Below are positions 1 through 64,000 of a DNA stretch of 64,000 nucleotides, one piece after another. Source of the DNA: an uncultured Spirochaetales bacterium. GTDB taxonomy: Bacteria; Spirochaetota; Spirochaetia; Sphaerochaetales; Sphaerochaetaceae. Position numbers and translations under genes: made by a program. How positions within the stretch are numbered: position 1 is the stretch's first letter; each line of letters begins with the position of its first letter. The DNA lies in the NCBI GenBank assembly GCA_949285905.1, contig CASDZV010000088.1:1-64000 (forward strand). Reading direction: 5' to 3'. The notes below the pieces were generated by a model, which was not told the origin of the DNA, did no database searches, and was given only the letters and a program-made list of their open reading frames with translations.

Positions 1-993
1 ATCGCAAACCTCGAATACAGACCGGATGAGATGGTCGCACTGGCTTATACATCAGGATGGACAAGTGATGTGGAAAGCTCAAGAGATGAATGGATCACAT
101 CATTTGAGAACGTGAATGTATATGGTGAGTTCCGTGACATTGCGAACAACGCATCACTATATATTCTCCAGGCATTCAAAGGTGCTCTCGAGTTCCACAA
201 TTGCACAAGCGATGTATTTGCAACAGGCGACAGCTATGATGGCGTATTCCTCGGAGGTTTTGCACAGGAATATACACCGCGTCTCGTCTTTGAGAACTGT
301 GTAAATGAAGGAACCCTCATTGTCAAAAACGCAGGACTGCTGACAGGAAACAGTACATACACTCCAAAAGAAGTGATAGTCAAAAACTGTGTCAACAACG
401 GTCTTGTCATCGGAACTGAGGGCAGCGGAGCATTCTGCGGTCTCAATCCTGACAAAGATGAAATTAAAAAATTGAATGAAGAATCAGAAGCGCAGATTAC
501 AGGTTCTGGAAAAATATACACATTAGGAAAAACATTAAGTGCGGCTTATGATGTTGACAGTGAAATGATCACTATCACAAACACTTCAGAAGAAGCTGTA
601 ACTTATAAAATCTCCGGATCAATCTACACTTATATGATGACTTCTGACTATGAATATAATGGAACGCTTCTCGTTTCATTCGACACAGAAGGGGAATTCA
701 ATAGTAATACTGCAGTTGTCTCATATCCTATACGACAGGTTGTAGATTACAAATATGCAGAAGAGCATAATGGAATTACTGGTACCGATGAGAACGGCAA
801 CGACATCGTAACAATTGACGGCACTACATATTACCTTGTCACAGAAAGGCATCCTCACGTCAATCAGGACATAACTGCAGTGATAACAGCCTCCAATGAA
901 AGTTCGGAGCATGTAATCAAATCTCTTGATTTCATTGTTCTTTCTTATGATGCAGATGGAATTCCTGTTGGATACGTGAAACTTGATATTTAA
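1..993 (+). CDS. Hypothetical surface-type protein, 5'-truncated
   Basis: The frame is open from base 1, so the window begins inside the gene; about 330 residues are visible. The first half repeats a loose pattern of short beta-strands with N-C-V-N motifs (FENCVNEGT, VKNCVNNGL), as in beta-helix or GLUG-like surface proteins. The second half looks like a beta-sandwich with Thr/Ser-rich strands. There is no membrane anchor at the C-terminus. It ends before a good rho-independent terminator, so it is the last gene of its transcript. I do not recognise a specific family; an extracellular or cell-surface role is inferred from composition only. Confidence 0.6.
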   Translation: MANLEYRPDEMVALAYTSGWTSDVESSRDEWITSFENVNVYGEFRDIANNASLYILQAFKGALEFHNCTSDVFATGDSYDGVFLGGFAQEYTPRLVFENCVNEGTLIVKNAGLLTGNSTYTPKEVIVKNCVNNGLVIGTEGSGAFCGLNPDKDEIKKLNEESEAQITGSGKIYTLGKTLSAAYDVDSEMITITNTSEEAVTYKISGSIYTYMMTSDYEYNGTLLVSFDTEGEFNSNTAVVSYPIRQVVDYKYAEEHNGITGTDENGNDIVTIDGTTYYLVTERHPHVNQDITAVITASNESSEHVIKSLDFIVLSYDADGIPVGYVKLDI

Positions 994-1014
994 TTAATTT
1001 CAATTCAATAAGCC

Positions 1015-1044
1015 GGGTGTCCGCATGGGCACCCATTTTGTTTT
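1015..1044 (+). terminator. Rho-independent terminator
   Basis: An 8-bp stem (GGGTGTCC / GGGCACCC, one G-T pair) with a 4-nt loop is followed by ATTTTGTTTT. It lies 22 bp after the stop codon of the first gene. Confidence 0.8.
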
Positions 1045-1259
1045 CATATTTCGTGGTGAGCAGAAAGTATTATCTCAATTTATTTCCCTTGGCAGTGAAA
1101 CAACAAACAGCTGAAGACGCAGAGAACAATCTTTCTATCAAACAACCATCAAACAAATTATTGATTGCAATATATACAATTAGCTGAAAATGAGAGCCAA
1201 AGCAGCAATTTTCATCAAACAAATTCTTATTACAGTGTCATTATCTGAAGCAACGGAAT

Positions 1260-1291
1260 GGCAAAGAGAAAGGCTGGCATTGCGGCCAGCC
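1260..1291 (-). terminator. Rho-independent terminator of the deaminase-gltS operon
   Basis: A perfect 7-bp stem (GGCTGGC at 1272-1278, GCCAGCC at 1285-1291) is followed on the minus strand by TTTCTCTTTG. It lies just beyond the stop of the small membrane protein gene. Confidence 0.75.
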
Positions 1292-1310
1292 CGGTTTGTT
1301 CTGGAGAACC

Positions 1311-1691
1311 TCAGTTCTCTTTGTTTTCTGTTTCAGGATGAACTTCAGCATCCACAGCTTCTGCTTTTGCTTTCTTCATCTCGCTGATATCAGCTTTCCT
1401 TGCCTTCTCTGCAGTCACCTTGCCTTCCTTATGATCATTGATCTGCAGAATTGCGAAGATGACCATCAGGACAAGGCCTGCATCAAAGGAGAGATGACCG
1501 AATGATGAGAGAGCAGAGCCTGAACCAGGGGATGCGACAGTATAACGCGCTGAATACATGAAAGCACCATGACCATAGTGGTATACAGCACTATGAGGAG
1601 CATCCAACCATGCACCTGCACCTACAAGTGCAATACCCGCAACCAGAAGTATTATCCCGAAAACAAGAGCAACTACTGAACCCTTTCTCAT
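1311..1691 (-). CDS. Small two-helix membrane protein, unknown function
   Basis: 126 residues starting MRKGS. This ATG was chosen over an upstream in-frame one because GGAGGAAG sits 5-12 bases before it. Hydrophobic segments lie at about residues 7-28 and 66-84, with a His/Tyr-rich stretch between them. The C-terminal third is a charged Lys/Glu/Ala coiled tail that is probably cytoplasmic. It is the last gene of the minus-strand operon, 84 bp after gltS, and is followed by a terminator. I do not recognise a family; an accessory role to the transporter is possible from position only. Confidence 0.6.
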   Translation of the reverse strand: MRKGSVVALVFGIILLVAGIALVGAGAWLDAPHSAVYHYGHGAFMYSARYTVASPGSGSALSSFGHLSFDAGLVLMVIFAILQINDHKEGKVTAEKARKADISEMKKAKAEAVDAEVHPETENKEN

Positions 1692-1775
1692 TTTATCTTC
1701 CTCCGCTAGTAAGATAACACATCGGAAAAAGAAAGAGTCCAGCTTCACATAATCTTCAGAAGAAGCCCACCATTC

Positions 1776-3191
1776 CTATTTAAGCCAGAATGTACCAGCG
1801 TTTCTGAATGCCTTCTTCCTCGCAAGGACACAATAAAGTGCAATGAAAATCAGCGTATAAAGAAGCGTTATACCGAGCATAGCGTAGAAGAGCGCCGGGT
1901 TATTCTGCACATAGCTGTATGCAGGAAGATTCACAAAGAGAATCAGGGGGAAAACGAACACAAATACCATGCCGGACGCATATGCATAATCACGTGCTGC
2001 AGGTGTCTCGAAATCAGGGTCAACCACTCTCAGAAGCGAAAGCCCAGTCGGAAGCGTTCCTGTTGCAGTGCCGAAGAGCACAAGCATCCTGTAGAACTGA
2101 TGGTCGGAGAACAAGCGCGAGGAATACCAGGGCAGCACAAAGCACGTGATGAGTATACCGACTACGATAAGTATGATTACAGGAACATAGTATGCGGCAA
2201 GTGCTGTCAGCGATATAGCGCCAAGACATGCAGATACTGTAATATCCACGGAAAGACCATTGATACGGTTCAGAGTACCGTTATCGATTGTGTAAGCAAT
2301 CCCCGTCTTCTTTATAACCAAGCGGACAATGGCCGCTGCGAACATGCTGAAGATGAAATTGACGCCCCAGAGTGTCGAAGCAATCTCAGCACCGATTCCG
2401 CCCAGATAGCCCAGCAAGTACTCAATCGCTGTAAGCATAAACCATGACACAAGGTATGAAAGCATGATGAGAGCAACATGATATGAAAGTGTATCGATGG
2501 ACTCTCCCTCGCTTGTCAGTCTCGATCCTTCCCTTGTCTCTCCTTTCTTCATGAATCCCGAAAAAAGCTTCCGTTCCCTGAGCTTTTCAGCATCGGATGA
2601 TGGTATCCAGCCATTCCGCACACCAAGGTTGATGAGAATCACACCACCAATACTGCCTGTGATGAACCCGGCAGCAGCCATCGCAAGTCCTACAGACGTC
2701 GCACCTTCAAAACCCATATCCTCCCATGGAAGCGCTATCGAATAAGCCTGTCCGGGCCCAAGTTCAAAGCCAAGAGGAAGTGTCAGACCGATAGCTGGAA
2801 AGAGATCCGGAGCGAAAGTGAGAATCATCAGAAGAGTTGCTGCAAGGCCGAAGAAGCACTGCAGTCCATATTGTCCGAATATAGCGACAACATTCTCGAG
2901 AAACGAACGTCTTGCGCTACCGTCCTTTGGTTTATCATCAGCTGGGTTGCGCAGTGCCATCGCTATGAATGAGATGTTCAGAAGATGGTAAACAAGGTCT
3001 CCCAGGAAATCAGCATCAAGCCCGAAGAACGGCGCTGCGAAATTATAGAAAACAAGGAGGAAGAATCCTCCAATGATAGCGGATGGTATCAAAAAGCGCT
3101 GAAAGAGCTTCACCTTTGCTCTCAGCAGTGCGCCAAGAAGCAACCCCGCTCCAACATTTCCCAGATTGATAATAGCTGTGAAATCCATCAA
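1776..3191 (-). CDS. gltS: GltS-type sodium/glutamate symporter
   Basis: 471 residues with about twelve hydrophobic segments. The N-terminus (NLGNVGAGLLLGALLRAKV) and the internal LPLGFELGPGQAYSIALPWE segment fit the sodium:glutamate symporter family, which imports glutamate with Na+ at the inner membrane. The protein is longer than E. coli GltS (about 400) because of an extra charged cytoplasmic loop (about residues 200-235, rich in Arg/Lys/Glu). Its start codon overlaps the stop of the upstream acyltransferase by 4 bp, so it is part of the same operon. Substrate specificity within the family is not proven by sequence. Confidence 0.85.
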   Translation of the reverse strand: MMDFTAIINLGNVGAGLLLGALLRAKVKLFQRFLIPSAIIGGFFLLVFYNFAAPFFGLDADFLGDLVYHLLNISFIAMALRNPADDKPKDGSARRSFLENVVAIFGQYGLQCFFGLAATLLMILTFAPDLFPAIGLTLPLGFELGPGQAYSIALPWEDMGFEGATSVGLAMAAAGFITGSIGGVILINLGVRNGWIPSSDAEKLRERKLFSGFMKKGETREGSRLTSEGESIDTLSYHVALIMLSYLVSWFMLTAIEYLLGYLGGIGAEIASTLWGVNFIFSMFAAAIVRLVIKKTGIAYTIDNGTLNRINGLSVDITVSACLGAISLTALAAYYVPVIILIVVGILITCFVLPWYSSRLFSDHQFYRMLVLFGTATGTLPTGLSLLRVVDPDFETPAARDYAYASGMVFVFVFPLILFVNLPAYSYVQNNPALFYAMLGITLLYTLIFIALYCVLARKKAFRNAGTFWLK

Positions 3192-4405
3192 GATTCCCCC
3201 TTAGATTTGGTAATAAGATACAATTCCTGATACTTCAGGGCAGAACGGTCAAGCGATGTGCGGAAACGGTACTGAACACCACAGGAATAGAACTCGACTG
3301 TCTGCTTTGCGTTTATGACCATCGATTCAATGGAAGAAAACGGAATCTCAAGTTCCCTGAAACGCCGTCCATTGTGATCAACTGTTTCCGGAAAAACAAA
3401 ACGAAGGCCTTCATGGCTGCATTCAATCCGGAAAGAAGTGGAAACTGTCTGCAGTTTCTTCTTGCCGGGAATCTGGAAGAGGATTCCATCATCTGAGAAG
3501 AGAGAGCCTGAAGCAGCATTCTCGTAGATGCGTTCCATTTCGGATTTCTCGTATTCATGCCACTCTGAAAGCTTCGTGAAAGGTATTGCGCTGTCATTTG
3601 TCCTGATTCTTCCGTACTCATCAAACTCAGCTGAGAAACCGCATGTGCTGCATTCAGCCTTGTTGCCGGAAGAACGGACAGTCGAGAAGGCATGGCACTT
3701 CGGACAGAGATAGAAAAGACGCTCCGAACCTTCTGCAAGAGTCTTCGATTCATATGGTATCCTCGCCTTCTCTTCCCATTCATCAGTGGAGAAGGAAAGA
3801 CACTCCTTTGTGATACTCTGGATTTCGGGAAGCGACATCGACGCAATCTCTTCAGGAGAGAGAACACGCACGATACGGACAGAGACAGGGCCCTTGCGCA
3901 CGGTGTCAGACCAGCGTGGCTTATTGAGAAAACCTCCTTCGATATGAGCGAATATAACTGGAACTCTGAAAAGCCTGACAAGCTTCGCAGTCGCCCCTGT
4001 GATATCCATCATCTCGCCATCCCAGCTTCTTGTCCCTTCTGGAAAAAGGCCGACGATGTCTCCGTCTTTCAGAGCCTTTGAGATACTGCGTATAGTCTCA
4101 AGATCGCTCCTGCCCTGGGATTTAGGGATTGCACGTACCAGATGGCGCAAGAGAAATCCAACACCTTTCATCTTGAAAAGATAGCTCCCTGCAACCCATC
4201 TGATTGTATAAGGGTACACCGCAGAGATGAAGAACGGATCATTTGTATGAGTGTGGTTGGCGAAGACGATAGCAGGTCCGGTAAACGGGTAAACACTTTC
4301 TATTGCCTCACATGACAAACTGTACTTATGCTTCAGGAAGCGTCCATAAGTTGCCTTCAGTACTCTGTACGCAGGTGTGAGATTCTCCTTCATGGCAGAC
4401 CTCAT
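3188..4405 (-). CDS. PlsC-type acyltransferase with C-terminal zinc ribbon
   Basis: 405 residues. The 1-acylglycerol-3-phosphate acyltransferase motifs are present: NHTHTND (His51-x4-Asp56) and FPEGTR (121-126). This part should transfer an acyl chain to lysophosphatidate or a related acceptor at the inner membrane. After about residue 225 there is an unusual extension containing CPKC...CSTC, a four-cysteine zinc ribbon, followed by about 140 residues of mainly beta-strand sequence. The start overlaps the phosphorylase stop by ATGA; a second ATG at 4393 has a better GAGG site 6 bases upstream, so the true N-terminus could be four residues shorter. It lies in an operon with nucleoside-salvage genes, a link I cannot explain. 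Confidence 0.8.
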   Translation of the reverse strand: MRSAMKENLTPAYRVLKATYGRFLKHKYSLSCEAIESVYPFTGPAIVFANHTHTNDPFFISAVYPYTIRWVAGSYLFKMKGVGFLLRHLVRAIPKSQGRSDLETIRSISKALKDGDIVGLFPEGTRSWDGEMMDITGATAKLVRLFRVPVIFAHIEGGFLNKPRWSDTVRKGPVSVRIVRVLSPEEIASMSLPEIQSITKECLSFSTDEWEEKARIPYESKTLAEGSERLFYLCPKCHAFSTVRSSGNKAECSTCGFSAEFDEYGRIRTNDSAIPFTKLSEWHEYEKSEMERIYENAASGSLFSDDGILFQIPGKKKLQTVSTSFRIECSHEGLRFVFPETVDHNGRRFRELEIPFSSIESMVINAKQTVEFYSCGVQYRFRTSLDRSALKYQELYLITKSKGES

Positions 4406-5109
4406 ACAGAAAGTGTCCTGACTGCGATAGCCATGATTGTACTCACAAGTTTTTCTACAGACTCATCCTCAAGAAATGAAACACCTTCTGCATCCAGTCC
4501 TGCAGCCCAGTTGATGGAATACGCGACAGCAGCGTTGGGGATACCTGCCTCTTTCAGAAGCGCGGCTTCCGTTCCGAGCGTCATACCGACAACATCTGCC
4601 CCCATGCTTCTGTACGCCATAATCTCTGCAGGCGTTTCCAGCCGGGGACCATTAGTTGTTATGTAGACGCAGTCCAGAGCCAGCGACGAGCCTGCATGAA
4701 CAGCGTTGCGGGCAAACCTGGCACCAAGAAGGCGGTCAAAAGGCTCTACGAAAGGCGTATGCCTCACATCCCTTGTGCTGCCGTCGAAGAATGTATTCTC
4801 CCTTGAGTAAGCCAGATCGATGAAATCGCGGACAAGACCGAAACGCCCAGGAGAGAGACGGCGGGTAATTGAACCTACTGCATAGATTGATATGACTTCC
4901 TCAACTCCCAGATCGGCAAGAGCCTGTACATTAGCTTTGTAGTTGATCATATGAGGAGGCACTGAGTGACTTGGACGATGCCGCGGCAGGAAGACGATAT
5001 CATCTGAGACTGAGTAAAAGGCCTCCCCATATTTAGTGACAATGCGTTCGATCTTTGAACTGAACCGCTGATCTTTATCTATACCTGTTCCGCCGATTAT
5101 TGCTTTCAA
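4402..5109 (-). CDS. MTA/MTI-type purine nucleoside phosphorylase
   Basis: 235 residues of the methylthioadenosine phosphorylase family: GGTGID at the N-terminus (phosphate site), RHRPSHSVPPHMINY, TNGPRLETPAEI and VVGMTLGTEAAL. It splits a purine nucleoside with phosphate to give the base and ribose (or methylthioribose) 1-phosphate. In the base-recognition loop it has Asn-Trp-Ala-Ala-Gly at 200-204, where adenine-specific enzymes have Asp-Tyr-Asp. Asn here fits 6-oxopurines such as methylthioinosine, inosine or guanosine, as in the Pseudomonas MTI phosphorylase type. The gene sits between an MtnA-like isomerase (4-bp overlap) and the acyltransferase. Confidence 0.85.
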   Translation of the reverse strand: MKAIIGGTGIDKDQRFSSKIERIVTKYGEAFYSVSDDIVFLPRHRPSHSVPPHMINYKANVQALADLGVEEVISIYAVGSITRRLSPGRFGLVRDFIDLAYSRENTFFDGSTRDVRHTPFVEPFDRLLGARFARNAVHAGSSLALDCVYITTNGPRLETPAEIMAYRSMGADVVGMTLGTEAALLKEAGIPNAAVAYSINWAAGLDAEGVSFLEDESVEKLVSTIMAIAVRTLSV

Positions 5110-6050
5110 ATTATTCCTCCATCTGTGATGATTCCGGTAACAAGCTCCGGATCTATGATATCAAAACAGGGATAAAGCGCAGAAGCGGAGGATGAAGCAA
5201 TCTCCATATCTCCCATCCGTTTGACGCTCTCGCCGCTCCTGTATTCTATGATGATATCATCCTTCTGCTTTCCCTCATCCAGGCCGAGAGAGAATGCATA
5301 ATATGGTATTCCATAATACTTTGCCGAGATGGCATTACCAAGAGTGCCTGTTTTATTGACAACTGTCCTGTCCTTCAATGCCAGGTCAGATGCTGTCATG
5401 TACTTCTGTATCTTCCCTTCCCTCATGAAATGAGCTGCCATTCCGTCCGTGATAAGAAAACACCGGACGCCCATCTCCCGGAGACACGGCTCTGTAAGAT
5501 GCGCACCCTGCAGATATGGCCTTGTCTCAGGCACATACACTGTGATGTCTTTTCCATTCATCACAGCCTTCTTCACAGAAAGCATGAACGTATGCTCTGG
5601 AAAACAGGTTGTGAGGATTCCGTCACCATTTTCAAGCACGCTCTCACCTGTATCAGAAACCCTGTCATAGAGAGCATCATAGCGCTCAAAGACAGATGCG
5701 ATGACAGCGCTCATATCCTCTCCAGATTCACAGCGTCTCAGCACGCTTTCAAGCTCGCGTTTCATCGTAGTGTTCGTAGGACGGGCAGATGAAAGAGAGA
5801 CAACAGCATCCCGGATGTGCTCCGGACAATGAAGATATGTATAAAGCACAGTATTGAGTGCCACTTCCAGCGGTCCGCCACCCTGTGTGACCATATCCTT
5901 TATCGCAGCAGAGGCTTCAGCATAATCGTGGCAGAGAATCTCCTTCTTCTGAAATGGAAGAAGGCGTCTGTCAGTGATATAAACTCCGTCTTCACATATT
6001 CTGGAGATATTCTCATGCTGGAGAATGGATGGCAGGAGACTGGAGATCAC
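5106..6050 (-). CDS. mtnA: MtnA-like aldose-1-phosphate isomerase (eIF2B-alpha fold)
   Basis: 314 residues of the methylthioribose-1-phosphate isomerase / eIF2B-alpha family, which converts a ribose-1-phosphate to the ribulose form. Visible landmarks are GGGPLEVALN, SARPTN, a catalytic-type Cys149 in LTTCFPEH, ETRPYLQGA (175-183), Asp222 in TASDLAL and NKTGT (232-236). The loops around Cys149 and Asp222 differ from textbook MtnA (THCNTG and GADRI), so the sugar may be ribose rather than methylthioribose. It overlaps both neighbours by 4 bp, and the phosphorylase next door would supply its substrate. Confidence 0.8.
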   Translation of the reverse strand: MISSLLPSILQHENISRICEDGVYITDRRLLPFQKKEILCHDYAEASAAIKDMVTQGGGPLEVALNTVLYTYLHCPEHIRDAVVSLSSARPTNTTMKRELESVLRRCESGEDMSAVIASVFERYDALYDRVSDTGESVLENGDGILTTCFPEHTFMLSVKKAVMNGKDITVYVPETRPYLQGAHLTEPCLREMGVRCFLITDGMAAHFMREGKIQKYMTASDLALKDRTVVNKTGTLGNAISAKYYGIPYYAFSLGLDEGKQKDDIIIEYRSGESVKRMGDMEIASSSASALYPCFDIIDPELVTGIITDGGII

Positions 6051-6529
6051 GACCAGAAATCCTTGTGATCTTCAAGTATTGCAGAGAGCAGCTCCTCATC
6101 ATCTGTAGGGCCTTCTATGATTATCTCCTTCTGCCCATGTGAGACAACATCCCTAGATGAAAGAGAGAATGTCGGGTTCTCCTCATTATCCCCAGTGCAG
6201 GCAAGAAGTGACTTCTCAGTCGCACCGAAAACAAGACGTCCGACATTCGTCCAGTAAAGCGCGCCTGTGCACATGCAGCATGGCTCGAAATTCGAGTAAA
6301 GCGTGCACTCCTTAAGCTCTTCTGGTGAGTATTTCCTGGCAGCCTGCAAGAGAAGCAGAGTCTCTGCATGATACGCGCTTCCGCCTTCTGTGAATGCATT
6401 GCCCTGCTCCATCAGAACGTTTCCATTCTTATCTGCAAGAAGAGCTCCGAATGGATGATTGCCCTTCTCCATTGCATTATGTGCAATCTCGACTGTGCGC
6501 CTTAAGAGTTCTTTGTCTTTCTCTGTCAT
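6047..6529 (-). CDS. Cytidine-deaminase-fold nucleobase/nucleoside deaminase
   Basis: 160 residues with the zinc-site motifs HAE and EPCCMC (PCxxC), and HPFGALL near the N-terminus, as in guanine deaminase (GuaD), guanosine deaminase and TadA-like enzymes. It hydrolyses an exocyclic amino group; guanine or guanosine is the likeliest substrate by family, methylthioadenosine is possible from context. Start choice: a GTG at 6535 is in frame, but the ATG at 6529 lies exactly 6 bases after an extended -10 (TGCTAGAAT), and there is no Shine-Dalgarno site, so a leaderless ATG start is preferred. It is the first gene of the operon running to 1311. Confidence 0.8.
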   Translation of the reverse strand: MTEKDKELLRRTVEIAHNAMEKGNHPFGALLADKNGNVLMEQGNAFTEGGSAYHAETLLLLQAARKYSPEELKECTLYSNFEPCCMCTGALYWTNVGRLVFGATEKSLLACTGDNEENPTFSLSSRDVVSHGQKEIIIEGPTDDEELLSAILEDHKDFWS

Positions 6530-6535
6530 GGACAC

Positions 6536-6564
6536 ATTCTAGCACAAGATTGATTTCCACAGAA
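6536..6564 (-). promoter_or_regulatory. Extended -10 promoter, leaderless start
   Basis: On the minus strand TTCTGT, 17 bp, then TAGAAT preceded by TGC; the ATG of the deaminase follows after 6 bases. This predicts transcription starting at or next to the initiation codon. Confidence 0.6.
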
Positions 6565-6640
6565 ACTACACATCCCTTCGTTGACCTGGGAAAAACATAT
6601 AGCTAAATTTTAATCAGCTCACAAAAAGAGGTTTTATAAG

Positions 6641-7936
6641 ATGAAGAAAGTATTGACAGCAATTGCAGTTCTCTTCTTCTCTGGTGCACTTCTCTTTGCA
6701 CAGGGAGTGGATGAACTGCAGAGCGATGAGTCCCTGGTGAAAGTAACATCAGTGACAGTTGATGAACAGGGCAACTATAGAATCACTTCTATGCGTCCGG
6801 ATGGGGAGACTGTTATCTATATTGCATCTGAGTCCACGACAGAGAGTGTGCCATCTCTTTCAGAGATTGCAGATGGAGACTACATCGCAGTCAAGGACAG
6901 CGGAATAATGACAATGTCACTGCCACCGCAGATCCCTGCTGTAGCCATCAGGGATGTGACAGATGCTGTCGAAGCCGGGCTCATCGCCTTTGAGCCTGCT
7001 GTACCTGCGGCTCTTCCTGGTGTGATGATTGCTATCGGAAACGTGGAAAGAGAGAATCTTGACTCTGCATTTGCATATTCATACGGCTATCTTTCAATGA
7101 AGGGTCTGATGACACAGAACCTCTATCCGCGCGGAGGATATTTTGCACGCGGCGTTCTCGATGCCGGAGAGATTGGAAACACTGCCCCGCTCCTGACAAA
7201 CGAGGAGATGTCATCTGCTCTCAACGAATTCATGACAGATGTCTATAATGCAGGACTTCCTACTGATTATGGTGAGGTCATTGCAGATGAGGAGAGCATC
7301 AGAGCGCTGGAGAAGCCTGAGTCGCTCGAGGACAGATTCGGCTATGCATATGGTTACTTCACAATTCTCAACATCCTTTATGGTGGTATAGACGTGCAGG
7401 CTGCAGAGTTTGCGGCAGGCGTTCTCACTGCACTCTACTCCGCAGATCCTGTATTCACAGAAGAAGAGATGAATGGCTTCATCGAGGCTTATATCGAGAA
7501 ACTTAATGAGGAATACAGAGCATGGCTTGAGGAGCTAGCCGCCACAAACCTTGCAGAAGCAGAGACATTCCTTGAGGACAATGCAGCACGCCCTGAAGTG
7601 ACAGTACTTCCATCAGGAGTGCAGATTGAATTCATGTACGATGACACAACTGAGAGCGCTACACCTGCAGATACAGACACTGTCACTGTCGATTACACGC
7701 TCACACTCATCGATGGGACAGTGATGGATCAGGGAGAGGATGTGACATTCTCACTCTCATCCCTCATTCCAGGATTTACAGAAGCTGTGAAGGCAATGAC
7801 AGTCGGTGACACTATCCGCGCTTACATCCATCCTGATATGGGATACGGTGCAGGTGGCACACAGACTATCGAACCGAACTCACTTCTTATCTTTGATATC
7901 ACACTGGATAGTATCCAGGCTCCAGAAGAGAACTGA
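6641..7936 (+). CDS. Secreted FKBP-type peptidyl-prolyl isomerase
   Basis: 431 residues. A signal peptide is clear (Lys-Lys, hydrophobic core, then LFAQG at about 20). The middle (about 130-300) contains two repeats of the helical FKBP N-terminal dimerisation type (SAFAYSYGYLSMKGL / DRFGYAYGYFTILNI, each followed by FARGVLDAG / FAAGVLTAL). The C-terminal about 95 residues form the FKBP domain (VTVDYTLTLIDGTVMD, PGFTEAVKAMTVGD, PDMGYGAGG). It should assist folding of exported proteins in the periplasm, like FkpA/Mip. AAGAGG lies about 12 bases before the ATG. It is monocistronic, with its own terminator. Confidence 0.9.
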   Translation: MKKVLTAIAVLFFSGALLFAQGVDELQSDESLVKVTSVTVDEQGNYRITSMRPDGETVIYIASESTTESVPSLSEIADGDYIAVKDSGIMTMSLPPQIPAVAIRDVTDAVEAGLIAFEPAVPAALPGVMIAIGNVERENLDSAFAYSYGYLSMKGLMTQNLYPRGGYFARGVLDAGEIGNTAPLLTNEEMSSALNEFMTDVYNAGLPTDYGEVIADEESIRALEKPESLEDRFGYAYGYFTILNILYGGIDVQAAEFAAGVLTALYSADPVFTEEEMNGFIEAYIEKLNEEYRAWLEELAATNLAEAETFLEDNAARPEVTVLPSGVQIEFMYDDTTESATPADTDTVTVDYTLTLIDGTVMDQGEDVTFSLSSLIPGFTEAVKAMTVGDTIRAYIHPDMGYGAGGTQTIEPNSLLIFDITLDSIQAPEEN

Positions 7937-7954
7937 AAAAGGTATTCATACATC

Positions 7955-7988
7955 ACAGGGGTGTCTCACCACAGGCACCCCTGTTTTT
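7955..7988 (+). terminator. Rho-independent terminator of the FKBP gene
   Basis: ACAGGGGTG and CACCCCTGT form a perfect 9-bp stem with a 12-nt loop, followed by TTTTT. Confidence 0.9.
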
Positions 7989-8035
7989 GTCGCAAAAACG
8001 AAAAGATTATCATATAATCTGGAAAAGGAACGAGA

Positions 8036-9682
8036 ATGAAGAATGTGAAACTTCCAATAGGCAGTTCGAATTTTTAAAGATATCATAGAAAGCGGTTCTT
8101 ACTATGTAGACAAGACTGATTTCATCGGGAAGGTCATCCGTGCCAATGCAAATGCACTGCTCTTCACTCGTCCCCGACGCTTTGGGAAGACAACTGTCCA
8201 GACAATGCTGCAGGCCTTTTTTGATGTCAGGGAAGACAATGCAGCATTATTTGCAGGCCTGAAAATTTCCCATGACGAAGAAATAATAAGTAAATGTCTC
8301 AATAAGATACCAGTCATCCACTTGTCAATGAAAGACACGGAAGGCGAGAATTTCAACTCCGCATTAACTATATGCTGAAATACATGCTCTCAGAGGTCTA
8401 TGACGGATATTCCTTCATTTATGAGAATGACACATCGGATGATGGTGGCTATTGCCGCATGATGAGAGCGCGGAGAGGCTCTGCAGAAGAGATAAGACTG
8501 GCTCTATTCACACTTGCAAAAGTGCTATCGAATTACTACAAAAAGAAGGTTATCATTCTTATTGATGAATATGATGTACCTCTTGAAAAGGCATACAGCA
8601 ATGGCTACTACACACAGATGCTAAATGTGATGAGAGGGATGTTATCTGCCCTCAAAGATAACCCTTATATCGAGAAAAGCATACTGACAGGCTGCCTTCG
8701 GATATCAAAGGAAAGCATATTCACAGGCTTGAACAACCTCTCAACATACACAATCACAGACAGTCAATTCTCAGATACCTTCGGCTTCACGGAAACTGAG
8801 GTAATGGAACTGCTCAGCCTGACTGGATTAGAAAACCATATTGATGAAATCAGGAAATGGTATGATGGCTATATTATCGGGAAACAGAACATCTACACAC
8901 CATGGGACGTGCTTCGCTATACAGATGCGCTTCTGGATAACCCATCATCCACACCTAAGAATTACTGGGCAAACAGCAGTAGCAATGAAATGCTGAATAC
9001 GATGTTTGATAAATTCACTCCGACGATACAGGACGAATGCAGCGCTTTAATCAACGGAAAGACCATTTCAGTACCAATTACTGAGGAGCTTACATACGCT
9101 GATGTCTATTCAAAAGAGGAACACATCTGGAGCCTTCTGCTCGAAACTGGTTATCTTACTCTTTCATGCCAATATGATCCAAACAGAAGCGCATACTTGA
9201 AAATCCCGAACGAAGAAATCAGAAACCTCTTCGTCAGAGTTGCCGATTCATGGTTCTCTCAGAAGGTACAACGCGAAAACCGGATACCGCTCTTTGATGC
9301 TCTCTGGAGTGGCGACACTGAAGCCTCATCTGCAATTATCACAGAATATCTGACACGCACGATAAGCTACTTCGATTACAAGGAATCGTTCTATCATGCT
9401 TTTCTTGCAGGACTTCTTTCCTCCTCTGATTACATCGTCAGGTTGAATGATGAATCAGGTAAAGGAAGACCAGATATAATGCTGCTCGATCAAATCAAGC
9501 AGCAGGCTGTTATTATCGAAATCAAGAGAACACACAAGAGAAACAAACTAAAGCAGACTGCGGAAACTGCACTGAAGCAGATCTCAGACAAGGAATATGG
9601 CAAAGATCTTTCAGGCTATCTCACAGTGCTCAGATACGGTATTGCCTTCTACGAGAAAGAAGCCTTCGTCGTTTCCTGCTAA
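8036..9682 (+). pseudogene. AAA-ATPase/PD-(D/E)XK protein gene with two frameshifts
   Basis: The gene starts at ATG 8036 (GGAAAAGGA upstream, TATAAT at 8013-8018) as MKNVKLPIGSSNF, then hits a stop because of a run of five T at 8071-8075; four T would continue as FKDIIESGSYYVDKTDF. The second frame carries LLFTRPRRFGKTT (Walker A type) and ends at TGA 8376-8378. A missing base near 8370 then restores the first frame, giving MLKYMLSEVYDGYSF and on to 9682. The long 3' part has IILIDEYDVPLEKA (Walker B) and a C-terminal nuclease core (GRPDIML...IIEIKR). This matches the widespread AAA-ATPase-like/DUF1703 family of unknown function. The +1 and -1 shifts compensate each other, so either the gene is decaying or the sequence has errors. 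Confidence 0.85.
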
Positions 9683-9696
9683 ATCAAAGACAAAGA

Positions 9697-9728
9697 AATC
9701 TCCCCTGTTCCATAAGGACGGGGAGATT
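9697..9728. terminator. Bidirectional terminator between convergent genes
   Basis: AATCTCCCC (9697-9705) and GGGGAGATT (9720-9728) form a perfect 9-bp stem. The minus-strand side is followed by TCTTTGTCTTTGATTT, so it best serves the lipoprotein gene; it may also stop the ATPase pseudogene transcript. Confidence 0.75.
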
Positions 9729-9749
9729 ATGAATCCCATAAAAGCTTGA

Positions 9750-10223
9750 TTAGGCTTCTGGTGTTTCAGCTGCAGGGACCTTGAAAGTAACAGTCTGTGG
9801 TTCTTCTCCAAGAACAGGCACCGTCAGCTCAACACTGAGTTCCGAATTTGGTTCCACACAAGTAATAACAGCTTTTACGTCACCAAGGGCAAGTGTAATT
9901 CCTTTCAACGTAAGATTCCAGATATTATCATCAAAGTCTGATTCATATGAAACCCCCTCAGCACCAGAGCTGAAAGACATAGTTACAGGATCTTTTCCTT
10001 CTTCTACAGCAGGAATAGTCACAGTTATATCAAACAAAGAATCAGTAATAGTAAGAGTACTCTCAACTGAATTACCATAAGCAGTAACAGAGCCTTCATA
10101 TGTCTCTATCGCCCACTCCGGTGCAAATGGCTTAGCCTCTTCCTTCTTTCCTGGATCAGTGTCACATGCTACGAAAAGCATTGCAATTATACAGATAACT
10201 GCAAGAACTCTGAGTTTTTTCAT
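9750..10223 (-). CDS. Small secreted lipoprotein, unknown function
   Basis: 157 residues. The ATG at 10223 was chosen because AAGGAGG lies 6 bases upstream; a longer in-frame start adds only a charged stretch. The signal peptide is MKKLRV..., with the lipobox MLFVAC and the lipidated Cys at residue 20. The mature part is acidic and beta-rich, with TVTIPAVEEG and ELTVPVLGEEPQTVTF, suggesting one small beta-sandwich. No enzyme motif is visible. It is transcribed alone, with a terminator downstream and a 9-bp inverted repeat upstream. Confidence 0.7.
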   Translation of the reverse strand: MKKLRVLAVICIIAMLFVACDTDPGKKEEAKPFAPEWAIETYEGSVTAYGNSVESTLTITDSLFDITVTIPAVEEGKDPVTMSFSSGAEGVSYESDFDDNIWNLTLKGITLALGDVKAVITCVEPNSELSVELTVPVLGEEPQTVTFKVPAAETPEA

Positions 10224-10263
10224 TCTTTTCCTCCTTGGATTTGTTTTATCCATTAAGCTTATT

Positions 10264-10310
10264 TATCTGCTGGGAGATAACGAACACTCCACAGCAGATA
10301 TGTTAGATTA
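10264..10310. repeat. Inverted repeat upstream of the lipoprotein gene
   Basis: TATCTGCTG (10264-10272) and CAGCAGATA (10302-10310) are perfect inverted copies separated by 29 bp. They lie 41-87 bp upstream of the lipoprotein start and beyond the end of the HTH-membrane gene. No T-run follows on the minus strand, so an operator is as likely as a terminator. Confidence 0.4.
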
Positions 10311-10363
10311 TTCTACAAGAAGCGATAAAAGTGAAGAACTCTTTTAGAGAATTAGTACTTTTC

Positions 10364-12109
10364 TCACACACCCCACATGTAAGCAATTGCAGGAATGACT
10401 ACAAACATTGCAATCGTGCAGACTGTGAGCAGGATGAAAAGGACTCTGAGCTTGATGCCGTTGTAAGCGATAAGAACCTTATCCTTTCGTACCTGTGCTC
10501 TCTTTGCTGCTATTGCCTGATACGTCATTATCATGATGACTGCAAGCGTGAAGATATTAATCATCGTTATGAGCGAGAATATACCAGCATCGGAGACCAT
10601 TGAGAGACCGACAAGCATAGAAGATATGACACCGAAGAGTCCTGTGCCGAGCATTCCCACGCTGTCTTCTCCTGTGTAGCTCTGGCTGTAGAATGCGATG
10701 ATAATCCATATGACAACGCTGAAAAGGTTGATGAATGCCTGCAGGAAGAGCGAGATGCCAGCTCTGTTTGCTCTCACGATGATCTCCAGCTGCGTGCGGA
10801 CCGACTGGTCAAAATGGACTGCAGGATCATTGTTCTCGTCGTAGTAATAGTTCAGGCGGAGTGTGAAATTATCCACATCATCTGTGTCATGAATAAGTCT
10901 GTAACCTGATGTGATGCCAAAGTACGGTGTGAAACCGCTGACTCTCGTTCCATCTTCGCTTACAGATGTATCAGGAACATAGCGGATGTAATCTGCATCC
11001 ATTGTCGGGAGGATGTACATCTTGAACTGCACAGAATCGAGAGGATAGCGGACACTGTCGAAAGCCTTCTCGAATGCTGCGTTGAATCTTATCTTCTGAT
11101 AGCACATCGTCCTGAGATTACCGTTCTCATCGTAATACTGAACCTCTTCAAGCTCCTTGAGCGTTCCGAGGCTGTCCGGGACAAACTCACCATTGCCGAT
11201 TACAAACATTGTCTCCTTGTCTGTAAGAACGTTCGAAGGTGTCTCCCCCGGATAGTACTCATGGTCATGTGCCTCTACCCATTCCTCGAAATAATCAGAA
11301 TGGTCAGCAAGCCAGGATTCGAATGAGAACTCATTGACAGGACGTACCTCATCAGACTCTGCATAGTAATCATTGATGACCTGATCCATCAGCACGTTTC
11401 TGGCATAATGCCTGAACATATTTCTGAACTCATCCTTGTCGAACTTGAAGAAGATCTGCATTCTTCCTTCATAAGAAGATGTAGCTGAGGAGATGTTCTT
11501 GATCTTCTCAAGGACTGCACCGACAGTGACTTCCACATAATAAGCATCAGGGTTATTAGCCTTCGATGTGCCCTCAAGGTCATCATGATACTTCTTCTGA
11601 ATCGGGTCGTAGATATCATACTCAAGACCATCGCTGCCCATTCTATACTTTCTCATATCATCATAGCGCTCAAAGGCGACTTCCGAAGCGCAGTAGAGAA
11701 TGAAAGCAATGAGAGGCACGGCAATGACAAGCACGGAAAGCACGAGCTTCACGCGCTTACGATAACCGATCATCTTCCAGTTCCTGCTGAAAAAGTGCTT
11801 CTGCTTCTGCCGTTCGATATCATTCTCGATATCATTGCGCTGCACAGAGAGAAGATCCGCGTCAATCTGTATCAGATCCTCCTCTGGAAGTTCCTTTGTG
11901 TCATCTGTCAGGATTTCCACAGGGATGAAGAAGTATGCAGCGACTTTCACACACAGCTTGTATGATGGCTGTTCCTTCCCGGAAAGCACTTCATGCATCT
12001 TTGCAGGATTAAGCGAGATAGCACGTGCCAGTGTAATGCCATGCACGCGCTCAAGATAAGATGCGAGAATACGGAGTTTCTCGACTGTTCTTCTGCCAAT
12101 TTCAATCAT
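10364..12109 (-). CDS. Membrane protein with N-terminal HTH domain
   Basis: 581 residues with an unusual architecture. Residues about 1-75 resemble a Cro/C1-type helix-turn-helix unit (ITLARAISLNPAKMHEVLSGKEQPSYKLCVKVAAYF). A first membrane helix lies at about 123-145. A long extracytoplasmic region of about 300 residues contains many acidic residues and strand-like segments (FTLRLNYYYDENNDPAVHF). Four further hydrophobic helices lie between about 455 and 580. This layout, a DNA-binding-like domain tethered to the membrane with a large external sensor and a C-terminal helical bundle, suggests a one-component sensor or membrane-remodelling protein. I do not recognise a named family. Confidence 0.65.
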   Translation of the reverse strand: MIEIGRRTVEKLRILASYLERVHGITLARAISLNPAKMHEVLSGKEQPSYKLCVKVAAYFFIPVEILTDDTKELPEEDLIQIDADLLSVQRNDIENDIERQKQKHFFSRNWKMIGYRKRVKLVLSVLVIAVPLIAFILYCASEVAFERYDDMRKYRMGSDGLEYDIYDPIQKKYHDDLEGTSKANNPDAYYVEVTVGAVLEKIKNISSATSSYEGRMQIFFKFDKDEFRNMFRHYARNVLMDQVINDYYAESDEVRPVNEFSFESWLADHSDYFEEWVEAHDHEYYPGETPSNVLTDKETMFVIGNGEFVPDSLGTLKELEEVQYYDENGNLRTMCYQKIRFNAAFEKAFDSVRYPLDSVQFKMYILPTMDADYIRYVPDTSVSEDGTRVSGFTPYFGITSGYRLIHDTDDVDNFTLRLNYYYDENNDPAVHFDQSVRTQLEIIVRANRAGISLFLQAFINLFSVVIWIIIAFYSQSYTGEDSVGMLGTGLFGVISSMLVGLSMVSDAGIFSLITMINIFTLAVIMIMTYQAIAAKRAQVRKDKVLIAYNGIKLRVLFILLTVCTIAMFVVIPAIAYMWGV

Positions 12110-12136
12110 GGCGACTACAATATATGAATATGAAGA

Positions 12137-12517
12137 TTATGTGAAGATGAAGCGAACTGCTTTTGTATGCTCAGGAAGAGTGTAAGCAAGACCGCGTTTC
12201 ACAGACTCCTCTCCACTGTAAATAATGAAACGACCCGTTGACATACGGAACACAGCCCCTGAGATGGAAACCATCTCCTCACCCTCGAGGACAATCTCCA
12301 TCACAATCTGCGCAGGGAAATGTTCGCTCTCAAACCCTTTATCTGAAGTAAGGAATGTATCGATTATATACTTCACATCGGTTTTTTCAGGGGTCTCGTA
12401 ATGCCCATTTCCCTGATCATAGGGAAGGGAGCGGTCCATCACGTCAATTATCGTTCTGACAGCAGGAAACACTCCCACGTAACTTTCAAGCTGGGAAAGT
12501 GTATCAAATACAATCAT
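12137..12517 (-). CDS. YhcH/YjgK/YiaL-like protein (DUF386), divergent
   Basis: 126 residues. The start (MIVFDTLSQLESYVGVFPAV), GHYE near 39, and the cupin-like C-terminal half (EIVLEGEEMVSISG ... GRFIIYSGEE) resemble the YhcH family, whose members include an N-acetylneuraminate anomerase. It is shorter than usual (about 150), and the central metal-binding His/Glu cluster is only partly visible, so the activity may be lost or changed. The ATG overlaps the end of the cytidylate-kinase-like gene, so the two are co-translated. Confidence 0.5.
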   Translation of the reverse strand: MIVFDTLSQLESYVGVFPAVRTIIDVMDRSLPYDQGNGHYETPEKTDVKYIIDTFLTSDKGFESEHFPAQIVMEIVLEGEEMVSISGAVFRMSTGRFIIYSGEESVKRGLAYTLPEHTKAVRFIFT

Positions 12518-13152
12518 TTCTCGCTCTTATGCTTCTCTCTGAGCTCTGTGAAGCGGACAATCTCCTCAACGCATCCATCGATACCAAGCATGTCAGAATC
12601 GAGAGAGAGGGAATATGTACGGCACATACCCCACTTCTGGTCAGAGTAGTAATTGTAGAAATTGGCACGGCTCTTGTCGTTCTTGAGACATACATCTTCC
12701 GCTCTGTCTGCAGGAACACCATAGACTTCCACTGCCCTCTTCACTCTCGCCTCAAGCGGTGCATGAATGAAAACGGAGATGAGATCAGGATTTCCACGGA
12801 GGATATAATCACCACATCGTCCAATGATGATGCAGGAACCTTTAGATGCCACCTTCCTGATAGTATTCGACTGAATAAGGAAGAGCTGGTCATTGAGAGG
12901 CATCTCATTAAAGCCGAGAGTGCCGGATGACATCGGGTAATTGCCCATGACAAGTGAATAAAGGAGAGACGATGCAGGCTTCTCATCAGCATCCTTGAAA
13001 AGGTCCTCAGAATACCCGCTGTCTTTTGCGGCCATCGCTAGCAGTTCTTTGTCATAGTATGGAATACCAAGCCTCTCTGCGAGTTTCTTGCCAACCACGC
13101 GGCCGCCCGATCCGAACTGGCGTCCGATTGTGTAGATTGTTTTTGTTCCCAT
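12514..13152 (-). CDS. Cytidylate-kinase-like P-loop protein (copy 1)
   Basis: 212 residues. The ATG at 13152 was chosen over the in-frame TTG at 13158 because AGGAGG lies 7 bases before the ATG but only 1 base before the TTG. The P-loop region TIGRQFGSGGRVVGKKLAERL and YYDKELL match the cytidylate-kinase-like family, with a LID-type IIGRCGDYIL. The family is common in anaerobes; its real substrate is unknown, and it is distinct from true Cmk. A paralogue lies at 15081-15671. It overlaps the YhcH-like gene by 4 bp. Confidence 0.8.
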   Translation of the reverse strand: MGTKTIYTIGRQFGSGGRVVGKKLAERLGIPYYDKELLAMAAKDSGYSEDLFKDADEKPASSLLYSLVMGNYPMSSGTLGFNEMPLNDQLFLIQSNTIRKVASKGSCIIIGRCGDYILRGNPDLISVFIHAPLEARVKRAVEVYGVPADRAEDVCLKNDKSRANFYNYYSDQKWGMCRTYSLSLDSDMLGIDGCVEEIVRFTELREKHKSEK

Positions 13153-13217
13153 ATCCAAGCCTCCTAGTTGTATTATAAAACAGAAAACCCGGATTTCAGC
13201 AAAAAAACAGACAAACT

Positions 13218-13781
13218 CTAGATTCCTTCAACAAGATGCTCTGCAAGAATCTTCAAGCCAATTGCCACTAGAATGATACCGCCCAGAAGCTCTGCCTTGG
13301 TCTTATATTTGTCACCTGCTATCGCACCGAGCTTGACACCTGCTGCCGACAAGAGGAATGTGGTGACGCCTATGAACGATACTGCCCAGTAGATATTGCC
13401 ATCCACTGCGGCAAGGGCCACACCAGATGCAAGTGCGTCGATTGATGTCGCAAGAGCAAGAGGGAACATTGCTCTGACAGAGAGTGACGGACTTTCATCC
13501 TCATCCTTTTTAGAGCGCGACTCCACTATCATGGAAATACCGATGGCAGCAAGGAGCACAAAAGCAACCCAGTGGTCGAATGACTGGATGAGATCCGAGA
13601 GCTGGATGCCAAGGAAATATCCTATAAGCGGCATCAGAGCCTGAAAGAAGCCGAACCAGAGGCCTACTATCACAGAGCTTTTAAGTGAAGCGCGCCCAAG
13701 GGCAAGCCCCTTGCATATCGCGACAGCAAAAGCATCCATGCTCAGCCCTACGGCGAGCACAAAAAGTTCACTTATCCCCAT
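13218..13781 (-). CDS. mntP: MntP manganese efflux pump
   Basis: 187 residues, the usual size, with six hydrophobic helices. The two conserved repeats each carry an Asp in a helix: GLSMDAFAVAICKGLA near the N-terminus and LALATSIDALASGVAL near 115. The protein exports Mn2+ across the inner membrane to prevent manganese poisoning. CTGGAG lies 6 bases before the ATG. It sits directly behind the terminator of the flavodiiron gene, with only 42 bp between them, so there is no room for a yybP-ykoY manganese riboswitch; its promoter must overlap that terminator, or it is expressed by read-through. Confidence 0.9.
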   Translation of the reverse strand: MGISELFVLAVGLSMDAFAVAICKGLALGRASLKSSVIVGLWFGFFQALMPLIGYFLGIQLSDLIQSFDHWVAFVLLAAIGISMIVESRSKKDEDESPSLSVRAMFPLALATSIDALASGVALAAVDGNIYWAVSFIGVTTFLLSAAGVKLGAIAGDKYKTKAELLGGIILVAIGLKILAEHLVEGI

Positions 13782-13795
13782 TTATTTCTCCAGGG

Positions 13796-13818
13796 AAAAA
13801 GCGGGGAGCTACCCCGCT
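13796..13818 (-). terminator. Rho-independent terminator of the flavodiiron gene
   Basis: On the minus strand AGCGGGG, a 5-nt loop and CCCCGCT are followed by TTTTT. The stem lies 5 bp after the flavodiiron stop codon. Confidence 0.85.
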
Positions 13819-13823
13819 TTCCG

Positions 13824-15029
13824 TCAGCCGTTGACGCTCTTTGCCAGCGCCGCAGCCATCTCCTCCACAGCACCCATCTGTTCTGCCTTGAGCGATGATT
13901 TGATAGTCAGTGTCGGAGCAATGAAATTAATATTCTTCATAGCCTCAAGCATCTCGCACATCTTCTTTCCGGAAGAGAGTGCCCAGGTGCCATTCTCAAC
14001 AATGGCAACATCCCTGTTCTGGAAGTTGTGTGCCTTGAGCTCGATGAGGAGCATCTCCATCTTCGGGAAGATTTCCGCATTATATGTCGGGGATGCAAAG
14101 ACTATGGTGCTGTATCTGAAACATTCTGAGACGAGCACAGAAACATCTGTCTTGGATGCATCATATGTGTGGATGTTCCTTACACCCGCCTCCGCAGCTT
14201 TTGCAGCAAGCACATCAACGGCATTGGCTGTGTTCCCATAGATTGAGGAATACACAATAAGAAGTCCCTTCTCCTCTGGTACATATGATGCCCATGTCTG
14301 GTACTTCTCAATGAAGTATCCGAGGTTCTCTCTCCAGATCGGACCATGGAGCGGAAGAATCATCTTGATAGGCAGAGTAGCGGCCTTCTTGAGCGTATTC
14401 ATAACCTGGACACCATACTTGCCGACGATATTGATGAAATAGCGTCTTGCATCATCCAGCCACTCTGTGTCGAAATTTACTTCATCAGCATAGATGTTGC
14501 CAGAAAGCGCACCGAATGTTCCGAATGCATCAGCTGAGAAAAGGAAGCCGTTTGAAGTGTCAAACGCAACCATAACTTCCGGCCAGTGCACCATCGGGGC
14601 AAAGACGAATGCGAATGTGTGGCGTCCTGTTGTGAGTGTATCGCCATCCTTTACAATCACGGCATGAGAATCCACGTCAAATGTGTAGAACTGCTTAATC
14701 ATCTGCACAGTCTTCTGGTTACCGACAATCTTCACATCAGGATAGCGCAGAACAATCTCTGCAATAACAGAGCAATGATCCGGTTCCATATGATTGACAA
14801 CAAGGTAATCAAGAGGGCGTCCTGAAAGAGCCGATTCCACATTCTCCAGGAATTCCCTGGAAACAGAGTGATCTGCTGTATCGAGAAGAACAGTCTTCTC
14901 GTCAAGCACGATATAAGAGTTGTAACTTACACCGCGCTCAATCGGATAAATATTTTCAAAGAGCGCAAGGCGCCTGTCGCTGGCACCTACGTAAAACACA
15001 TCTTCAGCTATCTTACGTACATTATTCAT
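13824..15029 (-). CDS. fprA: Flavodiiron protein (A-type flavoprotein, FprA)
   Basis: 401 residues. The N-terminal beta-lactamase-like domain carries the diiron site, including NHMEPDH (HxExD) and a later VHWPEVM. The C-terminal third is a flavodoxin domain with SSIYGNTANAVD for the FMN phosphate and FASPTYNAEIFPKME. The enzyme reduces O2 or NO with electrons from rubredoxin or NADH and protects anaerobes. An in-frame start 16 codons upstream was rejected; the ATG at 15029 has GGAG 7 bases before it. That GGAG lies inside a terminator-like hairpin, which may limit its translation. Confidence 0.9.
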   Translation of the reverse strand: MNNVRKIAEDVFYVGASDRRLALFENIYPIERGVSYNSYIVLDEKTVLLDTADHSVSREFLENVESALSGRPLDYLVVNHMEPDHCSVIAEIVLRYPDVKIVGNQKTVQMIKQFYTFDVDSHAVIVKDGDTLTTGRHTFAFVFAPMVHWPEVMVAFDTSNGFLFSADAFGTFGALSGNIYADEVNFDTEWLDDARRYFINIVGKYGVQVMNTLKKAATLPIKMILPLHGPIWRENLGYFIEKYQTWASYVPEEKGLLIVYSSIYGNTANAVDVLAAKAAEAGVRNIHTYDASKTDVSVLVSECFRYSTIVFASPTYNAEIFPKMEMLLIELKAHNFQNRDVAIVENGTWALSSGKKMCEMLEAMKNINFIAPTLTIKSSLKAEQMGAVEEMAAALAKSVNG

Positions 15030-15064
15030 AAAAAAACTCCTTCGTCGAACTATATACGAAGGAG
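15030..15064 (-). terminator. Terminator hairpin containing the fprA ribosome-binding site
   Basis: CTCCTTCG (minus strand, 15064-15057) and CGAAGGAG (15044-15037) form a perfect 8-bp stem with a 12-nt loop, followed by seven T and then the fprA ATG. It can end transcripts of the upstream kinase-like gene. The 3' arm also holds the GGAG that should serve fprA. Confidence 0.7.
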
Positions 15065-15080
15065 CAATTTCCAGCAACAG

Positions 15081-15671
15081 CTAAGACAGGAATGCGGCAA
15101 GGTGCGGCACAAGTTCTTTTATCACGACATTGGATGTATTTATACACAGGTCATACGAGGATTTATCGCCCCATTTCTCACCTGTATAGAACTCGTAATA
15201 CTTCGCACGTCCCTTGTCGACTTTCTGGATCATCTGCTTCATTTCCTTGTCACTGAGGTGCTCGCCTTCCGGAGCCCTGTCATGACAGCGTCTGATCCTG
15301 CTCTCCATATCTGCATAGACGAAAATCCTGAATGGCTTGATATCTCTCAGGATATAATCTGCACAGCGCCCTACGATGACGCAGTCTGATGCCGCGGCCA
15401 TCTCCTTGATGATATTGCTCTGCTCAACATAGACAGACTGCTGAATCTGGAATGTCATATCAGGATAGAGGCTGTGTCCAATAGTAATCGGCAGCAAAGG
15501 ATACGGGTGATGCTCAACGACATTATGCACATATTCCTCTGTCAGCTGTGTACGCTTTGCTATCTCGGAGAGAATCTCCTTATCGTAATAAGCTATCTGC
15601 AGATGATCTGCCAGTCGTCTGCCAAGTTCCCTTCCACCACTACCGAATTCACGACCTAAAGTAATAACCAA
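15081..15671 (-). CDS. Cytidylate-kinase-like P-loop protein (copy 2), TTG start
   Basis: 196 residues, same family as 12514-13152: VITLGREFGSGGRELGRRLADHL, YYDKEIL and CVIVGRCADYILRD. The start is a TTG, which is supported by AAGGAGG exactly 7 bases upstream and by the fact that the P-loop begins almost at once, leaving no room for a later ATG. The C-terminal KYYEFYTGEKWGDKSSYDLCINT segment matches the paralogue's NFYNYYSDQKWGMCRTYSLSL. The substrate is unknown. It is followed by the hairpin that separates it from fprA. Confidence 0.8.
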   Translation of the reverse strand: MVITLGREFGSGGRELGRRLADHLQIAYYDKEILSEIAKRTQLTEEYVHNVVEHHPYPLLPITIGHSLYPDMTFQIQQSVYVEQSNIIKEMAAASDCVIVGRCADYILRDIKPFRIFVYADMESRIRRCHDRAPEGEHLSDKEMKQMIQKVDKGRAKYYEFYTGEKWGDKSSYDLCINTSNVVIKELVPHLAAFLS

Positions 15672-15723
15672 GTTCTATCCTCCTTCGGTGATTATTATAC
15701 CACGCGCAAAAAGCCAGTAGCAA

Positions 15724-17010
15724 TCATAATCGTCTGAAACGTTTTACAAAGCCATAACGCTTCACGCGCTCTCCGGAGTATCTTGTATCTGACACTGTCA
15801 TTCCCATCGCCACTGCGTCCTCATCGGCAAGGATGACCGGTATATTGAGAGAAAGAGCAAGCAGCTTGATCAGATACTCGTCCGCAGGGCCTGTCCATGA
15901 AAGTGACGTGAACTTCCGTTCTGTGAGCTTCTCAAGTCCTGAAACACACTCCTTTATCTCCGAGGCAATTGATACAAGAAGTGAAAGGTAAAGTTCATCA
16001 CCACTTATATCCTCTCCCATCGCTTCCTTTGCTTCTGCAGCAATATCATCTGAGTTATCCGGCAGCTTGAAATTCCCCCTCAGCTTCACACTGTTGAGAT
16101 CGCAATCAGGTTTTGCAAGAGCTTTAAGCAAGCCAGGGCAGCCAATCTGCTTCCCGACAAGGAATGTCCCGTTGATATGACCTGAATTGCCAAAGCCAAG
16201 TCTGAATGCTTCTTCCGTGATCAGCGGAAGAGAGGAAATGCAGCCTGCGGCAATACTGTCACCGGAAATGATATAAAGCCCATCATCCTCAACAGGAGAA
16301 CCAACAACTGCGGCGGATTCAGGAGCAGATGGAGCAAGAACGACAAAAGGCTTGCATCCGATACGGCCCTCTACGTCACTTCTTACAGGTCCTGCAGCTG
16401 TTCCTGGATCCGAAAGCTCCGTAAAGAGATGAACAGGAAGTCCAAGGCTGTCAATCGTCTCATGGTTCCAGCTATGTGTTCTCAGATCCACAAGCCCTGA
16501 TAGCGATGAAGCTGTGTATTCGTGTTTGATCACGCCTGTAAGCCTGTATGTGATGTAATCCGGAACAGAAAGGAGGTACGCGGCTTTCTCCAGAACTTCA
16601 GGATGCTCTTTTTTCAAGAGAAGCAGCTGATAAATCATACTCCTTTCAGACGGATGGAAACCCATCTTCATGAAAAGACTCTCATCATCCGCCGGTGGCT
16701 CGACTTCCTTCAGCCTCCAATCGCGATACGAGATGGATGGATACAGCACTTCACCGCTTTCGTCTGTGAGAACGAAATCGGAGCCCCACCCTGATACAGA
16801 GACGATGTCTGTCTTACCGCTCTTCTGAAGGCCAAGCACAACTTCAGAGTAAATCCGCTCAGTGTCCCAGACGAGGGCGCCCTCAGTATTTCTGAACGGC
16901 TCATTCTCAAAGGTGTGCACCGTTTCCATAGCGACCATGCCATCATTATTCAGATGGCCCTTCACAATGCGGCAGTGCTCACTGCCCAGGATTATTGAAA
17001 GATATACCAT
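15724..17010 (-). CDS. Degenerate FGGY sugar kinase, rhamnulokinase-like
   Basis: 428 residues with the FGGY/RhaB layout: GWGSDFVLTDESGEVLYPSISYRD, SVPDYITYRLTG, and TELSDPGTAAGPV. Two key sites are missing. The N-terminal phosphate loop reads IILGSEHCRIV, where active enzymes have an Asp-Gly-Ser motif, and the catalytic HDTAS motif is replaced by SAPESAA (about 228-234), losing the Asp. The ATG at 17010 was chosen because TACAAT lies 6 bases upstream and there is no Shine-Dalgarno site; a GTG at 17028 is in frame but would lie in the promoter. It is probably catalytically inactive, perhaps a sugar-binding regulator. Confidence 0.7.
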   Translation of the reverse strand: MVYLSIILGSEHCRIVKGHLNNDGMVAMETVHTFENEPFRNTEGALVWDTERIYSEVVLGLQKSGKTDIVSVSGWGSDFVLTDESGEVLYPSISYRDWRLKEVEPPADDESLFMKMGFHPSERSMIYQLLLLKKEHPEVLEKAAYLLSVPDYITYRLTGVIKHEYTASSLSGLVDLRTHSWNHETIDSLGLPVHLFTELSDPGTAAGPVRSDVEGRIGCKPFVVLAPSAPESAAVVGSPVEDDGLYIISGDSIAAGCISSLPLITEEAFRLGFGNSGHINGTFLVGKQIGCPGLLKALAKPDCDLNSVKLRGNFKLPDNSDDIAAEAKEAMGEDISGDELYLSLLVSIASEIKECVSGLEKLTERKFTSLSWTGPADEYLIKLLALSLNIPVILADEDAVAMGMTVSDTRYSGERVKRYGFVKRFRRL

Positions 17011-17016
17011 GCATAA

Positions 17017-17045
17017 ATTGTAAAGCACGAGTCCGATGAGGCAAA
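17017..17045 (-). promoter_or_regulatory. Promoter of the sugar-kinase-like gene, leaderless
   Basis: TTTGCC, 17 bp, TACAAT, then 6 bases to the ATG at 17010. Confidence 0.5.
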
Positions 17046-17101
17046 GTAAAAATTATCGGAGCTGTACAAAGTCTGCAGGAGACTTGCTAAGGAGCATGAG
17101 G

Positions 17102-17382
17102 ATGGAGAAACTGACTAAATTTGATGCTGCGGAATATCTTGATGCTGATGGGCTTCAGACTCTTTATCTTGATGAAGTCCTGAAGGAGAATGATCCTCTG
17201 CGCTTATCGAAGCGGCAGATACAGTAGCAAGAGTGGAAGGAATGACCAAGACAGCAAATGAAGCTGGACTTTCCAGAGAATGGCTCTATAAGGCACTTAC
17301 ACCAGATGGCAATCCATCTTTTGCAACAGTATGCAAGATAATAACGGACAGCAGGCCTCTTTCCCTTTTGTTTAACTGCTGA
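17102..17382 (+). pseudogene. Frameshifted addiction-module antidote (HigA-like) without toxin
   Basis: The ATG at 17102 begins MEKLTKFDAAEYL...LYLDEVLKENDP, the typical start of the HigA/antidote family (TIGR02684 type). After DP the frame shifts by two extra bases (or one missing) near 17195. The next frame reads ALIEAADTVARVEGMTKTAN, then the HTH part EAGLSREWLYKALTPDGNPSFATV, and ends at TGA 17382. The usual C-terminus after this point is also replaced. The partner toxin gene should lie immediately upstream, but I find no trace of it there. The -10 element of ktrB overlaps the end of this remnant. Confidence 0.8.
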
Positions 17383-17394
17383 ATTTGCTATAGT
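17366..17394 (+). promoter_or_regulatory. Extended -10 promoter of ktrB, leaderless
   Basis: TTTTGT, 17 bp, then TATAGT preceded by TGC; the ATG of ktrB follows after 7 bases, with no Shine-Dalgarno sequence. Confidence 0.55.
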
Positions 17395-17401
17395 CATCGA
17401 C

Positions 17402-18694
17402 ATGAGTAACAGGAAAAAGCTGCAGCCAGGATTGAAACTGGCTCTTGGCTTCATGCTGCTTATAGCAATAGGTGCGCTGCTGTTATACCTGCCTCTCTCA
17501 CATCAGGATGGGGTGGATGTATCATTTATTGACGCGCTTTTCATTTCAACGTCAGCAATCTGCGTTACAGGACTGACTCCTCTGGATATCTCCCAGACAC
17601 TATCAGTATTCGGTTCAACAGTGCTGATGTTGCTGATTCAGATCGGGGGACTCGGATACGCAGTCGTTGCAGTCATCATCATCCGTATCGCAAGTGGTCA
17701 TATCGACGCATTCAGCGGAAGCCTTTTAAGAGATTCATTGGGGGCTGACCACAGAGTAGGAACAAAGCGCATATTAATGACAGCGCTTGCTGTGACTGGA
17801 ATAATCGAGATAGCCGGAGCTGTTATGCTCTTTACCGTCTTCTCAGGGCATTTCCCACTGGGAAGGGCACTTTATCTATCGCTCTTTCACTCAGTCTCCG
17901 CTTTCAACAATGCCGGATTCGACCTCTTCTCCGACAGTTTGATGAAATGGAATGACAACCCTGTCGTGCTGGTCACAATCGCATTGTTAATTGCACTCGG
18001 AGGTCTTGGCTTCATTCTCTACAATGATATCGGAGAACACATCAGGCACGGGAAGAAAATCAGCATGCACACAAAGATAGTGCTCTCTACAACACTCTTC
18101 CTGATTGTATCCGGCACAGTGCTGTTCCGTTTCATTCTTCCTGGCATTGACTGGAAAAACGCGTTCTTCCAGTCTGTCACAACACGAACTGCTGGATACT
18201 TCTCTTACGATCAGACCACCCTTCCACCGGCCGGAGTCGCACTCACTGTCGTGCTGATGTTCATCGGAGCATCCCCCGGATCCACAGGAGGCGGCGTAAA
18301 GACAACATCATTCTTCACAGCCATCAAGGCATCGTTTTCTCTCCTGCTTGGCAGGAATCCGAAAGCATTCAAGAGAGAAATAAGCTCTGAATCAGTGATG
18401 AAAGCATTTTTTGTCATCATCATCTCAGTTCTCCTCGTCGCGCTTGCAACGCTCCTGCTGACAATCACAGACGGGAACTTCTCATCGGACAAGCTTCTGT
18501 ATGAAGTTGTCTCAGCTTATGCAACGGTGGGGCTGACAATGGGTGTTACGCCACATATCTCTTTTACAGGTAAGATTGTGCTGATTATCATGATGTATCT
18601 TGGCAGAGTCGGATTCATGACCATCATCACCGCATTTGCCAGAAGAAGCCTCGAAGGCGCACGATACATCGAAGAAAAAGTCATCATAGGATAG
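17402..18694 (+). CDS. ktrB: KtrB/TrkH-type potassium uptake channel subunit
   Basis: 430 residues with about eight membrane helices and four re-entrant pore segments. The selectivity-type segments are visible (STSAICVTGLTP, FHSVSAFNNAGFD, TTRTAGY, SAYATVGLTMG), each with the conserved Gly. The length fits KtrB rather than the longer TrkH. It imports K+, coupled to Na+ in characterised KtrAB systems. The stop is 4 bp before ktrA, so the two are co-translated. A leaderless start is predicted from the -10 at 17389-17394. Confidence 0.93.
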   Translation: MSNRKKLQPGLKLALGFMLLIAIGALLLYLPLSHQDGVDVSFIDALFISTSAICVTGLTPLDISQTLSVFGSTVLMLLIQIGGLGYAVVAVIIIRIASGHIDAFSGSLLRDSLGADHRVGTKRILMTALAVTGIIEIAGAVMLFTVFSGHFPLGRALYLSLFHSVSAFNNAGFDLFSDSLMKWNDNPVVLVTIALLIALGGLGFILYNDIGEHIRHGKKISMHTKIVLSTTLFLIVSGTVLFRFILPGIDWKNAFFQSVTTRTAGYFSYDQTTLPPAGVALTVVLMFIGASPGSTGGGVKTTSFFTAIKASFSLLLGRNPKAFKREISSESVMKAFFVIIISVLLVALATLLLTITDGNFSSDKLLYEVVSAYATVGLTMGVTPHISFTGKIVLIIMMYLGRVGFMTIITAFARRSLEGARYIEEKVIIG

Positions 18695-18698
18695 AAAC

Positions 18699-19370
18699 AT
18701 GAGGAAAAAAGAAGGAAATCAGGTATTCGGTATCATCGGTACAGGACGCTTTGGCTTAGCTGTTGCAGAAGAGCTGCTTGCGCGAGGCAAATACGTCATA
18801 GCAATCGACCAGGATCAGCAGAGACTCAAGCCTCTTTATGAGACTGACGCGGAAGTTTTCGTCGTCAACGACATTTCCCGCGAGACTCTTATGGATGCAG
18901 GAATCCAGGATGCAGACACCGTAATCGTTGGAATCGGCAAGGATGTAGAGAGTTCCATACTCGCTGCCCTCAACTCCATCGAGCTGGGAGTCAAACAGGT
19001 CATATGCAAAGTTATCAGCGATGATCACGCAAAGATACTGAAGAAGATCGGCGCTGATGTCATATTCCCTGAGATTGAAATCGGCAAACGTACAGCTATC
19101 AGGCTATGTGAACGTCTTGCTGAGGATATCCTCCCTCTTTCAGAGGAGTTCTCAATCATCCAGATCCGCACTCCAAAGGAACTTGATGGCAAGAGCGTAA
19201 AGGAAATACGCATCCGTGAGCGCTTCGGCATATCTCTCATCGCAGTTGTAAGAGATGGCAAGGCAAACGGCTCAGTCGGTCCAGACACAGTGCTGCATGA
19301 AGAAGAGCTGCTTGTGCTTTCGGGATCCAACAAGGGGCTGGCAAAATTCCAGGATTCATTCTCAGCTTAA
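18699..19370 (+). CDS. ktrA: KtrA/TrkA RCK regulatory subunit
   Basis: 223 residues. The RCK-N Rossmann domain starts FGIIGTGRFGLAVAEELLARG (GxGxxG) and has a conserved acidic residue at the end of the second strand (IAIDQDQ). From about 140 follows a TrkA-C domain (IQIRTPKELDGKSVKEIRIRERFG). It forms the cytoplasmic ring that gates KtrB in response to bound nucleotide. It sits directly after ktrB in the same operon. Confidence 0.93.
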   Translation: MRKKEGNQVFGIIGTGRFGLAVAEELLARGKYVIAIDQDQQRLKPLYETDAEVFVVNDISRETLMDAGIQDADTVIVGIGKDVESSILAALNSIELGVKQVICKVISDDHAKILKKIGADVIFPEIEIGKRTAIRLCERLAEDILPLSEEFSIIQIRTPKELDGKSVKEIRIRERFGISLIAVVRDGKANGSVGPDTVLHEEELLVLSGSNKGLAKFQDSFSA

Positions 19371-19390
19371 ATACATTTCCCCTCTCAGCG

Positions 19391-19399
19391 TGCTAGAAT
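19391..19399 (+). promoter_or_regulatory. Extended -10 of the symporter gene, leaderless
   Basis: TGC followed by TAGAAT, then 6 bases to the ATG at 19406. The same nine bases, TGCTAGAAT, with the same 6-base gap precede the deaminase gene at 6529. No clear -35 is visible, as expected for an extended -10 promoter. Confidence 0.55.
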
Positions 19400-19405
19400 C
19401 ATACT

Positions 19406-20782
19406 ATGGCTGAACGGGAAACGCTTGCATCCAGGCTGGGCTTCATACTGCTCTCTGCCGGATGCGCAATAGGACTTGGTAATGTCTGGCGCTTTCCATA
19501 CATCACGGGACAGTATGGAGGCGCCATATTCGTAATTATCTACCTCATATGCCTTGTGCTCATCGGCATACCTGTCATGGTGATGGAATTCTCTATTGGA
19601 AGGGCATCTGGCAGGAATGTCGCAGATGCACTCCGCCTTCTGGAACCAGAAGGAACGAAATGGCACATTTACGGTCCTTTCGCTATAGCAGGCAATTATC
19701 TGCTGATGATGTTCTACACGACTATCACAGGCTGGCTGCTATATTATTTCTTCTCAGCCATCAGCGGGCGCTTTGAAGGATTCGATGCCGAAAAAGCCGA
19801 GATGTTTTTCAGCGCAATGCAGTCACGGCCTCTTTTGCAGACACTTTTTATGGCAACCGGAGTCATCATAGGCTTTCTGATCTGCATGGGAGGGTTGCAG
19901 AAAGGCGTGGAAAGAGCTTCAAAGGCGATGATGCTGGGCCTTTTTGCCATCATGCTTGTTCTTGTACTCAATTCACTGCGTCTCCCGGGAAGCAAGGAAG
20001 GTCTTGAATTCTACCTTGTCCCGGATTTGGAGCGTGCTATGGAAGCCGGGATTGCGGAAATTGTATTCGCCGCAATGAGCCAGGCTTTTTTCACACTTTC
20101 AATCGGCATGGGAGGGATGGAGATCTTCGGCTCTTATATCGGAAAGGAGCAGTCCCTGACAGGCGAAGCGGTCAGAATCGTGGCGCTGGACACATCAGTC
20201 GCGATTATGTCCGGGCTCATCATATTCCCTGCATGCTTCTCATACGGTGTCAATCCTGGATCAGGTCCGGGGCTTCTTTTCGTAACTCTTCCGAACGTAT
20301 TTGCCCAGATGGGAGGAGGAAGAATATGGGGCGCCCTCTTCTTCCTCTTCATGGCTTTTGCTGCAGCAACAACCTTGATTGCCGTATTTGAGAACATCAT
20401 TGCCTACTGGATGGACTCTCACGGATGGTCGAGGAAAAAGGCAGCTCTGGTCAATATGGTGGCTATCATCATTCTATCACTGCCGTGCATCCTGGGATAC
20501 AATGTACTCTCATCGTTCCATCCACTTGGTGAAGGGACACAGATACTTGACCTTGAGGATTTCCTCATCTCCTCAACCATCATGCCGCTTGGCTCCCTTA
20601 TATTCGTGCTCTTCTCTGCCCACAGATACGGCTGGGGATGGAACAACTTCATCAGTGAAGCTGACAGCGGAAAGGGAATGAAATTCCCGCGATGGATGAA
20701 GATACACGTGCGCTGGATTCTTCCTCTCATCATCGCCGTCATCTTCATCAAAGGGTATTACGACATCTTTTCAGCTATGTAG
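19406..20782 (+). CDS. Na+:neurotransmitter-symporter (NSS/SNF) family transporter
   Basis: 458 residues with about eleven helices. The first helix has the family signature GFILLSAGCAIGLGNVWRFPYI, including the Na+-site Gly/Asn residues; GGAIFVIIYLICLVLIGIPVMVMEF follows. Bacterial members (LeuT, TnaT and others) import amino acids with Na+. The substrate is not readable from the sequence. It has its own leaderless-type promoter after ktrA and ends at a terminator shared with the convergent glycosidase gene. Confidence 0.92.
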   Translation: MAERETLASRLGFILLSAGCAIGLGNVWRFPYITGQYGGAIFVIIYLICLVLIGIPVMVMEFSIGRASGRNVADALRLLEPEGTKWHIYGPFAIAGNYLLMMFYTTITGWLLYYFFSAISGRFEGFDAEKAEMFFSAMQSRPLLQTLFMATGVIIGFLICMGGLQKGVERASKAMMLGLFAIMLVLVLNSLRLPGSKEGLEFYLVPDLERAMEAGIAEIVFAAMSQAFFTLSIGMGGMEIFGSYIGKEQSLTGEAVRIVALDTSVAIMSGLIIFPACFSYGVNPGSGPGLLFVTLPNVFAQMGGGRIWGALFFLFMAFAAATTLIAVFENIIAYWMDSHGWSRKKAALVNMVAIIILSLPCILGYNVLSSFHPLGEGTQILDLEDFLISSTIMPLGSLIFVLFSAHRYGWGWNNFISEADSGKGMKFPRWMKIHVRWILPLIIAVIFIKGYYDIFSAM

Positions 20783-20786
20783 CAGA

Positions 20787-20817
20787 ACAGTGCCTTGCAG
20801 CAGAATGCAGGCACTGT
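20787..20817. terminator. Terminator between convergent genes
   Basis: ACAGTGCCT and AGGCACTGT form a perfect 9-bp stem (20787-20795 / 20809-20817), extended by TGCA pairs with a bulge. ATTATTCT follows on the plus side. It lies between two stop codons 42 bp apart. Confidence 0.65.
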
Positions 20818-20824
20818 ATTATTC

Positions 20825-22336
20825 TCACACGACTCTGAAATAATCGAAATCGGCAGAGCCTGTGCTGTCTTTGTTCTCTTTGTTAGCGGCCCAGAGCGTG
20901 AGCTTCGCGCCAGTCCAGGTAGCACGCTCAAGCGTGAAGATTTTATTTAGCTTCACGAATGTGACGCCATCTGTGGAGTATGAGAAGAAGTAGTTCTTAT
21001 CCCTCCTGAGCTCCATGCGGAGATATACAGAACCTGATGGAACTGGAAGACTTAAAAGCTGTTCTTCCTCTGAAAGTCCTTCATATGTGATTTTCCTCAC
21101 ATCCCCTTTATAGACTCTGAGGGAATACTCTCCTCTCTCATAATACACTCCGATATAAGCATAACGATGCCCTATGATTCCGATACCTCCGAAGTCTCCA
21201 TCTTCTTTCCCGTTGAGCGTCAGTGAGGCTGCTGCTGTGAACTGGTCATGCTGAGGAATCTCTGTCAGCGCATTCGGTGCATACCACAAAAGATTCTCTC
21301 TTGTCTTATTCGCCTTGCATTTCAGCCGGAGGAAACCAGGCTTCTCTGTGAGGGAATATGAAGACTCATCCGGATTCGCCTGCCACTGCCACTGAAGAGA
21401 GAGGGAGTCCGAATCAAATTCATCAGACATCGGGATACTGTACTCAGGAGCATTCTCTACAGGGCTTCTGAACTCATAGACTGGCTCACCTATTCCATCA
21501 CCATTCTGGTCCACTCCGATAAGTGGCCAGCCATCTGCTGTGTAGCACATCGGCTGGAGGTGTATGACACGACCAAGCTCTATCACATCCTGAAAGTGCA
21601 CAAACCAGTCAGACCCGTCTGGGGCTGTTACCCATCCTCCCTGATGAGGCCCGTTCACTGAAGCCGAACCACGGTGCATCACAATTCTGTATTCATATGG
21701 CCCGTGGATGTTACGGCTGCGTATGCAGCACTGCCAGCCTGTTGCAACTCCCCCCGCAGGGAAAAGAACATAGAAATAATCATCCTTCTTGTAGATCTTC
21801 GGGCCTTCACTTATCGGAGCAATCATGTTGCCATCGAAGATGATGGAGTAATCCCCTATCGTGTGAGTGCACTCCGGATCGATTTCGATAAGAGCCAGGA
21901 CATTCTTCTTCCCACACCGGGAATACGCGAAAGCAAACACCATGTACGCTTTCCCATCATCCGTCCATATAGGGCACGGATCAATCCAGCCACTTGCTTC
22001 TTTGAGCATATTCAGCTTGAATTCTCCTCTTATGTCTTTTGAACGTGCAACCATGATGCCTTCGTCTACAAGCGGAATGAAAACAAAAAACTCACCATTA
22101 TGGAAGCGGATTGCAGGAGCCCACGTGCCGGAACCATGGGAAGGACCAGAATATTTCTCAAATGGCAGAGAGCGGACTACATAATTGATTATCTCCCAAT
22201 GAACAAGATCCTTCGAGTGAAGGACAGGCACACCTGGGATGTATGTGAACGAGGAAGCGACCATGTAAAAATCATCGCCAACCCTGATAAGATCCGGATC
22301 AGAATAATCTGCATTAATGACTGGATTTGTATACAT
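20825..22336 (-). CDS. Glycoside hydrolase family 43, beta-xylosidase/arabinosidase type
   Basis: 503 residues without a signal peptide, so a cytoplasmic enzyme acting on imported oligosaccharides. The N-terminal five-bladed propeller has the three catalytic acids: Asp13 in SDPDLI (base), Asp119 in WIDPCPIW (pKa modulator) and Glu177 in SEGPKI (acid). From about 310 follows the beta-sandwich typical of GH43 xylosidases (FLRLKCKANKTRENLLW ... YFRVV). It should cleave xylose or arabinose from hemicellulose fragments. The ATG at 22336 lacks a Shine-Dalgarno site; TACCAT lies 6 bases upstream. Confidence 0.9.
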   Translation of the reverse strand: MYTNPVINADYSDPDLIRVGDDFYMVASSFTYIPGVPVLHSKDLVHWEIINYVVRSLPFEKYSGPSHGSGTWAPAIRFHNGEFFVFIPLVDEGIMVARSKDIRGEFKLNMLKEASGWIDPCPIWTDDGKAYMVFAFAYSRCGKKNVLALIEIDPECTHTIGDYSIIFDGNMIAPISEGPKIYKKDDYFYVLFPAGGVATGWQCCIRSRNIHGPYEYRIVMHRGSASVNGPHQGGWVTAPDGSDWFVHFQDVIELGRVIHLQPMCYTADGWPLIGVDQNGDGIGEPVYEFRSPVENAPEYSIPMSDEFDSDSLSLQWQWQANPDESSYSLTEKPGFLRLKCKANKTRENLLWYAPNALTEIPQHDQFTAAASLTLNGKEDGDFGGIGIIGHRYAYIGVYYERGEYSLRVYKGDVRKITYEGLSEEEQLLSLPVPSGSVYLRMELRRDKNYFFSYSTDGVTFVKLNKIFTLERATWTGAKLTLWAANKENKDSTGSADFDYFRVV

Positions 22337-22342
22337 GGCTTT

Positions 22343-22371
22343 ATGGTAGTTAGAACAAACAATGATAGCAA
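22343..22371 (-). promoter_or_regulatory. Promoter of the GH43 gene, leaderless
   Basis: TTGCTA, 17 bp, TACCAT, then 6 bases to the ATG. The rest of the 190-bp gap up to 22525 is very AT-rich (runs of TATA around 22440-22500) and holds nothing else I can name. Confidence 0.5.
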
Positions 22372-22525
22372 CTGGAGATGACAGTATTCATAGTACAGGC
22401 AGAAACATATTCCTGCTTTTACACAACAAATCCTTCATCAAATATACTTATTATATATTTATATTATATAGTATACATATCTATATACAACAATATTGAT
22501 ATATAACATGCTTGCATTCTGTTTA

Positions 22526-23179
22526 TCATCCATTCAAAAGCCATCGTATTCCTCTGGCAATTCTGCCGATTTCATCTGTGAAATGCCCACCTTTATTCAT
22601 CTCAACGATAGTATTTATGGAAAAGGATTTATATGTATCGAAGATTGCTTCTGTATTGCTCTGCACACTCTGCATTAGACTGTTTCGCACCTTGGCCTCC
22701 TTCTCACCCAGAGATAGATATATTCTCTCAGGAGTTTTTCTAAAGTCATGTATTTTCACAAACTCAGGAAACCCCGGGAACCACAATGAGCCGGAAACAG
22801 AAGCTGCTCTGGAAAACGTATCAGTTCTGTATAGCGAGTACAGTGCAAATAATCCGGCAAGAGAGTATCCGGCAATACCTATCCATGACGGCAGAATATC
22901 TTCCGAAACATCTCTCACTACGTTGTCAAGGAATGCGATGTAGTCATCGGCGCCTCCTGTAAAAGGCACATCTCCGTACACAGAATCGGATGGCCAGGGA
23001 GCCATATCATGATTCCACTCCAGCCCAGACACACAAAGCAGGCTGACATCCTCATCTTCCAGCGCTTTTCTTATTGTCTCACCTTCATCTCCATGTGTAT
23101 TGATGACAATCAGCGGGACTCTCATCTTTTCACGGTGAAAGAGAGTCATTGTCTTTCCTTGTATAGCAAACTTCCGCAT
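22526..23179 (-). CDS. Alpha/beta-hydrolase esterase (Fes/IroE-like fold)
   Basis: 217 residues from the ATG at 23179, chosen because GGAGGT lies 4-5 bases upstream; an in-frame extension of 15 codons would run into the operator. GYSLAGLFALY carries the nucleophile Ser, and NKGGHFTDE near the end the catalytic His. FSRAASVSGSLWFPGF follows the nucleophile as in the esterase-D/enterobactin-esterase group. No signal peptide. With the GH43 gene downstream it could remove acetyl or feruloyl groups from xylan fragments, but the substrate is inferred. It is divergent from the TetR gene and shares its operator region. Confidence 0.8.
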   Translation of the reverse strand: MRKFAIQGKTMTLFHREKMRVPLIVINTHGDEGETIRKALEDEDVSLLCVSGLEWNHDMAPWPSDSVYGDVPFTGGADDYIAFLDNVVRDVSEDILPSWIGIAGYSLAGLFALYSLYRTDTFSRAASVSGSLWFPGFPEFVKIHDFRKTPERIYLSLGEKEAKVRNSLMQSVQSNTEAIFDTYKSFSINTIVEMNKGGHFTDEIGRIARGIRWLLNG

Positions 23180-23215
23180 TTTACCTCCAGGAAAAGTATA
23201 TACCTCAGATTCATA

Positions 23216-23266
23216 TTGACACATTGTCAGAATAAGTATATTTTATTGACACTATGTCAGAATAAG
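23216..23266. promoter_or_regulatory. Tandem TetR operators in a divergent promoter region
   Basis: A 21-bp unit occurs twice, 30 bp apart (23216-23236 and 23246-23266), with two mismatches. Each unit contains the palindrome TGACA-N3-TGTCA (23217-23229 and 23247-23259). The first unit starts with TTGACA, a perfect -35, with TATTTT 17 bp later as a possible -10 for the TetR operon. The region lies between the esterase and TetR genes. Confidence 0.75.
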
Positions 23267-23276
23267 GAAAAACACT

Positions 23277-23909
23277 ATGCCAAAGGTTGCGAAAGATATC
23301 GTGGAAATGCGCCCTGAAGAGATCACTGCCGCATGCAGAAAGCTTTACTTGTCCAGATCATTTCAGGAAATAACGATTAAAGATATAAGTGATGAGACAA
23401 GTCTCTCACGCCCCTCTATCTATAATTATTTCAAGACGAAAGAGGAAATTTTCCTTGCCCTCCTCGGAGACGAGTACAGGCTATGGAACACCGATCTGGA
23501 AAGAATTCTCGCTTCTGAACCGAGGAGCGTCAAGGAATTTGCCCATGCCGTCGGGAAAACACTTGGAAAAAGGGAGACGATGCTTAAAATCCAGTGCATG
23601 AATCTTTATGAAATAGAGGAAAACTCATCTGAAGAGAAGCTTGTGCAATTCAAGAAAGAGTATTCAAGATCCCTTGATCTCATGGCCCTTTGCCTTGAAA
23701 AATTTTTCCCATCTCTTTCCAGCGATGAGATAACAATGTTTGTCTATGAATTCTTCCCTTTCATGTATGGTCTGTATCCTTATGCACATCCGACAGAGAA
23801 GCAGAGAGCTGCAATGACGAAAGCCGGTTTGAAGCCACCTGCATTCAACGTCCCTGATGCAGTAGAAAAATGCATACGGGACTTGCTAGATAAAACGGAG
23901 GCAAAATAA
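23277..23909 (+). CDS. TetR-family transcriptional regulator
   Basis: 210 residues. The N-terminal HTH reads FQEITIKDISDETSLSRPSIYNYFKTKEEIF, a clear TetR domain at about 28-60. The C-terminal ligand-binding part is all-helical and has no known motif. AAGGA lies upstream. The stop codon overlaps the ATG of the flavodoxin gene by one base, so it heads a three-gene operon. It probably represses itself and the divergent esterase through the paired TGACA-N3-TGTCA sites. Confidence 0.9.
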   Translation: MPKVAKDIVEMRPEEITAACRKLYLSRSFQEITIKDISDETSLSRPSIYNYFKTKEEIFLALLGDEYRLWNTDLERILASEPRSVKEFAHAVGKTLGKRETMLKIQCMNLYEIEENSSEEKLVQFKKEYSRSLDLMALCLEKFFPSLSSDEITMFVYEFFPFMYGLYPYAHPTEKQRAAMTKAGLKPPAFNVPDAVEKCIRDLLDKTEAK

Positions 23910-24358
23910 TGAAGAAACTGATTATATTCTTTTCTGCCAGTGGAATTACAAGGCAAAGAGCAGAAGAGCTAAAAGTAAAATCTAACTCAGATATCTATGA
24001 AATCATTCCGGAATCGGTTTATACAAATGCGGATTTAGACTGGAGAAATAAGAAGAGCAGAAGCTCTGTGGAGATGCTGGACAAAACATCAAGACCTGAA
24101 ATCAAGGGGGAACTTCCAGATGTATCAGGCTATGATGTCATCTACATCGGGTTTCCGATCTGGTGGGGTGTCGCTCCGAGGATTCTGAACACATTCATCG
24201 AGAGTGTGGACCTTAGCGGAAAGACCATTGTAGTCTTCGCGACTTCCGGAGGCAGTGGTTCTGGACACGCAGTTGAGGACTTGAAGAGAAACTACCCTGA
24301 ACTGTCATTCATTGATGGCGGACTTCTCAACGGACGCGTTGATGGCGATATATTGTAG
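23909..24358 (+). CDS. Flavodoxin
   Basis: 149 residues. IIFFSASGITRQRAEEL is the FMN phosphate loop, somewhat altered from T-x-T-G-N-T. YDVIYIGFPIWWGVAPRILNTF and FATSGGSGSGHAVEDL are the two other FMN-binding loops of the long-chain-like flavodoxin_4 group. It is an electron carrier, or an NAD(P)H-dependent quinone reductase. It is translated from an ATG overlapping the TetR stop. Confidence 0.88.
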   Translation: MKKLIIFFSASGITRQRAEELKVKSNSDIYEIIPESVYTNADLDWRNKKSRSSVEMLDKTSRPEIKGELPDVSGYDVIYIGFPIWWGVAPRILNTFIESVDLSGKTIVVFATSGGSGSGHAVEDLKRNYPELSFIDGGLLNGRVDGDIL

Positions 24359-24367
24359 GAGGACAGT

Positions 24368-25258
24368 ATGAAATCGAAGGTATATTTCACACGCTCACTC
24401 ACACCAGAGAAAGTGGTTGAGGCATATAGAAAACTTGGAATCACACTTCCAGGAAAAACTGCAGTGAAGGTCCATTCAGGAGAGAAGGGAAACCAGAACT
24501 ACCTCACACCTGAATTCTGGAAACCGATGGTGGACACAGTCAGAGGAACTATTGTCGAATGCAACACCGCATACGGCGATGCCGCAGGTGGCGTCAGAGA
24601 CAACACTGAGTCGCACTGGCACCTTCTTGAAGAGCATGGATGGACAAAGTACTTCCCTGTCGATCTTATGGATGAGGAAGGGCCGGATGTTGTCTGGCCA
24701 ATCCCGAACGGAAAAGTACTCAGAGAAAACCATGTAGGGAAAAACATCCTGAACTATGACTCAATGCTTGTGCTTGCTCACTTCAAGGGACACCCGATGG
24801 GAGGCTACGGCGGAGCGCTGAAACAGCTTTCCATTGGCTGCGCAAGCCGCGCGGGAAAAGCTCTGATTCATTCTGCAGGCAAGACAGATGACCGGTTCGA
24901 CACATGGAAGATGCATGCTGACAAGAATCAGTTCCCGGAAGCTATGGCAGATGCAGCAGAGACTGTCGCAGAACATTTCAAAGGAGCAATTGCATTCATC
25001 AATGTCATGAAGAACCTCTCTGTCGACTGTGACTGCTGTCAGGTGGCAGAGGATCCATGCATGAAAGACATAGGAATACTTGCCTCCCTCGATCCGGTGG
25101 CAATAGACCAGGCATGTATCGACCTCGTACTCTCCTCAGACGATCCTGGCAAAGACCACTTCATGGAGAGAGTGATGAGCCGCAATGGCATTCATACTAT
25201 AGAGGCAGCCGCAGAACTTGGTTTCGGCAGCAGAGAATACGAGCTCATTGAGTTCTGA
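24368..25258 (+). CDS. DUF362 protein
   Basis: 296 residues of the DUF362 family: KTAVKVHSGEKGNQNYLTPEF at the start, GHPMGGYGGALKQLSIGCASRAGK in the middle and SLDPVAIDQACIDLV near the end. A short Cys cluster (CDCC) lies near 220, but the usual 4Fe-4S ferredoxin insertion is absent. Some DUF362 proteins are linked to iron-sulfur or redox chemistry; the function is unproven. AGGAGG lies 8 bases before the start, which is 9 bp after the flavodoxin stop. Co-occurrence with a flavodoxin under TetR control suggests a redox-stress or drug-response operon. Confidence 0.85.
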   Translation: MKSKVYFTRSLTPEKVVEAYRKLGITLPGKTAVKVHSGEKGNQNYLTPEFWKPMVDTVRGTIVECNTAYGDAAGGVRDNTESHWHLLEEHGWTKYFPVDLMDEEGPDVVWPIPNGKVLRENHVGKNILNYDSMLVLAHFKGHPMGGYGGALKQLSIGCASRAGKALIHSAGKTDDRFDTWKMHADKNQFPEAMADAAETVAEHFKGAIAFINVMKNLSVDCDCCQVAEDPCMKDIGILASLDPVAIDQACIDLVLSSDDPGKDHFMERVMSRNGIHTIEAAAELGFGSREYELIEF

Positions 25259-25261
25259 GCC

Positions 25262-26983
25262 TCACTGAACCTTGGAGCGCCTGATCTTCCGCGTAGTAGT
25301 CTCTTCCATCGGTTCATCTAGAATTGTTATACGCTCGATCTTCTGGAAGCTCTCAAGGTTCTTGTTCACAGATGATACAATATCCTCAAGCCGCTGTCGT
25401 ATGTCAGCGTGTGACATGCCTTTCGTGACATCTGGATCCGGGTAGATGACAGCTTCCACTGCATCTCCCGGCACATCCGGATTCTTCTGGAAGCCCCTGA
25501 CAAGAATCTGCCCGACTATTGTCTCAAGCTGGAACATGTCCTCAATCTCCTCAGGAAAGACATTCTTGCCACCTTCTGTGACAATCACATTCTTCGCCCT
25601 GCCTTTGAGGAAGACATAACTGTCCTTATCCATATAGCCGAGATCGCCGGTTCTCATATAACCATTCTCATCAAAGAGCGCTTTCGTGTTCTCCTCATCC
25701 TTGTAATAGCCTTGTGTCACATTCGGTCCCTTGATGCGAAGCTCTCCGACACCTTCTGCGTTCTTGTCTGCAATAATGAGATCGATGAAAGCAAGCGGAT
25801 GCCCAATAGAAGCTGTCTTGAAATGCTCAGGAGGGTTGAGTGTGACAATCGGAGATGCCTCTGTCAGGCCATAGCCCTGAATGAACTCCAGTCCGAGACC
25901 GTGGAAAGCCCAGACAACCTTGGGTGACAGGGGGCCTGCTCCGGAGATGAGAAGACGGACTTTATCAAGTCCAGCCTTGCCAGTGATGGTTTTCCTGAAA
26001 AACCCCTTCAGAGGGGAACATCCCGTGAATTTATGAACGATGCTGTTTATGTTCATCATGGCGCAGATAAATCCATAAGCCACTCTGCCCTGCTCTTTCA
26101 CTTTTGCCATTATGCCGGAAAGGAGCTTGTTGTAGAGAAGAGGAATCCCCATGAAAACAGTGACGCCCCCGCGCTTGAGGTCATCCAGCATTCTGGAAAC
26201 TGCAAAACCATGTCCGAAAAGACACTCTGCCCCGATACGTACAGCCTCTAAAAGAACTGCGGTGCAGCAGTAACTGTGATGAAGAGGCAGAAGAGCGTAA
26301 GTCACATCACGCTCATCCAGCATGCGCACCTCATTGACTGTCATATATACATCAGAAGTTATGTTCCTGTGTGTGAGCACTACACCCTTTTCATTGCCGG
26401 TTGTACCGGAAGTGAAGAGAATCGCAGCTGTATCATCTTCCCTGACCGAGGGAAGCATGCTGCTTCCGGCACTGCTGTCCCGAAGCCTCATCCAGCTGCC
26501 TTTCCCATCAAGAGATGCAACTCCGGAGAGTGAGCAGAACCACTCATTGTCCTCTTCTTCAAGGGCCTTCAGTATGGCCGTATCCGCGACGACGAAGCTG
26601 ACTTCTGCAAACCTGGCAAGCCTGATGCACTTCTCCACCCTCATCTGGGCATCCATCGGCACAGAGATACAGTCAGCTTCCGGAATCGCGAAATATGCGA
26701 GGGCCCAGTCGGGGCTGTTGTGCCCCATCAGCAGGACTTTGTCTCCTTTTCCCAGCCCCTGAGAGCGCAAGTATGCGGCCTCTCGCTGCACGATATCTAA
26801 CACAGAAGAGAATGAAATTGTCTCCTTTTCCCTGCCATTGAAGACAGAGAATGCTGTTTTATCATGAAACTTAGCCTCGGAAAGCCTCAGAAGCTCAGGG
26901 AGGGTTGGCCACTCCCCTCTGACTATATTGCCACGGAATCTCTCAAGCTCATCCCAAGGGTGCTTGTCATAATCTCTTTGCAT
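25262..26983 (-). CDS. AMP-forming long-chain acyl-CoA synthetase
   Basis: 573 residues of the ANL superfamily. AAILFTSGTTGNEKGVVLTH is the AMP-binding P-loop; FIQGYGLTEASPIVTLN is the A5 motif; MRTGDLGYMD holds the conserved Asp, and GRAKNVIVTEGGKNVFPEEIE the hinge. It activates a fatty acid with ATP and joins it to CoA at the cytoplasmic face of the membrane. It is convergent with the DUF362 gene, with only 3 bp between stop codons and no terminator visible. Confidence 0.9.
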   Translation of the reverse strand: MQRDYDKHPWDELERFRGNIVRGEWPTLPELLRLSEAKFHDKTAFSVFNGREKETISFSSVLDIVQREAAYLRSQGLGKGDKVLLMGHNSPDWALAYFAIPEADCISVPMDAQMRVEKCIRLARFAEVSFVVADTAILKALEEEDNEWFCSLSGVASLDGKGSWMRLRDSSAGSSMLPSVREDDTAAILFTSGTTGNEKGVVLTHRNITSDVYMTVNEVRMLDERDVTYALLPLHHSYCCTAVLLEAVRIGAECLFGHGFAVSRMLDDLKRGGVTVFMGIPLLYNKLLSGIMAKVKEQGRVAYGFICAMMNINSIVHKFTGCSPLKGFFRKTITGKAGLDKVRLLISGAGPLSPKVVWAFHGLGLEFIQGYGLTEASPIVTLNPPEHFKTASIGHPLAFIDLIIADKNAEGVGELRIKGPNVTQGYYKDEENTKALFDENGYMRTGDLGYMDKDSYVFLKGRAKNVIVTEGGKNVFPEEIEDMFQLETIVGQILVRGFQKNPDVPGDAVEAVIYPDPDVTKGMSHADIRQRLEDIVSSVNKNLESFQKIERITILDEPMEETTTRKIRRSKVQ

Positions 26984-27086
26984 ATACTACGATTGTTTCC
27001 ACACGAGTAAGTAATAGTCAATATTAAGCGAGCAGACTTCTTGCCGGTTAGGCATTATCCAATTAAATTTATCGTACCAAGGGGTA

Positions 27087-29594
27087 ATGATGAACAATAT
27101 AGAGAACAATACTGCATATGAGACTGTACAGAATGAAGAAGCTGAAGACAAGAGAGCAATCATTCTTCCTCTTCTGGAAAGACCCCTCTTTCCAGAGACT
27201 TTCACAACCCTTTTAGTCGGCAGGCCTCAGGATGTCCAGATCATAACGAAAGTGATAGAAGGAGATGGCACATTCATCGCTGTTCTCCAGGATCAGAATA
27301 ATGGTTACAGGGAAATCGGTACACTTGCAAAGGTATCGAGATACATAAAGCTCCCGAACAACTGCATACATATCTTTGTATCCACGCTTCAGAGAGTGAG
27401 AATCACTGGCATGGACATAGACGGACAGCTTACTTACGGCCACTATGTCAGCGAGCCTGACACTCCCGTAAGGAACGCAAAGGAATGCGCTTCCTATGTG
27501 CGCGTTCTCCGCGACACAATAACAGGGCTGAGCCAGACAACGAACCTTTTCTCGTTCGCAACAGATGTCAATGTCTCAAACATCGACGATCCGTCACTGC
27601 TTTCGTTCTATGCCGCTTCTGCCATCAACGCCCAGGGCTCTTTCCTGCAGGACGTGCTTGAGACAAGAAGCGCGAAAGCGAGAATCGAGAAGCTTCTGTC
27701 TTATATCGCGGCGGAGAAGGACATCATAGACAAGGAAAACGAGATCAAGCAGGAGATTTATGACAAGATCCGCAACCGTAACCGCGAGCAGCTTCTCAGA
27801 GAGCAGATCAGAGCGCTCAGCAATGAGCTTTCCGAGCTGACGGGCCGTCCTGTCAAAGCAGGAGACAAGAGCGCGAAGGGTGATGACCTGTGGTCACGGG
27901 CCAGAGACAAAGAGCTGCCGGAAGTCTACCGCGCCCAGATAGAAAAGGAACTCGACAAGCTCTCCGGGCTTGAGACTATGAACCCTGAATATGCGATGAC
28001 AAAGCTCTACATCGAGACAATTCTTGCTCTTCCTTTCTCCTTTGAGGAGAAGGCCCCTGACTACTCCATCGACAAAGTGAAGAAAGTGCTTGAACACGAT
28101 CATTATGGCATGAAGGAAGTGAAGGAAAGAATTGTCGAATTCCTCGCCTCCCGGCTCAAAGCAGGGAATGGGAAAGGCGCGATTATCTGTCTTGCAGGAC
28201 CTCCGGGAGTTGGAAAGACATCAATCGGCTACTCAATCGCCAGGGCACTGGGAAAGAAGATCTTCCGCTTCAGTGTCGGAGGCATGAGGGATGAGGCAGA
28301 AATCAAGGGGCACAGGAGAACATATGTCGGCGCAATGCCTGGAAAGATCATACAGGCTATGAAGACAGTGGCCGTACCTGACCCTGTGATTCTAATTGAT
28401 GAAATAGACAAGATGGGGGAATCATTCCAGGGAGATCCGGCCTCAGCGCTTCTTGAGGTGCTGGATCCTGAACAGAATACAAGCTTCCAGGATTTCTATA
28501 TCGACCTGCCATATGATCTGTCGAATGTGCTTTTCATCGTGACAGCTAACGATGTCTCCCGTATTCCGGAACCTCTATTGGACAGAATGGAGATCATAGA
28601 GCTTTCAGGTTACACACCAGAGGAGAAGATCCACATCGGGCATGATTATCTGGTGCCAAAGCTTTTGAAGAAGAACGGGCTCGGAAAGAAGGAAATCCGC
28701 TTTGACGCAAAAGCGCTCTCGCTCATCGCAGAAGAGTATGCAAGAGAAGCAGGCGTCAGGAACTATGAGAAATCACTGGACAAGATCATGCGCAAGGTCG
28801 CTCTTGAGATACTTGAATCAAAAGATGGCCTGAAACTGCCTGTGCAGATAAGAGGCAGGAATGTGGAGAAGTACCTCGGAAAACCAATATTCCCTGCTGA
28901 TGACATCATCAAAGCAGACAAACCCGGAACAGCTATCGGCCTTGCCTGGACAAGCATGGGCGGGGATGTTCTTCTGATTGAAGCAGAGTCCATACCAATA
29001 AAAGGCGAGATGAAAGTCACAGGCCAGCTTGGCTCGGTGATGCAGGAATCAGTCTCGATCGCATGGTCTTCCCTGAAGAAAGAAGCATACCTCAGGGGAC
29101 TGGACCTTGCGTTCTTCGATGACTACACAGTGCATATCCATATTCCGGAAGGAGCAACTCCTAAAGACGGTCCATCTGCAGGCATCACGCTCTTCACAGC
29201 ACTATGGTCAATGTACCGCGGTGAGACAATAAAGCCGGCACTGGCGATGACTGGAGAACTGACACTTACAGGACGAGTCATGCCTATCGGAGGACTGAAG
29301 GAGAAGATTCTCGCGGCAAGACGCAATGGAATCAGGGAAATCATCATTCCAGAGCGTAACCGCACAGATCTCGAGAAGCTTGATGATGAAGTCAAGGGAG
29401 ATGTCACATTCCACCTTGTCTCTGACATTTCAGAGGTAATCTCAATAGCATTTCCTGGCGAGGACTCAAAACGTCTGAGCTCATCAATTCTCAAGGCTCT
29501 TCAGGAAGAGAAGAAGAAAAAAGCCGAAGAGGAGAAGGAAAAGGAAACACTGCGTCAGGCAGCGGCATTTGAAAAGGCACTCAGATGGCAATAG
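27087..29594 (+). CDS. lon: ATP-dependent protease Lon
   Basis: 835 residues with the full three-part layout: an N-terminal substrate-binding domain (LPLLERPLFPETFTTLLVG ...), an AAA+ domain with GPPGVGKT (Walker A) and VILIDEIDKMG (Walker B), and a C-terminal peptidase with the catalytic Ser in DGPSAGITLF and Lys in GGLKEKILAARR. It degrades misfolded and regulatory proteins. The C-terminus has a charged Glu/Lys tail of about 30 residues beyond the usual end. The stop overlaps the U32 gene by 10 bp. The start is either of two adjacent ATG codons, behind AAGGGG. Confidence 0.95.
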   Translation: MMNNIENNTAYETVQNEEAEDKRAIILPLLERPLFPETFTTLLVGRPQDVQIITKVIEGDGTFIAVLQDQNNGYREIGTLAKVSRYIKLPNNCIHIFVSTLQRVRITGMDIDGQLTYGHYVSEPDTPVRNAKECASYVRVLRDTITGLSQTTNLFSFATDVNVSNIDDPSLLSFYAASAINAQGSFLQDVLETRSAKARIEKLLSYIAAEKDIIDKENEIKQEIYDKIRNRNREQLLREQIRALSNELSELTGRPVKAGDKSAKGDDLWSRARDKELPEVYRAQIEKELDKLSGLETMNPEYAMTKLYIETILALPFSFEEKAPDYSIDKVKKVLEHDHYGMKEVKERIVEFLASRLKAGNGKGAIICLAGPPGVGKTSIGYSIARALGKKIFRFSVGGMRDEAEIKGHRRTYVGAMPGKIIQAMKTVAVPDPVILIDEIDKMGESFQGDPASALLEVLDPEQNTSFQDFYIDLPYDLSNVLFIVTANDVSRIPEPLLDRMEIIELSGYTPEEKIHIGHDYLVPKLLKKNGLGKKEIRFDAKALSLIAEEYAREAGVRNYEKSLDKIMRKVALEILESKDGLKLPVQIRGRNVEKYLGKPIFPADDIIKADKPGTAIGLAWTSMGGDVLLIEAESIPIKGEMKVTGQLGSVMQESVSIAWSSLKKEAYLRGLDLAFFDDYTVHIHIPEGATPKDGPSAGITLFTALWSMYRGETIKPALAMTGELTLTGRVMPIGGLKEKILAARRNGIREIIIPERNRTDLEKLDDEVKGDVTFHLVSDISEVISIAFPGEDSKRLSSSILKALQEEKKKKAEEEKEKETLRQAAAFEKALRWQ

Positions 29595-30814
29595 AGTTAC
29601 TGTCCCCTGCGGGAAATTATGACAAGCTGATGGCAGCATTCAGCTACGGAGCAGATGCGGCATACATGGGAATGACAGAATTCTCACTGCGCCGCAATGC
29701 AGGGAATTTCTCTGCAGAAGAGATAGAGAACGTGAGAGCGCTGAAAGAGAAGACTGGCAAACGCATCTACTGTACGATGAACATCCTCTTCCATCAGCGT
29801 GACATGGAGAGAATAATGACCATGGCAGATGAAATAAGGTCATGGCCATTCGATGCATTCATCATCTCAGACATAGGACTCGTACCATTTCTGAAGAAGA
29901 ACTTCCCTGAGCGTGAACTGCATCTTTCCACACAGGCATCGTGTCTGAACGCAGAGAGCGTCAAGATGTATCAGAGCATGGGCTTTTCAAGAGTCATACT
30001 TGGCCGTGAAGCGAGTCTGGACGATATCAAGCGCATACGCGACGCTGTACCGGAAATGGAGCTGGAGGCATTTGTGCATGGTGCGATGTGCATGGCCTAT
30101 TCAGGGCGCTGTCTCTTATCCGCGCATCTTGCTGGAAGAAGCGGCAATCAGGGAGACTGTTCCCATACATGCAGATGGAATTACAAACTCCATTACGCAC
30201 TTGAGGAAGAAGAGAGAAAAGGAATGTACTTCCCGATTGAGGAAGAAGATGGTTATACGACAATTCTCTCATCGAAGGACCTGTGCATGATTGATCACGT
30301 GAGAGAACTGGAGGATGCGGGGCTCTCATCGCTGAAGATCGAAGGAAGGATGAAATCAATCTACTACGTCGCTGTCGTCACAAGAGCCTACCGCAAAGCA
30401 ATTGACGGCGATGAGGAAGCAGAACGCTACAAACGCGACCTCTTCGATGTATCCCACAGGGAATACACCACAGGGTTCTTCTTCTCATCAGGACCTGTAG
30501 ACGCCGCTTCAGATGTATCAAGACCGACAAGCTACGGATATGAGAGGAACTACCTCTTCCTTGGAATCGTGGGAAAAGAGGTGGGAAATGGCATTTACGA
30601 GCTGGATATACGCAATCAGATAAGACCTGATGGACTTGAATTCATCGGGCCTGATGTACCGCTCATCACAGCGTCAGACATTGTTCTTCTTGATGAGAAC
30701 ATGAATGAGACAGAAAAGCTTGATCATGGTCACAAAGGCTACATAAAAACAGAGTCTCCGCTGAAGGAAGGATATATAATAAGAACGCTGTCATCATCCC
30801 CGATAGTCAAGTGA
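29585..30814 (+). CDS. U32-family peptidase/tRNA hydroxylation protein
   Basis: 409 residues. ELLSPAGNYDKLMAAFSYGADAAYMG begins the TIM-barrel, and the signature VHGAMCMAYSGRCLLSAHLAGRSGNQGDCSHTCRWNY matches peptidase family U32 (YegQ/TrhP, YhbU, RlhA). Members are needed for hydroxylation of tRNA or rRNA or act as collagenase-like proteases; the YegQ/TrhP-type is the closest in length. The four Cys of the signature probably hold an iron-sulfur cluster. It overlaps lon by 10 bp and is followed after 7 bp by a small secreted protein gene. Confidence 0.9.
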   Translation: MAIELLSPAGNYDKLMAAFSYGADAAYMGMTEFSLRRNAGNFSAEEIENVRALKEKTGKRIYCTMNILFHQRDMERIMTMADEIRSWPFDAFIISDIGLVPFLKKNFPERELHLSTQASCLNAESVKMYQSMGFSRVILGREASLDDIKRIRDAVPEMELEAFVHGAMCMAYSGRCLLSAHLAGRSGNQGDCSHTCRWNYKLHYALEEEERKGMYFPIEEEDGYTTILSSKDLCMIDHVRELEDAGLSSLKIEGRMKSIYYVAVVTRAYRKAIDGDEEAERYKRDLFDVSHREYTTGFFFSSGPVDAASDVSRPTSYGYERNYLFLGIVGKEVGNGIYELDIRNQIRPDGLEFIGPDVPLITASDIVLLDENMNETEKLDHGHKGYIKTESPLKEGYIIRTLSSSPIVK

Positions 30815-30821
30815 GGAAATA

Positions 30822-31547
30822 GTGAAGAGATTATTTACACTCATAGCATTGCTGCTGATAGCTGCTTCAGGCGCGTTCGCATATACGGACTCTTTTTCCG
30901 AGATGCATTCAGATCCGCTCTTCCTTGAACTGCTGGACGTCATCAAGAACGGCAAGGCTCCAGAGGAAGCGGAGGCAGCTTATTCTGCGTATGTTTCCCA
31001 GGAAGATGATCCTGTAGCGCTATCGCGTGTTGAGTACCACATGGTCAGATACTACATGGACATGGATATGGAAGATGAGGCAACAGAGCATCTGAAGCGC
31101 GAGAAAGAAATGCTTGCTGAAATCCCGGAAGACGTGGAAGAGGTCGAGAAACTGGCTGCAAAAGTGGATGCGACATCCTCAGAATACTACGTCACAGGCA
31201 AACTCGGTGTCGGGATGGAAAACAACAAGCTTGTCAAAGAGATGTACAAGCGCTTTCCTGACGAGTTCTATGCCGCTGTCCAGGAAGGCTTCCGCCTGAT
31301 TTACGCTCCACCTATTGCAGGAGGCTCGAACAGAAAAGCTCTCAGGATCTTCGAGGATGTGGAAAAGAATGCGGAAGGAATATCCTATCTTGAGAACTAC
31401 TCAATGCTCATGGGAAAGGCAATGGCCCTCTCCGGACTTGAACGCTACGATGAGAGCGATGAGTATCTGGACAGAGCTGAATCAATCTTCACTTTCGACA
31501 AGGCTATCGAAGAAACACGTAGAGACAATAACAGGGGCAGACGATGA
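30822..31547 (+). CDS. Secreted helical-repeat protein, unknown function
   Basis: 241 residues from a GTG behind GAGGAAA. A signal peptide is clear (KRLFTLIALLLIAASGAFA). The mature part is rich in Glu/Ala and built of paired helices (PEEAEAAYSAYVSQEDDPVALSRVEYHMVRYYMDM, EDEATEHLKREKEML), as in TPR-like solenoids, with a last repeat SLERYDESDEYLDRAESI-like. The C-terminus is basic (RRDNNRGRR). It is probably periplasmic. It is co-transcribed with lon and the U32 gene and followed by the glycosyltransferase after 63 bp. Confidence 0.65.
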   Translation: MKRLFTLIALLLIAASGAFAYTDSFSEMHSDPLFLELLDVIKNGKAPEEAEAAYSAYVSQEDDPVALSRVEYHMVRYYMDMDMEDEATEHLKREKEMLAEIPEDVEEVEKLAAKVDATSSEYYVTGKLGVGMENNKLVKEMYKRFPDEFYAAVQEGFRLIYAPPIAGGSNRKALRIFEDVEKNAEGISYLENYSMLMGKAMALSGLERYDESDEYLDRAESIFTFDKAIEETRRDNNRGRR

Positions 31548-31610
31548 ACTTCCCAAAACAGCAGTAAACATCTACCATAGGGAAAGATCTGAATATATTT
31601 TGAGGTACAC

Positions 31611-32753
31611 ATGGAAATCTGGATTCACATTTACTCCATCTTAATGCTTGTTCTCGGAATATATTCGCTGCTGAACATTATCATCAATCTCCTCTATTTC
31701 AGACATCTCAACAAAGCAGAGACGCGCGAGGACGGGCCGCTTATCTCTGTTGTTGTTCCTGCAAGAAATGAAGAGAAGAATATCGGGAATCTCCTGGAAT
31801 CTCTCATTGCACAGGATTACAGGAAGATCGAGATACTTGTCATAAACGACCAGAGCACAGATGGAACAGAAGCTATCATCAGGGAGTATGCGGAAAAAGA
31901 CAGCCGCATACACTGCTTCTCCACAGAAGCCGGCAAGATTCTTCACAGCAATGGCAAGATCAACGCACTTCTGCAGCTGATTCCACATGCGAAAGGAGAA
32001 TACATACTGGCAACTGATGCTGATACAATGCATAGTAAAAACTGCATTTCCCACGCATATTCTGTCATGAAGGAACATCATCTTGATATCATCTCAGGCT
32101 TCCCGAAGGAGCTTTGCTCATCGTATTTCGGATCGCTCTGCATGTCTGCGATGATGCTTACATATGTCTTCATACCACATTGGTTTGTTTACCGATTCCC
32201 TATTCCAGCTGCGACATTCGCAATCGGGCAGTTCATCATGATGAGACGCGATGCATACGAGGAAACAGGTGGATACGAGAGTATCAAAGGTGAAATCTGC
32301 GACGATATAGGAATCGTCCGCCTCTTTGTGAAAAAAGGAAAGCACTATGCTTTCATCGATCTGTCAAAGTATTCCTCATGCCTTATGTACAGAACTGGAA
32401 AAGAATCATTCAAAGGCATTGAGCGTTCTATATCCGGCGTGTTCCCACCACGCCTGTGCTATGTTCCGCCCGTCACTATTCTTGTGATCCTGCTGCTGCA
32501 CATAGCGCTCTCCCCTCTTGCCTCAATTCTCGCGGCTTTTACGGCGCCGGGAAATATAGCTGCCATGATGATTACAGGTTCTGTCCTCTTCATCATCGCC
32601 TGGTACACAGGATGCAAAAGCGCCAAGTGGCGCAAACGTGTATCCATCTCATGTTCATTCACCCTTCTCATCATCATTGCAATGTATCTCCACGGCTTCT
32701 TCAGAAGCGTGACAGGAAAAGGTTTTGAATGGAAAGGCAGGATTATTCACTGA
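31611..32753 (+). CDS. Membrane glycosyltransferase family 2
   Basis: 380 residues. An N-terminal membrane helix (IYSILMLVLGIYSLLNIIINLLYF) precedes the GT-A domain with VVVPARNEEKNIGNLL, ILVINDQSTDGT and the DxD motif ATDADTMH. C-terminal helices at about 283-365 anchor it again. The layout resembles CrtQ-like and hopanoid/carotenoid glycosyltransferases. The donor and acceptor are unknown. GAGGT lies 6 bases before the ATG. Confidence 0.85.
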   Translation: MEIWIHIYSILMLVLGIYSLLNIIINLLYFRHLNKAETREDGPLISVVVPARNEEKNIGNLLESLIAQDYRKIEILVINDQSTDGTEAIIREYAEKDSRIHCFSTEAGKILHSNGKINALLQLIPHAKGEYILATDADTMHSKNCISHAYSVMKEHHLDIISGFPKELCSSYFGSLCMSAMMLTYVFIPHWFVYRFPIPAATFAIGQFIMMRRDAYEETGGYESIKGEICDDIGIVRLFVKKGKHYAFIDLSKYSSCLMYRTGKESFKGIERSISGVFPPRLCYVPPVTILVILLLHIALSPLASILAAFTAPGNIAAMMITGSVLFIIAWYTGCKSAKWRKRVSISCSFTLLIIIAMYLHGFFRSVTGKGFEWKGRIIH

Positions 32754-32871
32754 ATCTCCTGAGCAAAAATTGCATAGCCTGAAATTAATTCTCATCAATG
32801 CATACGTTTTTTGTTGAAATTCAAACTTATTATGTTATCATCAGATATAGCCATATGGGAGGTGGTGTACT

Positions 32872-33054
32872 ATGTCAATCCACGAAGAACTTCTCTCTCA
32901 GATTGAGACCTATGTTGCAGAAAGCAATCGATTTGAACAGAAAGGGGTGAAGGCATCAGCTGCGAGAGCAAGAAAAGCGCTGACTGAGATTTCAAAACTC
33001 TGCAAAGAAAGGAGAAAAGAAATACAGGAATCAAAGACAGCGGCAGAAGCATGA
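32872..33054 (+). CDS. Histone H1-like protein (Hc1 family)
   Basis: 60 residues, rich in Lys, Ala and Glu. GVKASAARARKALTEISKLCKERRKEIQ closely matches the central repeat of Hc1-type proteins such as Chlamydia HctA and the short versions in Bacteroidetes and spirochaetes. It probably binds and compacts DNA. GGGAGGTGG lies 8 bases before the ATG, a very strong site, and a perfect terminator follows, so this is a short, highly expressed monocistronic gene. Confidence 0.7.
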   Translation: MSIHEELLSQIETYVAESNRFEQKGVKASAARARKALTEISKLCKERRKEIQESKTAAEA

Positions 33055-33087
33055 GCCGCAATTGCTATCAATTTTCAGCAAGCAACG

Positions 33088-33115
33088 AGACGACCAGAAG
33101 GTCGTCTTTGTTTTT
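33088..33115 (+). terminator. Rho-independent terminator of the histone-like gene
   Basis: AGACGACC, a 4-nt loop, GGTCGTCT and then TTGTTTTT. Confidence 0.9.
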
Positions 33116-33219
33116 CTCTAGCCAAGAACACCTTCCGCTGATATCATTAGCGCCGACACTTAATACAAAAAGGGCTGGCCTGGCCAGACAGATATTCATG
33201 GAGTGAAGGACACACAGAA

Positions 33220-34572
33220 GTGAACGAGAAGATGATTACGAATCAGTGGTTTATCGGACGTCAGAATGACAGCGAGTCTTCTGCCAGGAGCTATCCGAGG
33301 AAATTCCCATTTGCGCTGAAGAAAGCGAAAGGATCATGGGTTGAAGATGTTGAAGGAAACAGATATCTTGATTTCCTCTGCGGCGCAGGAACACTTGCAC
33401 TGGGACATAATGATGAGAGCGTCAACCAGGCAATGATTGAATTGATACAATCAGGAGCACCACTGCATACGCTGGACCTGACAACTCCCGTAAAAGACAA
33501 ATACGTCGAGACTATCTTCTCGATCCTTCCCCGCGAGATGCAGGGCAATGTGAAAATACAGTTCTGCTCACCTTCCGGAACAGATGCCGTCGATGCGGCT
33601 ATTAAGCTCTGCAAGACAGCAACAGGACGTGGCACAGTCATTGCATTCAGCGGAGGCTACCATGGAATGGGTCATGGAGCACTCGCTCTCACTGGAAATC
33701 TGGGAGCTAAATCAAAAATACAGGGTCTCATGAGCGGTGTGCAGTTCATGCCTTACCCCTATTCATACCGCTGTCCGTTTGGCCTCGGAGGTGAAGAAGG
33801 CGTAAAAGCCGCCTGTTCATACTTTGAACGCACGCTCAAAGATCCAGAAAGCGGCATAGCTAAACCCGCTGCTGTGATCATAGAACCAATTCAGGGTGAA
33901 GGCGGAGTCATACCTGCCCCTGCATTGTTTCTGCAGACAGTACGCCGCGTGACAGAAGAACTCGGCATCCCGATGATCGTCGATGAGATACAATGCGGCA
34001 TAGGCAGAAGCGGTCAGGTTTTCGCATTCGAAGAGAGCGGAATAATTCCAGACGTCATCCTGATGAGCAAGGCTATTGGCGGCAGCCAGCCGATGAGCGT
34101 TGTCGTTTATAATAAGGAACTGGACAAATGGGCACCTGGCGCACATGCAGGTACATTCAGAGGCAATCAGCTGGCGATGGCAGCAGGAACTGTGGTGCTG
34201 GAAAAAATCTCAGAGCCTGAATTCCTCAGTGAGGTGAGAAGGAAGGGAAAGAGAATAAAGAGCGCACTGGAAGAACTGCAGAAGGAAGTCAGCATAATCG
34301 GAGATGTCAGAGGACGTGGTCTCATGCTTGGCATTGAATTCATCAATCCAAATGGTGAGAAGGATATCATGGGGCATCCGGAAGCTTCAGGAACAATAGC
34401 ATCTGATGTACAGAAACGATGCTTTGAAAAGCACCTAGTGATGGAGAAAGGCGGACGCAATGGCAGTGTCATGCGCTGTCTGTGCGCTCTGACTGTAACT
34501 GATGACGAAATTGATACAATGCTTTCCATCTTCTCAAGTGTCGTGAGGGAAATCGACAGTGAACTTAAATGA
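33220..34572 (+). CDS. dat: L-2,4-diaminobutyrate:2-oxoglutarate aminotransferase
   Basis: 450 residues, class III aminotransferase. The N-terminal ARSYPRKFPFALKKAKGSWVEDVEGNRYLDFLCGAGTLALGHN and the central IEPIQGEGGVIPAP ... IVDEIQCGIGRSG match the DABA aminotransferase (Dat/EctB) group; the PLP Lys lies in LMSKAIGGSQPM. It makes 2,4-diaminobutyrate from aspartate semialdehyde and glutamate. The start is GTG 33220 behind GAAGGA; an ATG at 33232 is the alternative. It overlaps ddc by 14 bp, the same gene order as in Acinetobacter and Vibrio. Confidence 0.88.
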   Translation: MNEKMITNQWFIGRQNDSESSARSYPRKFPFALKKAKGSWVEDVEGNRYLDFLCGAGTLALGHNDESVNQAMIELIQSGAPLHTLDLTTPVKDKYVETIFSILPREMQGNVKIQFCSPSGTDAVDAAIKLCKTATGRGTVIAFSGGYHGMGHGALALTGNLGAKSKIQGLMSGVQFMPYPYSYRCPFGLGGEEGVKAACSYFERTLKDPESGIAKPAAVIIEPIQGEGGVIPAPALFLQTVRRVTEELGIPMIVDEIQCGIGRSGQVFAFEESGIIPDVILMSKAIGGSQPMSVVVYNKELDKWAPGAHAGTFRGNQLAMAAGTVVLEKISEPEFLSEVRRKGKRIKSALEELQKEVSIIGDVRGRGLMLGIEFINPNGEKDIMGHPEASGTIASDVQKRCFEKHLVMEKGGRNGSVMRCLCALTVTDDEIDTMLSIFSSVVREIDSELK

Positions 34573-35986
34573 CCACACAGTTCTCTCACCGTCAGAAAGT
34601 GACAGAACAGCTTTCAGGAAGGCAATATACGATACAGTAGATGCAATCCTCGCTTCCATTGCAGACGATAACGCATTCTCCGGCATCAATCCGTATAAGC
34701 TGAGAGAGGAAATCACGGCACTGCCATTTCTGACAGATTGCGGAGAGAGCTGGGAGAGTGTTCTCAGCTCTCTGAAGACATCTGTGCTGCCGCATATGCT
34801 GCGCACATGGTCGCCTTCATACATGCCGCATCTCCACTCTCCTGTTCTGATAGAATCTATAGCATCTGAATTAATCATCGCTGCATACAACTCCTCAATG
34901 GACAGCTGGGACCAGGGGCCTGCGGCGACAGAGATTGAAGTAAAGACAATCAAGGAGCTCTGCTCGCTTTTCGGCTACGGCCCTGAATCAGATGGAGTCT
35001 TCACATCAGGAGGAAGCCAGTCCAACATCTCTGCAGCAATTGCTCTTCGTGACAGATATATCAGCAAGAAAATGGGCTGGGACACAAAGAAGAAAGGACT
35101 GCCTGAATCCTTCAGCAAGCTCAGGCTCTATACATCTGAGATATCACACTTTTCCTTCGACAAAGCCGCACACATGATGGGCCTCGGCTATGATGCTGTT
35201 GTCAAGCTTCCTGTTGATGAGAACGAACGCATCGACACAGAAAAAGCGAGAATAATCATCCGCAGTGACGCAGAGAACGGGCTTTACCCATTTCTCATAG
35301 CTGCGACTATCGGAACAACGGATTTCGGAAGCATCGACAACGTTCAGGAACTGAGAGGAATCGCAGATGAGCACGGCATGTATCTTCACGCAGATGCTGC
35401 TTATGGTTCCGGTGCAATTCTCTCTTCATACAGAGAACGGATTGGCGAACTTTCTCTTGCGGATTCAATCACTGTTGATTTCCACAAGATGTTCCTGCTA
35501 CCGATCAGTGCCTCTGCTCTCCTCGTCAAAGATAGTGCAACACTTGATACGTTCCAGCTCCATGCTGATTACCTCAACCGTGAAGAGGATGAGGAAGATG
35601 GGTACATAAATCTGGTTGGAAAGTCGCTACAGACGACACGACGCTTCGATGCGCTCAAAGTCTATATCTCATTCCGTATGAGAGGGAGAGAAGGATACAG
35701 GGCAATAATGGATAAAGCGATTGAGAATGCCTCTTATTTCCATTCCCGTATCTTACAAGACGATGCATTCATCGCTCCTCTCTCACCGGAGCTGAGTTCT
35801 GTAGTATTTGCGCTCAAAGGCGGAGATGAAAGGAACAAGAGAGCAAGAAGGATGCTGCTTTCTGAAGGTATTGTCATCGGACAGACAGTACACAAGGGAC
35901 AGGTCATGCTTAAATTCACGCTTCTAAATCCATCGCTCACTCATGAGCATATTGACACTCTGATCGGGAAAATCAGACAAATGTGA
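34559..35986 (+). CDS. ddc: L-2,4-diaminobutyrate decarboxylase
   Basis: 475 residues of the group II PLP decarboxylases. Landmarks are SWDQGPAATEIE, VFTSGGSQSNISAAIALRDRY, the Asp/Ala pair HADAAYGSG, and the PLP Lys in DFHKMFLLP. Paired with Dat it converts diaminobutyrate to 1,3-diaminopropane, the precursor of norspermidine. The GTG start has GAGGGA 8 bases upstream. The last 56 bp of the gene are part of a 61-bp direct repeat whose second copy lies at 48262, so the gene end appears to be the integration point of an island. Confidence 0.88.
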   Translation: MNLNDHTVLSPSESDRTAFRKAIYDTVDAILASIADDNAFSGINPYKLREEITALPFLTDCGESWESVLSSLKTSVLPHMLRTWSPSYMPHLHSPVLIESIASELIIAAYNSSMDSWDQGPAATEIEVKTIKELCSLFGYGPESDGVFTSGGSQSNISAAIALRDRYISKKMGWDTKKKGLPESFSKLRLYTSEISHFSFDKAAHMMGLGYDAVVKLPVDENERIDTEKARIIIRSDAENGLYPFLIAATIGTTDFGSIDNVQELRGIADEHGMYLHADAAYGSGAILSSYRERIGELSLADSITVDFHKMFLLPISASALLVKDSATLDTFQLHADYLNREEDEEDGYINLVGKSLQTTRRFDALKVYISFRMRGREGYRAIMDKAIENASYFHSRILQDDAFIAPLSPELSSVVFALKGGDERNKRARRMLLSEGIVIGQTVHKGQVMLKFTLLNPSLTHEHIDTLIGKIRQM

Positions 35987-35991
35987 TGCAC
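35931..35991 (+). repeat. 61-bp direct repeat, left copy (3' end of ddc)
   Basis: Identical to 48262-48322 except for G at 35945 versus A at 48276. It covers the last 17 sense codons of ddc, the stop codon TGA and 5 bases beyond. Sequence outside the repeat is unrelated on both sides. Confidence 0.95.
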
Positions 35992-36060
35992 GTCACAAAG
36001 CAGGAGCCGTAGGAAGAGAAATCTTTCACCTCCTGTGTTTTCCTCCTGCTAATTTACCGA

Positions 36061-37998
36061 TTACAGCCATTCATTTGCCGTAAGCTTGCGGATTTCTTTC
36101 ATGTCGAAATACTTTTGAACCATTTCAAGAATCTCTACTCTCACATCACTGTTCCGTATATTCTTTATTTCAGCAAGAATCTTCTCTTTTTCATAATCCC
36201 TGATAAACCCGCCTTCACCAAGGTATCTGGCTGCTACAAGATTCTTATTCTCCAATGCAACCAGGAAAGGAGTTTTACCTTCAGCATTGAATTCCGTCAG
36301 GAAGGTTTTATTTGCTAACGAATCAAAAATGTGCCATTCAACTCCTGAAAATGAGGATGTTTCCTTTCTGATTGCGGCAAGCTCACACCCAATATTTCTT
36401 TCAAGCCAGGCAATATCAGGATCAGCACCATTCGAAATGAGAAATTCAATTGTATCATCAGCATACCTATCCAATGCCTGGGTCAGTGGAATCATGTTCA
36501 TATTATTTGCCCTGTTGATGTTTTCCTTGTCTTTTCTTACTACCATACTGAGAAAATCCGAGTCAAAACAAGGCTGCCTGACAGCTTGGTGAACAGGAGT
36601 GAAGCCAAGAGGATTAGCAAATCCTGATCCAGCGATGTCGAGCAGATCTGAAATTTCTTTATCGTCTTCTTCGGTACTGTGTCTTAATGCTCTTGAACAT
36701 ATAAGCTGAAGAAGAAGAGCTCCTGCTTCTGCTTTAATGCTATCAATATTCAGCTCAGTTGAAGTCTTTCCTCTTTCTGTGAACATTTTCCTCTCATCAT
36801 CTTTCATTAGAAATCTGTATGATGCGAGCTGATCAAAAATAAGCCATGATGTGGAGATATCACGAGACCAGTCCCAGCAGAATTCATAAAACAGACTATG
36901 TTCATCATTGCAAGCGTCAATAACAGAGGATTTCCTCAAAATCTTTGAAAAGCATGCGGGGAAAAGATTAAGACTGCGGACAGCTAAGTGCAGAATTCCA
37001 TATTCATGCATCTCAAATACGAAGGCAGGCATGTGAGAAATTAGTCTTTCAATATACGTGCATAGCTTGATATCGATATCTCTGATTAACGTAATTGCCG
37101 GGTCATGAATGAAACATGGATTCAGTCTGGAGAATTCTGCAGCAGTGGATACGAAGATAAATAGCAGATGATAAAAATCTTCATGAGAGAAGTGATATAC
37201 CCCTCGTCCTATCAATTTGCATATATTATCGTAGGCCTTGAAGAAACTGATATCATCCTTAAACCACAAATCACGGTCAGAATCAGTGAAGACATTGAAT
37301 CGACAACCATTTCTGACAAGACGTTCTATTGATTCATATGAACAGGTGCTGATTGCAGTGTCTAGGATAGATGAGTACTCTGGCATATGATTTATTTTGT
37401 TATATGAGATATACCACTGTTCTCGGTCTGTTCCAGCCCAGCTGATGAATTTTATCGACACTGAATTACAGTTATGAAGATACCTTTCGACAATTTCAGA
37501 GAAACTATCCAGGACAGTCAGATTTTTCAGGATCAGGACAGGTTTTGCTGCTTTCTGCCCATATCCTACCAGAACTAGTCTCTCATATTTTACTGGATCA
37601 AGATCAAAATAGTCTGTTATCTGAGGTGAAATTATGATTGTTCCGCATTCCTTCTTATACTCGGCACAGAAAGTCCTGAAGTGAAGGTTATCGAAATCCT
37701 TTTTATTTCTTAGCTGAATAGCATCAGCATTTACCCCATTAGCAAGCAAAATGCAGAAATCAAACGCTTCAGACAACGCCCATTCAGAATCTAGTTTGAA
37801 GTACAGTGTTTTGTATTCATGGTTCAGGAGCTGCTCTACTGACAGCCCGTCCAAGCATGTGATATCAGCTTCAAATCCATATATATCATCTTCTCTACGG
37901 CCAGCATAGAAAGCAAAAACTTTCTTACCATGGGCATGCAATAATATTTTACCTTTTGTAGAAACTGAAAGGCTTGTGTAATCATTAAACTCACTCAC
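36061..37998 (-). CDS. Ankyrin-repeat protein ANK-A
   Basis: 645 residues from a GTG at 37998 with GGAGGT 4-5 bases upstream, the same spacing as the esterase gene. The N-terminal about 180 residues are alpha/beta with hydrophobic strands (KTLYFKLD, GTIIISPQITDYF, ERLVLVGYG). The middle about 300 residues are helical. The C-terminal third holds ankyrin repeats: GFTPVHQAVRQP, MIPLTQALDRYADDTIEFLISNGADPD and GKTPFLVALENKNLVAARYLGEGGF. The last helices (KEKILAEIKNIRNSDVRVEILEMVQKYF) match the end of ANK-B. There is no signal peptide. Its promoter carries the island operator; a 7-codon open frame lies between promoter and start. Confidence 0.75.
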   Translation of the reverse strand: MSEFNDYTSLSVSTKGKILLHAHGKKVFAFYAGRREDDIYGFEADITCLDGLSVEQLLNHEYKTLYFKLDSEWALSEAFDFCILLANGVNADAIQLRNKKDFDNLHFRTFCAEYKKECGTIIISPQITDYFDLDPVKYERLVLVGYGQKAAKPVLILKNLTVLDSFSEIVERYLHNCNSVSIKFISWAGTDREQWYISYNKINHMPEYSSILDTAISTCSYESIERLVRNGCRFNVFTDSDRDLWFKDDISFFKAYDNICKLIGRGVYHFSHEDFYHLLFIFVSTAAEFSRLNPCFIHDPAITLIRDIDIKLCTYIERLISHMPAFVFEMHEYGILHLAVRSLNLFPACFSKILRKSSVIDACNDEHSLFYEFCWDWSRDISTSWLIFDQLASYRFLMKDDERKMFTERGKTSTELNIDSIKAEAGALLLQLICSRALRHSTEEDDKEISDLLDIAGSGFANPLGFTPVHQAVRQPCFDSDFLSMVVRKDKENINRANNMNMIPLTQALDRYADDTIEFLISNGADPDIAWLERNIGCELAAIRKETSSFSGVEWHIFDSLANKTFLTEFNAEGKTPFLVALENKNLVAARYLGEGGFIRDYEKEKILAEIKNIRNSDVRVEILEMVQKYFDMKEIRKLTANEWL

Positions 37999-38062
37999 TT
38001 TACCTCCGCCCAGCAACTTTCCGGGATGCTGCTATCCTCTCTGTTTGGCATGATTTCCCGTT

Positions 38063-38086
38063 TTATTGATGCTGTTGTCTGTTCAT
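38063..38086 (-). other. 7-codon leader frame or start remnant (MNRQQHQ)
   Basis: The ATG lies exactly 6 bases after the TATCAT of the ANK-A promoter, and its first codons Met-Asn-Arg-Gln match the start of ANK-B; it stops after seven codons. It is out of frame with ANK-A, which begins 64 bases further on. It may be a leader peptide or the remnant of an older ANK N-terminus. Confidence 0.45.
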
Positions 38087-38092
38087 GGGTTA

Positions 38093-38126
38093 ATGATATC
38101 TGCAAAAGTGTACAATTATTTATACA
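38093..38126 (-). promoter_or_regulatory. ANK-A promoter with island operator
   Basis: Read on the minus strand: TGTATAAATAATTGTACA (38126-38109), 10 bp, TATCAT (38098-38093), then 6 bp to an ATG. The same arrangement precedes ANK-B and ANK-C. Confidence 0.65.
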
Positions 38127-38177
38127 GAAAATATCACCAGATTCCGCATATTGTTTCGAATCAAAGGAACCGTTCGG

Positions 38178-38225
38178 AAAAAACAAGAATCCAATCTGAC
38201 TTCGAGCTGAAGCGTTGGATTCTTG
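38178..38225 (-). terminator. Terminator of the WYL-ANK-B-DUF262 operon
   Basis: An 11-bp perfect stem (CAAGAATCCAA / TTGGATTCTTG), with an inner CTTC/GAAG stem in its loop, is followed on the minus strand by six T. It lies about 85 bp after the stop of the second DUF262 gene and isolates ANK-A as its own transcription unit. Confidence 0.8.
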
Positions 38226-38309
38226 CACTCTTATTCAAAGACTAGCTGGAAAGGATATGAAACTCTTCATGCAGAACTTAGCACTAACCTCCGCATGATG
38301 ATTCTCTCC

Positions 38310-40628
38310 TTATTTTGATTCCACTACATATTCATCTAAACGGCTAATTAAGTTTACAGCCTCCTGCTGTATTGCAGTTTTAATACTTTTTTCATCGTTT
38401 AGTGTAGACACTCTAACATTAATTTCAATTACTGGCTCCCATTTGCACGAATAATCTATACATCCATTCTTTATCGGGACTTCAGAAATAAAAGTTTTGT
38501 ACTCCTTGTAGTCAATATTCAAAGAAAAGATTTTATCGCATCCCGAATAGCGGAAATATAGATTATCACCTCTGTATCTGTTGTACTCACCTTCTCGTGG
38601 AACTGAATACCTGAGGACAAAATCTGAGTTTTCCAAGTCTGGGATTTCCACATCCCGATACAACCAGCCTTTCTTCTCATGATTCCAATGAACGTAGCAT
38701 GGAATCATCTTTTTGCATTGTTTAAGCATGGAACAAAACAGTTCATTGTTGACACCCAACCAATATATTGAATTATCGGCACTTTTGATTTGTTTTGCCG
38801 CGCCATCGAGCATATACCACTCATTTCCAGATTTATTTCGAGGATAAACGCATGGGTACCCGTAATACCATCTGTAGCGCATCATTCTCTCATCTTTTCG
38901 TTTGTCAGCAGCAACCATTTTACCGAGTTCAATAAGATGTTTCCTGATTGAGATAAAATCAGTTTTGTCATTTCTTTCATCGTTAATAAAGTATCTGTGC
39001 GTAAAATCAGAATAAGCACGATCAAGAAACACTTTCCTCCAATGAAGGTCTGTGGACACTTTTGTGTCAAAAAGAAAACACTCATGAAGTTCCCCGATTT
39101 CTGATTCCATCACGAAGCGTTCAAAAAGCTCCGATGGAAAGTTTGTTAATTCTTTATCTTCAGCCCCAACCTTAAAAACATCGAAAAACTTATCTGTTTT
39201 ATCTTTAAAACTGACCCAATCTACTTTTCCAGTTTCATTTCTGAATAAGAAACGGACAGCACCATTTGCAAAGCTGAAATTCTCAGCCTTAATGAGCAAA
39301 GTTGTCTGTTCGTCATTTGCTCCTGCTTTTTGAACTTCTTCTTCGAACTGATCAAATAAATTTGAAGCTTTTGATTTGAGCTCGTCAAACTTATAATCTT
39401 TCAGTGCTTTTGCTATGTCTTCTTTCTTTCTGCCTAGTTCAGTGAGCAATTTAACTCTTTCAATTGAAGGCGTTGTGTTATCAAGGATATTACATGCAAA
39501 TCGCATCCATCCTTCCAGATTATCCTGATGAGTACGCTCATCAATACCGAAAAATGCTACACATGACGCTAATATCTCAGAAGGGATTTTCCCCTCTGGC
39601 GCTAATGATGCTTTTTTCCTACTCGGCAGAATATCAGTCAATGCTTTATAGGAAACATCTTCTTTAGAAAAGAAATCAAAGAATGCAGTTAAGGTTTTTA
39701 TTGCATACGATTCCTCAATGCCTGCATTCTTAATGCTTTCGAAATAATCATCAAACGCAATGTAGAGATCCTTCTCGCACGATATTTTCTTTGCGGTATT
39801 CTCTTTGGGCACTTCCAGAAAAGAAAACCAGCTGCGGATAACATACATGATTGTATCCGTCACATTTTTATCAATGTCGTCATTCTCATTCTTGTTACAT
39901 TTTGAAGCAAACAGTTTCTCATAGAAACTATTAGCTGCTTTAACAAACCTATCATCTTTGAATTTCTTCACAATACCGGATTTGAATATCTCAAACTCTG
40001 TAAGCGCTCTTCCTCTTGCATTCATTGTGCAGAAAACATTGTCAGGAAGGTTGCTGTGCAATTCCATGAATGTGATTTTGCTTAACCGCTCAAGACAATC
40101 ACTTGCTGTCAATGATTGTTTTTTTTCAGTTCCTTTGTCTTTGAACATGGTCATAATCATGGAATAAGTCCGGGCAAGCCCTTCTGCTGTGGGACTATCA
40201 TGCCATAATTCAGGAATAGTCAGTTTTGCAAAATCACTTTCGCCTGAAAGAAGTTCTTTTATATATTGCTCAGCCTTATCCCTCGCTTCAAAGTGGAAAT
40301 TCCGCAGGACATTTAACTTATTGGCCGTATTTTTATCCTTCTCGCAAACAGCTTTTTTAAAAACATATGCATAAACGAGGAACAATGTAGTAAGTCGTTG
40401 TTGGCCGTCTATCGGATAATACCTTCTGATGTCATTATTCCGAGAATCCCCATATGTGAAATCAAGTGTGAGTGCAGTGTCACCGAATATCGCATCCAAT
40501 ATCGATGAGATGAACAGCTTCCGGATATTTCTAGCCTCTGTGTTATCTCGACCTTGGGCATAATCTCTTTGCATTGCAGGAATTACTATGATGTGATCCG
40601 CCAGAAATTCTTCAAGATTTGTTTCCAT
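38310..40628 (-). CDS. DUF262 protein, second subunit of a GmrSD-like pair
   Basis: 772 residues. The ATG at 40628 was chosen because GGAGGGGG lies 6 bases upstream; a start 7 codons earlier would place that site inside the gene. IPAMQRDYAQGR (16-27) and PIDGQQRLTTLF (72-83) are the ParB/Srx-like DUF262 signature, in which DGQQR is thought to bind a nucleotide. The remaining about 650 residues are helical and then beta-rich, with many Trp/Tyr (MRYRWYYGYPCVYPRNK, YVHWNHEKKGWLYRDVEIPD). I see no HNH motif of the GmrD kind. The gene overlaps the upstream DUF262/DUF1524 gene by 17 bp, so the two products are probably made in fixed ratio and work together. Confidence 0.8.
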   Translation of the reverse strand: METNLEEFLADHIIVIPAMQRDYAQGRDNTEARNIRKLFISSILDAIFGDTALTLDFTYGDSRNNDIRRYYPIDGQQRLTTLFLVYAYVFKKAVCEKDKNTANKLNVLRNFHFEARDKAEQYIKELLSGESDFAKLTIPELWHDSPTAEGLARTYSMIMTMFKDKGTEKKQSLTASDCLERLSKITFMELHSNLPDNVFCTMNARGRALTEFEIFKSGIVKKFKDDRFVKAANSFYEKLFASKCNKNENDDIDKNVTDTIMYVIRSWFSFLEVPKENTAKKISCEKDLYIAFDDYFESIKNAGIEESYAIKTLTAFFDFFSKEDVSYKALTDILPSRKKASLAPEGKIPSEILASCVAFFGIDERTHQDNLEGWMRFACNILDNTTPSIERVKLLTELGRKKEDIAKALKDYKFDELKSKASNLFDQFEEEVQKAGANDEQTTLLIKAENFSFANGAVRFLFRNETGKVDWVSFKDKTDKFFDVFKVGAEDKELTNFPSELFERFVMESEIGELHECFLFDTKVSTDLHWRKVFLDRAYSDFTHRYFINDERNDKTDFISIRKHLIELGKMVAADKRKDERMMRYRWYYGYPCVYPRNKSGNEWYMLDGAAKQIKSADNSIYWLGVNNELFCSMLKQCKKMIPCYVHWNHEKKGWLYRDVEIPDLENSDFVLRYSVPREGEYNRYRGDNLYFRYSGCDKIFSLNIDYKEYKTFISEVPIKNGCIDYSCKWEPVIEINVRVSTLNDEKSIKTAIQQEAVNLISRLDEYVVESK

Positions 40629-42336
40629 GATATTCCCCCTCCAGTCCAAACAGTTTTTTCAGCTCAGTCAAGTACTTGGTCATAGCTTCTTTATTCCATT
40701 CATTTTCCAGACTGTTATATTTTTCCTCGACACAGAAAGGAATGTACTCTCTCTGGGTTTCACAGGCATCTTTGATAACATCACACTTCAACGGATAAAT
40801 AGCATTTCCGAATCCCCTGTTTATTGTTGCAGGTAACAGTACAAGATTTCCAATGGAATCCAGCCAGGTTTCTTCATCTCTTTGTGGTGTAATAATGTAA
40901 TAACCGCTGTCATCTTTTTCCATCTGACCACTTCCTTCCTTTGATCTGATAACAATGCTATTAATGAGGCAGACAAGATATTGCAGACCAGAGAGTCCGT
41001 TGTAGAAAGTATCGACATCTCTATCAAACTTATCGGAGACTACTCCATCTTTCTCTTTGACTAATTCCAATTTGTCATTAATGAACTTCGCATACTCATC
41101 ATCACTCTTGATATATCCAGCTCTGATAATTGCTTCTAAAAGCGCTTTAACATCCTTAGAAGTGGGTTCTCCTTGATTTCTGGCATGAATATGTTCTATA
41201 TCCCATTCAGTAGAAGCATATCGGACAAAATCAAAAGGAAGGTGCTCGTCGGAATATCTCAGAATCATTGAAAGGAATAGCAACGGATAAATAATTTTAT
41301 CATCAACACCCTTTTTCAGATTTTCAATTCTCTTATTATTAAGCACGCCAACAGCCGCGCCTTTCAGCTCTTCAAAGAAAGAGAATTGTTTATTTTCAAA
41401 CTTCTTTGAATATATGTCCTTGAAAACAGAGAATTCTACCTCTGCTTCTTTTTTATTATAAAGACGGTACCCAGTGTAATTATGTACGTCTGCATTGAGG
41501 TAGCAGTAGGAATAGAGGAAATCCAGAACATACTTTTCCAATTTATCAAAACTGAGCTCTTCCCTCATTTTTTTGTACAGGAAGATAGAATCTTTTTCAT
41601 AAAGTTCTGCAAATTCTTTATAGCACTCATCTTCTCTGCAATTTGCGAAAAAGAGTTCGAGGATATAATCCATCCTTGTTGCCTGATATCTTCTGCTTGC
41701 ATGCTTCGGACAGATGAAGAAAAAGAAATCATCATTCTGCAGAAGCGCTTCAATCCGCTGCCATCGGGAAGCCCTGTTCTTCTGCCCGATTCTTCCCTTT
41801 TCCTCTGAGACCCAGTCTGCTTTGAGGAGTTCTGCAGAACTTAATGGGATTTTACCTGTGTTAATCCTCTCAAATACCTTTGCTGCGTCCTCTTTTGTTC
41901 CATCTATTTCATAGACAAAGAATCTGCATTTGTTGAGTTTTTTCCTGAACTGATCCTTATCCTTGACATTTGCCCCATCTTTAGCATGTTTAATGAAACA
42001 TAAATCAGAGGGATTACGGGATATCTTCTCCGTTTCTCCAAGCAATTCTTTTACCGTTTCGTTATCTTCATTACAGAGCCGTTTCAATATTGCTATTGTT
42101 GTAAGTCTCTGCTGTCCATCAACAATGTCATAGGATTTATCGTCACTGTTTTTCTGACGAATGAGAACATTGAGAAAGTATCCATCTTCTTGTTTGTCAT
42201 CTGATGCTTCTATATCTTCAATAAGCTCATTTACTTCCTCTGGTCTCCAGCGATATCCCCTCTGGTAATCAGGAATCGTATAATGATCTTCAAATAATTT
42301 TGTTACAGTTACAGGCTCCTCTATGAGAGAACTCAT
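40612..42336 (-). CDS. DUF262/DUF1524 protein (GmrSD-type endonuclease)
   Basis: 574 residues. The N-terminal DUF262 domain has IPDYQRGYRW (21-30) and IVDGQQRLTTIAIL (71-84). The C-terminal DUF1524 region has WDIEHIHARNQ (378-388) and IGNLVLLPATINRGFGNAIYPLK near 500-525, the His-Me-finger nuclease pattern of GmrD. In E. coli GmrSD this family is a Type IV restriction enzyme cutting glucosylated cytosine DNA; DUF262 proteins also occur in other phage-defence systems. GAGGAGGGG lies 5 bases before the ATG. It lies 61 bp after ANK-B with no terminator between them, so it belongs to the WYL-ANK-B operon. Confidence 0.85.
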   Translation of the reverse strand: MSSLIEEPVTVTKLFEDHYTIPDYQRGYRWRPEEVNELIEDIEASDDKQEDGYFLNVLIRQKNSDDKSYDIVDGQQRLTTIAILKRLCNEDNETVKELLGETEKISRNPSDLCFIKHAKDGANVKDKDQFRKKLNKCRFFVYEIDGTKEDAAKVFERINTGKIPLSSAELLKADWVSEEKGRIGQKNRASRWQRIEALLQNDDFFFFICPKHASRRYQATRMDYILELFFANCREDECYKEFAELYEKDSIFLYKKMREELSFDKLEKYVLDFLYSYCYLNADVHNYTGYRLYNKKEAEVEFSVFKDIYSKKFENKQFSFFEELKGAAVGVLNNKRIENLKKGVDDKIIYPLLFLSMILRYSDEHLPFDFVRYASTEWDIEHIHARNQGEPTSKDVKALLEAIIRAGYIKSDDEYAKFINDKLELVKEKDGVVSDKFDRDVDTFYNGLSGLQYLVCLINSIVIRSKEGSGQMEKDDSGYYIITPQRDEETWLDSIGNLVLLPATINRGFGNAIYPLKCDVIKDACETQREYIPFCVEEKYNSLENEWNKEAMTKYLTELKKLFGLEGEYHGNKS

Positions 42337-42397
42337 TATTTCCCCTCCTCTTCATTCGTTTATTTCAAGTTTTAATCAGATGTATTTTAGCATGGGG

Positions 42398-44515
42398 CTA
42401 TATAAATCGTTCGGCATCTCGACAACAGCAAGAGTTGTTATTCATTTTCACCCCATTAGCAATTATCCTGCAATACAGACCATCAAGTTCCGCACGCATT
42501 GATGCTGTATTCACCCTGTCTATCTGCTTCCGGATGTATTCCAGGTCAGAATCCTGCACATAGCCGTTCTTCACAAGAAATCTTATCGCCGTCATGTTCA
42601 TATATTTGAACGCTGTCATCACCGGCGTGAAACCATAATTATCAGTTAAGAGGAAAGCTTTCTTGTCTTTTATATTTCCAATGATATTCCAGGCTTCTTC
42701 ATCAACTCTGAAAGAGCGAGCAGCTAAATGAATGGCAGTTTCACCTATCTTGTTCTGGATTGCCCCATTAACTCCATGATTGATTAGGAAAGATAGCTTC
42801 TTGTTATTATCCCAGTTGTCCCAATATGCACGGATTGCATACATCAGAGCTGTGTCTCCAGCCCAATCTGTCGCATTAATTCCTATACCAGCTTTTAATA
42901 TGTCGTCAAAAAGCTCTGGATCATACCTGTAACTGATTAGATGCATCAGAACATTGCTTCCATCCTTTATGAAGACAGCTTTCTGGAGAGCATCGCAATC
43001 TTTCAAAAGCTTCTTGAAGATATCTTTGAACACCTCTCTTCGATATCCCTCAGCAAAACACAAAGCATCAACAACTGCAGGGATATATTCATGTAGATCA
43101 TAATCAACTATGCCTTCAATGCGTTTCTGAAATTCACGGTAAAAGTGTGTAGTACAAAAGCTTCCATTCCTATTTATATTATCAACCTGTACATCAGAAT
43201 TTCCGAACAGTTCAAAAACTTCCTCACCCGCACCATAAGTACTCAAATAATAAAGTGCATTGTTTCCATCATCATCAACTAACCATGGTTCCTTCGTGAA
43301 TTCTAAAATCGTCTTGTATAGTTCTGGGAGAAAATATCTGCCATATAGAATTTCACTTGCATACATGAGCAGAGTTTTTCCCTCGTCATCACGAAAGGAA
43401 AAGACTTCTTCCGGAAAGAATGCGGATAATCTTCTGAATTCTGAGCAGAATTTCCTTTCCGCAGTCGGCAATTCTCTTTGATTAAAATACTGCCCGCTCT
43501 CTTTGCATGTCCTTGTATATCTCAGAAATGAAACGGCTATATAAAAAAGCTCTTTAATTTCGGCCTTGTAGCCATTTTCCAGAAGCCAGCAAATTTTATT
43601 AAAGCTTTCAATATCCATAGTGTCATCTGATGGCAGTTCTGCAAGTCCGAATAAATCATCCTCGATATATGACTCGGCTCTGTACGTATCTCCGCATTTC
43701 AATAAAAAGGTAACAATCTCGTCCATGGATGTATCTTGCAGATTAATTGCCGTTTTCAGAAGCGAAGTACTCCCCGGCATTATCGGCCCTGGTTTTCCAG
43801 GATATCCGAGTATTGAGACAAATTTCTCCACAACATCTAACCTTCCAGTCTTGATGAAATATTTTGAAAGTTCCTGCCATTCATTCTTTCTGAGGGACTC
43901 CCTTACCTTGCTGTCTTCGAGTGCAGAAAGCAAAAATGAAGTGAAAGGACATTCATCCGGCTGCAAAACAGTATGTTCAAAGACTATCCTATGTCCCTCC
44001 CATTGCCGTTCATTCTCTGGAGTATCAATGATCAAGAACCTGAGATTGTTTTCCTCACTAAGGAACTGCCGAATCTGTGTTTTCTCATATTGGCCCAGAT
44101 CTCTACCATCAATAATGAAAAACCTGTTAAATGGTTTATTTTGCATCAATGCGAGTCCAGCAGATACATTACAACTCTCTGCCCATGAAAAGTGATCAAG
44201 CCCAGACTCTTCTGTGACAAAAACGATGTTCAGATCCTCAAACATTATGACTGATATTGCTGCTAGAACTGCAGTGCACCAGTAATCAGGAGATATCATT
44301 ATCCTTATGTCCTTATCTTTATGTAAAAACCAACGATAACTTCCTCTGCTGTAACAGGTAATATTGTATTGTGCCTCACCATCTTTTATAGCAGCACGTA
44401 TACACAAATTACGAAAGTCTTCAAATATTCCACAAAATGGCTCACGGGACAGCTGGTGAGCATAGTTTCCTGTAATTCGCGCAGTGAAATCAGATATGTT
44501 TGTTTGTCTATTCAT
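42398..44515 (-). CDS. Ankyrin-repeat protein ANK-B
   Basis: 705 residues. Residues about 60-190 form an alpha/beta region with hydrophobic strands (IRIMISPDYWCTAVLAAISV, LNIVFVTEE, RFFIIDGRDLGQYEKT, LRFLIIDTPENER). The order of strands resembles a P-loop ATPase, but there is no Walker A motif. The rest is helical and ends in ankyrin repeats (GKTLLMYASEILYG, GNNALYYLSTYGAGEEVFELFG, GDTALMYAIRAYW, GETAIHLAARSF, GFTPVMTAFKYMNMTAIRFLVKNGY). The final 15 residues contain CCC. The start (MNRQ) lies 6 bases after TATCAT in the shared promoter; GAGGT directly abuts the ATG, too close to be a normal binding site. Confidence 0.75.
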   Translation of the reverse strand: MNRQTNISDFTARITGNYAHQLSREPFCGIFEDFRNLCIRAAIKDGEAQYNITCYSRGSYRWFLHKDKDIRIMISPDYWCTAVLAAISVIMFEDLNIVFVTEESGLDHFSWAESCNVSAGLALMQNKPFNRFFIIDGRDLGQYEKTQIRQFLSEENNLRFLIIDTPENERQWEGHRIVFEHTVLQPDECPFTSFLLSALEDSKVRESLRKNEWQELSKYFIKTGRLDVVEKFVSILGYPGKPGPIMPGSTSLLKTAINLQDTSMDEIVTFLLKCGDTYRAESYIEDDLFGLAELPSDDTMDIESFNKICWLLENGYKAEIKELFYIAVSFLRYTRTCKESGQYFNQRELPTAERKFCSEFRRLSAFFPEEVFSFRDDEGKTLLMYASEILYGRYFLPELYKTILEFTKEPWLVDDDGNNALYYLSTYGAGEEVFELFGNSDVQVDNINRNGSFCTTHFYREFQKRIEGIVDYDLHEYIPAVVDALCFAEGYRREVFKDIFKKLLKDCDALQKAVFIKDGSNVLMHLISYRYDPELFDDILKAGIGINATDWAGDTALMYAIRAYWDNWDNNKKLSFLINHGVNGAIQNKIGETAIHLAARSFRVDEEAWNIIGNIKDKKAFLLTDNYGFTPVMTAFKYMNMTAIRFLVKNGYVQDSDLEYIRKQIDRVNTASMRAELDGLYCRIIANGVKMNNNSCCCRDAERFI

Positions 44516-44521
44516 ACCTCA

Positions 44522-44554
44522 ATGATAAAACTTATGTGTACAATTTTCTGAACA
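44522..44554 (-). promoter_or_regulatory. ANK-B promoter with island operator
   Basis: Read on the minus strand: TGTTCAGAAAATTGTACA (44554-44537), 9 bp, TATCAT (44527-44522), then 6 bp to the ATG. The operator covers the -35 position. Confidence 0.7.
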
Positions 44555-44563
44555 GTAGAATCT

Positions 44564-45565
44564 TTATTTCTTGTATCTTTGAATCATGGACTCAAGCTCT
44601 TCCTTCACTTGTTCCCTCATGTTCTCAGGCTTGAGCAGAGTGGCACTTGAGCCCATACTCATAAGCCATTTCTGAAGACCATAGGAACTTGCTGTCTTGA
44701 GTGTGAATAGATAGTTTCCATCTTCACGCTGTCTGAATGTAACACTCTCTGGCCAGGCTTTCTGAATCTCATACCATCCCTGATATTCATCAATCAGAAC
44801 CTCCGCGATGAATGGTTTTTCTGTCTGGTAGAAAGGGAACGGATCATCAAAATCATTGCACTGTTCTGGCTCTGGATAATCTTCCTTTTTAAGCTTTACC
44901 AGCCTGACGATTCTTGATAACGCCAACAGCTGTCTCTGTCCATAGATGTTGATAACTTCAGCGTAGACCGCACCGTCCTGCACGATGACTTTGTTCGGAT
45001 AGATATCATATTCCACCTCAGCCTCTGAGTTTCTGCTTTCATAGACTACATGACACTTAATTCTTTTCTCTGAGGATTCAAGAAGGAGAAGCAACGTCTT
45101 GAAGTATTCTGGAGAAAGCTTGAAAAATGAACCGAACCTTGAGAAAAGAGGCTTGATTTCTGTCTTTGTCTTCGGATTAATTACCATTCTCAGCCTGGAA
45201 ATGAATTCAGAACCACACATCTCCATAAGAGGTGATGTTGAAGATGCTGTTTCCAGAACGAAATTAAGGAAACGGATATCGTCTTCACTCAACACTCCGC
45301 TGACAATGCTGTTCTTCCATCTGGCTGCTGTATCAGGTTCAATCTTGTACAGCATCTTTCTGCTTCCATCCACTGATTTCTCTGTATAATATGCAAAGCC
45401 CATTTCATCCAAAGTCTCAAGCACATTGAAAGCTGAAGAACGATTATTAACTCCCAGAATGTCCATTATCTCATATATCGTACATCCCCTTTCTTCTCTT
45501 TCTGTAATCAGAGAGGCAACAGCAAATACCTTGGCAAATCGTGACCATACTTTTCCTTCTTTCAT
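44564..45565 (-). CDS. WYL-domain transcriptional regulator
   Basis: 333 residues. A winged-helix HTH lies at about 15-65 (CTIYEIMDILGVNNRSSAFNVLETLDEMGFAYY). A WYL domain spans about 150-225 (IKCHVVYESRNSEAEVEYDIYPNKVIVQDGAVYAEVINIYGQRQLLALSRI), followed by a WCX-like C-terminus (FIAEVLIDEYQGWYEIQKAWPESVTFRQREDGNYLFTLKTA). Such proteins often repress defence operons (BrxR, CapW) and sense a nucleic-acid or nucleotide ligand. GAGGT lies 6 bases before the ATG. It is divergent from ANK-C, and the operator lies between them, so it probably controls itself, ANK-C and, through the same site, ANK-A and ANK-B. Confidence 0.85.
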   Translation of the reverse strand: MKEGKVWSRFAKVFAVASLITEREERGCTIYEIMDILGVNNRSSAFNVLETLDEMGFAYYTEKSVDGSRKMLYKIEPDTAARWKNSIVSGVLSEDDIRFLNFVLETASSTSPLMEMCGSEFISRLRMVINPKTKTEIKPLFSRFGSFFKLSPEYFKTLLLLLESSEKRIKCHVVYESRNSEAEVEYDIYPNKVIVQDGAVYAEVINIYGQRQLLALSRIVRLVKLKKEDYPEPEQCNDFDDPFPFYQTEKPFIAEVLIDEYQGWYEIQKAWPESVTFRQREDGNYLFTLKTASSYGLQKWLMSMGSSATLLKPENMREQVKEELESMIQRYKK

Positions 45566-45585
45566 ATTTGTACCTCGATTGAAAG

Positions 45586-45631
45586 ATTATCGCACTACTG
45601 TACAGGATTTTAAACACTTATTGGTTACCAT
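45586..45631. promoter_or_regulatory. Divergent WYL / ANK-C promoters with island operator
   Basis: For ANK-C: TGTACAGGATTTTAAACA (45599-45616), 9 bp, TACCAT (45626-45631), 6 bp to the ATG. For WYL on the minus strand: an extended -10 TGC-GATAAT (GATAAT at 45591-45586), with its -35 position falling inside the same operator. One bound regulator could block both promoters. Confidence 0.7.
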
Positions 45632-45637
45632 GGAGCC

Positions 45638-47566
45638 ATGAATAGAGAAGTAGAGAAATATTACATTAATCGTATCGATGAAAACCACTCTGTAAATTTC
45701 ATCAAAGAAGCTCTTGTTACTGGAATCAGGTCGGACAACGTCGAACTTACCAGAAAAGCAGCAAAAGCATTGCATTTCTCTGGCAAATTCTATGGGTACT
45801 TTTCTCCACTGGAATTTGCCATTAAAGAAATGGCTTCAGCAGAAGTAATCAGTACACTGCTAGGGGCAGGATATGAACTATCCAAGCCTTGCCATGATCT
45901 CACACCATTTGATGGATCTCCTCAAAAGCTTATGGATTTATGGATGGAAACCAGTGGGAAAACAAAAGAAGAAGCCTTAGTGGTTCTTGCTGCTGATATC
46001 AACTACTTCTTCCATGTGATAAGGACTGATTATTCCTGCTACAGGATTTCTTATGACATAGATGCAGATGACAGGTACAAGCCCTGCTTCTGGAACTATC
46101 TTGATGAATGGATGTCTGCTTTTATCAGGCTTCTGGCCGAGAATAAGAAACTTGAAATCGTAGATTCATATTTTGTAAGGAGCATCATTGAAAATGAGGA
46201 ACTGAGGAAATCATTTATTACCTTCTTTGACCTGCTCTCTTCAGATATAAATGATGATGATCTTTCCTGGTACATCAACATAGCTGTCGCTGATGATAAT
46301 GAATACGTTTTTGAGCAGCTTATAAATCACAGACCGGAACTTTTGAATCGAATCGATTGCTATCCATCACGAAGCAAAATGATTCTGAAGTGTCTCTTTG
46401 ACAACGGTATCCTTCTCCCTGGTACAGATGAAGGATTCAATGCATTCATTCCCCGCATTGCATTCGGAGAGAATGATAAGGAAATCCTGTTTGCAATTGC
46501 ACACCCATCATATTCAATACGCACATCGGAAGAAGGAAAAACATCGTTGATGTATGCAATAGAGAATAAGGATTTTCCTGTCGAGCTATATAAGCTCCTC
46601 ATCGCCTCACCTGAGGATGTCAACAAACAGGATGAAGATGGAAGGACAGCCCTGCATTACATGGCAAAGACTGAATATCCTGAGTGCATGGAAAACCTTC
46701 TGGAACTTGGTGCAGATCCATTCATTACAGATAACAGAGGGAACAATGTCCTGCACATCCTTGCAGAAAACAAAGAAGGTCTCTCAATTGATATTTTCAG
46801 TGATTGCATCTCGCACCTTCCCCAAAAACTTCTCAACATGGAAAACAGCAATGGTATGACACCAATTACTCTATTTTTCCAAAGGCTGACAGGAACAGAG
46901 GAAGATCTCTATAAGAAACTTTCTTTTAATCAATTTCTTGAACAGTATCTTGTCTCTCCGGAGTCTTTGAATGGGAATATCCTTATAGGTGGCATAGTTA
47001 ATGAGGCAAGATTTCAGACACTCTCATTGGTACGGAATCACATAATCAGACAACTCACCGACAGGGAAATTGAACATGAAGTGGTCACCGACAAAACACC
47101 AGAGGATACTGTGTCCCTGCTTGAGAAACTTGCGGATGACAGTAATGATATTTTTCATCTTGTAGTTATAGACGAAATCTATGATTGTCAGAGCCCGGAA
47201 CTTGGAGTACGGTTTGAATATGCCATAAATCGTCTGGTTGGAAATACAGACGTCCTCATCATTGCAGCTTCAAAATTCAGCTCAGCTGACATAATCACCG
47301 ACATAATCCAGCATGCATTCCCATACAGGATTACGTCAAAGCAGTCTAGTGACCTTAACAGCAAGATTTTCATCGATGAGGATTATGCTGCATATATCGC
47401 CAAGGATGAAGCCATCATCAAAGGCTTCGGTGACGATCTCCTGCTATGCGATCTTGAATCAAATGAAAAGGAAAGCGAGGAAATGGATGAAGATTCCATC
47501 GTTCTTGCTGAAGCCGAAAGAATCCTGGACAAGCATTTATCTGCCTTCAAGGAGCTTGCAAAATGA
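45638..47566 (+). CDS. Ankyrin protein ANK-C with degenerate FtsK-like domain
   Basis: 642 residues. The N-terminus (MNREVEKYY) and about 290 helical residues lead into ankyrin repeats at about 299-415 (GKTSLMYAIENKDFPVELYKLL, GRTALHYMAKTEYPECMENLLELGADP, GNNVLHILAE, GMTPITLF). The C-terminal region (446-606) follows the FtsK/SpoIIIE motor core. GNILIGGIVNEARFQTLSL stands where FtsK has its Walker A strand and GTTGSGKS loop, but the Gly-Lys-Ser is lost. LVVIDEIYD (508-516) is a good Walker B, and LIIAASKFSSADIITDII plus FPYRITSKQSSDLNSKIFID align with LIxATQRPSVDVITG and the following FtsK segment. It overlaps doc by 4 bp (ATGA). Confidence 0.75.
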   Translation: MNREVEKYYINRIDENHSVNFIKEALVTGIRSDNVELTRKAAKALHFSGKFYGYFSPLEFAIKEMASAEVISTLLGAGYELSKPCHDLTPFDGSPQKLMDLWMETSGKTKEEALVVLAADINYFFHVIRTDYSCYRISYDIDADDRYKPCFWNYLDEWMSAFIRLLAENKKLEIVDSYFVRSIIENEELRKSFITFFDLLSSDINDDDLSWYINIAVADDNEYVFEQLINHRPELLNRIDCYPSRSKMILKCLFDNGILLPGTDEGFNAFIPRIAFGENDKEILFAIAHPSYSIRTSEEGKTSLMYAIENKDFPVELYKLLIASPEDVNKQDEDGRTALHYMAKTEYPECMENLLELGADPFITDNRGNNVLHILAENKEGLSIDIFSDCISHLPQKLLNMENSNGMTPITLFFQRLTGTEEDLYKKLSFNQFLEQYLVSPESLNGNILIGGIVNEARFQTLSLVRNHIIRQLTDREIEHEVVTDKTPEDTVSLLEKLADDSNDIFHLVVIDEIYDCQSPELGVRFEYAINRLVGNTDVLIIAASKFSSADIITDIIQHAFPYRITSKQSSDLNSKIFIDEDYAAYIAKDEAIIKGFGDDLLLCDLESNEKESEEMDEDSIVLAEAERILDKHLSAFKELAK

Positions 47567-47961
47567 TTGGTATAGCAAAAGAACAAATTTACTCAATACA
47601 TGAGATGGTTATAAAAAGGACAGGAGGTTCTCTTGGAGTGATAAACGATTCACTGATAGATTCTGCTATCAATAACATCTGGCAGACTTTTGATGGAATA
47701 GAGTTATATCCAACACTGACTGAAAAAGGCACCAGACTTGGTTATGCTTTAGTTAATAACCATTCATTCATGGATGGAAACAAGCGAATTGGGGTTCTTG
47801 TAATGCTTACCTTTTTCGCTATCAATCAGATGAAAGTAATCTGCAATGATGATGACATCACAGAAATCGGCATTTCTCTTGCATCTGGGACTATGGATTT
47901 CGCAGACCTCCTTGATTGGGTGAAAACACATTCATCTGTTTGCGGTTCTGTACAGACATGA
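47563..47961 (+). CDS. doc: Doc/Fic-family toxin
   Basis: 132 residues, the size of Doc (126). The Fic motif NHSFMDGNKRIGVLVML is complete (HxFxDGNKR), so it should be an active kinase/AMP-transferase-type enzyme; phage P1 Doc phosphorylates EF-Tu and stops translation. The usual Phd antitoxin is absent. Instead the start overlaps the end of ANK-C by 4 bp, which suggests that ANK-C controls or neutralises it. The stop is followed after 31 bp by the zinc-finger gene. Confidence 0.88.
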   Translation: MIGIAKEQIYSIHEMVIKRTGGSLGVINDSLIDSAINNIWQTFDGIELYPTLTEKGTRLGYALVNNHSFMDGNKRIGVLVMLTFFAINQMKVICNDDDITEIGISLASGTMDFADLLDWVKTHSSVCGSVQT

Positions 47962-47992
47962 AGCATACTGAAAATAAATCGGAGGTTCGAAT

Positions 47993-48244
47993 ATGGCAAA
48001 CTATTACTGCAAACATTGTGGACAGAAATTCTCAAGTGTGAATTCACTGACATCACACAGCTGCCCAAGACATCCCAATGGAATGTTTAAGGGAAAGCAC
48101 GAACTGTATGAAGGCAGTGAAAAATCAAAATACACTTGCAAGTATTGCGGACAAACCTTTTCCTCTATCAAGAGCATGACAGATCATAGCTGTCCAAGAC
48201 ATCCTGATGGTGTTTTTAAGGGGAAACATTCTCCTGCTTTATAG
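47993..48244 (+). CDS. Double zinc-finger miniprotein
   Basis: 83 residues made of two near-identical units: YYCKHCGQKFSSVNSLTSH, SCPRHPNGMFKGKH, then YTCKYCGQTFSSIKSMTDH, SCPRHPDGVFKGKH. Each has Cys-x2-Cys-x12-His-x-Cys-x2-His, close to a C2H2 finger with an extra Cys. CGGAGG lies 9-10 bases before the ATG. It is the last gene of the ANK-C-doc transcript and could bind DNA, RNA or the partner proteins. I cannot name a family; similar short repeats occur in other gut bacteria as far as I recall. Confidence 0.75.
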   Translation: MANYYCKHCGQKFSSVNSLTSHSCPRHPNGMFKGKHELYEGSEKSKYTCKYCGQTFSSIKSMTDHSCPRHPDGVFKGKHSPAL

Positions 48245-48261
48245 GTTCTGCGTTCATCGCT

Positions 48262-48322
48262 CATCGCTCACTCATAAGCATATTGACACTCTGATCGGGA
48301 AAATCAGACAAATGTGATGCAC
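48262..48322 (+). repeat. 61-bp direct repeat, right copy
   Basis: Copy of 35931-35991 with one mismatch. It begins 18 bp after the zinc-finger stop and is a fragment of ddc with no gene attached. TCATCGC is also repeated in tandem at its left edge (48254-48267). Confidence 0.95.
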
Positions 48323-48324
48323 AA

Positions 48325-48366
48325 CTCCAGATGATCTGAAATACATTGCTTTTACATCATCTGGAG
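48325..48366 (+). terminator. Inverted repeat, probable original ddc terminator
   Basis: CTCCAGATGAT (48325-48335) and ATCATCTGGAG (48356-48366) form an 11-bp perfect stem, starting 2 bp after the repeat. Its place after a ddc end fragment fits a former ddc terminator. The T-run is weak (AATAATAATTT). GGAGA of its 3' arm also serves as ribosome-binding site for the next gene. Confidence 0.6.
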
Positions 48367-48380
48367 AGAATAATAATTTC

Positions 48381-49523
48381 ATGAAGTACAGAAGACTCGG
48401 AAAGACAGAACTCTCGATCAGCGAAATCGGATTCGGTGGCGAATGGATGGAGCGCCATACGAAAGACGAAGTCAAGGCCATCGTACAATATGCAGAAAGC
48501 AAGGGAATCAATATTCTTGACTGCTGGATGTCCAATCCTGAAGTGAGATCAAACCTGGGTGAGGCCATACTCGGCAGAAGAGAGAAATGGATCATTCAGG
48601 GGCACATCGGGTCCACGTGGCAGAACGGACAGTATGTGAAATCGAGGGATCTCGGAAAAGTCAGGGAAGCTTTTCAGGATCTTCTTGACCGGTTTCATAC
48701 AGACTACATTGATATAGGGATGATACATTTCGTTGACGAGCTCTCAGAGCTTGAGAGGATTGTCAATGGTGAATTCTACAGCTTCGTGAAGTCACTCAAG
48801 GAAAAGGGCTGCATCAGGCATATAGGAATGAGCACCCATAATCCGCAGGTTGCAAAAGCCGCTGCAGAGAATCAGATTGTCGAAATGCTGCTCTTCAGCG
48901 TGAATCCAGCTTTCGATATGCTCCCTGCTTCAGAGAATCTCGATGATTACTTCACACCATCTTATTACAAAGATACAGGTGGCATCACACCGGAGAGAGC
49001 TGAGCTTTACAGAATCTGCGAGCAGAATGATGTAGGAATGACTGTGATGAAAGGCTACGCGGGCGGACGGCTACTCAATGCAGGCACATCACCTTTTGCA
49101 GTTGCTCTCACACCTGTGCAATGCATACATTATGCTCTCACACGCCCTTCTGTTGCCAGCATCCTTGCAGGATTTGACTCAATTAAGCACATCGATGATG
49201 CAATAGCATATGAGACAGCATCGGAAGAAGAGAAGGATTATGCCACAGTACTTGCAAATGCTCCACGCCACGCGTATTCAGGACAGTGCACATACTGCGG
49301 ACACTGCGCTCCATGCCCGCACGGCATCGATATCGCTATGGTGAACAAGCTTCTCGATCTCGCACTCATGCAGCAGGAAGTGCCCGCGTCACTGAAGGCA
49401 CACTACAAAAGCCTCAAAGCAAACGGCAAGGACTGCACAAGATGCAGAAGCTGTGAAAAGAGATGCCCTTTCGGCGTAAATATCTCTGAGCGTATGAAAA
49501 AGGCCGAAGAAGTATTTCTATAG
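48381..49523 (+). CDS. Aldo/keto reductase with C-terminal 4Fe-4S ferredoxin domain
   Basis: 380 residues. YRRLGKTELSISEIGFGG and GINILDCWMSNPEVR begin the (beta/alpha)8 barrel of the aldo/keto reductase family. The C-terminus has two Cys clusters, CTYCGHCAPCPHGIDI and CTRCRSCEKRCPFGVNI, binding one or two 4Fe-4S clusters. Such fused enzymes are common in anaerobes and are thought to couple carbonyl reduction to ferredoxin-type electron transfer; the substrate is unknown. Before the island arrived it probably stood directly behind the dat-ddc operon. Confidence 0.9.
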   Translation: MKYRRLGKTELSISEIGFGGEWMERHTKDEVKAIVQYAESKGINILDCWMSNPEVRSNLGEAILGRREKWIIQGHIGSTWQNGQYVKSRDLGKVREAFQDLLDRFHTDYIDIGMIHFVDELSELERIVNGEFYSFVKSLKEKGCIRHIGMSTHNPQVAKAAAENQIVEMLLFSVNPAFDMLPASENLDDYFTPSYYKDTGGITPERAELYRICEQNDVGMTVMKGYAGGRLLNAGTSPFAVALTPVQCIHYALTRPSVASILAGFDSIKHIDDAIAYETASEEEKDYATVLANAPRHAYSGQCTYCGHCAPCPHGIDIAMVNKLLDLALMQQEVPASLKAHYKSLKANGKDCTRCRSCEKRCPFGVNISERMKKAEEVFL

Positions 49524-49532
49524 TGAAAGAAC

Positions 49533-49560
49533 GAGGGCAGGAAAACACACTGCCCTCTTT
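49533..49560. terminator. Terminator between convergent genes
   Basis: GAGGGCAG (49533-49540) and CTGCCCTC (49550-49557) form a perfect 8-bp stem followed by TTT. It stands between the stop codons of the reductase and valS. Confidence 0.75.
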
Positions 49561-49565
49561 GCTTA

Positions 49566-52217
49566 TCAGAATGACTTCAGAAGCTCTATATGCTCTCTGG
49601 ACTTTGCGATCTTGTCCTCGAACTCAGCCTTCTTTGACTTTTCCTTCTCCACAGCCTCTGGCTTTGCATGGGTGATGAAGTTCTCGTTGGAAAGCTTCTT
49701 CACCGATCCTTCCAGAAGCTTCTCGTTCTTCTCGATTTCTGTCTGCAGTCTTCTGATCTCTGCATCCACATCAATTGCTTCACGGACAAATACAAATGCC
49801 TCAAAGCCAAGGCCTGTTGCAGGAAGGGCACCCTTCACATCTTCTGTGCCATCTGTATCGATTGAAACAGAAGAAGCTGACATGAATGTGGCAAGAAGCC
49901 CCGCTTCCTCTTTCATAAACGCCGCAGCTGGATTATCCTTCGCGATTCTCACAACAACCCTCAGCTTCTTTTCTGGAGCAATCTGGAGATTCGACCTGGC
50001 AGCGCGCACAAGTCTTGCAGCTTCCTGCAGGACAGATACAAGAGCATCTGCATCTTTGTCCTCAAGAGAGCTGTCGAAATGAGGATACTCTGCCACTATC
50101 ACATCTCCCTTATGATTTGGAAGCTTCTGATAGATTTCCTCTGTGATGAAGGAAAGGAACGGATGCATAAGCCTCATGCTCTTTTCAAGGATATCCATCA
50201 GGATGGATACCTGAACGTCCTTCTCCTCATCGCTTCCATGAAGAAGCTTGCCTTTGGAAGCCTCAATATACCAGTCACAGAAATCATTCCAGAAGAATGA
50301 ATAGATAGTCTGAGCAGCCTCATTGAAGCGGTAATTCTCCATCGCGGAGGCAATTTCAGCAGCCGCAGCATTGAAGCGGGAATAGATCCAGCGGTCCATG
50401 GTATTGAGTTTGTCACGGCTGATCTCTACAAGATTCCTGCCTTCGATATTCATCAGGAGGTATCTCGTCGCATTCCAGATCTTATTGGCGAATCTGGAAC
50501 CGAGGCGGAAGGAATCCATATCAATCATGACATCCTGTCCCTGTGCAGCCAGATAGCAGAGCGTGAACTTCATAGCATCCGCTCCGTACTTGTCAATCAC
50601 TTCAATAGGATCGATACCATTGCCAAGTGACTTCGACATCTTCCTGCCCTGGATATCACGGACCAGGCCTGTGATGACGATATCCTTGAATGGTGCCTGG
50701 CCTATGAACTCCTCTGAAGCCATGATCATCCTGGAAATCCAGAAGAAGATAATGTCATAAGCCGAGACAAGAGTATTTGTCGGGAAGAATGATGACATAT
50801 CAGAAGTCTTCTCAGGCCATCCGAGCGTCGAGAACGGCCAGAGCCATGAGGAGAACCATGTATCAAGAACATCCTCATCCTGCTTGAGGCTGTGGCTATG
50901 ACACTCCGGGCATTCTGAAGGATCATCTCTCGAGACAATCATCTTACCGCAGTCCTGGCAATACCAGACAGGGATGCGGTGCCCCCACCAGAGCTGACGG
51001 GAGATGCACCAGTCGCGGATAGTCTCCATCCAGTGCACATATGTGTTCTCCCAGCGGCGTGGGTAGAAGACGATGTCACCTTTTCTCCATGCATCAAGAG
51101 CCTTGTCTGCGAGCGTCTTCATGCTGACAAACCACTGCTCTGAAAGATATGGCTCAACTGTCGTATGGCATCGATAGCAATGGCCTACATCGTGTGCATG
51201 GTCTGTAGTCTTCACAAGATAGCCACCCTTCTCAAGATCCTCTACAACAAGCTTTCTGGCCTCTTCCGCCATTATTCCCCTGTATTTCTCCGGAACATTC
51301 CCGTTGAGTGTGCCATCTGGATTGAGGAGATTGATAGCCTCAAGATTATGGCGCCTTCCGCATTCCCAGTCATTCGGGTCATGGGCCGGAGTGATCTTTA
51401 CCATACCAGTACCGAATTCCTTATCAACAAAGCTATCTGTGATGATAGGGATCTTCCTGTCAGTAAGAGGCAGCAGAAGCTCCTTGCCAACTACTGATGT
51501 ATAGCGTTCATCTTCAGGGTTCACTGCAACAGCAACATCACCGAACATTGTCTCGGGACGTGTTGTGGCAACTGTGATGTACCCTGAGCCATCAGCATAT
51601 GGGTACCTGACATCGTAGAGCTTACCTGGGATATTCTCGTATTCAACTTCGTCATCTGCCAATGCAGTACCGCACTTCGGGCAGTAATTAACAAGGTATT
51701 TTCCTTTGTAGATCAGCCCACGCTCATAAAGCGTTACAAAAGCCTCGCGTACAGCGCGTGAAAGCCCCTCATCCATCGTGAAGCGCTCTCTGTCCCAATC
51801 ACACGAGCATCCCATTTTCTCAAGCTGCTTCTTGATGATGTCGTGGTGCTTCTCCTTCACCTGCCATGTGCGCTCAACAAATTTCTCACGCCCAAGATCC
51901 TGCCTTCGCAGCCCTTCTTTCTGCAGCTGACGCTCAACAACATTCTGTGTTGCGATACCTGCATGGTCAGTTCCAGGAATCCAGAGAGTAGGACGACCTT
52001 GCATCCTGTAGTATCTCACTATTATATCCTGCAGGCTGTTATTGAGGGCATGTCCCATGTGAAGAATGCCTGTGACATTTGGAGGGGGCATGACAACGGA
52101 AAAGTGCTCTTTTTCCGAATCAACAGGAGCGAACTCCTTCTTCTTTTTCCATTCGTCGTATATACGTTCTTCGAAATCCTTCGGATCATAGTTGCGTGCT
52201 AATTCCACAGCTTTCAT
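49566..52217 (-). CDS. valS: Valyl-tRNA synthetase
   Basis: 883 residues from the ATG at 52217 (GGAGG 9 bases upstream); an in-frame start 9 codons earlier was rejected. PPPNVTGILHMGHALNN carries the HIGH motif and GRKMSKSLGNGIDP the KMSKS motif. The editing domain (TTRPETMFGD) and a C-terminal coiled-coil arm (IRRLQTEIEKNEKLLEGS ... KLSNENFITHAKPEAVEKEK) are complete. It charges tRNA-Val in the cytoplasm. Confidence 0.97.
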   Translation of the reverse strand: MKAVELARNYDPKDFEERIYDEWKKKKEFAPVDSEKEHFSVVMPPPNVTGILHMGHALNNSLQDIIVRYYRMQGRPTLWIPGTDHAGIATQNVVERQLQKEGLRRQDLGREKFVERTWQVKEKHHDIIKKQLEKMGCSCDWDRERFTMDEGLSRAVREAFVTLYERGLIYKGKYLVNYCPKCGTALADDEVEYENIPGKLYDVRYPYADGSGYITVATTRPETMFGDVAVAVNPEDERYTSVVGKELLLPLTDRKIPIITDSFVDKEFGTGMVKITPAHDPNDWECGRRHNLEAINLLNPDGTLNGNVPEKYRGIMAEEARKLVVEDLEKGGYLVKTTDHAHDVGHCYRCHTTVEPYLSEQWFVSMKTLADKALDAWRKGDIVFYPRRWENTYVHWMETIRDWCISRQLWWGHRIPVWYCQDCGKMIVSRDDPSECPECHSHSLKQDEDVLDTWFSSWLWPFSTLGWPEKTSDMSSFFPTNTLVSAYDIIFFWISRMIMASEEFIGQAPFKDIVITGLVRDIQGRKMSKSLGNGIDPIEVIDKYGADAMKFTLCYLAAQGQDVMIDMDSFRLGSRFANKIWNATRYLLMNIEGRNLVEISRDKLNTMDRWIYSRFNAAAAEIASAMENYRFNEAAQTIYSFFWNDFCDWYIEASKGKLLHGSDEEKDVQVSILMDILEKSMRLMHPFLSFITEEIYQKLPNHKGDVIVAEYPHFDSSLEDKDADALVSVLQEAARLVRAARSNLQIAPEKKLRVVVRIAKDNPAAAFMKEEAGLLATFMSASSVSIDTDGTEDVKGALPATGLGFEAFVFVREAIDVDAEIRRLQTEIEKNEKLLEGSVKKLSNENFITHAKPEAVEKEKSKKAEFEDKIAKSREHIELLKSF

Positions 52218-52342
52218 GCTTTGACGCCTCCATTGATGACTCAAGGAGTGTATCAGATATAAGGATTTCCAACAACTGACGAGAAAATAATGCGAAGTCT
52301 GAAAAGAAGCGGTATAATCGGAAGAAGTTGGGAGGAATTTTT

Positions 52343-53800
52343 ATGAAGAAGATACTCTTCGCAGCCTCAGAATGCGTACCGTTTGTCAAAACAGGAGGTC
52401 TGGCGGATGTTGTCGGTTCGCTGCCGCAGGCTTTTGATAAGAAAGAATATGATATCCGTGTGATTATCCCTAATTATCATGCAATCAAGCCGGAATGGAG
52501 GGAGAAGATGGAATGCATCTACTACTTCCAGATGGATAACCGTATTTATGTAGGAGTACATCGCCTTGAGCATGATGGAATAACATATTATTTCATCGAC
52601 AATGAGCAGTATTTCGGCGGTGTCGTGCCTTACTATGATCTCTATCAGGATCTGGAGCGCTTTGCATATTTCTCCAAAGCCGTGCTCTCAGCACTTCCTC
52701 TCATCGGTTTCCGCCCTGATATCATCCACTGCCATGACTGGCAGACTTCGCTCATCCCTGTATACCTCAACACTGTTTTCCAAGGCGATCCGTTCTTCCG
52801 TGGAATCAGGACAATCTTCACGATCCACAACATCCGATTCAAAGGCGAATGGGATGTGGGACATATCCGCTGGGTATCCGCGCTTCCTGATGAAGTCTTT
52901 GAACCAGGCCTTCTCGTAAGCCCATATCAGGACAGATCGATACCAAAAAATGACTGGAACTGCACGATGATGCGCGGCGGCCTTGTCTATTCAGATTACA
53001 TAACGACAGTCAGCAACAGCTATGCATGGGAAATCCAGACACCGGAGTTCGGAGAGGGCCTTGAGGATATCCTGAAATGGCGACACGAGAGACTATGGGG
53101 AATCATCAATGGTATCGACTATAAGGCATGGAACCCGGCAACTGACAAGAATATAGAGAATACATACTCTGTCAGAGACCGCAAGTCCAAGAGGAAAAAG
53201 AACAAGGAAGCACTCCAGAACGAACTGGGACTGCCAAAGAATCCAGATGTTCTCACACTTGCCATTGTCTCCCGTCTCACTGACCAGAAGGGACTGGACA
53301 TCATCGATCAGGTCATGGACCAGATCTGCTCTCTGAATGTGAACATCGTCGTTCTCGGCACAGGCAACCAGTATTATGAGAACATGTTCCGCTACTATCA
53401 GGGGAAGTATCCTGATAAAGTCAGAGCAATCATCACATACTCAGATCCTCTTGCTCACAGAATCTATGCTTCAGCTGATGCAATACTCGTCCCATCTGCA
53501 TTTGAGCCATGCGGCCTTACCCAGCTCATTGCTTTAAGATATGGCATGATACCTATCGTACATGAAATCGGCGGACTCAAAGATACAGTGAAACCATTCA
53601 ACGAATATGAAGACACTGGTACAGGATTCTCATTCCACAACTACTCAGGCGGAGATCTTCTTGACAGAATCAAGCATGCTGAATGGATCTGGTACAGCCG
53701 CCACGAGCTCTGGGATCACATGCAGAAACGGGGAATGGAGGAAGACTGGTCCTGGAAGAAGAGCGCGGAGATCTACAAAGACCTCTATTCCAGAATGTGA
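52343..53800 (+). CDS. glgA: Glycogen synthase (ADP-glucose type)
   Basis: 485 residues from the ATG at 52343 behind GGGAGGA; an in-frame start 5 codons earlier was rejected. KILFAASECVPFVKTGGLADVVGSLP has the KTGGL motif that binds ADP-glucose, and ADAILVPSAFEPCGLTQLIALRYG is the E-x7-E-type motif of GT5. It extends alpha-1,4-glucan chains for glycogen storage. No other glg gene is nearby. Confidence 0.95.
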   Translation: MKKILFAASECVPFVKTGGLADVVGSLPQAFDKKEYDIRVIIPNYHAIKPEWREKMECIYYFQMDNRIYVGVHRLEHDGITYYFIDNEQYFGGVVPYYDLYQDLERFAYFSKAVLSALPLIGFRPDIIHCHDWQTSLIPVYLNTVFQGDPFFRGIRTIFTIHNIRFKGEWDVGHIRWVSALPDEVFEPGLLVSPYQDRSIPKNDWNCTMMRGGLVYSDYITTVSNSYAWEIQTPEFGEGLEDILKWRHERLWGIINGIDYKAWNPATDKNIENTYSVRDRKSKRKKNKEALQNELGLPKNPDVLTLAIVSRLTDQKGLDIIDQVMDQICSLNVNIVVLGTGNQYYENMFRYYQGKYPDKVRAIITYSDPLAHRIYASADAILVPSAFEPCGLTQLIALRYGMIPIVHEIGGLKDTVKPFNEYEDTGTGFSFHNYSGGDLLDRIKHAEWIWYSRHELWDHMQKRGMEEDWSWKKSAEIYKDLYSRM

Positions 53801-53831
53801 AAGAAATCATAGCCGTAGGCGGTAATACTGC

Positions 53832-53895
53832 GCACAAAGCCGCATCGAGCTTCAGACGGTGCGGCTTTTCCTTCACTTGCGGCGGCTTTTTGTGC
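53832..53895 (+). terminator. Nested alternative terminators after glgA
   Basis: The segment with AAGCCGCA (53837-53844) can pair with TGCGGCTT (53860-53867), followed by TTCC. The overlapping 5' segment GCACAAAGCCGC (53832-53843) can instead pair with GCGGCTTTTTGTGC (53882-53895). The two structures exclude each other. Confidence 0.6.
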
Positions 53896-53913
53896 CCCCT
53901 CTGAGACTGGGCG

Positions 53914-53954
53914 AAAAAAAAGAGGGGCTGTTTTGAGGTATTCCTCATCAACAG
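53914..53954 (-). terminator. Terminator of the sigma/anti-sigma operon
   Basis: On the minus strand CTGTTGATGAGG and CCTCAAAACAG form an imperfect stem with a 4-nt loop, followed by CCCCTC and a run of eight T. Confidence 0.75.
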
Positions 53955-53990
53955 TCCCAGATGCATCTCCAATCCCCAATGGTTATGCTT

Positions 53991-54542
53991 TTATTCCGCA
54001 GTCTCCGTCCCGGTTTCCGTTTCAAGAGGCTGCAGGCCTTTAATCGAAATATCGACATTATAGCCTTTGCTATCAAGATACTGCAGAATCTCCTCGAGAG
54101 TATAGTTCTCAAGCCCTGCTGTATCAGAGACATAGTGGACATTCGTGCTATCAGCCTGCATTGCAAACGATGGCAGGATATCCTCTGTCTGCTCAGAGGA
54201 TGTTCCGAAGAACATGAAACCTCCGATAAAGATGAATACAACCGCTGCCGCCGCAGTTATAAGTGACGGCAACGATATCTCCAGGCGTCTGCGGATAAAG
54301 CTGACCTTGTTTCCACTCTGGAAGTACTTCTTATCAAGAAGGGAGAATATCTTGTCTTTGCTGCGGACAAGCTGCTCCTCTGGCAGAGCCGCAGAGAGAA
54401 TTCTCCTATCCAACGCTCTCATATCCTCAAGATGCTTACGGCATGCCGCACAGTGCTCCAGATGGGCTTCCACCTGTGTCCTGTATGGCTCCTTAAGCTC
54501 ACCATCGAGGTAAGCCGACAGCATCTGCGAATCAATACACAT
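53991..54542 (-). CDS. Membrane-anchored zinc-finger anti-sigma factor
   Basis: 183 residues from the ATG at 54542 (GGAGG 6 bases upstream); an upstream in-frame start was rejected. The N-terminal anti-sigma domain has SAYLDGELKEPYRTQVEAHLEHCAACRKHL, with the zf-HC2 His-x3-Cys-x2-Cys motif. A single membrane helix lies at about 92-114 (LITAAAAVVFIFIGGFMFF). The external part is acidic and Ser/Thr-rich. It should hold the ECF sigma factor of the preceding gene (11-bp overlap) inactive until an envelope signal arrives. Confidence 0.85.
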   Translation of the reverse strand: MCIDSQMLSAYLDGELKEPYRTQVEAHLEHCAACRKHLEDMRALDRRILSAALPEEQLVRSKDKIFSLLDKKYFQSGNKVSFIRRRLEISLPSLITAAAAVVFIFIGGFMFFGTSSEQTEDILPSFAMQADSTNVHYVSDTAGLENYTLEEILQYLDSKGYNVDISIKGLQPLETETGTETAE

Positions 54543-55065
54543 CCCTATCCTCCGTCGTAAGGGCCTCCTCAAGTTTCTTTCTGGCCCTGTAAACCCTCAC
54601 CTTCACATTAGTCTCGGAAATGCCAAGCACTTTTGCTATTGCCTTGTAGTCCAGTCCGGAATACTCTTTCAGCTGTATTACCAGCCTCAGATTCTCCGGC
54701 AGGCTCTCGATAGCATTTCTCACAGCTTTCCGTTCATCTGCTTCCACAGCCAGCTGCTGTGCATCTCGCATCTCAACGGAAGCCGAGGGATTCTGCCTGG
54801 CCTTTTCCACCAATTCAATCTCACGCTTATTGCGCCTGATATGATTCAGCGCAAGATTCTTGGCTACCCTTATCAGCCAATACTTCGCATCCTCCTCGCT
54901 TGGGAAGGTCATGTTCTTCACATAGAACCTCTCAAACGCCTCCTGCGTGAGATCCTCCGCGATTTCAATGTTATATACGATGTGCATAATCACTTGCATC
55001 AGCAACTGATAATTCTCATCGTAGATGCGCCTGAAATCATCACGGTCAGTGCTCTTTATCTCCAT
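54532..55065 (-). CDS. ECF-type RNA polymerase sigma factor
   Basis: 177 residues. Region 2 reads YDENYQLLMQVIMHIVYNIEIAEDLTQEAFERFYVK ... AKYWLIRVAKNLALNHIRRNKR, and region 4 LPENLRLVIQLKEYSGLDYKAIAKVLGISETNVKVRVYRARKKL; no region 1 or 3. It directs RNA polymerase to stress or envelope promoters. It lies 27 bp after cysS and overlaps its anti-sigma factor by 11 bp. GTAACC about 30 bases before the start may be part of an autoregulated ECF -35 element. Confidence 0.93.
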   Translation of the reverse strand: MEIKSTDRDDFRRIYDENYQLLMQVIMHIVYNIEIAEDLTQEAFERFYVKNMTFPSEEDAKYWLIRVAKNLALNHIRRNKREIELVEKARQNPSASVEMRDAQQLAVEADERKAVRNAIESLPENLRLVIQLKEYSGLDYKAIAKVLGISETNVKVRVYRARKKLEEALTTEDRDVY

Positions 55066-55092
55066 CTTATTAACACTCAGCTTTTAAAAAGG

Positions 55093-56496
55093 TTACACAA
55101 TTCTTTCAAGAATCGCGCCAGAGGGGGTGTCTTTCACATTATAACCCCTCTTCTTGAGCTCATCGCGTATCTCATCAGCTCTCTTGAAGTCCTTAGCCTT
55201 CTTAGCTGCCGTACGCTCTGCCAGAAGCCTGAGGTCATCCGCGCTGCCCACAGTCTCTTCCTTCCTGCTCTCCGCTTCGGAAAGACGGAGACCGAGAATC
55301 GCATCCATATGATACGCGGCGGCAAGCTTATCAGAAGAAGAAAGTGTGCTGTCCTTGATCATCTTCCAGAGAACAGACAGTGCCTGAGGAGCTCCGAGAT
55401 CATTCTCCATCGCCTCATCAAATGCTGTCATGTAAGCCTTCGCACCTTCCCCCGGATCCTTGCTTTCCGTTGCTTCAGACTTCAGTGCTGAAATCTTTTC
55501 CATGAGACTCTGACGAGCGCTTCTTGCCGCATCCAGAGCTTCATATGAGAATCTGAGCTGACTTCTGTAGTGGCCAGTAAGGCAGAAATAACGATAGTCA
55601 AGGGCATTGTATCCGGCTTCCTCGAGAACAGGAAGCGTGACAAAACTTCCAGAAGATTTCGACATCTTCGCATTTCCCATCAGCAGGAATTCGCCATGGC
55701 ACCAGTAATTGACCCATGTCTTGCCCGTTGCGGCCTCAGACTGTGCAATCTCATTCGTATGATGAACAGGAATGGCATCGATGCCTCCGCAGTGGATATC
55801 AAAATGCTCACCAAGATATTTCATAGACATCGCTGAGCACTCAATATGCCATCCCGGGTAGCCGACCCCCCAAGGTGAATCCCAGGTCATTGCCTGTCCC
55901 TGGAATTTCGAATTCGTGAACCACAGCACAAAATCTTTCGGATTCTTCTTGTTCGAATCGACTTCGATTCTCGCTCCACTCTTGAGATCGGAGAGATTGA
56001 GGCGTGCAAGTTTCCCGTAATCGGGAATTGAATCTATCGAGAAATAGACATTGCCGCCGGAAGTGTATGTATGACCACCGTCTTCAAGCCTCTTTATGAG
56101 AGCAATCATATCCTGGATATGATCGGTTGCCTTGCACACGACGTCTGGCCGGATAATATTCAAGGCCTCTTCATCGCGGAAGAATGCCTTTGTATAGAAA
56201 GCGGCGATATCCCACACGCTTTTACCCGTCTCGCGTGCGCTCTTCTCCATCTTATCCTCTCCGTCATCTCCATCACCTGTGAGGTGCCCGACGTCCGTTA
56301 TGTTCATCACATGCCTGACAGTGTAGCCAGCTCTTTCCAGTGTGCGCTTCAGGATATCTTCGAAGATATATGTCCTGAGGTTGCCGATATGCGCATAGTT
56401 ATATACTGTAGGGCCACAGCAATACATCGAGACATGAGCCGGAACAATCGGCACGAATTCCTCGATACGCCTCGTCATTGTATTATAAAGTTTCAT
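55093..56496 (-). CDS. cysS: Cysteinyl-tRNA synthetase
   Basis: 467 residues from the ATG at 56496 behind GGAGGG; an upstream extension of 18 codons was rejected. YCCGPTVYNYAHIGNLRTYIFEDIL carries the HIGH-type motif with a zinc-binding Cys, and NAKMSKSSGSFVTL the KMSKS motif. The C-terminal part is complete. It charges tRNA-Cys. It is divergent from murB, and its upstream region overlaps the murB promoter. Confidence 0.96.
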   Translation of the reverse strand: MKLYNTMTRRIEEFVPIVPAHVSMYCCGPTVYNYAHIGNLRTYIFEDILKRTLERAGYTVRHVMNITDVGHLTGDGDDGEDKMEKSARETGKSVWDIAAFYTKAFFRDEEALNIIRPDVVCKATDHIQDMIALIKRLEDGGHTYTSGGNVYFSIDSIPDYGKLARLNLSDLKSGARIEVDSNKKNPKDFVLWFTNSKFQGQAMTWDSPWGVGYPGWHIECSAMSMKYLGEHFDIHCGGIDAIPVHHTNEIAQSEAATGKTWVNYWCHGEFLLMGNAKMSKSSGSFVTLPVLEEAGYNALDYRYFCLTGHYRSQLRFSYEALDAARSARQSLMEKISALKSEATESKDPGEGAKAYMTAFDEAMENDLGAPQALSVLWKMIKDSTLSSSDKLAAAYHMDAILGLRLSEAESRKEETVGSADDLRLLAERTAAKKAKDFKRADEIRDELKKRGYNVKDTPSGAILERIV

Positions 56497-56558
56497 AAAG
56501 CCCTCCTGATGTATGACATAATATGCTGAATTGGCTGTTAATCTCAACATCGATAGAC

Positions 56559-56564
56559 TACAAT
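56559..56564 (+). promoter_or_regulatory. -10 element of murB, leaderless
   Basis: TACAAT lies 6 bases before the murB ATG; no Shine-Dalgarno site is present. A -35 is not clear (TGTTAA at 17 bp). Confidence 0.45.
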
Positions 56565-56570
56565 AATATC

Positions 56571-57464
56571 ATGGCTCATTATTCTGAGAAGCTAAGCAGT
56601 CTTGTCCTTACAGACAACATGGATATGAAGAAGCACTCATCATTCTCGACAGGAGGCTGTGCCGAGTATTATGCAGAGCCCAGAAACGTCTACGACTGTC
56701 TGACGGTTCTGGAAGTGGCGTATCAGAAAGGACTGTGCGTTACTGTAATCGGGGCAGGCACGCATCTTCTTGTATCGGACACAGGTATTCCTGGCCTTGT
56801 CATATCGACAGCTAGCATGAAAGGCATGACTATCAAAGGAAACCTCGTGATAACAGCACCGGGGGAAGCGCTCGACAATGTCATCAACCAGGCAATCGAC
56901 CACAATCTCATAGGGCTTGAGGAAATTGCGGGAATACCTGGAACAATAGCCGGAGCTGTATCTGTAAATGCATCTGCAAACGACAAATCCATCTCAGATT
57001 TCTTTCTCTATGCGGACTATATCTCAAAAGATGGTCATATACACCGGCGGCCATGTTTCCACGATTACTTCAAGAAACAGAAAAGCGCCTTCAGAAGCGA
57101 TGAGATGATCATCTCGATTGCTCTGAGACTCACTCCATCGCGTGCAAGCGCGGAAGCCAGGGTAAGAAAGGAGCAGTATGTGGAGAAAATGTACATACCG
57201 CCATGCCGTCGCTTTTCAGGCGAAATATTCCGTGATAGCCCGGAGATGAGAGCAGATACAGCCATCAGGATCGCAGGACTCACAGGACCCAACGGCATGA
57301 AAGCCGAGTTTTCTGAGTATCAGCCGAATTCGATAGTGACCTATCCAGGTTGTACATCCCGTGAGATTTACACGCTCATAGAGAACGGAAGAAATGAAGT
57401 GAAAGCAAAACTGGGAATAGATCTCGATCTGTCGCTCACGCTGCTCGGTGATTTTCAGAACTGA
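56571..57464 (+). CDS. murB: UDP-N-acetylenolpyruvoylglucosamine reductase
   Basis: 297 residues from the ATG at 56571; a start 16 codons upstream lies in the promoter. KKHSSFSTGGCAEYYAEP and VIGAGTHLLVSDTGIPGLVI are the FAD-binding segments, and GLEEIAGIPGTIAGAVSVNASA the conserved GIPG loop, here with Ala where most have a second Gly (GGA). The C-terminal substrate domain is short, and the catalytic Ser/Glu are not obvious to me, so this is a divergent MurB. It forms UDP-MurNAc for peptidoglycan. Its stop overlaps the end of the convergent next gene by 10 bp. Confidence 0.85.
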   Translation: MAHYSEKLSSLVLTDNMDMKKHSSFSTGGCAEYYAEPRNVYDCLTVLEVAYQKGLCVTVIGAGTHLLVSDTGIPGLVISTASMKGMTIKGNLVITAPGEALDNVINQAIDHNLIGLEEIAGIPGTIAGAVSVNASANDKSISDFFLYADYISKDGHIHRRPCFHDYFKKQKSAFRSDEMIISIALRLTPSRASAEARVRKEQYVEKMYIPPCRRFSGEIFRDSPEMRADTAIRIAGLTGPNGMKAEFSEYQPNSIVTYPGCTSREIYTLIENGRNEVKAKLGIDLDLSLTLLGDFQN

Positions 57465-58486
57465 ATCCTCATCCCTGCTTCAAGGCTTCCATCTGTCGAC
57501 GCGCTTACTTTTATGACAGCATTCCTTACAATTGCCTCATACCTGAATCCGACATATGCGTTCTCGTCTTCATAACCTATAGTGAAATGATCTGCATCAA
57601 GGCTGATGAAAAATCCTTCCGCGGTATCGTAACCGAGGCTTACATAATCAGACGCAATGCTCATCCGCTCTGTATGATAACGCTTTCCGCTTTTCGTAAA
57701 CCTTGCTTCTGATTCTGTATAAATAGTTATGTTTCCAAGTTTTAATGAAGAAGAAGCATAGGAGGAGAAAGTACGGTAATCATTGCTGAAGACAGGGGCT
57801 GTACCATATGAAAGCGAAAAGAGGAAAAGATACTCCTCAGTTCCAAAACTTCCAGAGATGCCCATTGTGCTGTCACTGCTGTTTTCAGTAAGCGCTATCA
57901 GTGAGCCGCTAGAGAGAAACAGGGAAAAGCAGCCATGGCTGAAGCCCAGAGACGCAAAGCCCCTGAAACCGATCTCATCCGCCCATGACCCGAGAGTGAC
58001 AATCTTCACATCCCCGAAACTTAAATCAGCGCCCATGTAAATGGTGTCAAATGATGTCGATGATAACGAATCAGTCTGGTACCCTCTTTCAGTTTTATCA
58101 CCAAACGCATGAAGCACTGCCACATCCATATGCTCTGAAGAGAGCGACACACCCAGGAAAGGACGGTAATTGACAGCATAGGCGATGCTGAATGCCCCAT
58201 GCCCCAGCATGAAGCCGTTCCAGCTATCGCTCCGTCTGGGGCGTCCAGCTGCTGCAGGCAGCGACAGATTCATGCAATAAGGATCGCTGAATGCTGCAAT
58301 CATACCGCTCTGCCCTATTGCTCCGAACGAAAGGAATCCGGTATTGAAATAAGTCCTTCCTGCGGAGAAAGCAAAGAAATAATCATCGCCTTCGAGAACG
58401 CCTGCCCCGTCCCTGATGGAAAGCGCAGCAGACAGAGTTCCAAGCACCGAATACAGCAGAATAACGACAAGAACACATTTTCTCAT
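57455..58486 (-). CDS. Secreted beta-barrel-like protein, unknown function
   Basis: 343 residues. A signal peptide is clear (MRKCVLVVILLYSVLGTLSAALS). The mature part is dominated by alternating polar/hydrophobic strands with many Gly, Ser, Tyr and Phe (GFRGFASLGFSHGCFSLFLSSGS, EEYLFLFSLSYGTAPVF), and it ends in MRIQF; a C-terminal Phe is the usual outer-membrane assembly signal. An outer-membrane barrel is therefore likely. No family was recognised. Confidence 0.65.
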   Translation of the reverse strand: MRKCVLVVILLYSVLGTLSAALSIRDGAGVLEGDDYFFAFSAGRTYFNTGFLSFGAIGQSGMIAAFSDPYCMNLSLPAAAGRPRRSDSWNGFMLGHGAFSIAYAVNYRPFLGVSLSSEHMDVAVLHAFGDKTERGYQTDSLSSTSFDTIYMGADLSFGDVKIVTLGSWADEIGFRGFASLGFSHGCFSLFLSSGSLIALTENSSDSTMGISGSFGTEEYLFLFSLSYGTAPVFSNDYRTFSSYASSSLKLGNITIYTESEARFTKSGKRYHTERMSIASDYVSLGYDTAEGFFISLDADHFTIGYEDENAYVGFRYEAIVRNAVIKVSASTDGSLEAGMRIQF

Positions 58487-58607
58487 ACTATCTATACGCT
58501 CTATCCTGTCATTTCTGCTTAAATATCATCTGAAGTTCTTTCCTGATAGTGACTTTAACAAGCTTTTCTGATAACCTCCCATGCGTAAATCAGGAGAAAT
58601 GTGAAAA

Positions 58608-59972
58608 ATGGTTATACTTACTCTGAACTGTGGCAGTTCATCTGCTAAATACCAGGTATACGACTGGGACCAGAAAGATGTTCTCTGTGTCGGTGTTGTT
58701 GAGCGTATCGGACTTGATTATTCTACAATCGAGCAGAAGTCACTTGGAAAGGAAACATATGAGGAGCGCTTTTCATCCCCTACCCACAAGGAAGCAATTG
58801 AGCTGATCCTGAAGATGCTTGTGGATGAGAAGTATGGCTGTATCAAGTCACTCTCTGAAATCGGAGCTGTAGGACACCGTGTTCTTCATGGCGGTGAGCT
58901 TTTCAAGAAATCCACACTCGTCACAGATGATGTAGTCGAGAAGCTGAAGACTCTTATTCCGCTCGGACCTCTTCACATGCCTGCAAACATCATGGGCATT
59001 GAAGTTGCTAGAAGCCTTATGCCGGATGTGCCGCATGCAATTGTCATGGATACAGCATTCCATCAGACCATGCCAGAAGAGGCATTCATGTATGCTGTTC
59101 CTTATGAATGGTATTCAAAATACAATGTACGCCGCTATGGCTTCCATGGAACAAGCCACCTCTACTGTGCAAAGCGTGCAGCACTTCTTCTCGGTAAGAA
59201 GAACGAGGATACAAACATCATCATCCTTCACATCGGCAACGGCGCTTCCGCATGTGCTGTAAAGAATGGAGTATGTGTTGAGACGTCAATGGGACTCACA
59301 CCGCTTGAAGGTCTTGTCATGGGCTCACGCTCTGGAGATATCGATCCGGCAATTGTCCCATATATCTGCAACAATACTGGCCTCACAGTCAACGAGATGG
59401 ACACATACCTCAACAAGAAGTCAGGCCTCGTAGGAATTTGCGGAATGTCTGACAGACGCGATGTCCATCAGGCTGCAATGAACGGCGATGAGAAAGCTAT
59501 GCTCGGCGTGAATATGGAAATCCACAGAATCAAGAAGTACATCGGTGCATACGCCGCTCTTCTTGGCAGAGTCGACGCTGTTGTCTTCACAGCAGGTGTC
59601 GGTGAGATGGGAGAGCACATCAGATACGGTGCATGTGAAGGCCTTGACAACCTTGGCATCATGATTGACAAGGAGAAGAACGACCTCTCGCACTGCCGCA
59701 ATGCTGAGACATGCATTTCAAAGGACGAGAGCCCTGTGAAGATCTTCGTAATCCCGACAGATGAGGAACTTGTAATGACTGAGGATGCATATGCACTGAT
59801 GAATGGAACATATGACATCCATACAAACTTCCACTACACATTCGAGAGCCCTGACTATGTTAACAAGGCTCGCCAGAGAGGCCTCAAGGAGCAGCTCAAG
59901 AAGAAACCTGAGCTGGAGAGAATCATCGCTCTTCCACCGCAGAAAACATCCTGCTCTGTGAAAGGCTGCTGA
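58608..59972 (+). CDS. ackA: Acetate kinase
   Basis: 454 residues. [19 protein letters not shown] at the start, [24 protein letters not shown] and [14 protein letters not shown] are the ASKHA-fold acetate kinase signatures. It makes ATP from acetyl phosphate in fermentation. The C-terminus is about 50 residues longer than in E. coli (about 400), ending CSVKGC. AGGAGA lies upstream. It is monocistronic, with its own terminator. Confidence 0.96.
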
Positions 59973-59977
59973 AAATC

Positions 59978-60003
59978 AGGTCCGGTTCATTCCGGGCCTT
60001 TTC
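59978..60003 (+). terminator. Rho-independent terminator of ackA
   Basis: AGGTCCGG and CCGGGCCT (one G-T pair) with a 6-nt loop are followed by TTTTC. Confidence 0.85.
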
Positions 60004-60101
60004 TTATGAAGAATATAAATTTATTTACTAATTTTTAATACCGGATTCGGATTGATATTTTTATTTTTGACTAATCGATATATTCAGAGTGCATATTTAG
60101 C

Positions 60102-61502
60102 ATGATAGAAAACAAGGAACTGCTGAAAAAACATTTCGGGATTTCTTATCTCAGACCATATCAGGAATTGGCTGTTTCGCACATACTTGAATGCAGCGGG
60201 CGGGAAGAACGGGGCCGTGTACTCTGTTCCCTCCCGACAGGAAGCGGAAAATCGCTTTGCTTCATGTATCCGATTCTTCTCATGAGGAAACGCGCACTGC
60301 TGATTTATCCGCTGCTTTCACTGATGAACGACCAGGCGAAACGCTTCAAGGAAGCGGGAATACCTTGTTTTGTTCTGAGAGGAGGCATGAGCAAAGAAGA
60401 AAAGGAAAACTGTCTCAGTGGAATCAGGGAAAACAGAGAAGCGGCAGTGATCACGAATCCTGAAATGCTTCTTGCGATGGATAGACGGAATGAACTGAAA
60501 GAGCTTGGGAAAACAGAACTCGTCGTAATCGACGAGGCCCACACGGCAATCACATGGGGCAAGAGCTTCCGCGAATCATATCTTTCGCTTCCCTATCTCA
60601 TTGAGAGAATAAACCCATCCTCAGTTCTTGCATTCACAGCCACAATGGACAGGGAAATCGAGGAAGGGATCATCAGTGTCATATTCTCTGGCGAGAAGCC
60701 GAGGATAATAAGGCAGAGCACTGACAGGGAAAATATATTCTATCACAGCGTATGCAGTCTGGGGAAAATCCACGACGCAGTGAAAATTCTCACCCCGCCT
60801 GAGGCAAGGCCTGCTGTGATTTTCTGCCGATCCAGGGCAAAAGCCGAGGAGACAGCAAAGCTTCTCTCCCATCGTTTTACTGTTCACTACTACCATGCGG
60901 GACTTGAAAGAGACGAGAAACTGATGCTGGAAAAATGGTTCCACTCATCGCCGGATGGAGTTCTGGCTGCAACATCTGCATATGGAATGGGCGTAGACAA
61001 AAAGGACATAAGGACTGTAATCCATCTTTCACTGCCATCATCTGCTGCAGATTTCCTGCAGGAAGCAGGAAGAGGTGGAAGAGATGGGAAACGGATGGAC
61101 TCCTATGTGCTCCGCTCATCGGATGAGAAAAGCAGCCTTTCCGGAATATTCTCAGGTGGATGCTGCATCCGCACTGGTCTGCTGAGGGAAATGGGAGAAG
61201 AGACAGAAACAGACGGCTGCCTCTCCTGCTCTGTCTGCGTCAGCGATGGGTACGTGCGTGCAGGAGAGAAAGAGATCCTCTCATACATAACACGACATCC
61301 TCTCATCTCAAAAAAGAGCACAGCGGCAGTGCTTTCCCAGAAAAACATCTTCCATAAACGCCTCAGCGAATGGACGGAAAGGGAAATTCTCGATGCGCTT
61401 GAAACTCTCATAAAAGAAGGTATGATCCGAACTCTTTTCGGGAGATATATGATTATACAGAGACAGAGGAAACAGAGAACAGTTTCCAATTCAATTACTT
61501 GA
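60102..61502 (+). CDS. RecQ-family ATP-dependent DNA helicase
   Basis: 466 residues. SLPTGSGKSLCF is Walker A, VVIDEAHTAITWG the DEAH box, AFTATMDREI motif III, and ATSAYGMGVDKKDIRTVIH plus FLQEAGRGGRDG motifs V and VI. The C-terminal zinc-type Cys cluster (CCIRTG ... CLSCSVC) is present, followed by a winged-helix; an HRDC domain is absent, so it is a short RecQ. It unwinds DNA in repair. The 98 bp before the ATG are AT-rich, and I see no clear Shine-Dalgarno site. Confidence 0.9.
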   Translation: MIENKELLKKHFGISYLRPYQELAVSHILECSGREERGRVLCSLPTGSGKSLCFMYPILLMRKRALLIYPLLSLMNDQAKRFKEAGIPCFVLRGGMSKEEKENCLSGIRENREAAVITNPEMLLAMDRRNELKELGKTELVVIDEAHTAITWGKSFRESYLSLPYLIERINPSSVLAFTATMDREIEEGIISVIFSGEKPRIIRQSTDRENIFYHSVCSLGKIHDAVKILTPPEARPAVIFCRSRAKAEETAKLLSHRFTVHYYHAGLERDEKLMLEKWFHSSPDGVLAATSAYGMGVDKKDIRTVIHLSLPSSAADFLQEAGRGGRDGKRMDSYVLRSSDEKSSLSGIFSGGCCIRTGLLREMGEETETDGCLSCSVCVSDGYVRAGEKEILSYITRHPLISKKSTAAVLSQKNIFHKRLSEWTEREILDALETLIKEGMIRTLFGRYMIIQRQRKQRTVSNSIT

Positions 61503-61511
61503 TGCTAGACT
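61483..61511 (+). promoter_or_regulatory. Promoter of galK inside the end of the recQ gene
   Basis: TTTCCA, 17 bp, then TAGACT preceded by TGC. The leader of about 12-13 bases carries AAGGAG 8 bases before the galK ATG, so this gene is not leaderless although its -10 resembles the leaderless ones. Confidence 0.5.
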
Positions 61512-61530
61512 CATTGAAAAGGAGTTTTCA

Positions 61531-62781
61531 ATGATAACCGATCTTCATGCCATTTATCCCGACCTCTATGGAAAGGAATATGACGAAAAAGAACTGGATA
61601 AGCGTTTCATGCATCTTCTCGAAAAGCACGAGGAGCTTTTCGGAAAGAAAGATGCAGCCATCTTCTCTGCATCTGGCAGAACAGAGATAGGTGGCAACCA
61701 TACAGACCATAATCTTGGAAAGGTCATCGGAGGATCGGTCAACCTCGATACAATCGGAGCAGTTTCAAAAAGAGACGATAAGCGCGTCATCATCGCAAGC
61801 GAGGGATTTCCTGTCGTAGATGTCGACATCTCGGATCTTGAAGTGAAAAGCGGCGAGAAGAATGGCACAGACAGTCTTGTCCGCGGTATTGCGAAAGCAT
61901 TCATCGACAAGGGATACGAAATCGGCGGATGGGAAGCGAATACGACAACAAAAGTCCTCGGAGGCTCAGGCCTCTCCTCGTCAGCTGCAATTGAGGTGCT
62001 TATTGCTGAGATTTTCAACAATTTCTACGCATCCGACAAGCTCTCTCCGATTGAACTAGCAAAAATCGGCAAGTTTGCAGAGAATGTATACTTCGGGAAG
62101 CCCTCAGGACTCCTGGATCAGGCATGCTGCGCCCATGGCGGTATTATAGGCATAGATTTCAAGGACAATGACAATCCTGTCATTACCCCTATTGATGTCC
62201 TCTTTGAGGATTACGGGTATCAGATGATCATCACAGATACCAGAGGCTCTCATGCAGATCTTACAGGAGAATACGCATCTGTACCTCCTGAGATGAGGGA
62301 AGTGGCAGCATATTATGGCAAGACAAATCTCAGGGAAGTTGACTTCAAGGACTTCATCCGCGACATGAAAACAATACGCGACAAGCTCGGAAATGACAGA
62401 GCTCTCTTGAGAGCATATCACTTCTTCTCAGAGAACAAGCGAGTCGATTTCATGCTGCAGACACTGAAGGAAGGAGACATAGACGGCTTCCTCGGCTTTG
62501 TGGCAGAGTCCGGCAACAGCTCTTTCAGATTCCTCCAGAATGTCTATCCGTCATCCTCTCCGAAGAATCAGGGTCTTTCCCTTGCAATAGCGCTCTCTGA
62601 GGAAATCCTGCAGGGAGAAGGCGCTGTCAGAGTCCATGGAGGCGGCTTTGCGGGGACAATACAGGCTTATGTACCGCTTTCGATGACAGAGACATACATC
62701 AGAGGAATGGAAAGCCTTTTTGGTGAAGGCTGCTCGATGAGAATCGCAATACGCCGCCGTCCAGTTTCCAGATTGATTTAA
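61531..62781 (+). CDS. galK: Galactokinase
   Basis: 416 residues, GHMP superfamily. SGRTEIGGNHTDHNLGKV is the galactokinase signature and GGSGLSSSAAIE the ATP-binding loop; VRVHGGGFAGTIQAYVP is GHMP motif 3. It phosphorylates galactose at C1. No galT or galE is in the window. AAGGAG lies 8 bases before the ATG. Confidence 0.95.
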   Translation: MITDLHAIYPDLYGKEYDEKELDKRFMHLLEKHEELFGKKDAAIFSASGRTEIGGNHTDHNLGKVIGGSVNLDTIGAVSKRDDKRVIIASEGFPVVDVDISDLEVKSGEKNGTDSLVRGIAKAFIDKGYEIGGWEANTTTKVLGGSGLSSSAAIEVLIAEIFNNFYASDKLSPIELAKIGKFAENVYFGKPSGLLDQACCAHGGIIGIDFKDNDNPVITPIDVLFEDYGYQMIITDTRGSHADLTGEYASVPPEMREVAAYYGKTNLREVDFKDFIRDMKTIRDKLGNDRALLRAYHFFSENKRVDFMLQTLKEGDIDGFLGFVAESGNSSFRFLQNVYPSSSPKNQGLSLAIALSEEILQGEGAVRVHGGGFAGTIQAYVPLSMTETYIRGMESLFGEGCSMRIAIRRRPVSRLI

Positions 62782-62801
62782 CACCAGTAGCAAGCTATAC
62801 T
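62773..62801 (+). promoter_or_regulatory. Promoter of the MATE gene, leaderless GTG start
   Basis: TTGATT, 17 bp, TATACT, then 6 bases to GTG 62808. The -35 overlaps the galK stop region. There is no Shine-Dalgarno site. Confidence 0.6.
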
Positions 62802-62807
62802 CCCTTT

Positions 62808-64000
62808 GTGAAAACTCAGAGTATCAACAGTAATGGAATCACAGAGGGAGTAATCTGGAAACAGCTTCTGTCATTCTTCTTCCCTATTCTGTTCGGCACT
62901 TTTTTCCAGCAGCTGTATAACACAGCGGATGCCGTTATCGTAGGGCAGTTCCTCGGAAAAGAGGCCCTTGCTGCAGTTGGCGGAGGAACAGGGACTGCCA
63001 TCAACCTTCTCATAGGTTTCTTCACAGGATTGTCCTCAGGAGCGACTGTCATCATCAGTCAGCACTTCGGAGCGAAGAATGAGGAGAGAGTCTCTGCCTC
63101 AATACATACAGCTGTGGCACTGGCGCTCGTAGGCGGTATCATCATCTCAGTTCTCGGCGTTGTCTTCACACGGCCGCTTCTCTTGGCTATCGGAACACCT
63201 GATGATGTTCTGCCTCTCGCAGTCACTTACATGCAGATATATTTCCTTGGCGGCATTCCGGTTGTCTTCTATAACATGGGCGCTGGTATCTTCCGCGCGA
63301 TGGGAGACAGCCGAACTCCATTCTATTTCCTGATTGCAAGCTGCCTTACAAACATTGTGCTCGACCTGCTTTTCGTCGGAGTGTTCGGGATGAATGTGGA
63401 AGGAGCGGCTATTGCGACTGTCATCTCCCAGGTTCTCTCCACTGTACTCATCATCGTGACGCTGATGAGACGCACAGATGCCGCGAAGCTGAGAATTAAG
63501 AAGATCGCATTCGACAAAACTCTCCTGAGCCAGATGCTCATGATTGGCTTTCCGGCAGGAATCCAGTCAATCATGTACACAATTTCAAATCTCATCATCC
63601 AGGCAGCTATCAACCAATATGGGACAGATACGGCAGCAGCCTGGGCAGGATGGTCCAAGCTTGATCAGATTTTCTGGATGTTCATCAATGCATTCAGCAT
63701 CGCGATAACGACATTCGTGGGACAGAACTTCGGAGCTGGGAAGATTGACAGGGCGAGAAAGGGTGTGAGAACAGTAACAATAATGGCCGCAGTCTCGACA
63801 CTTGCCATCGAAGCAGGATACTTCCTTGTCGGACGCTATGGCCTGATGCTCTTCATTACTGACAGTGCGGTACTGGAAATCGGAGTCAGCATCATGCACT
63901 ACATCGTGCCATGGTACATCACATACATCGCCATTGAACTCCTTTCCGGCGCAATAAGAGGTGTTGGCAAATCACTTATTCCGACATTGATATCGGTCTT
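62808..64000 (+). CDS. MATE-family multidrug/organic-cation exporter, 3'-truncated by the window
   Basis: About 397 residues are visible up to the window end, without a stop. GVIWKQLLSFFFPILFGTFFQQLYNTADAVIVGQFLG is the typical MATE start, and eight or more helices follow (GIFRAMGDSRTPFYF, GFPAGIQSIMYTISNLIIQ, FVGQNFGAGK). It exports drugs or cations with Na+ or H+. The GTG start is inferred from the -10 at 62796-62801 and the fit to the family N-terminus; no ATG is available. Confidence 0.85.
   Translation, partial: MKTQSINSNGITEGVIWKQLLSFFFPILFGTFFQQLYNTADAVIVGQFLGKEALAAVGGGTGTAINLLIGFFTGLSSGATVIISQHFGAKNEERVSASIHTAVALALVGGIIISVLGVVFTRPLLLAIGTPDDVLPLAVTYMQIYFLGGIPVVFYNMGAGIFRAMGDSRTPFYFLIASCLTNIVLDLLFVGVFGMNVEGAAIATVISQVLSTVLIIVTLMRRTDAAKLRIKKIAFDKTLLSQMLMIGFPAGIQSIMYTISNLIIQAAINQYGTDTAAAWAGWSKLDQIFWMFINAFSIAITTFVGQNFGAGKIDRARKGVRTVTIMAAVSTLAIEAGYFLVGRYGLMLFITDSAVLEIGVSIMHYIVPWYITYIAIELLSGAIRGVGKSLIPTLISV

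Follow-up and report, generated by a model that had tools for sequence, protein, structure and literature searches.

In E. coli, a class of mRNAs carries an upstream AUG 0-2 nt from the 5′ end (5′-uAUG), which opens a short upstream frame (uORF) of 5-26 amino acids (Beck, Fleming and Janssen 2016, PMC4965119). For fucP, pnp and rcnR, the distance from the uORF stop to the gene start is given as 77-89 nt (PMC4965119). These 5′-terminal AUGs are described as translatable, and knocking them out shifts the downstream gene by between -93% and +52%, or not at all (PMC4965119). Leaderless mRNAs have been reported to be common in the spirochaete Leptospira (PMC5243855). For BrxR, a WYL-family regulator of defence islands, the operator described consists of 11-bp repeats with a 5-bp spacer; a -10 box is predicted on the upstream side of these repeats, and the start codon of BrxR itself is placed 51 bp past the probe (PMC9122601). 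A search of open-licence papers found no account of the promoter module considered here, or of residual stubs downstream of leaderless promoters.

The present locus lies in a stretch of 64,000 nucleotides of spirochaete DNA (the window), in which a minus-strand ATG (38086-38084) opens a frame of seven codons, MNRQQHQ (ATG AAC AGA CAA CAG CAT CAA), that ends at a TAA (38065-38063) ahead of the ankyrin-repeat gene ANK-A. The frame is real and was correctly described in an earlier sequence-only reading, which had also placed the start of ANK-A 64 nt downstream, at a GTG with its own GGAGGT; the sequence agrees, with 64 nt between the stop of the stub and the GTG (37998-37996). The stub is closed ahead of ANK-A and out of frame with it (offset 1), as in a 5′-uORF, and ANK-A has its own Shine-Dalgarno (SD) sequence (GGAGGT, 38007-38002) and start codon, as do the genes of the 5′-uAUG class. 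We consider it likely that this frame is a start-codon stub, the relic of an earlier gene behind a leaderless promoter. The features on which this view is based are collected in Table 1.

Table 1. Positions of the stub, its promoter module and the associated island features in the window
Feature	Position	Strand	Remark
ANK-A, ankyrin-repeat protein	36061..37998	-	645 aa, GTG start
Second small frame MPNREDSSIPESCWAEVK, then a stop	37995..38051	-	TGA overlaps ANK-A GTG (GTGA); weak ribosome site
SD sequence GGAGGT of ANK-A	38002..38007	-	
Seven-codon stub MNRQQHQ, then a stop	38063..38086	-	ATG at predicted +1
-10 element TATCAT	38093..38098	-	10 nt below operator, 6 nt above ATG
Operator TGTATA-N6-TGTACA	38109..38126	-	Presumed binding site of the WYL regulator
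Intrinsic-terminator-like hairpin and T run	38178..38224	-	-19.1 kcal/mol, z -4.42
ANK-B	42398..44515	-	ATG at module's predicted +1 (MNRQTNISDF)
ANK-B end with relic GGGGTGAAAATGAATAAC	42436..42454	-	Matches G363 ANK-B/ANK-A junction GGAGGGAAAAATGAATAAG
WYL/WCX-domain regulator	44564..45565	-	Presumed regulator of three modules
ANK-C	45638..47566	+	ATG at module's predicted +1 (MNREVEKYY)

The ATG of the stub is the end of a promoter module with the layout operator (TGTATA-N6-TGTACA), N10, TATCAT, N6, ATG, which is present not only at the stub but also at ANK-B and ANK-C in this island and in related spirochaete islands. Across 14 aligned modules, the first T, the A and the final T of the -10 element are invariant. 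From the operator to codon 4, the stub is identical to ANK-B at 36 of 52 positions (with one 1-nt shift allowed) and to ANK-C at 32 of 52. This likeness, already noticed for ANK-B in the sequence-only reading, is unmatched at 126,790 other window positions on both strands, the best of which reaches 29/52 and none 36, and the stub ATG is therefore not a chance occurrence. By type, the stub module is slightly nearer to the B modules (35-36/52) than to the C modules (32-34/52). In the window, TTGTACA-N8,30-ATGAAYAGA has two matches, one at ANK-A and one at ANK-B, and 100 shuffles gave no match; a near-identical pattern is found in two of 48 genomes of the genus, the genome itself and another with one lone site elsewhere. 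A profile built from the 14 modules, the three ANK sites of this genome being among the training set, gives strong sites in this genome only at the ANK-A stub, ANK-B and ANK-C, with no fourth, and over 139 genomes of the family its 14 best matches are the training sites themselves. The exact palindrome TGTACA-N6-TGTACA is present in four of the 48 genus genomes and adjoins WYL genes in three of these four. Such palindromes near WYL genes (L031:15095-15112, L032:9460-9477 and 10487-10504, L074:8092-8109) represent a candidate regulon motif.

A leaderless start at 38086, as predicted in the sequence-only reading, is well supported by comparison with ANK-C relatives. Protein searches gave some match to ANK-C in 107 of 139 family genomes, mostly weak or partial, and the 5′ ends of 19 loci were examined (a repeat row was left out, and L102 had no start found). 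Operator and -10 element are present at nine of the 19, and in 9/9 of these the start codon lies exactly 6 nt past the -10 element, which is what supports the leaderless prediction; the remaining ten have no operator. In 180 records (the window and the fetched loci, overlaps collapsed), 25 distinct operator/-10 sites carry at +1 an ATG (14), a GTG (1) or another codon (10), and several of the last group precede SD-led WYL genes or small MANYYC-type genes; a reversed control sequence gave two matches to the same pattern. The count of 15/25 is only descriptive, since the pattern was shaped on known sites, and the 9/9 is less biased. The -10 spacing alone is weak evidence, because TANNNT-N6-start is found at nine of the 46 window ORFs of at least 150 aa (any start in the first 30 codons, ANK-B and ANK-C included). 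The weight rests on operator and spacing together.

On this basis, RNA polymerase most likely starts at the A of the ATG at 38086, and the mRNA would thus begin with AUG, while the WYL protein would act at the operator, by either activation or repression. A ribosome starting at the 5′ AUG would make seven residues and stop, and ANK-A would be translated from the GTG at 37998 by ordinary SD initiation. Upstream of the module, a terminator-like hairpin (38224-38178) was matched in stability by 0 of 200 shuffles, and is absent from the listing of the consensus terminator scan. It ends the ANK-B/GmrSD operon and sets it apart from ANK-A, which consequently requires a promoter of its own. The second small frame below the stub may be what remains of the 3′ end of an upstream gene now lost. 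As a remnant of the ANK-B 3′ end specifically, the leader was considered suggestive only: a free local alignment is not significant, its score being reached in 58 of 300 shuffles.

The wider island is marked by its base composition (G+C 0.37-0.40 at 36-48 kb of the window, compared with 0.41-0.50 outside). Its minus-strand genes encode a WYL/WCX regulator, ANK-B, two GmrSD_N proteins and ANK-A; ANK-C and a Fic protein are encoded on the opposite, plus strand. The regulator (44564-45565) matches Pfam WCX (1.5e-9) and PADLOC WYL (1.4e-17), with Pfam WYL (0.0023) below the cut-off, and thus has the WYL plus C-terminal WCX domains of BrxR-like regulators. A small SD-led gene on the plus strand (47993-48244, MANYYCKHCGQKFSS...) has similar counterparts beside the islands of G063, G363, G030 and G205.

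The island of G363, from another genus of the family, has the order WYL - ANK-B - ANK-A - GmrSD - GmrSD, with ANK-C and Fic divergent. Identities to the window are 85% for WYL, 64% for ANK-B, 40% for ANK-A, 62% for ANK-C and 66% for Fic. The two GmrSD proteins are 28-30% identical to those of G363 (L092). Between the two genera, conservation is thus high for the regulator and the sensors but low for ANK-A and the GmrSDs (window 36061-42336), as though this effector part had been exchanged as a cassette. At the DNA level, window 47943-42438 is collinear with L092 14401-8833, spanning Fic, WYL, ANK-B and the first codons of G363 ANK-A, within which the alignment ends at L092:8833; ANK-A itself aligns separately (window 38004-36109, L092 8846-6951). 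Window ANK-B thus ends in the remnant of an ANK-A start (GTGAAAATGAATAAC), and this points to a former position of ANK-A next to ANK-B and to a derived present arrangement in the window. In the window (42398-42454), ANK-B continues into the C-terminus MNNNSCCCRDAERFI, where G363 ANK-B stops at that point; this C-terminus appears to be read through from the lost ANK-A start.

Full-length relatives of ANK-A are confined to two other genomes, G363 and G017, among 394 genomes of the class that were searched; the 48 genus genomes yielded no further one. A related-locus search with ANK-A alone found none, and with a three-sequence alignment only the G017 and G363 records. In G363, ANK-A follows directly behind ANK-B, with an ATGA overlap with the ANK-B stop and the SD GGAGGG. 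In G017, operator, -10 element (TAGAAT) and N6 run straight into the ATG of ANK-A itself. Neither relative carries the stub frame (0/2). The GTG and GGAGG of window ANK-A align with the ATG and GGAGG of G363 (VSEFNDYTSLSVSTKG and MNKTDDYTSLSISSKG, respectively), the DNA alignment reaching the SD, and the N-terminus of ANK-A has therefore lost nothing. A replacement of that N-terminus, raised earlier as the origin of a scar, is ruled out by this alignment from residue 1; the other half of the proposal survives, as the frame is in kind probably a relic, namely the 5′ end of an earlier ANK-B/ANK-C-like gene.

Other islands provide parallels. The G061 module opens an ANK-C frame, which keeps its likeness to ANK-C for about 45 codons and stops at codon 50, followed by AAAAGGAGATTTTATATG and an SD-led GmrSD gene. 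In G205, a module starts VNKNIEKFLSN, 11 codons from a GTG that resemble the ANK-C N-terminus before a stop, and the next listed frame on the same strand, with GGAGG, encodes a small MANYYC... protein; this G205 stub may serve the gene behind it. In G017 and G223, a site of the module kind precedes SD-led genes that match only the C-terminal part of ANK-C, and no start codon is present at +1. What stands at +1 is thus a full gene in some cases, 50, 11 or 7 codons in others and nothing in the rest, which indicates that the genes behind the promoter turn over. In G030, a 220-aa protein (L077:4877-5539) has an ANK-C-like start (MNRKDTTYY) and the module, and gave no BLAST match to window proteins; an in-frame replacement behind the same start is possible. 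In G205, ANK-C is divided between two adjacent frames (L175:3263-5241), an ankyrin part and a C-terminal part, a split which suggests that the C-terminal domain can stand as a protein of its own.

The origin of the ANK-A stub can be envisaged along the same lines. The promoter (38126-38087) would be of the WYL-operator leaderless type, inseparable from the ATG because transcription begins at the A of this codon. ANK-A, which has its own SD and stands second in an operon in the most closely related island, would have ended up behind one copy of this kind of promoter, formerly that of an ANK-B/ANK-C-like gene. The promoter would have been kept together with the first codons (ATGAAYAGACAA), and the remainder of the old frame lost, so that it ran into a stop. 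The source gene was most likely a different, earlier one of the ANK-B/ANK-C kind, whose promoter included the start codon. We infer this order of events, and also that the peptide is without function; a short frame would remain after such a change of gene because a leaderless promoter carries its start codon with it.

A narrower form of this explanation, rather than an exclusive rival, specifies the route: module, ANK-B and ANK-A were duplicated together, one copy losing ANK-A and the other nearly all of ANK-B, which would leave MNRQ followed by the ANK-B tail, shifted in frame but with its TGA still overlapping the start of ANK-A. We regard this route as possible but somewhat doubtful. It is consistent with the module-ANK-B-ANK-A order kept in G363, with the junction relic behind window ANK-B, with the resemblance of the GTGA overlap to the G363 ATGA, and with the slight leaning of the stub module towards the B type. 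It would also account for 11 nt (ACAGCATCAAT) that match the ANK-B 3′ end in phase, but this match is weak: 41 of 2000 shuffles reach its score, GMR1, one of 21 control genes, scored the same, and the G363 tail shows no match (1614/2000). At the protein level, the leader was equalled by 497/5000 shuffles against the window ANK-B tail and 2418/5000 against that of G363. The route is further disfavoured by the identities to G363 of 40% for ANK-A and 64% for ANK-B, since with such values window ANK-A may come from elsewhere together with the divergent GmrSD pair.

Irrespective of how the stub arose, its 5′-terminal AUG could be functional, with 70S ribosomes loading at 38086, translating from there or waiting, and thereby raising or lowering the translation of ANK-A. 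The geometry fits the 5′-uAUG class of E. coli (PMC4965119), and the frames of uORF and ANK-A differ. We nevertheless judge such a function unlikely, as the stub is absent in both full-length ANK-A relatives, the leader RNA folds no better than shuffles (z = 0.09), the SD of ANK-A itself is strong, and several of the 5′-uAUGs described in E. coli had little or no effect (PMC4965119). An effect of the stub on ANK-A is conceivable, and its sign would be unpredictable, because removals of 5′ AUGs in E. coli act variably or not at all.

It is less probable still that the transcript begins elsewhere, which would make the ATG at 38086 a passive remnant within an untranslated leader or above the true start. 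A simple consensus sigma-70 scan lists no promoter in the region of 38086, where the operator sits in the place of a -35 element; against this reading, the spacing of operator, -10 element and start equals that of the ANK genes that start at the module ATG.

An amino-acid-sensing or attenuator-type leader peptide regulating ANK-A, the first alternative of the sequence-only reading, is highly improbable: a short frame of seven codons, three of them for Gln and one for His, does lie just ahead of the gene, but it has no run of a single codon, the consensus scan lists no terminator-like site in the leader, the fold is unremarkable, Rfam has no match in 37900-38320, and the comparison of homologous islands which that reading had proposed speaks against it through G363 and G017, although a recently evolved leader peptide would be invisible in relatives that are only 32-40% identical.

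If the stub is the relic we propose, tiny upstream frames can be explained without a regulatory peptide, as a gene replacement behind a fused promoter and start codon must leave a stub. The three ANK genes at one operator, with a WYL regulator and with GmrSD and Fic neighbours, further indicate a compact regulon, and the fixed distance from operator to start codon means that start-site annotations can be corrected from the DNA alone. More speculatively, and with little confidence on our part, the WYL-controlled leaderless promoter of these spirochaetes might serve defence-type genes as an exchangeable promoter-plus-start-codon cassette, with a 5′-terminal mini-frame left at every swap and perhaps kept for 70S loading. 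A new SD-led gene would then come under a ribosome state that favours leaderless translation, for example in stress or infection. The stub itself is small; the clear idea that emerges from it is that such a pattern recurs behind a regulated promoter of the leaderless type.

Compared with the described systems, the stub resembles the E. coli 5′-uAUG mRNAs (PMC4965119) in having an AUG at the predicted 5′ end, a short out-of-frame uORF and an SD-led gene. What sets it apart is the homology of its AUG to start codons that open full genes under the same regulated promoter; the E. coli cases are not known to be attributed to former genes (PMC4965119). As with BrxR, a WYL-family regulator adjoins GmrSD-family restriction genes and is associated with an inverted-repeat operator (PMC9122601); unlike that of BrxR, the island operator has 6-bp half-sites with a 6-bp spacer, and lies above the -10 element of predicted leaderless genes. 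Finally, a -10 element directly above the ORF, without SD, is shared with the -10-adjacent ORFs reported for Deinococcus-Thermus (TANNNT by the ORF, leaderless; PMC12340547). In contrast to the leaderless genes of Deinococcus-Thermus and Leptospira, the module goes with a single operator and a single gene family and is rare, with three strong sites in the genome.

Follow-up and report, generated by a model that had tools for sequence, protein, structure and literature searches.

A WYL-associated operator at a fixed distance from predicted leaderless starts in a defence-like spirochaetal island

Do three ankyrin genes with one promoter design answer to the WYL regulator encoded in the same island and, if so, does this regulator switch them on or hold them off? 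The window (the whole stretch of DNA analysed, 64 000 nucleotides of contig C88) belongs to a 2.35-Mb genome that is 94% complete and has uncultured Spirochaetaceae/Spirochaetales MAGs as its nearest named relatives. The genes and sites of the island are as follows.

36061–37998, reverse strand: ANK-A, a 645-residue ankyrin protein (Ank_2), with a GTG start behind GGAGG
38063–38086, reverse strand: seven-codon open reading frame (MNRQQHQ, then stop), its ATG 6 nt past the box; predicted leaderless
38093–38098, reverse strand: ANK-A −10-like box TATCAT, 10 bp from operator A
38109–38126, reverse strand: operator A, TGTATAAATAATTGTACA, one of three such sites in the genome
38310–40649, reverse strand: GmrSD_N (DUF262) protein, 779-residue open reading frame (E = 1.6e-19); the ATG at 40628 is the likelier start
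40612–42336, reverse strand: 574-residue protein with GmrSD_N and GmrSD_C (E = 1.3e-31 and 1.2e-6)
42398–44515, reverse strand: ANK-B, a 705-residue ankyrin protein, its ATG 6 nt past the box; predicted leaderless
44522–44527, reverse strand: ANK-B −10-like box TATCAT, 9 bp from operator B
44537–44554, reverse strand: operator B, TGTTCAGAAAATTGTACA, one of three such sites in the genome
44564–45565, reverse strand: WYL regulator, 333 residues, wHTH-WYL-WCX (domain search, profile search and Foldseek)
45584–45591, reverse strand: wyl −10 region, either TAATCT (45584–45589) or GATAAT (45586–45591) preceded by TG
45599–45616, forward strand: divergent operator C/wyl, TGTACAGGATTTTAAACA, conserved in loci L040, L060 and L061
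45626–45631, forward strand: ANK-C −10-like box TACCAT, 9 bp from operator C/wyl
45638–47566, forward strand: ANK-C, 642 residues, ankyrin repeats and an FtsK-like C-terminal part, its ATG 6 nt past the box; predicted leaderless
47563–47961, forward strand: Doc/Fic-type protein (DOC_P1), overlapping ANK-C by 4 nt

The first-pass annotation had described, for ANK-A, ANK-B and ANK-C, an 18-bp near-palindrome, a gap of 10, 9 and 9 bp, a box reading TATCAT, TATCAT and TACCAT, and a further 6 bp leading to an ATG. All of these elements are present as described, and at all three 18-mers the sequence 6 bp past the box reads ATG-AAY-AGA. The half-sites of the three operators are imperfectly symmetric (5/6, 5/6 and 4/6 positions). 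Pattern searches of the window's own genome returned three exact matches to TGTWYA-N6-TGTACA, all in the island; no unrelated promoter was hit, in keeping with the local regulon that had been proposed. For the symmetric form, TGTWYA-N6-TRWACA, the 2.35 Mb likewise contain three sites, again all in the island, compared with one match per strand for the pattern read backwards. When a TANNNT box is required at 9–10 bp from the operator, four sides remain genome-wide, namely those of ANK-A, ANK-B, ANK-C and wyl (none for the control). As the pattern was derived from the island's own sites, the genome count taken alone is partly circular, a circularity that does not extend to independent loci.

Most of the WYL relatives that were compared come from the same family. 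The operator is found upstream of wyl in 12 of the 15 loci of this WYL subfamily and at none of 19 WYL genes from related genomes that lie outside this subfamily (Fisher p = 8e-7), although these counts, like those of the spacing given below, are not fully independent, the window, L040, L060 and L061 being close orthologues, so that about ten distinct lineages remain. Two subfamily loci, L044 and L063, lack it. The operator-bearing WYL proteins have in common the start of the recognition helix, R-S-S/C-(A/I)-(F/Y), even at about 30% overall identity. The complete arrangement (operator, 9–10 bp, TANNNT, 6 bp, ATGAA) has 13 matches in 139 genomes of the family, ten of which fall in the studied WYL loci. 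A slightly stricter version has six matches in 393 genomes of the phylum, five of them in the studied WYL loci, and the sixth (in G076) is a poor palindrome. A general promoter feature of the phylum is thus ruled out, as is a chance origin of the motif by the genome-wide and family-wide searches. A phage-borne cassette was likewise rejected, since a viral collection contained neither a relative nor a match to the pattern. Because the operator co-occurs with the WYL subfamily and the motif is absent elsewhere in the genome, the proposal of the first-pass annotation that one regulon is run by the local WYL protein is well supported; the protein would bind these operators. The local WYL protein probably controls a small regulon made up of wyl itself, the three ankyrin genes and the GmrSD-like pair.

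The spacing of the elements is fixed as well. Across 17 loci with 18 full operators, and hence 36 sides, a TANNNT box stands 9 nt away on 12 sides and 10 nt away on 11; other gaps account for 0–3 sides each, but gap 2 for seven. For operators scoring at least 11/12, the offset from box to ATG is exactly 6 nt 14 times, no other offset between 2 and 13 occurs more than once, and most of these starts read ATG-AAY. This fixed distance from box to ATG predicts leaderless mRNAs. A search of a literature library found no paper tying leaderless mRNAs to WYL regulators; the first-pass annotation, for its part, was silent on the leaderless mRNAs that the geometry implies and on the mode of control. With the A of the ATG counted as +1, the operator extends from −39 to −22 at ANK-B and ANK-C and −40 to −23 at ANK-A. 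Its centre lies 30–31 bp upstream of the predicted transcription start, its near half-site at about −27 to −22, and it occupies the place of the −35 element. The shared divergent operator does cover both −35 positions, as had been noted, but a recognisable −35 hexamer is not found: the best match to TTGACA at spacers of 16–18 averages 2.2/6, no better than random. Nor do the leaderless promoters have an extended −10. The missing −35 is weak evidence, because consensus −35/−10 pairs show no enrichment ahead of 35 other genes from these genomes, where consensus scans are uninformative. In L041 and L042, where the WYL protein is 52–55% identical, several operators have no box at 9–10 bp and the ankyrin start is not leaderless.

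The WYL protein belongs to the wHTH-WYL-WCX transcription factors, with WYL and WCX behind a winged helix–turn–helix (wHTH). WCX is matched at E = 1.5e-9 and the WYL domain at E = 0.0023, below the curated cut-off, and the structure model shows the succession of wHTH, helices, WYL and WCX. In a search of the PDB, its sequence profile matched DriD (E = 6e-8) and PafBC. BrxR and CapW are absent from this list, although kinship with them is still possible, as Foldseek and VIA-align list both. In the Foldseek ranking CapW and BrxR come after DriD and PafBC, whereas the VIA-align Z scores of DriD (13.8) and BrxR (12.5) are little apart. Of the conserved WYL-domain arginines that bind the ssDNA ligand in DriD-type activators, one (R218) is kept, and the other positions vary within the WYL subfamily.

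DriD, an activator of Caulobacter crescentus, has the same domain order in about 330 residues. Its palindrome overlaps a poor −35 (one or two matches of six) at a single distance from a weak −10 (PMC12340889), and its own gene has a divergent promoter. The same disposition, a site over a poor −35 at a constant distance from the −10, is seen here on 23 of the 36 sides (at 9–10 bp), with L041 and L042 as exceptions. The DriD site, however, is ATACGAC-N7-GTCGTAT, with damage-response targets, compared with TGTWYA-N6-TRWACA in the island, whose regulon is purely local, probably includes wyl itself and has target starts predicted to be leaderless. The mycobacterial activators SiwR and PafBC act at about −24 to −26 (−26 for SiwR; PMC10693628), upstream of a −10 without a −35, and the near half-site of the island operators coincides with this zone of PafB/SiwR action. 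Unlike the island regulator, PafBC is a heterodimer with a nonpalindromic motif, and SiwR uses a 19-bp palindrome upstream of DinB-like genes. CapW (from CBASS) and BrxR (from BREX) are WYL dimers of defence loci that bind palindromes or inverted repeats and act on their own promoters, but both are more distant by profile and Foldseek. CapW sites overlap the −10 (PMC9122588), and the repeats bound by the Escherichia fergusonii BrxR member, a characterised repressor, lie downstream of it. An operator on or downstream of the −10 is not seen at the ANK promoters and is possible at wyl in L041 and L042.

Considering the fixed geometry, the lack of a −35 and the closest solved relatives, DriD and PafBC, we lean towards activation rather than plain repression: the WYL protein would be an activator that replaces the −35 contacts in a regulon closed within the island. 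A WYL dimer would grip the 18-bp operators via its winged helix–turn–helix domains. Once the WYL domain had sensed a signal, the bound protein would hold RNA polymerase on the weak TANNNT box, as in DriD, SiwR and PafBC, a step suggested by the fact that no −35 hexamer is seen. Transcription would then start at the A of the ATG, yielding leaderless mRNAs for ANK-B and ANK-C, and the ANK-A mRNA would open with the seven-codon reading frame, followed by a Shine–Dalgarno start. The divergent operator, lying over the wyl promoter, would repress or tune wyl. The output would be ankyrin proteins and the GmrSD-like pair, that is, an inducible, defence-like system. A wider generalization is quite plausible, although we would not bet on it: that this WYL subfamily is an obligatory −35 substitute at leaderless promoters, that the operator-box-codon unit of ∼45 bp is rigid and kept as a cassette with its regulator, with fast-diverging ankyrin, FtsK-like and GmrSD-like defence genes attached, and that defence would be turned on by activation, not by derepression.

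The main competitor, a plausible reading but one that we favour less, makes the WYL protein a plain repressor of the BrxR/CapW type, which when ligand-free would block RNA polymerase at the four promoters until an infection or damage signal releases it. Both CapW and BrxR are repressors of defence loci, the former in both directions; an operator placed over the −35 region would keep the polymerase out; and the site bound by Acinetobacter BrxR overlaps a predicted −35 (PMC9122589). A steric block, however, needs no rigid spacing of 9–10 bp to a box, yet this spacing is seen in many lineages; moreover, the ANK promoters have no −35, and the nearest solved relatives by sequence are activators. 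The wyl promoter offers plain repression further support. On the wyl-ward side of the divergent operator, TAATCT (45584–45589), of the TANNNT type, lies 9 bp away; alternatively, an extended −10, TGC-GATAAT (45586–45591), gives a usable and self-sufficient promoter, TTTAAA-17-GATAAT with the preceding TG (9/12), whose −35 falls inside the operator. In L041 and L042 the operators stand just before the wyl Shine–Dalgarno sequence. These two observations together suggest that autorepression of wyl through the divergent operator is possible.

Could the likeness of the promoters reflect descent instead of regulation, through joint duplication of the three ankyrin genes with their upstream DNA? Copying is indeed likely at one site. 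That of ANK-A has its box, first codons and part of its operator in common with that of ANK-B, and from these matching bases we infer that the ANK-A promoter site was likely copied from that of ANK-B. The first-pass annotation had given all three genes equal Met-Asn-Arg starts, which holds for ANK-B and ANK-C. At ANK-A, the ATG at 38086 opens the seven-codon reading frame, and the gene starts 88 nt downstream at GTG 37998, which aligns with the start of the L039 ANK-A (40% identity), so that Met-Asn-Arg is ruled out as the ANK-A start. If transcription begins at 38086, ANK-A would have an 88-nt leader holding a leaderless seven-codon frame. In L039, ANK-A follows immediately after ANK-B, the two overlapping by 4 nt, and the ANK-A relative found in L045 carries a leaderless-type operator of its own. 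As an account of all three promoters, duplication is nonetheless improbable: ANK-A, ANK-B and ANK-C have little or almost no similarity outside their repeats, half-sites and distances are conserved although gaps and operator cores differ, and the operator-box-ATG unit precedes WYL-linked genes even where the WYL protein is only about 30% identical. Least probable, and very unlikely, is that another host regulator reads the operator and that the adjacency of wyl is accidental: TGT/ACA-type palindromes are bound by many wHTH families and the link to this WYL protein is one of sequence association, but across genera the motif goes together with this WYL subfamily, and the rest of the genome has no copy of it.

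Returning to the activated regulon that we favour, its target genes suggest what it may serve. Two GmrSD_N proteins follow ANK-B, and GmrSD_C is found in the 574-residue protein only, a domain content that predicts a GmrSD-type restriction system. Restriction pairs of the GmrSD family/DUF262 likewise consist of two adjacent GmrSD_N proteins, one of them also with GmrSD_C, but the island pair differs in its linkage to one to three ankyrin genes and a WYL gene. Because of this pair behind ANK-B, the island resembles a restriction-type defence locus, and it may have a defence role. Between the window, L039 and L040, identity is 84–85% for the WYL protein, 62–72% for ANK-C, 64% for ANK-B, 40% for ANK-A and 27–32% for the GmrSD pair (for scale, ValRS identity is 87% with G041 and 74% with G039). 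The regulator and operator are therefore steadier than the genes placed under their control, and this makes the operator-box-ATG unit useful as a specific probe when searching this group for more defence-like genes. BrxR and CapW, the WYL regulators of phage-defence loci considered here, are repressors, whereas the WYL activators DriD, PafBC and SiwR control responses to damage or stress; activator-type geometry in a defence-like island, if true, would link the two. Leaderless starts tied to one regulator, if true, would be unusual.

In its C-terminal part, ANK-C shows a relationship to the FtsK motor (profile of that part, E = 1.4e-9); this part has no recognisable Walker A motif and no match in Pfam, and Foldseek with the whole ANK-C model returns chiefly ankyrin proteins. 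An assignment of ANK-B and ANK-C to Dot/Icm effectors (NCBIfam) was rejected, the matches being far below the cut-offs and due to the ankyrin repeats alone. In L064 and L065 the FtsK-like part is a separate open reading frame, and in the window the Doc/Fic-type gene probably rides in the ANK-C transcript.

Between loci, the GmrSD-like partners of the window (38310-42336) share an identity of only 25-32% with those of L039, L040, L041 and L042, four wyl-bearing loci of related genomes, whereas the WYL regulator is about 85% identical among the window, L039 and L040. Judged by these identities, the regulator appears to be kept across loci, while its GmrSD-like effectors diverge or get swapped. 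The WYL of a further locus, L061, is also 85% identical to that of the window, despite the genomes being assigned to different genera (g12 for G492, which carries L061, and g1 for the window genome). This is a hint that the cassette (wyl, its operators and the attached genes) may have spread horizontally. In L041 (1919-7895), the cassette adjoins lon, behind the gene for a 1117-aa STAND-like NTPase, and in the window lon and a U32 peptidase gene (region 27087-36000) lie a few kilobases from the island; the lon neighbourhood may be an insertion hot spot.

Genes may also have been lost behind the operators (18-bp putative WYL sites). In L046 (13221-13290) an operator is followed by a broken predicted-leaderless ORF, VNKNIEKFLSN-stop, and in L060 (11674 and leftwards) by the ankyrin gene ANK-C shortened to 50 codons. 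Both resemble the 7-codon ORF upstream of ANK-A in the window and are probably leftovers of lost genes. In L042, two operators (8460-8477 and 9487-9504) are the identical 18-mer TGTACAATAATATGTACA, one of them immediately preceding the wyl Shine–Dalgarno sequence, and a third lies at 9563, an arrangement that makes autorepression or looping possible.

The C-terminal part of ANK-C (window 46928-47563) matches FtsK in a profile search (E = 1.4e-9) and is predicted to be an FtsK-like motor domain; no Walker A motif is recognisable in this part. It forms a stand-alone ORF in L064 (553-1065) and L065 (5498-5992). A protein family of 236-256 aa, which adjoins or lies near wyl in three genomes, may be additional cassette cargo:

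L038, 9032-9760: family member
L045, 11201-11911: family member
L065, 8330-9100: family member

Its members are 50-74% identical and have no match in Pfam. In the window, an 83-aa ORF (47993-48244) 3′ of the Doc/Fic gene contains two C2H2-type zinc-finger-like repeats.
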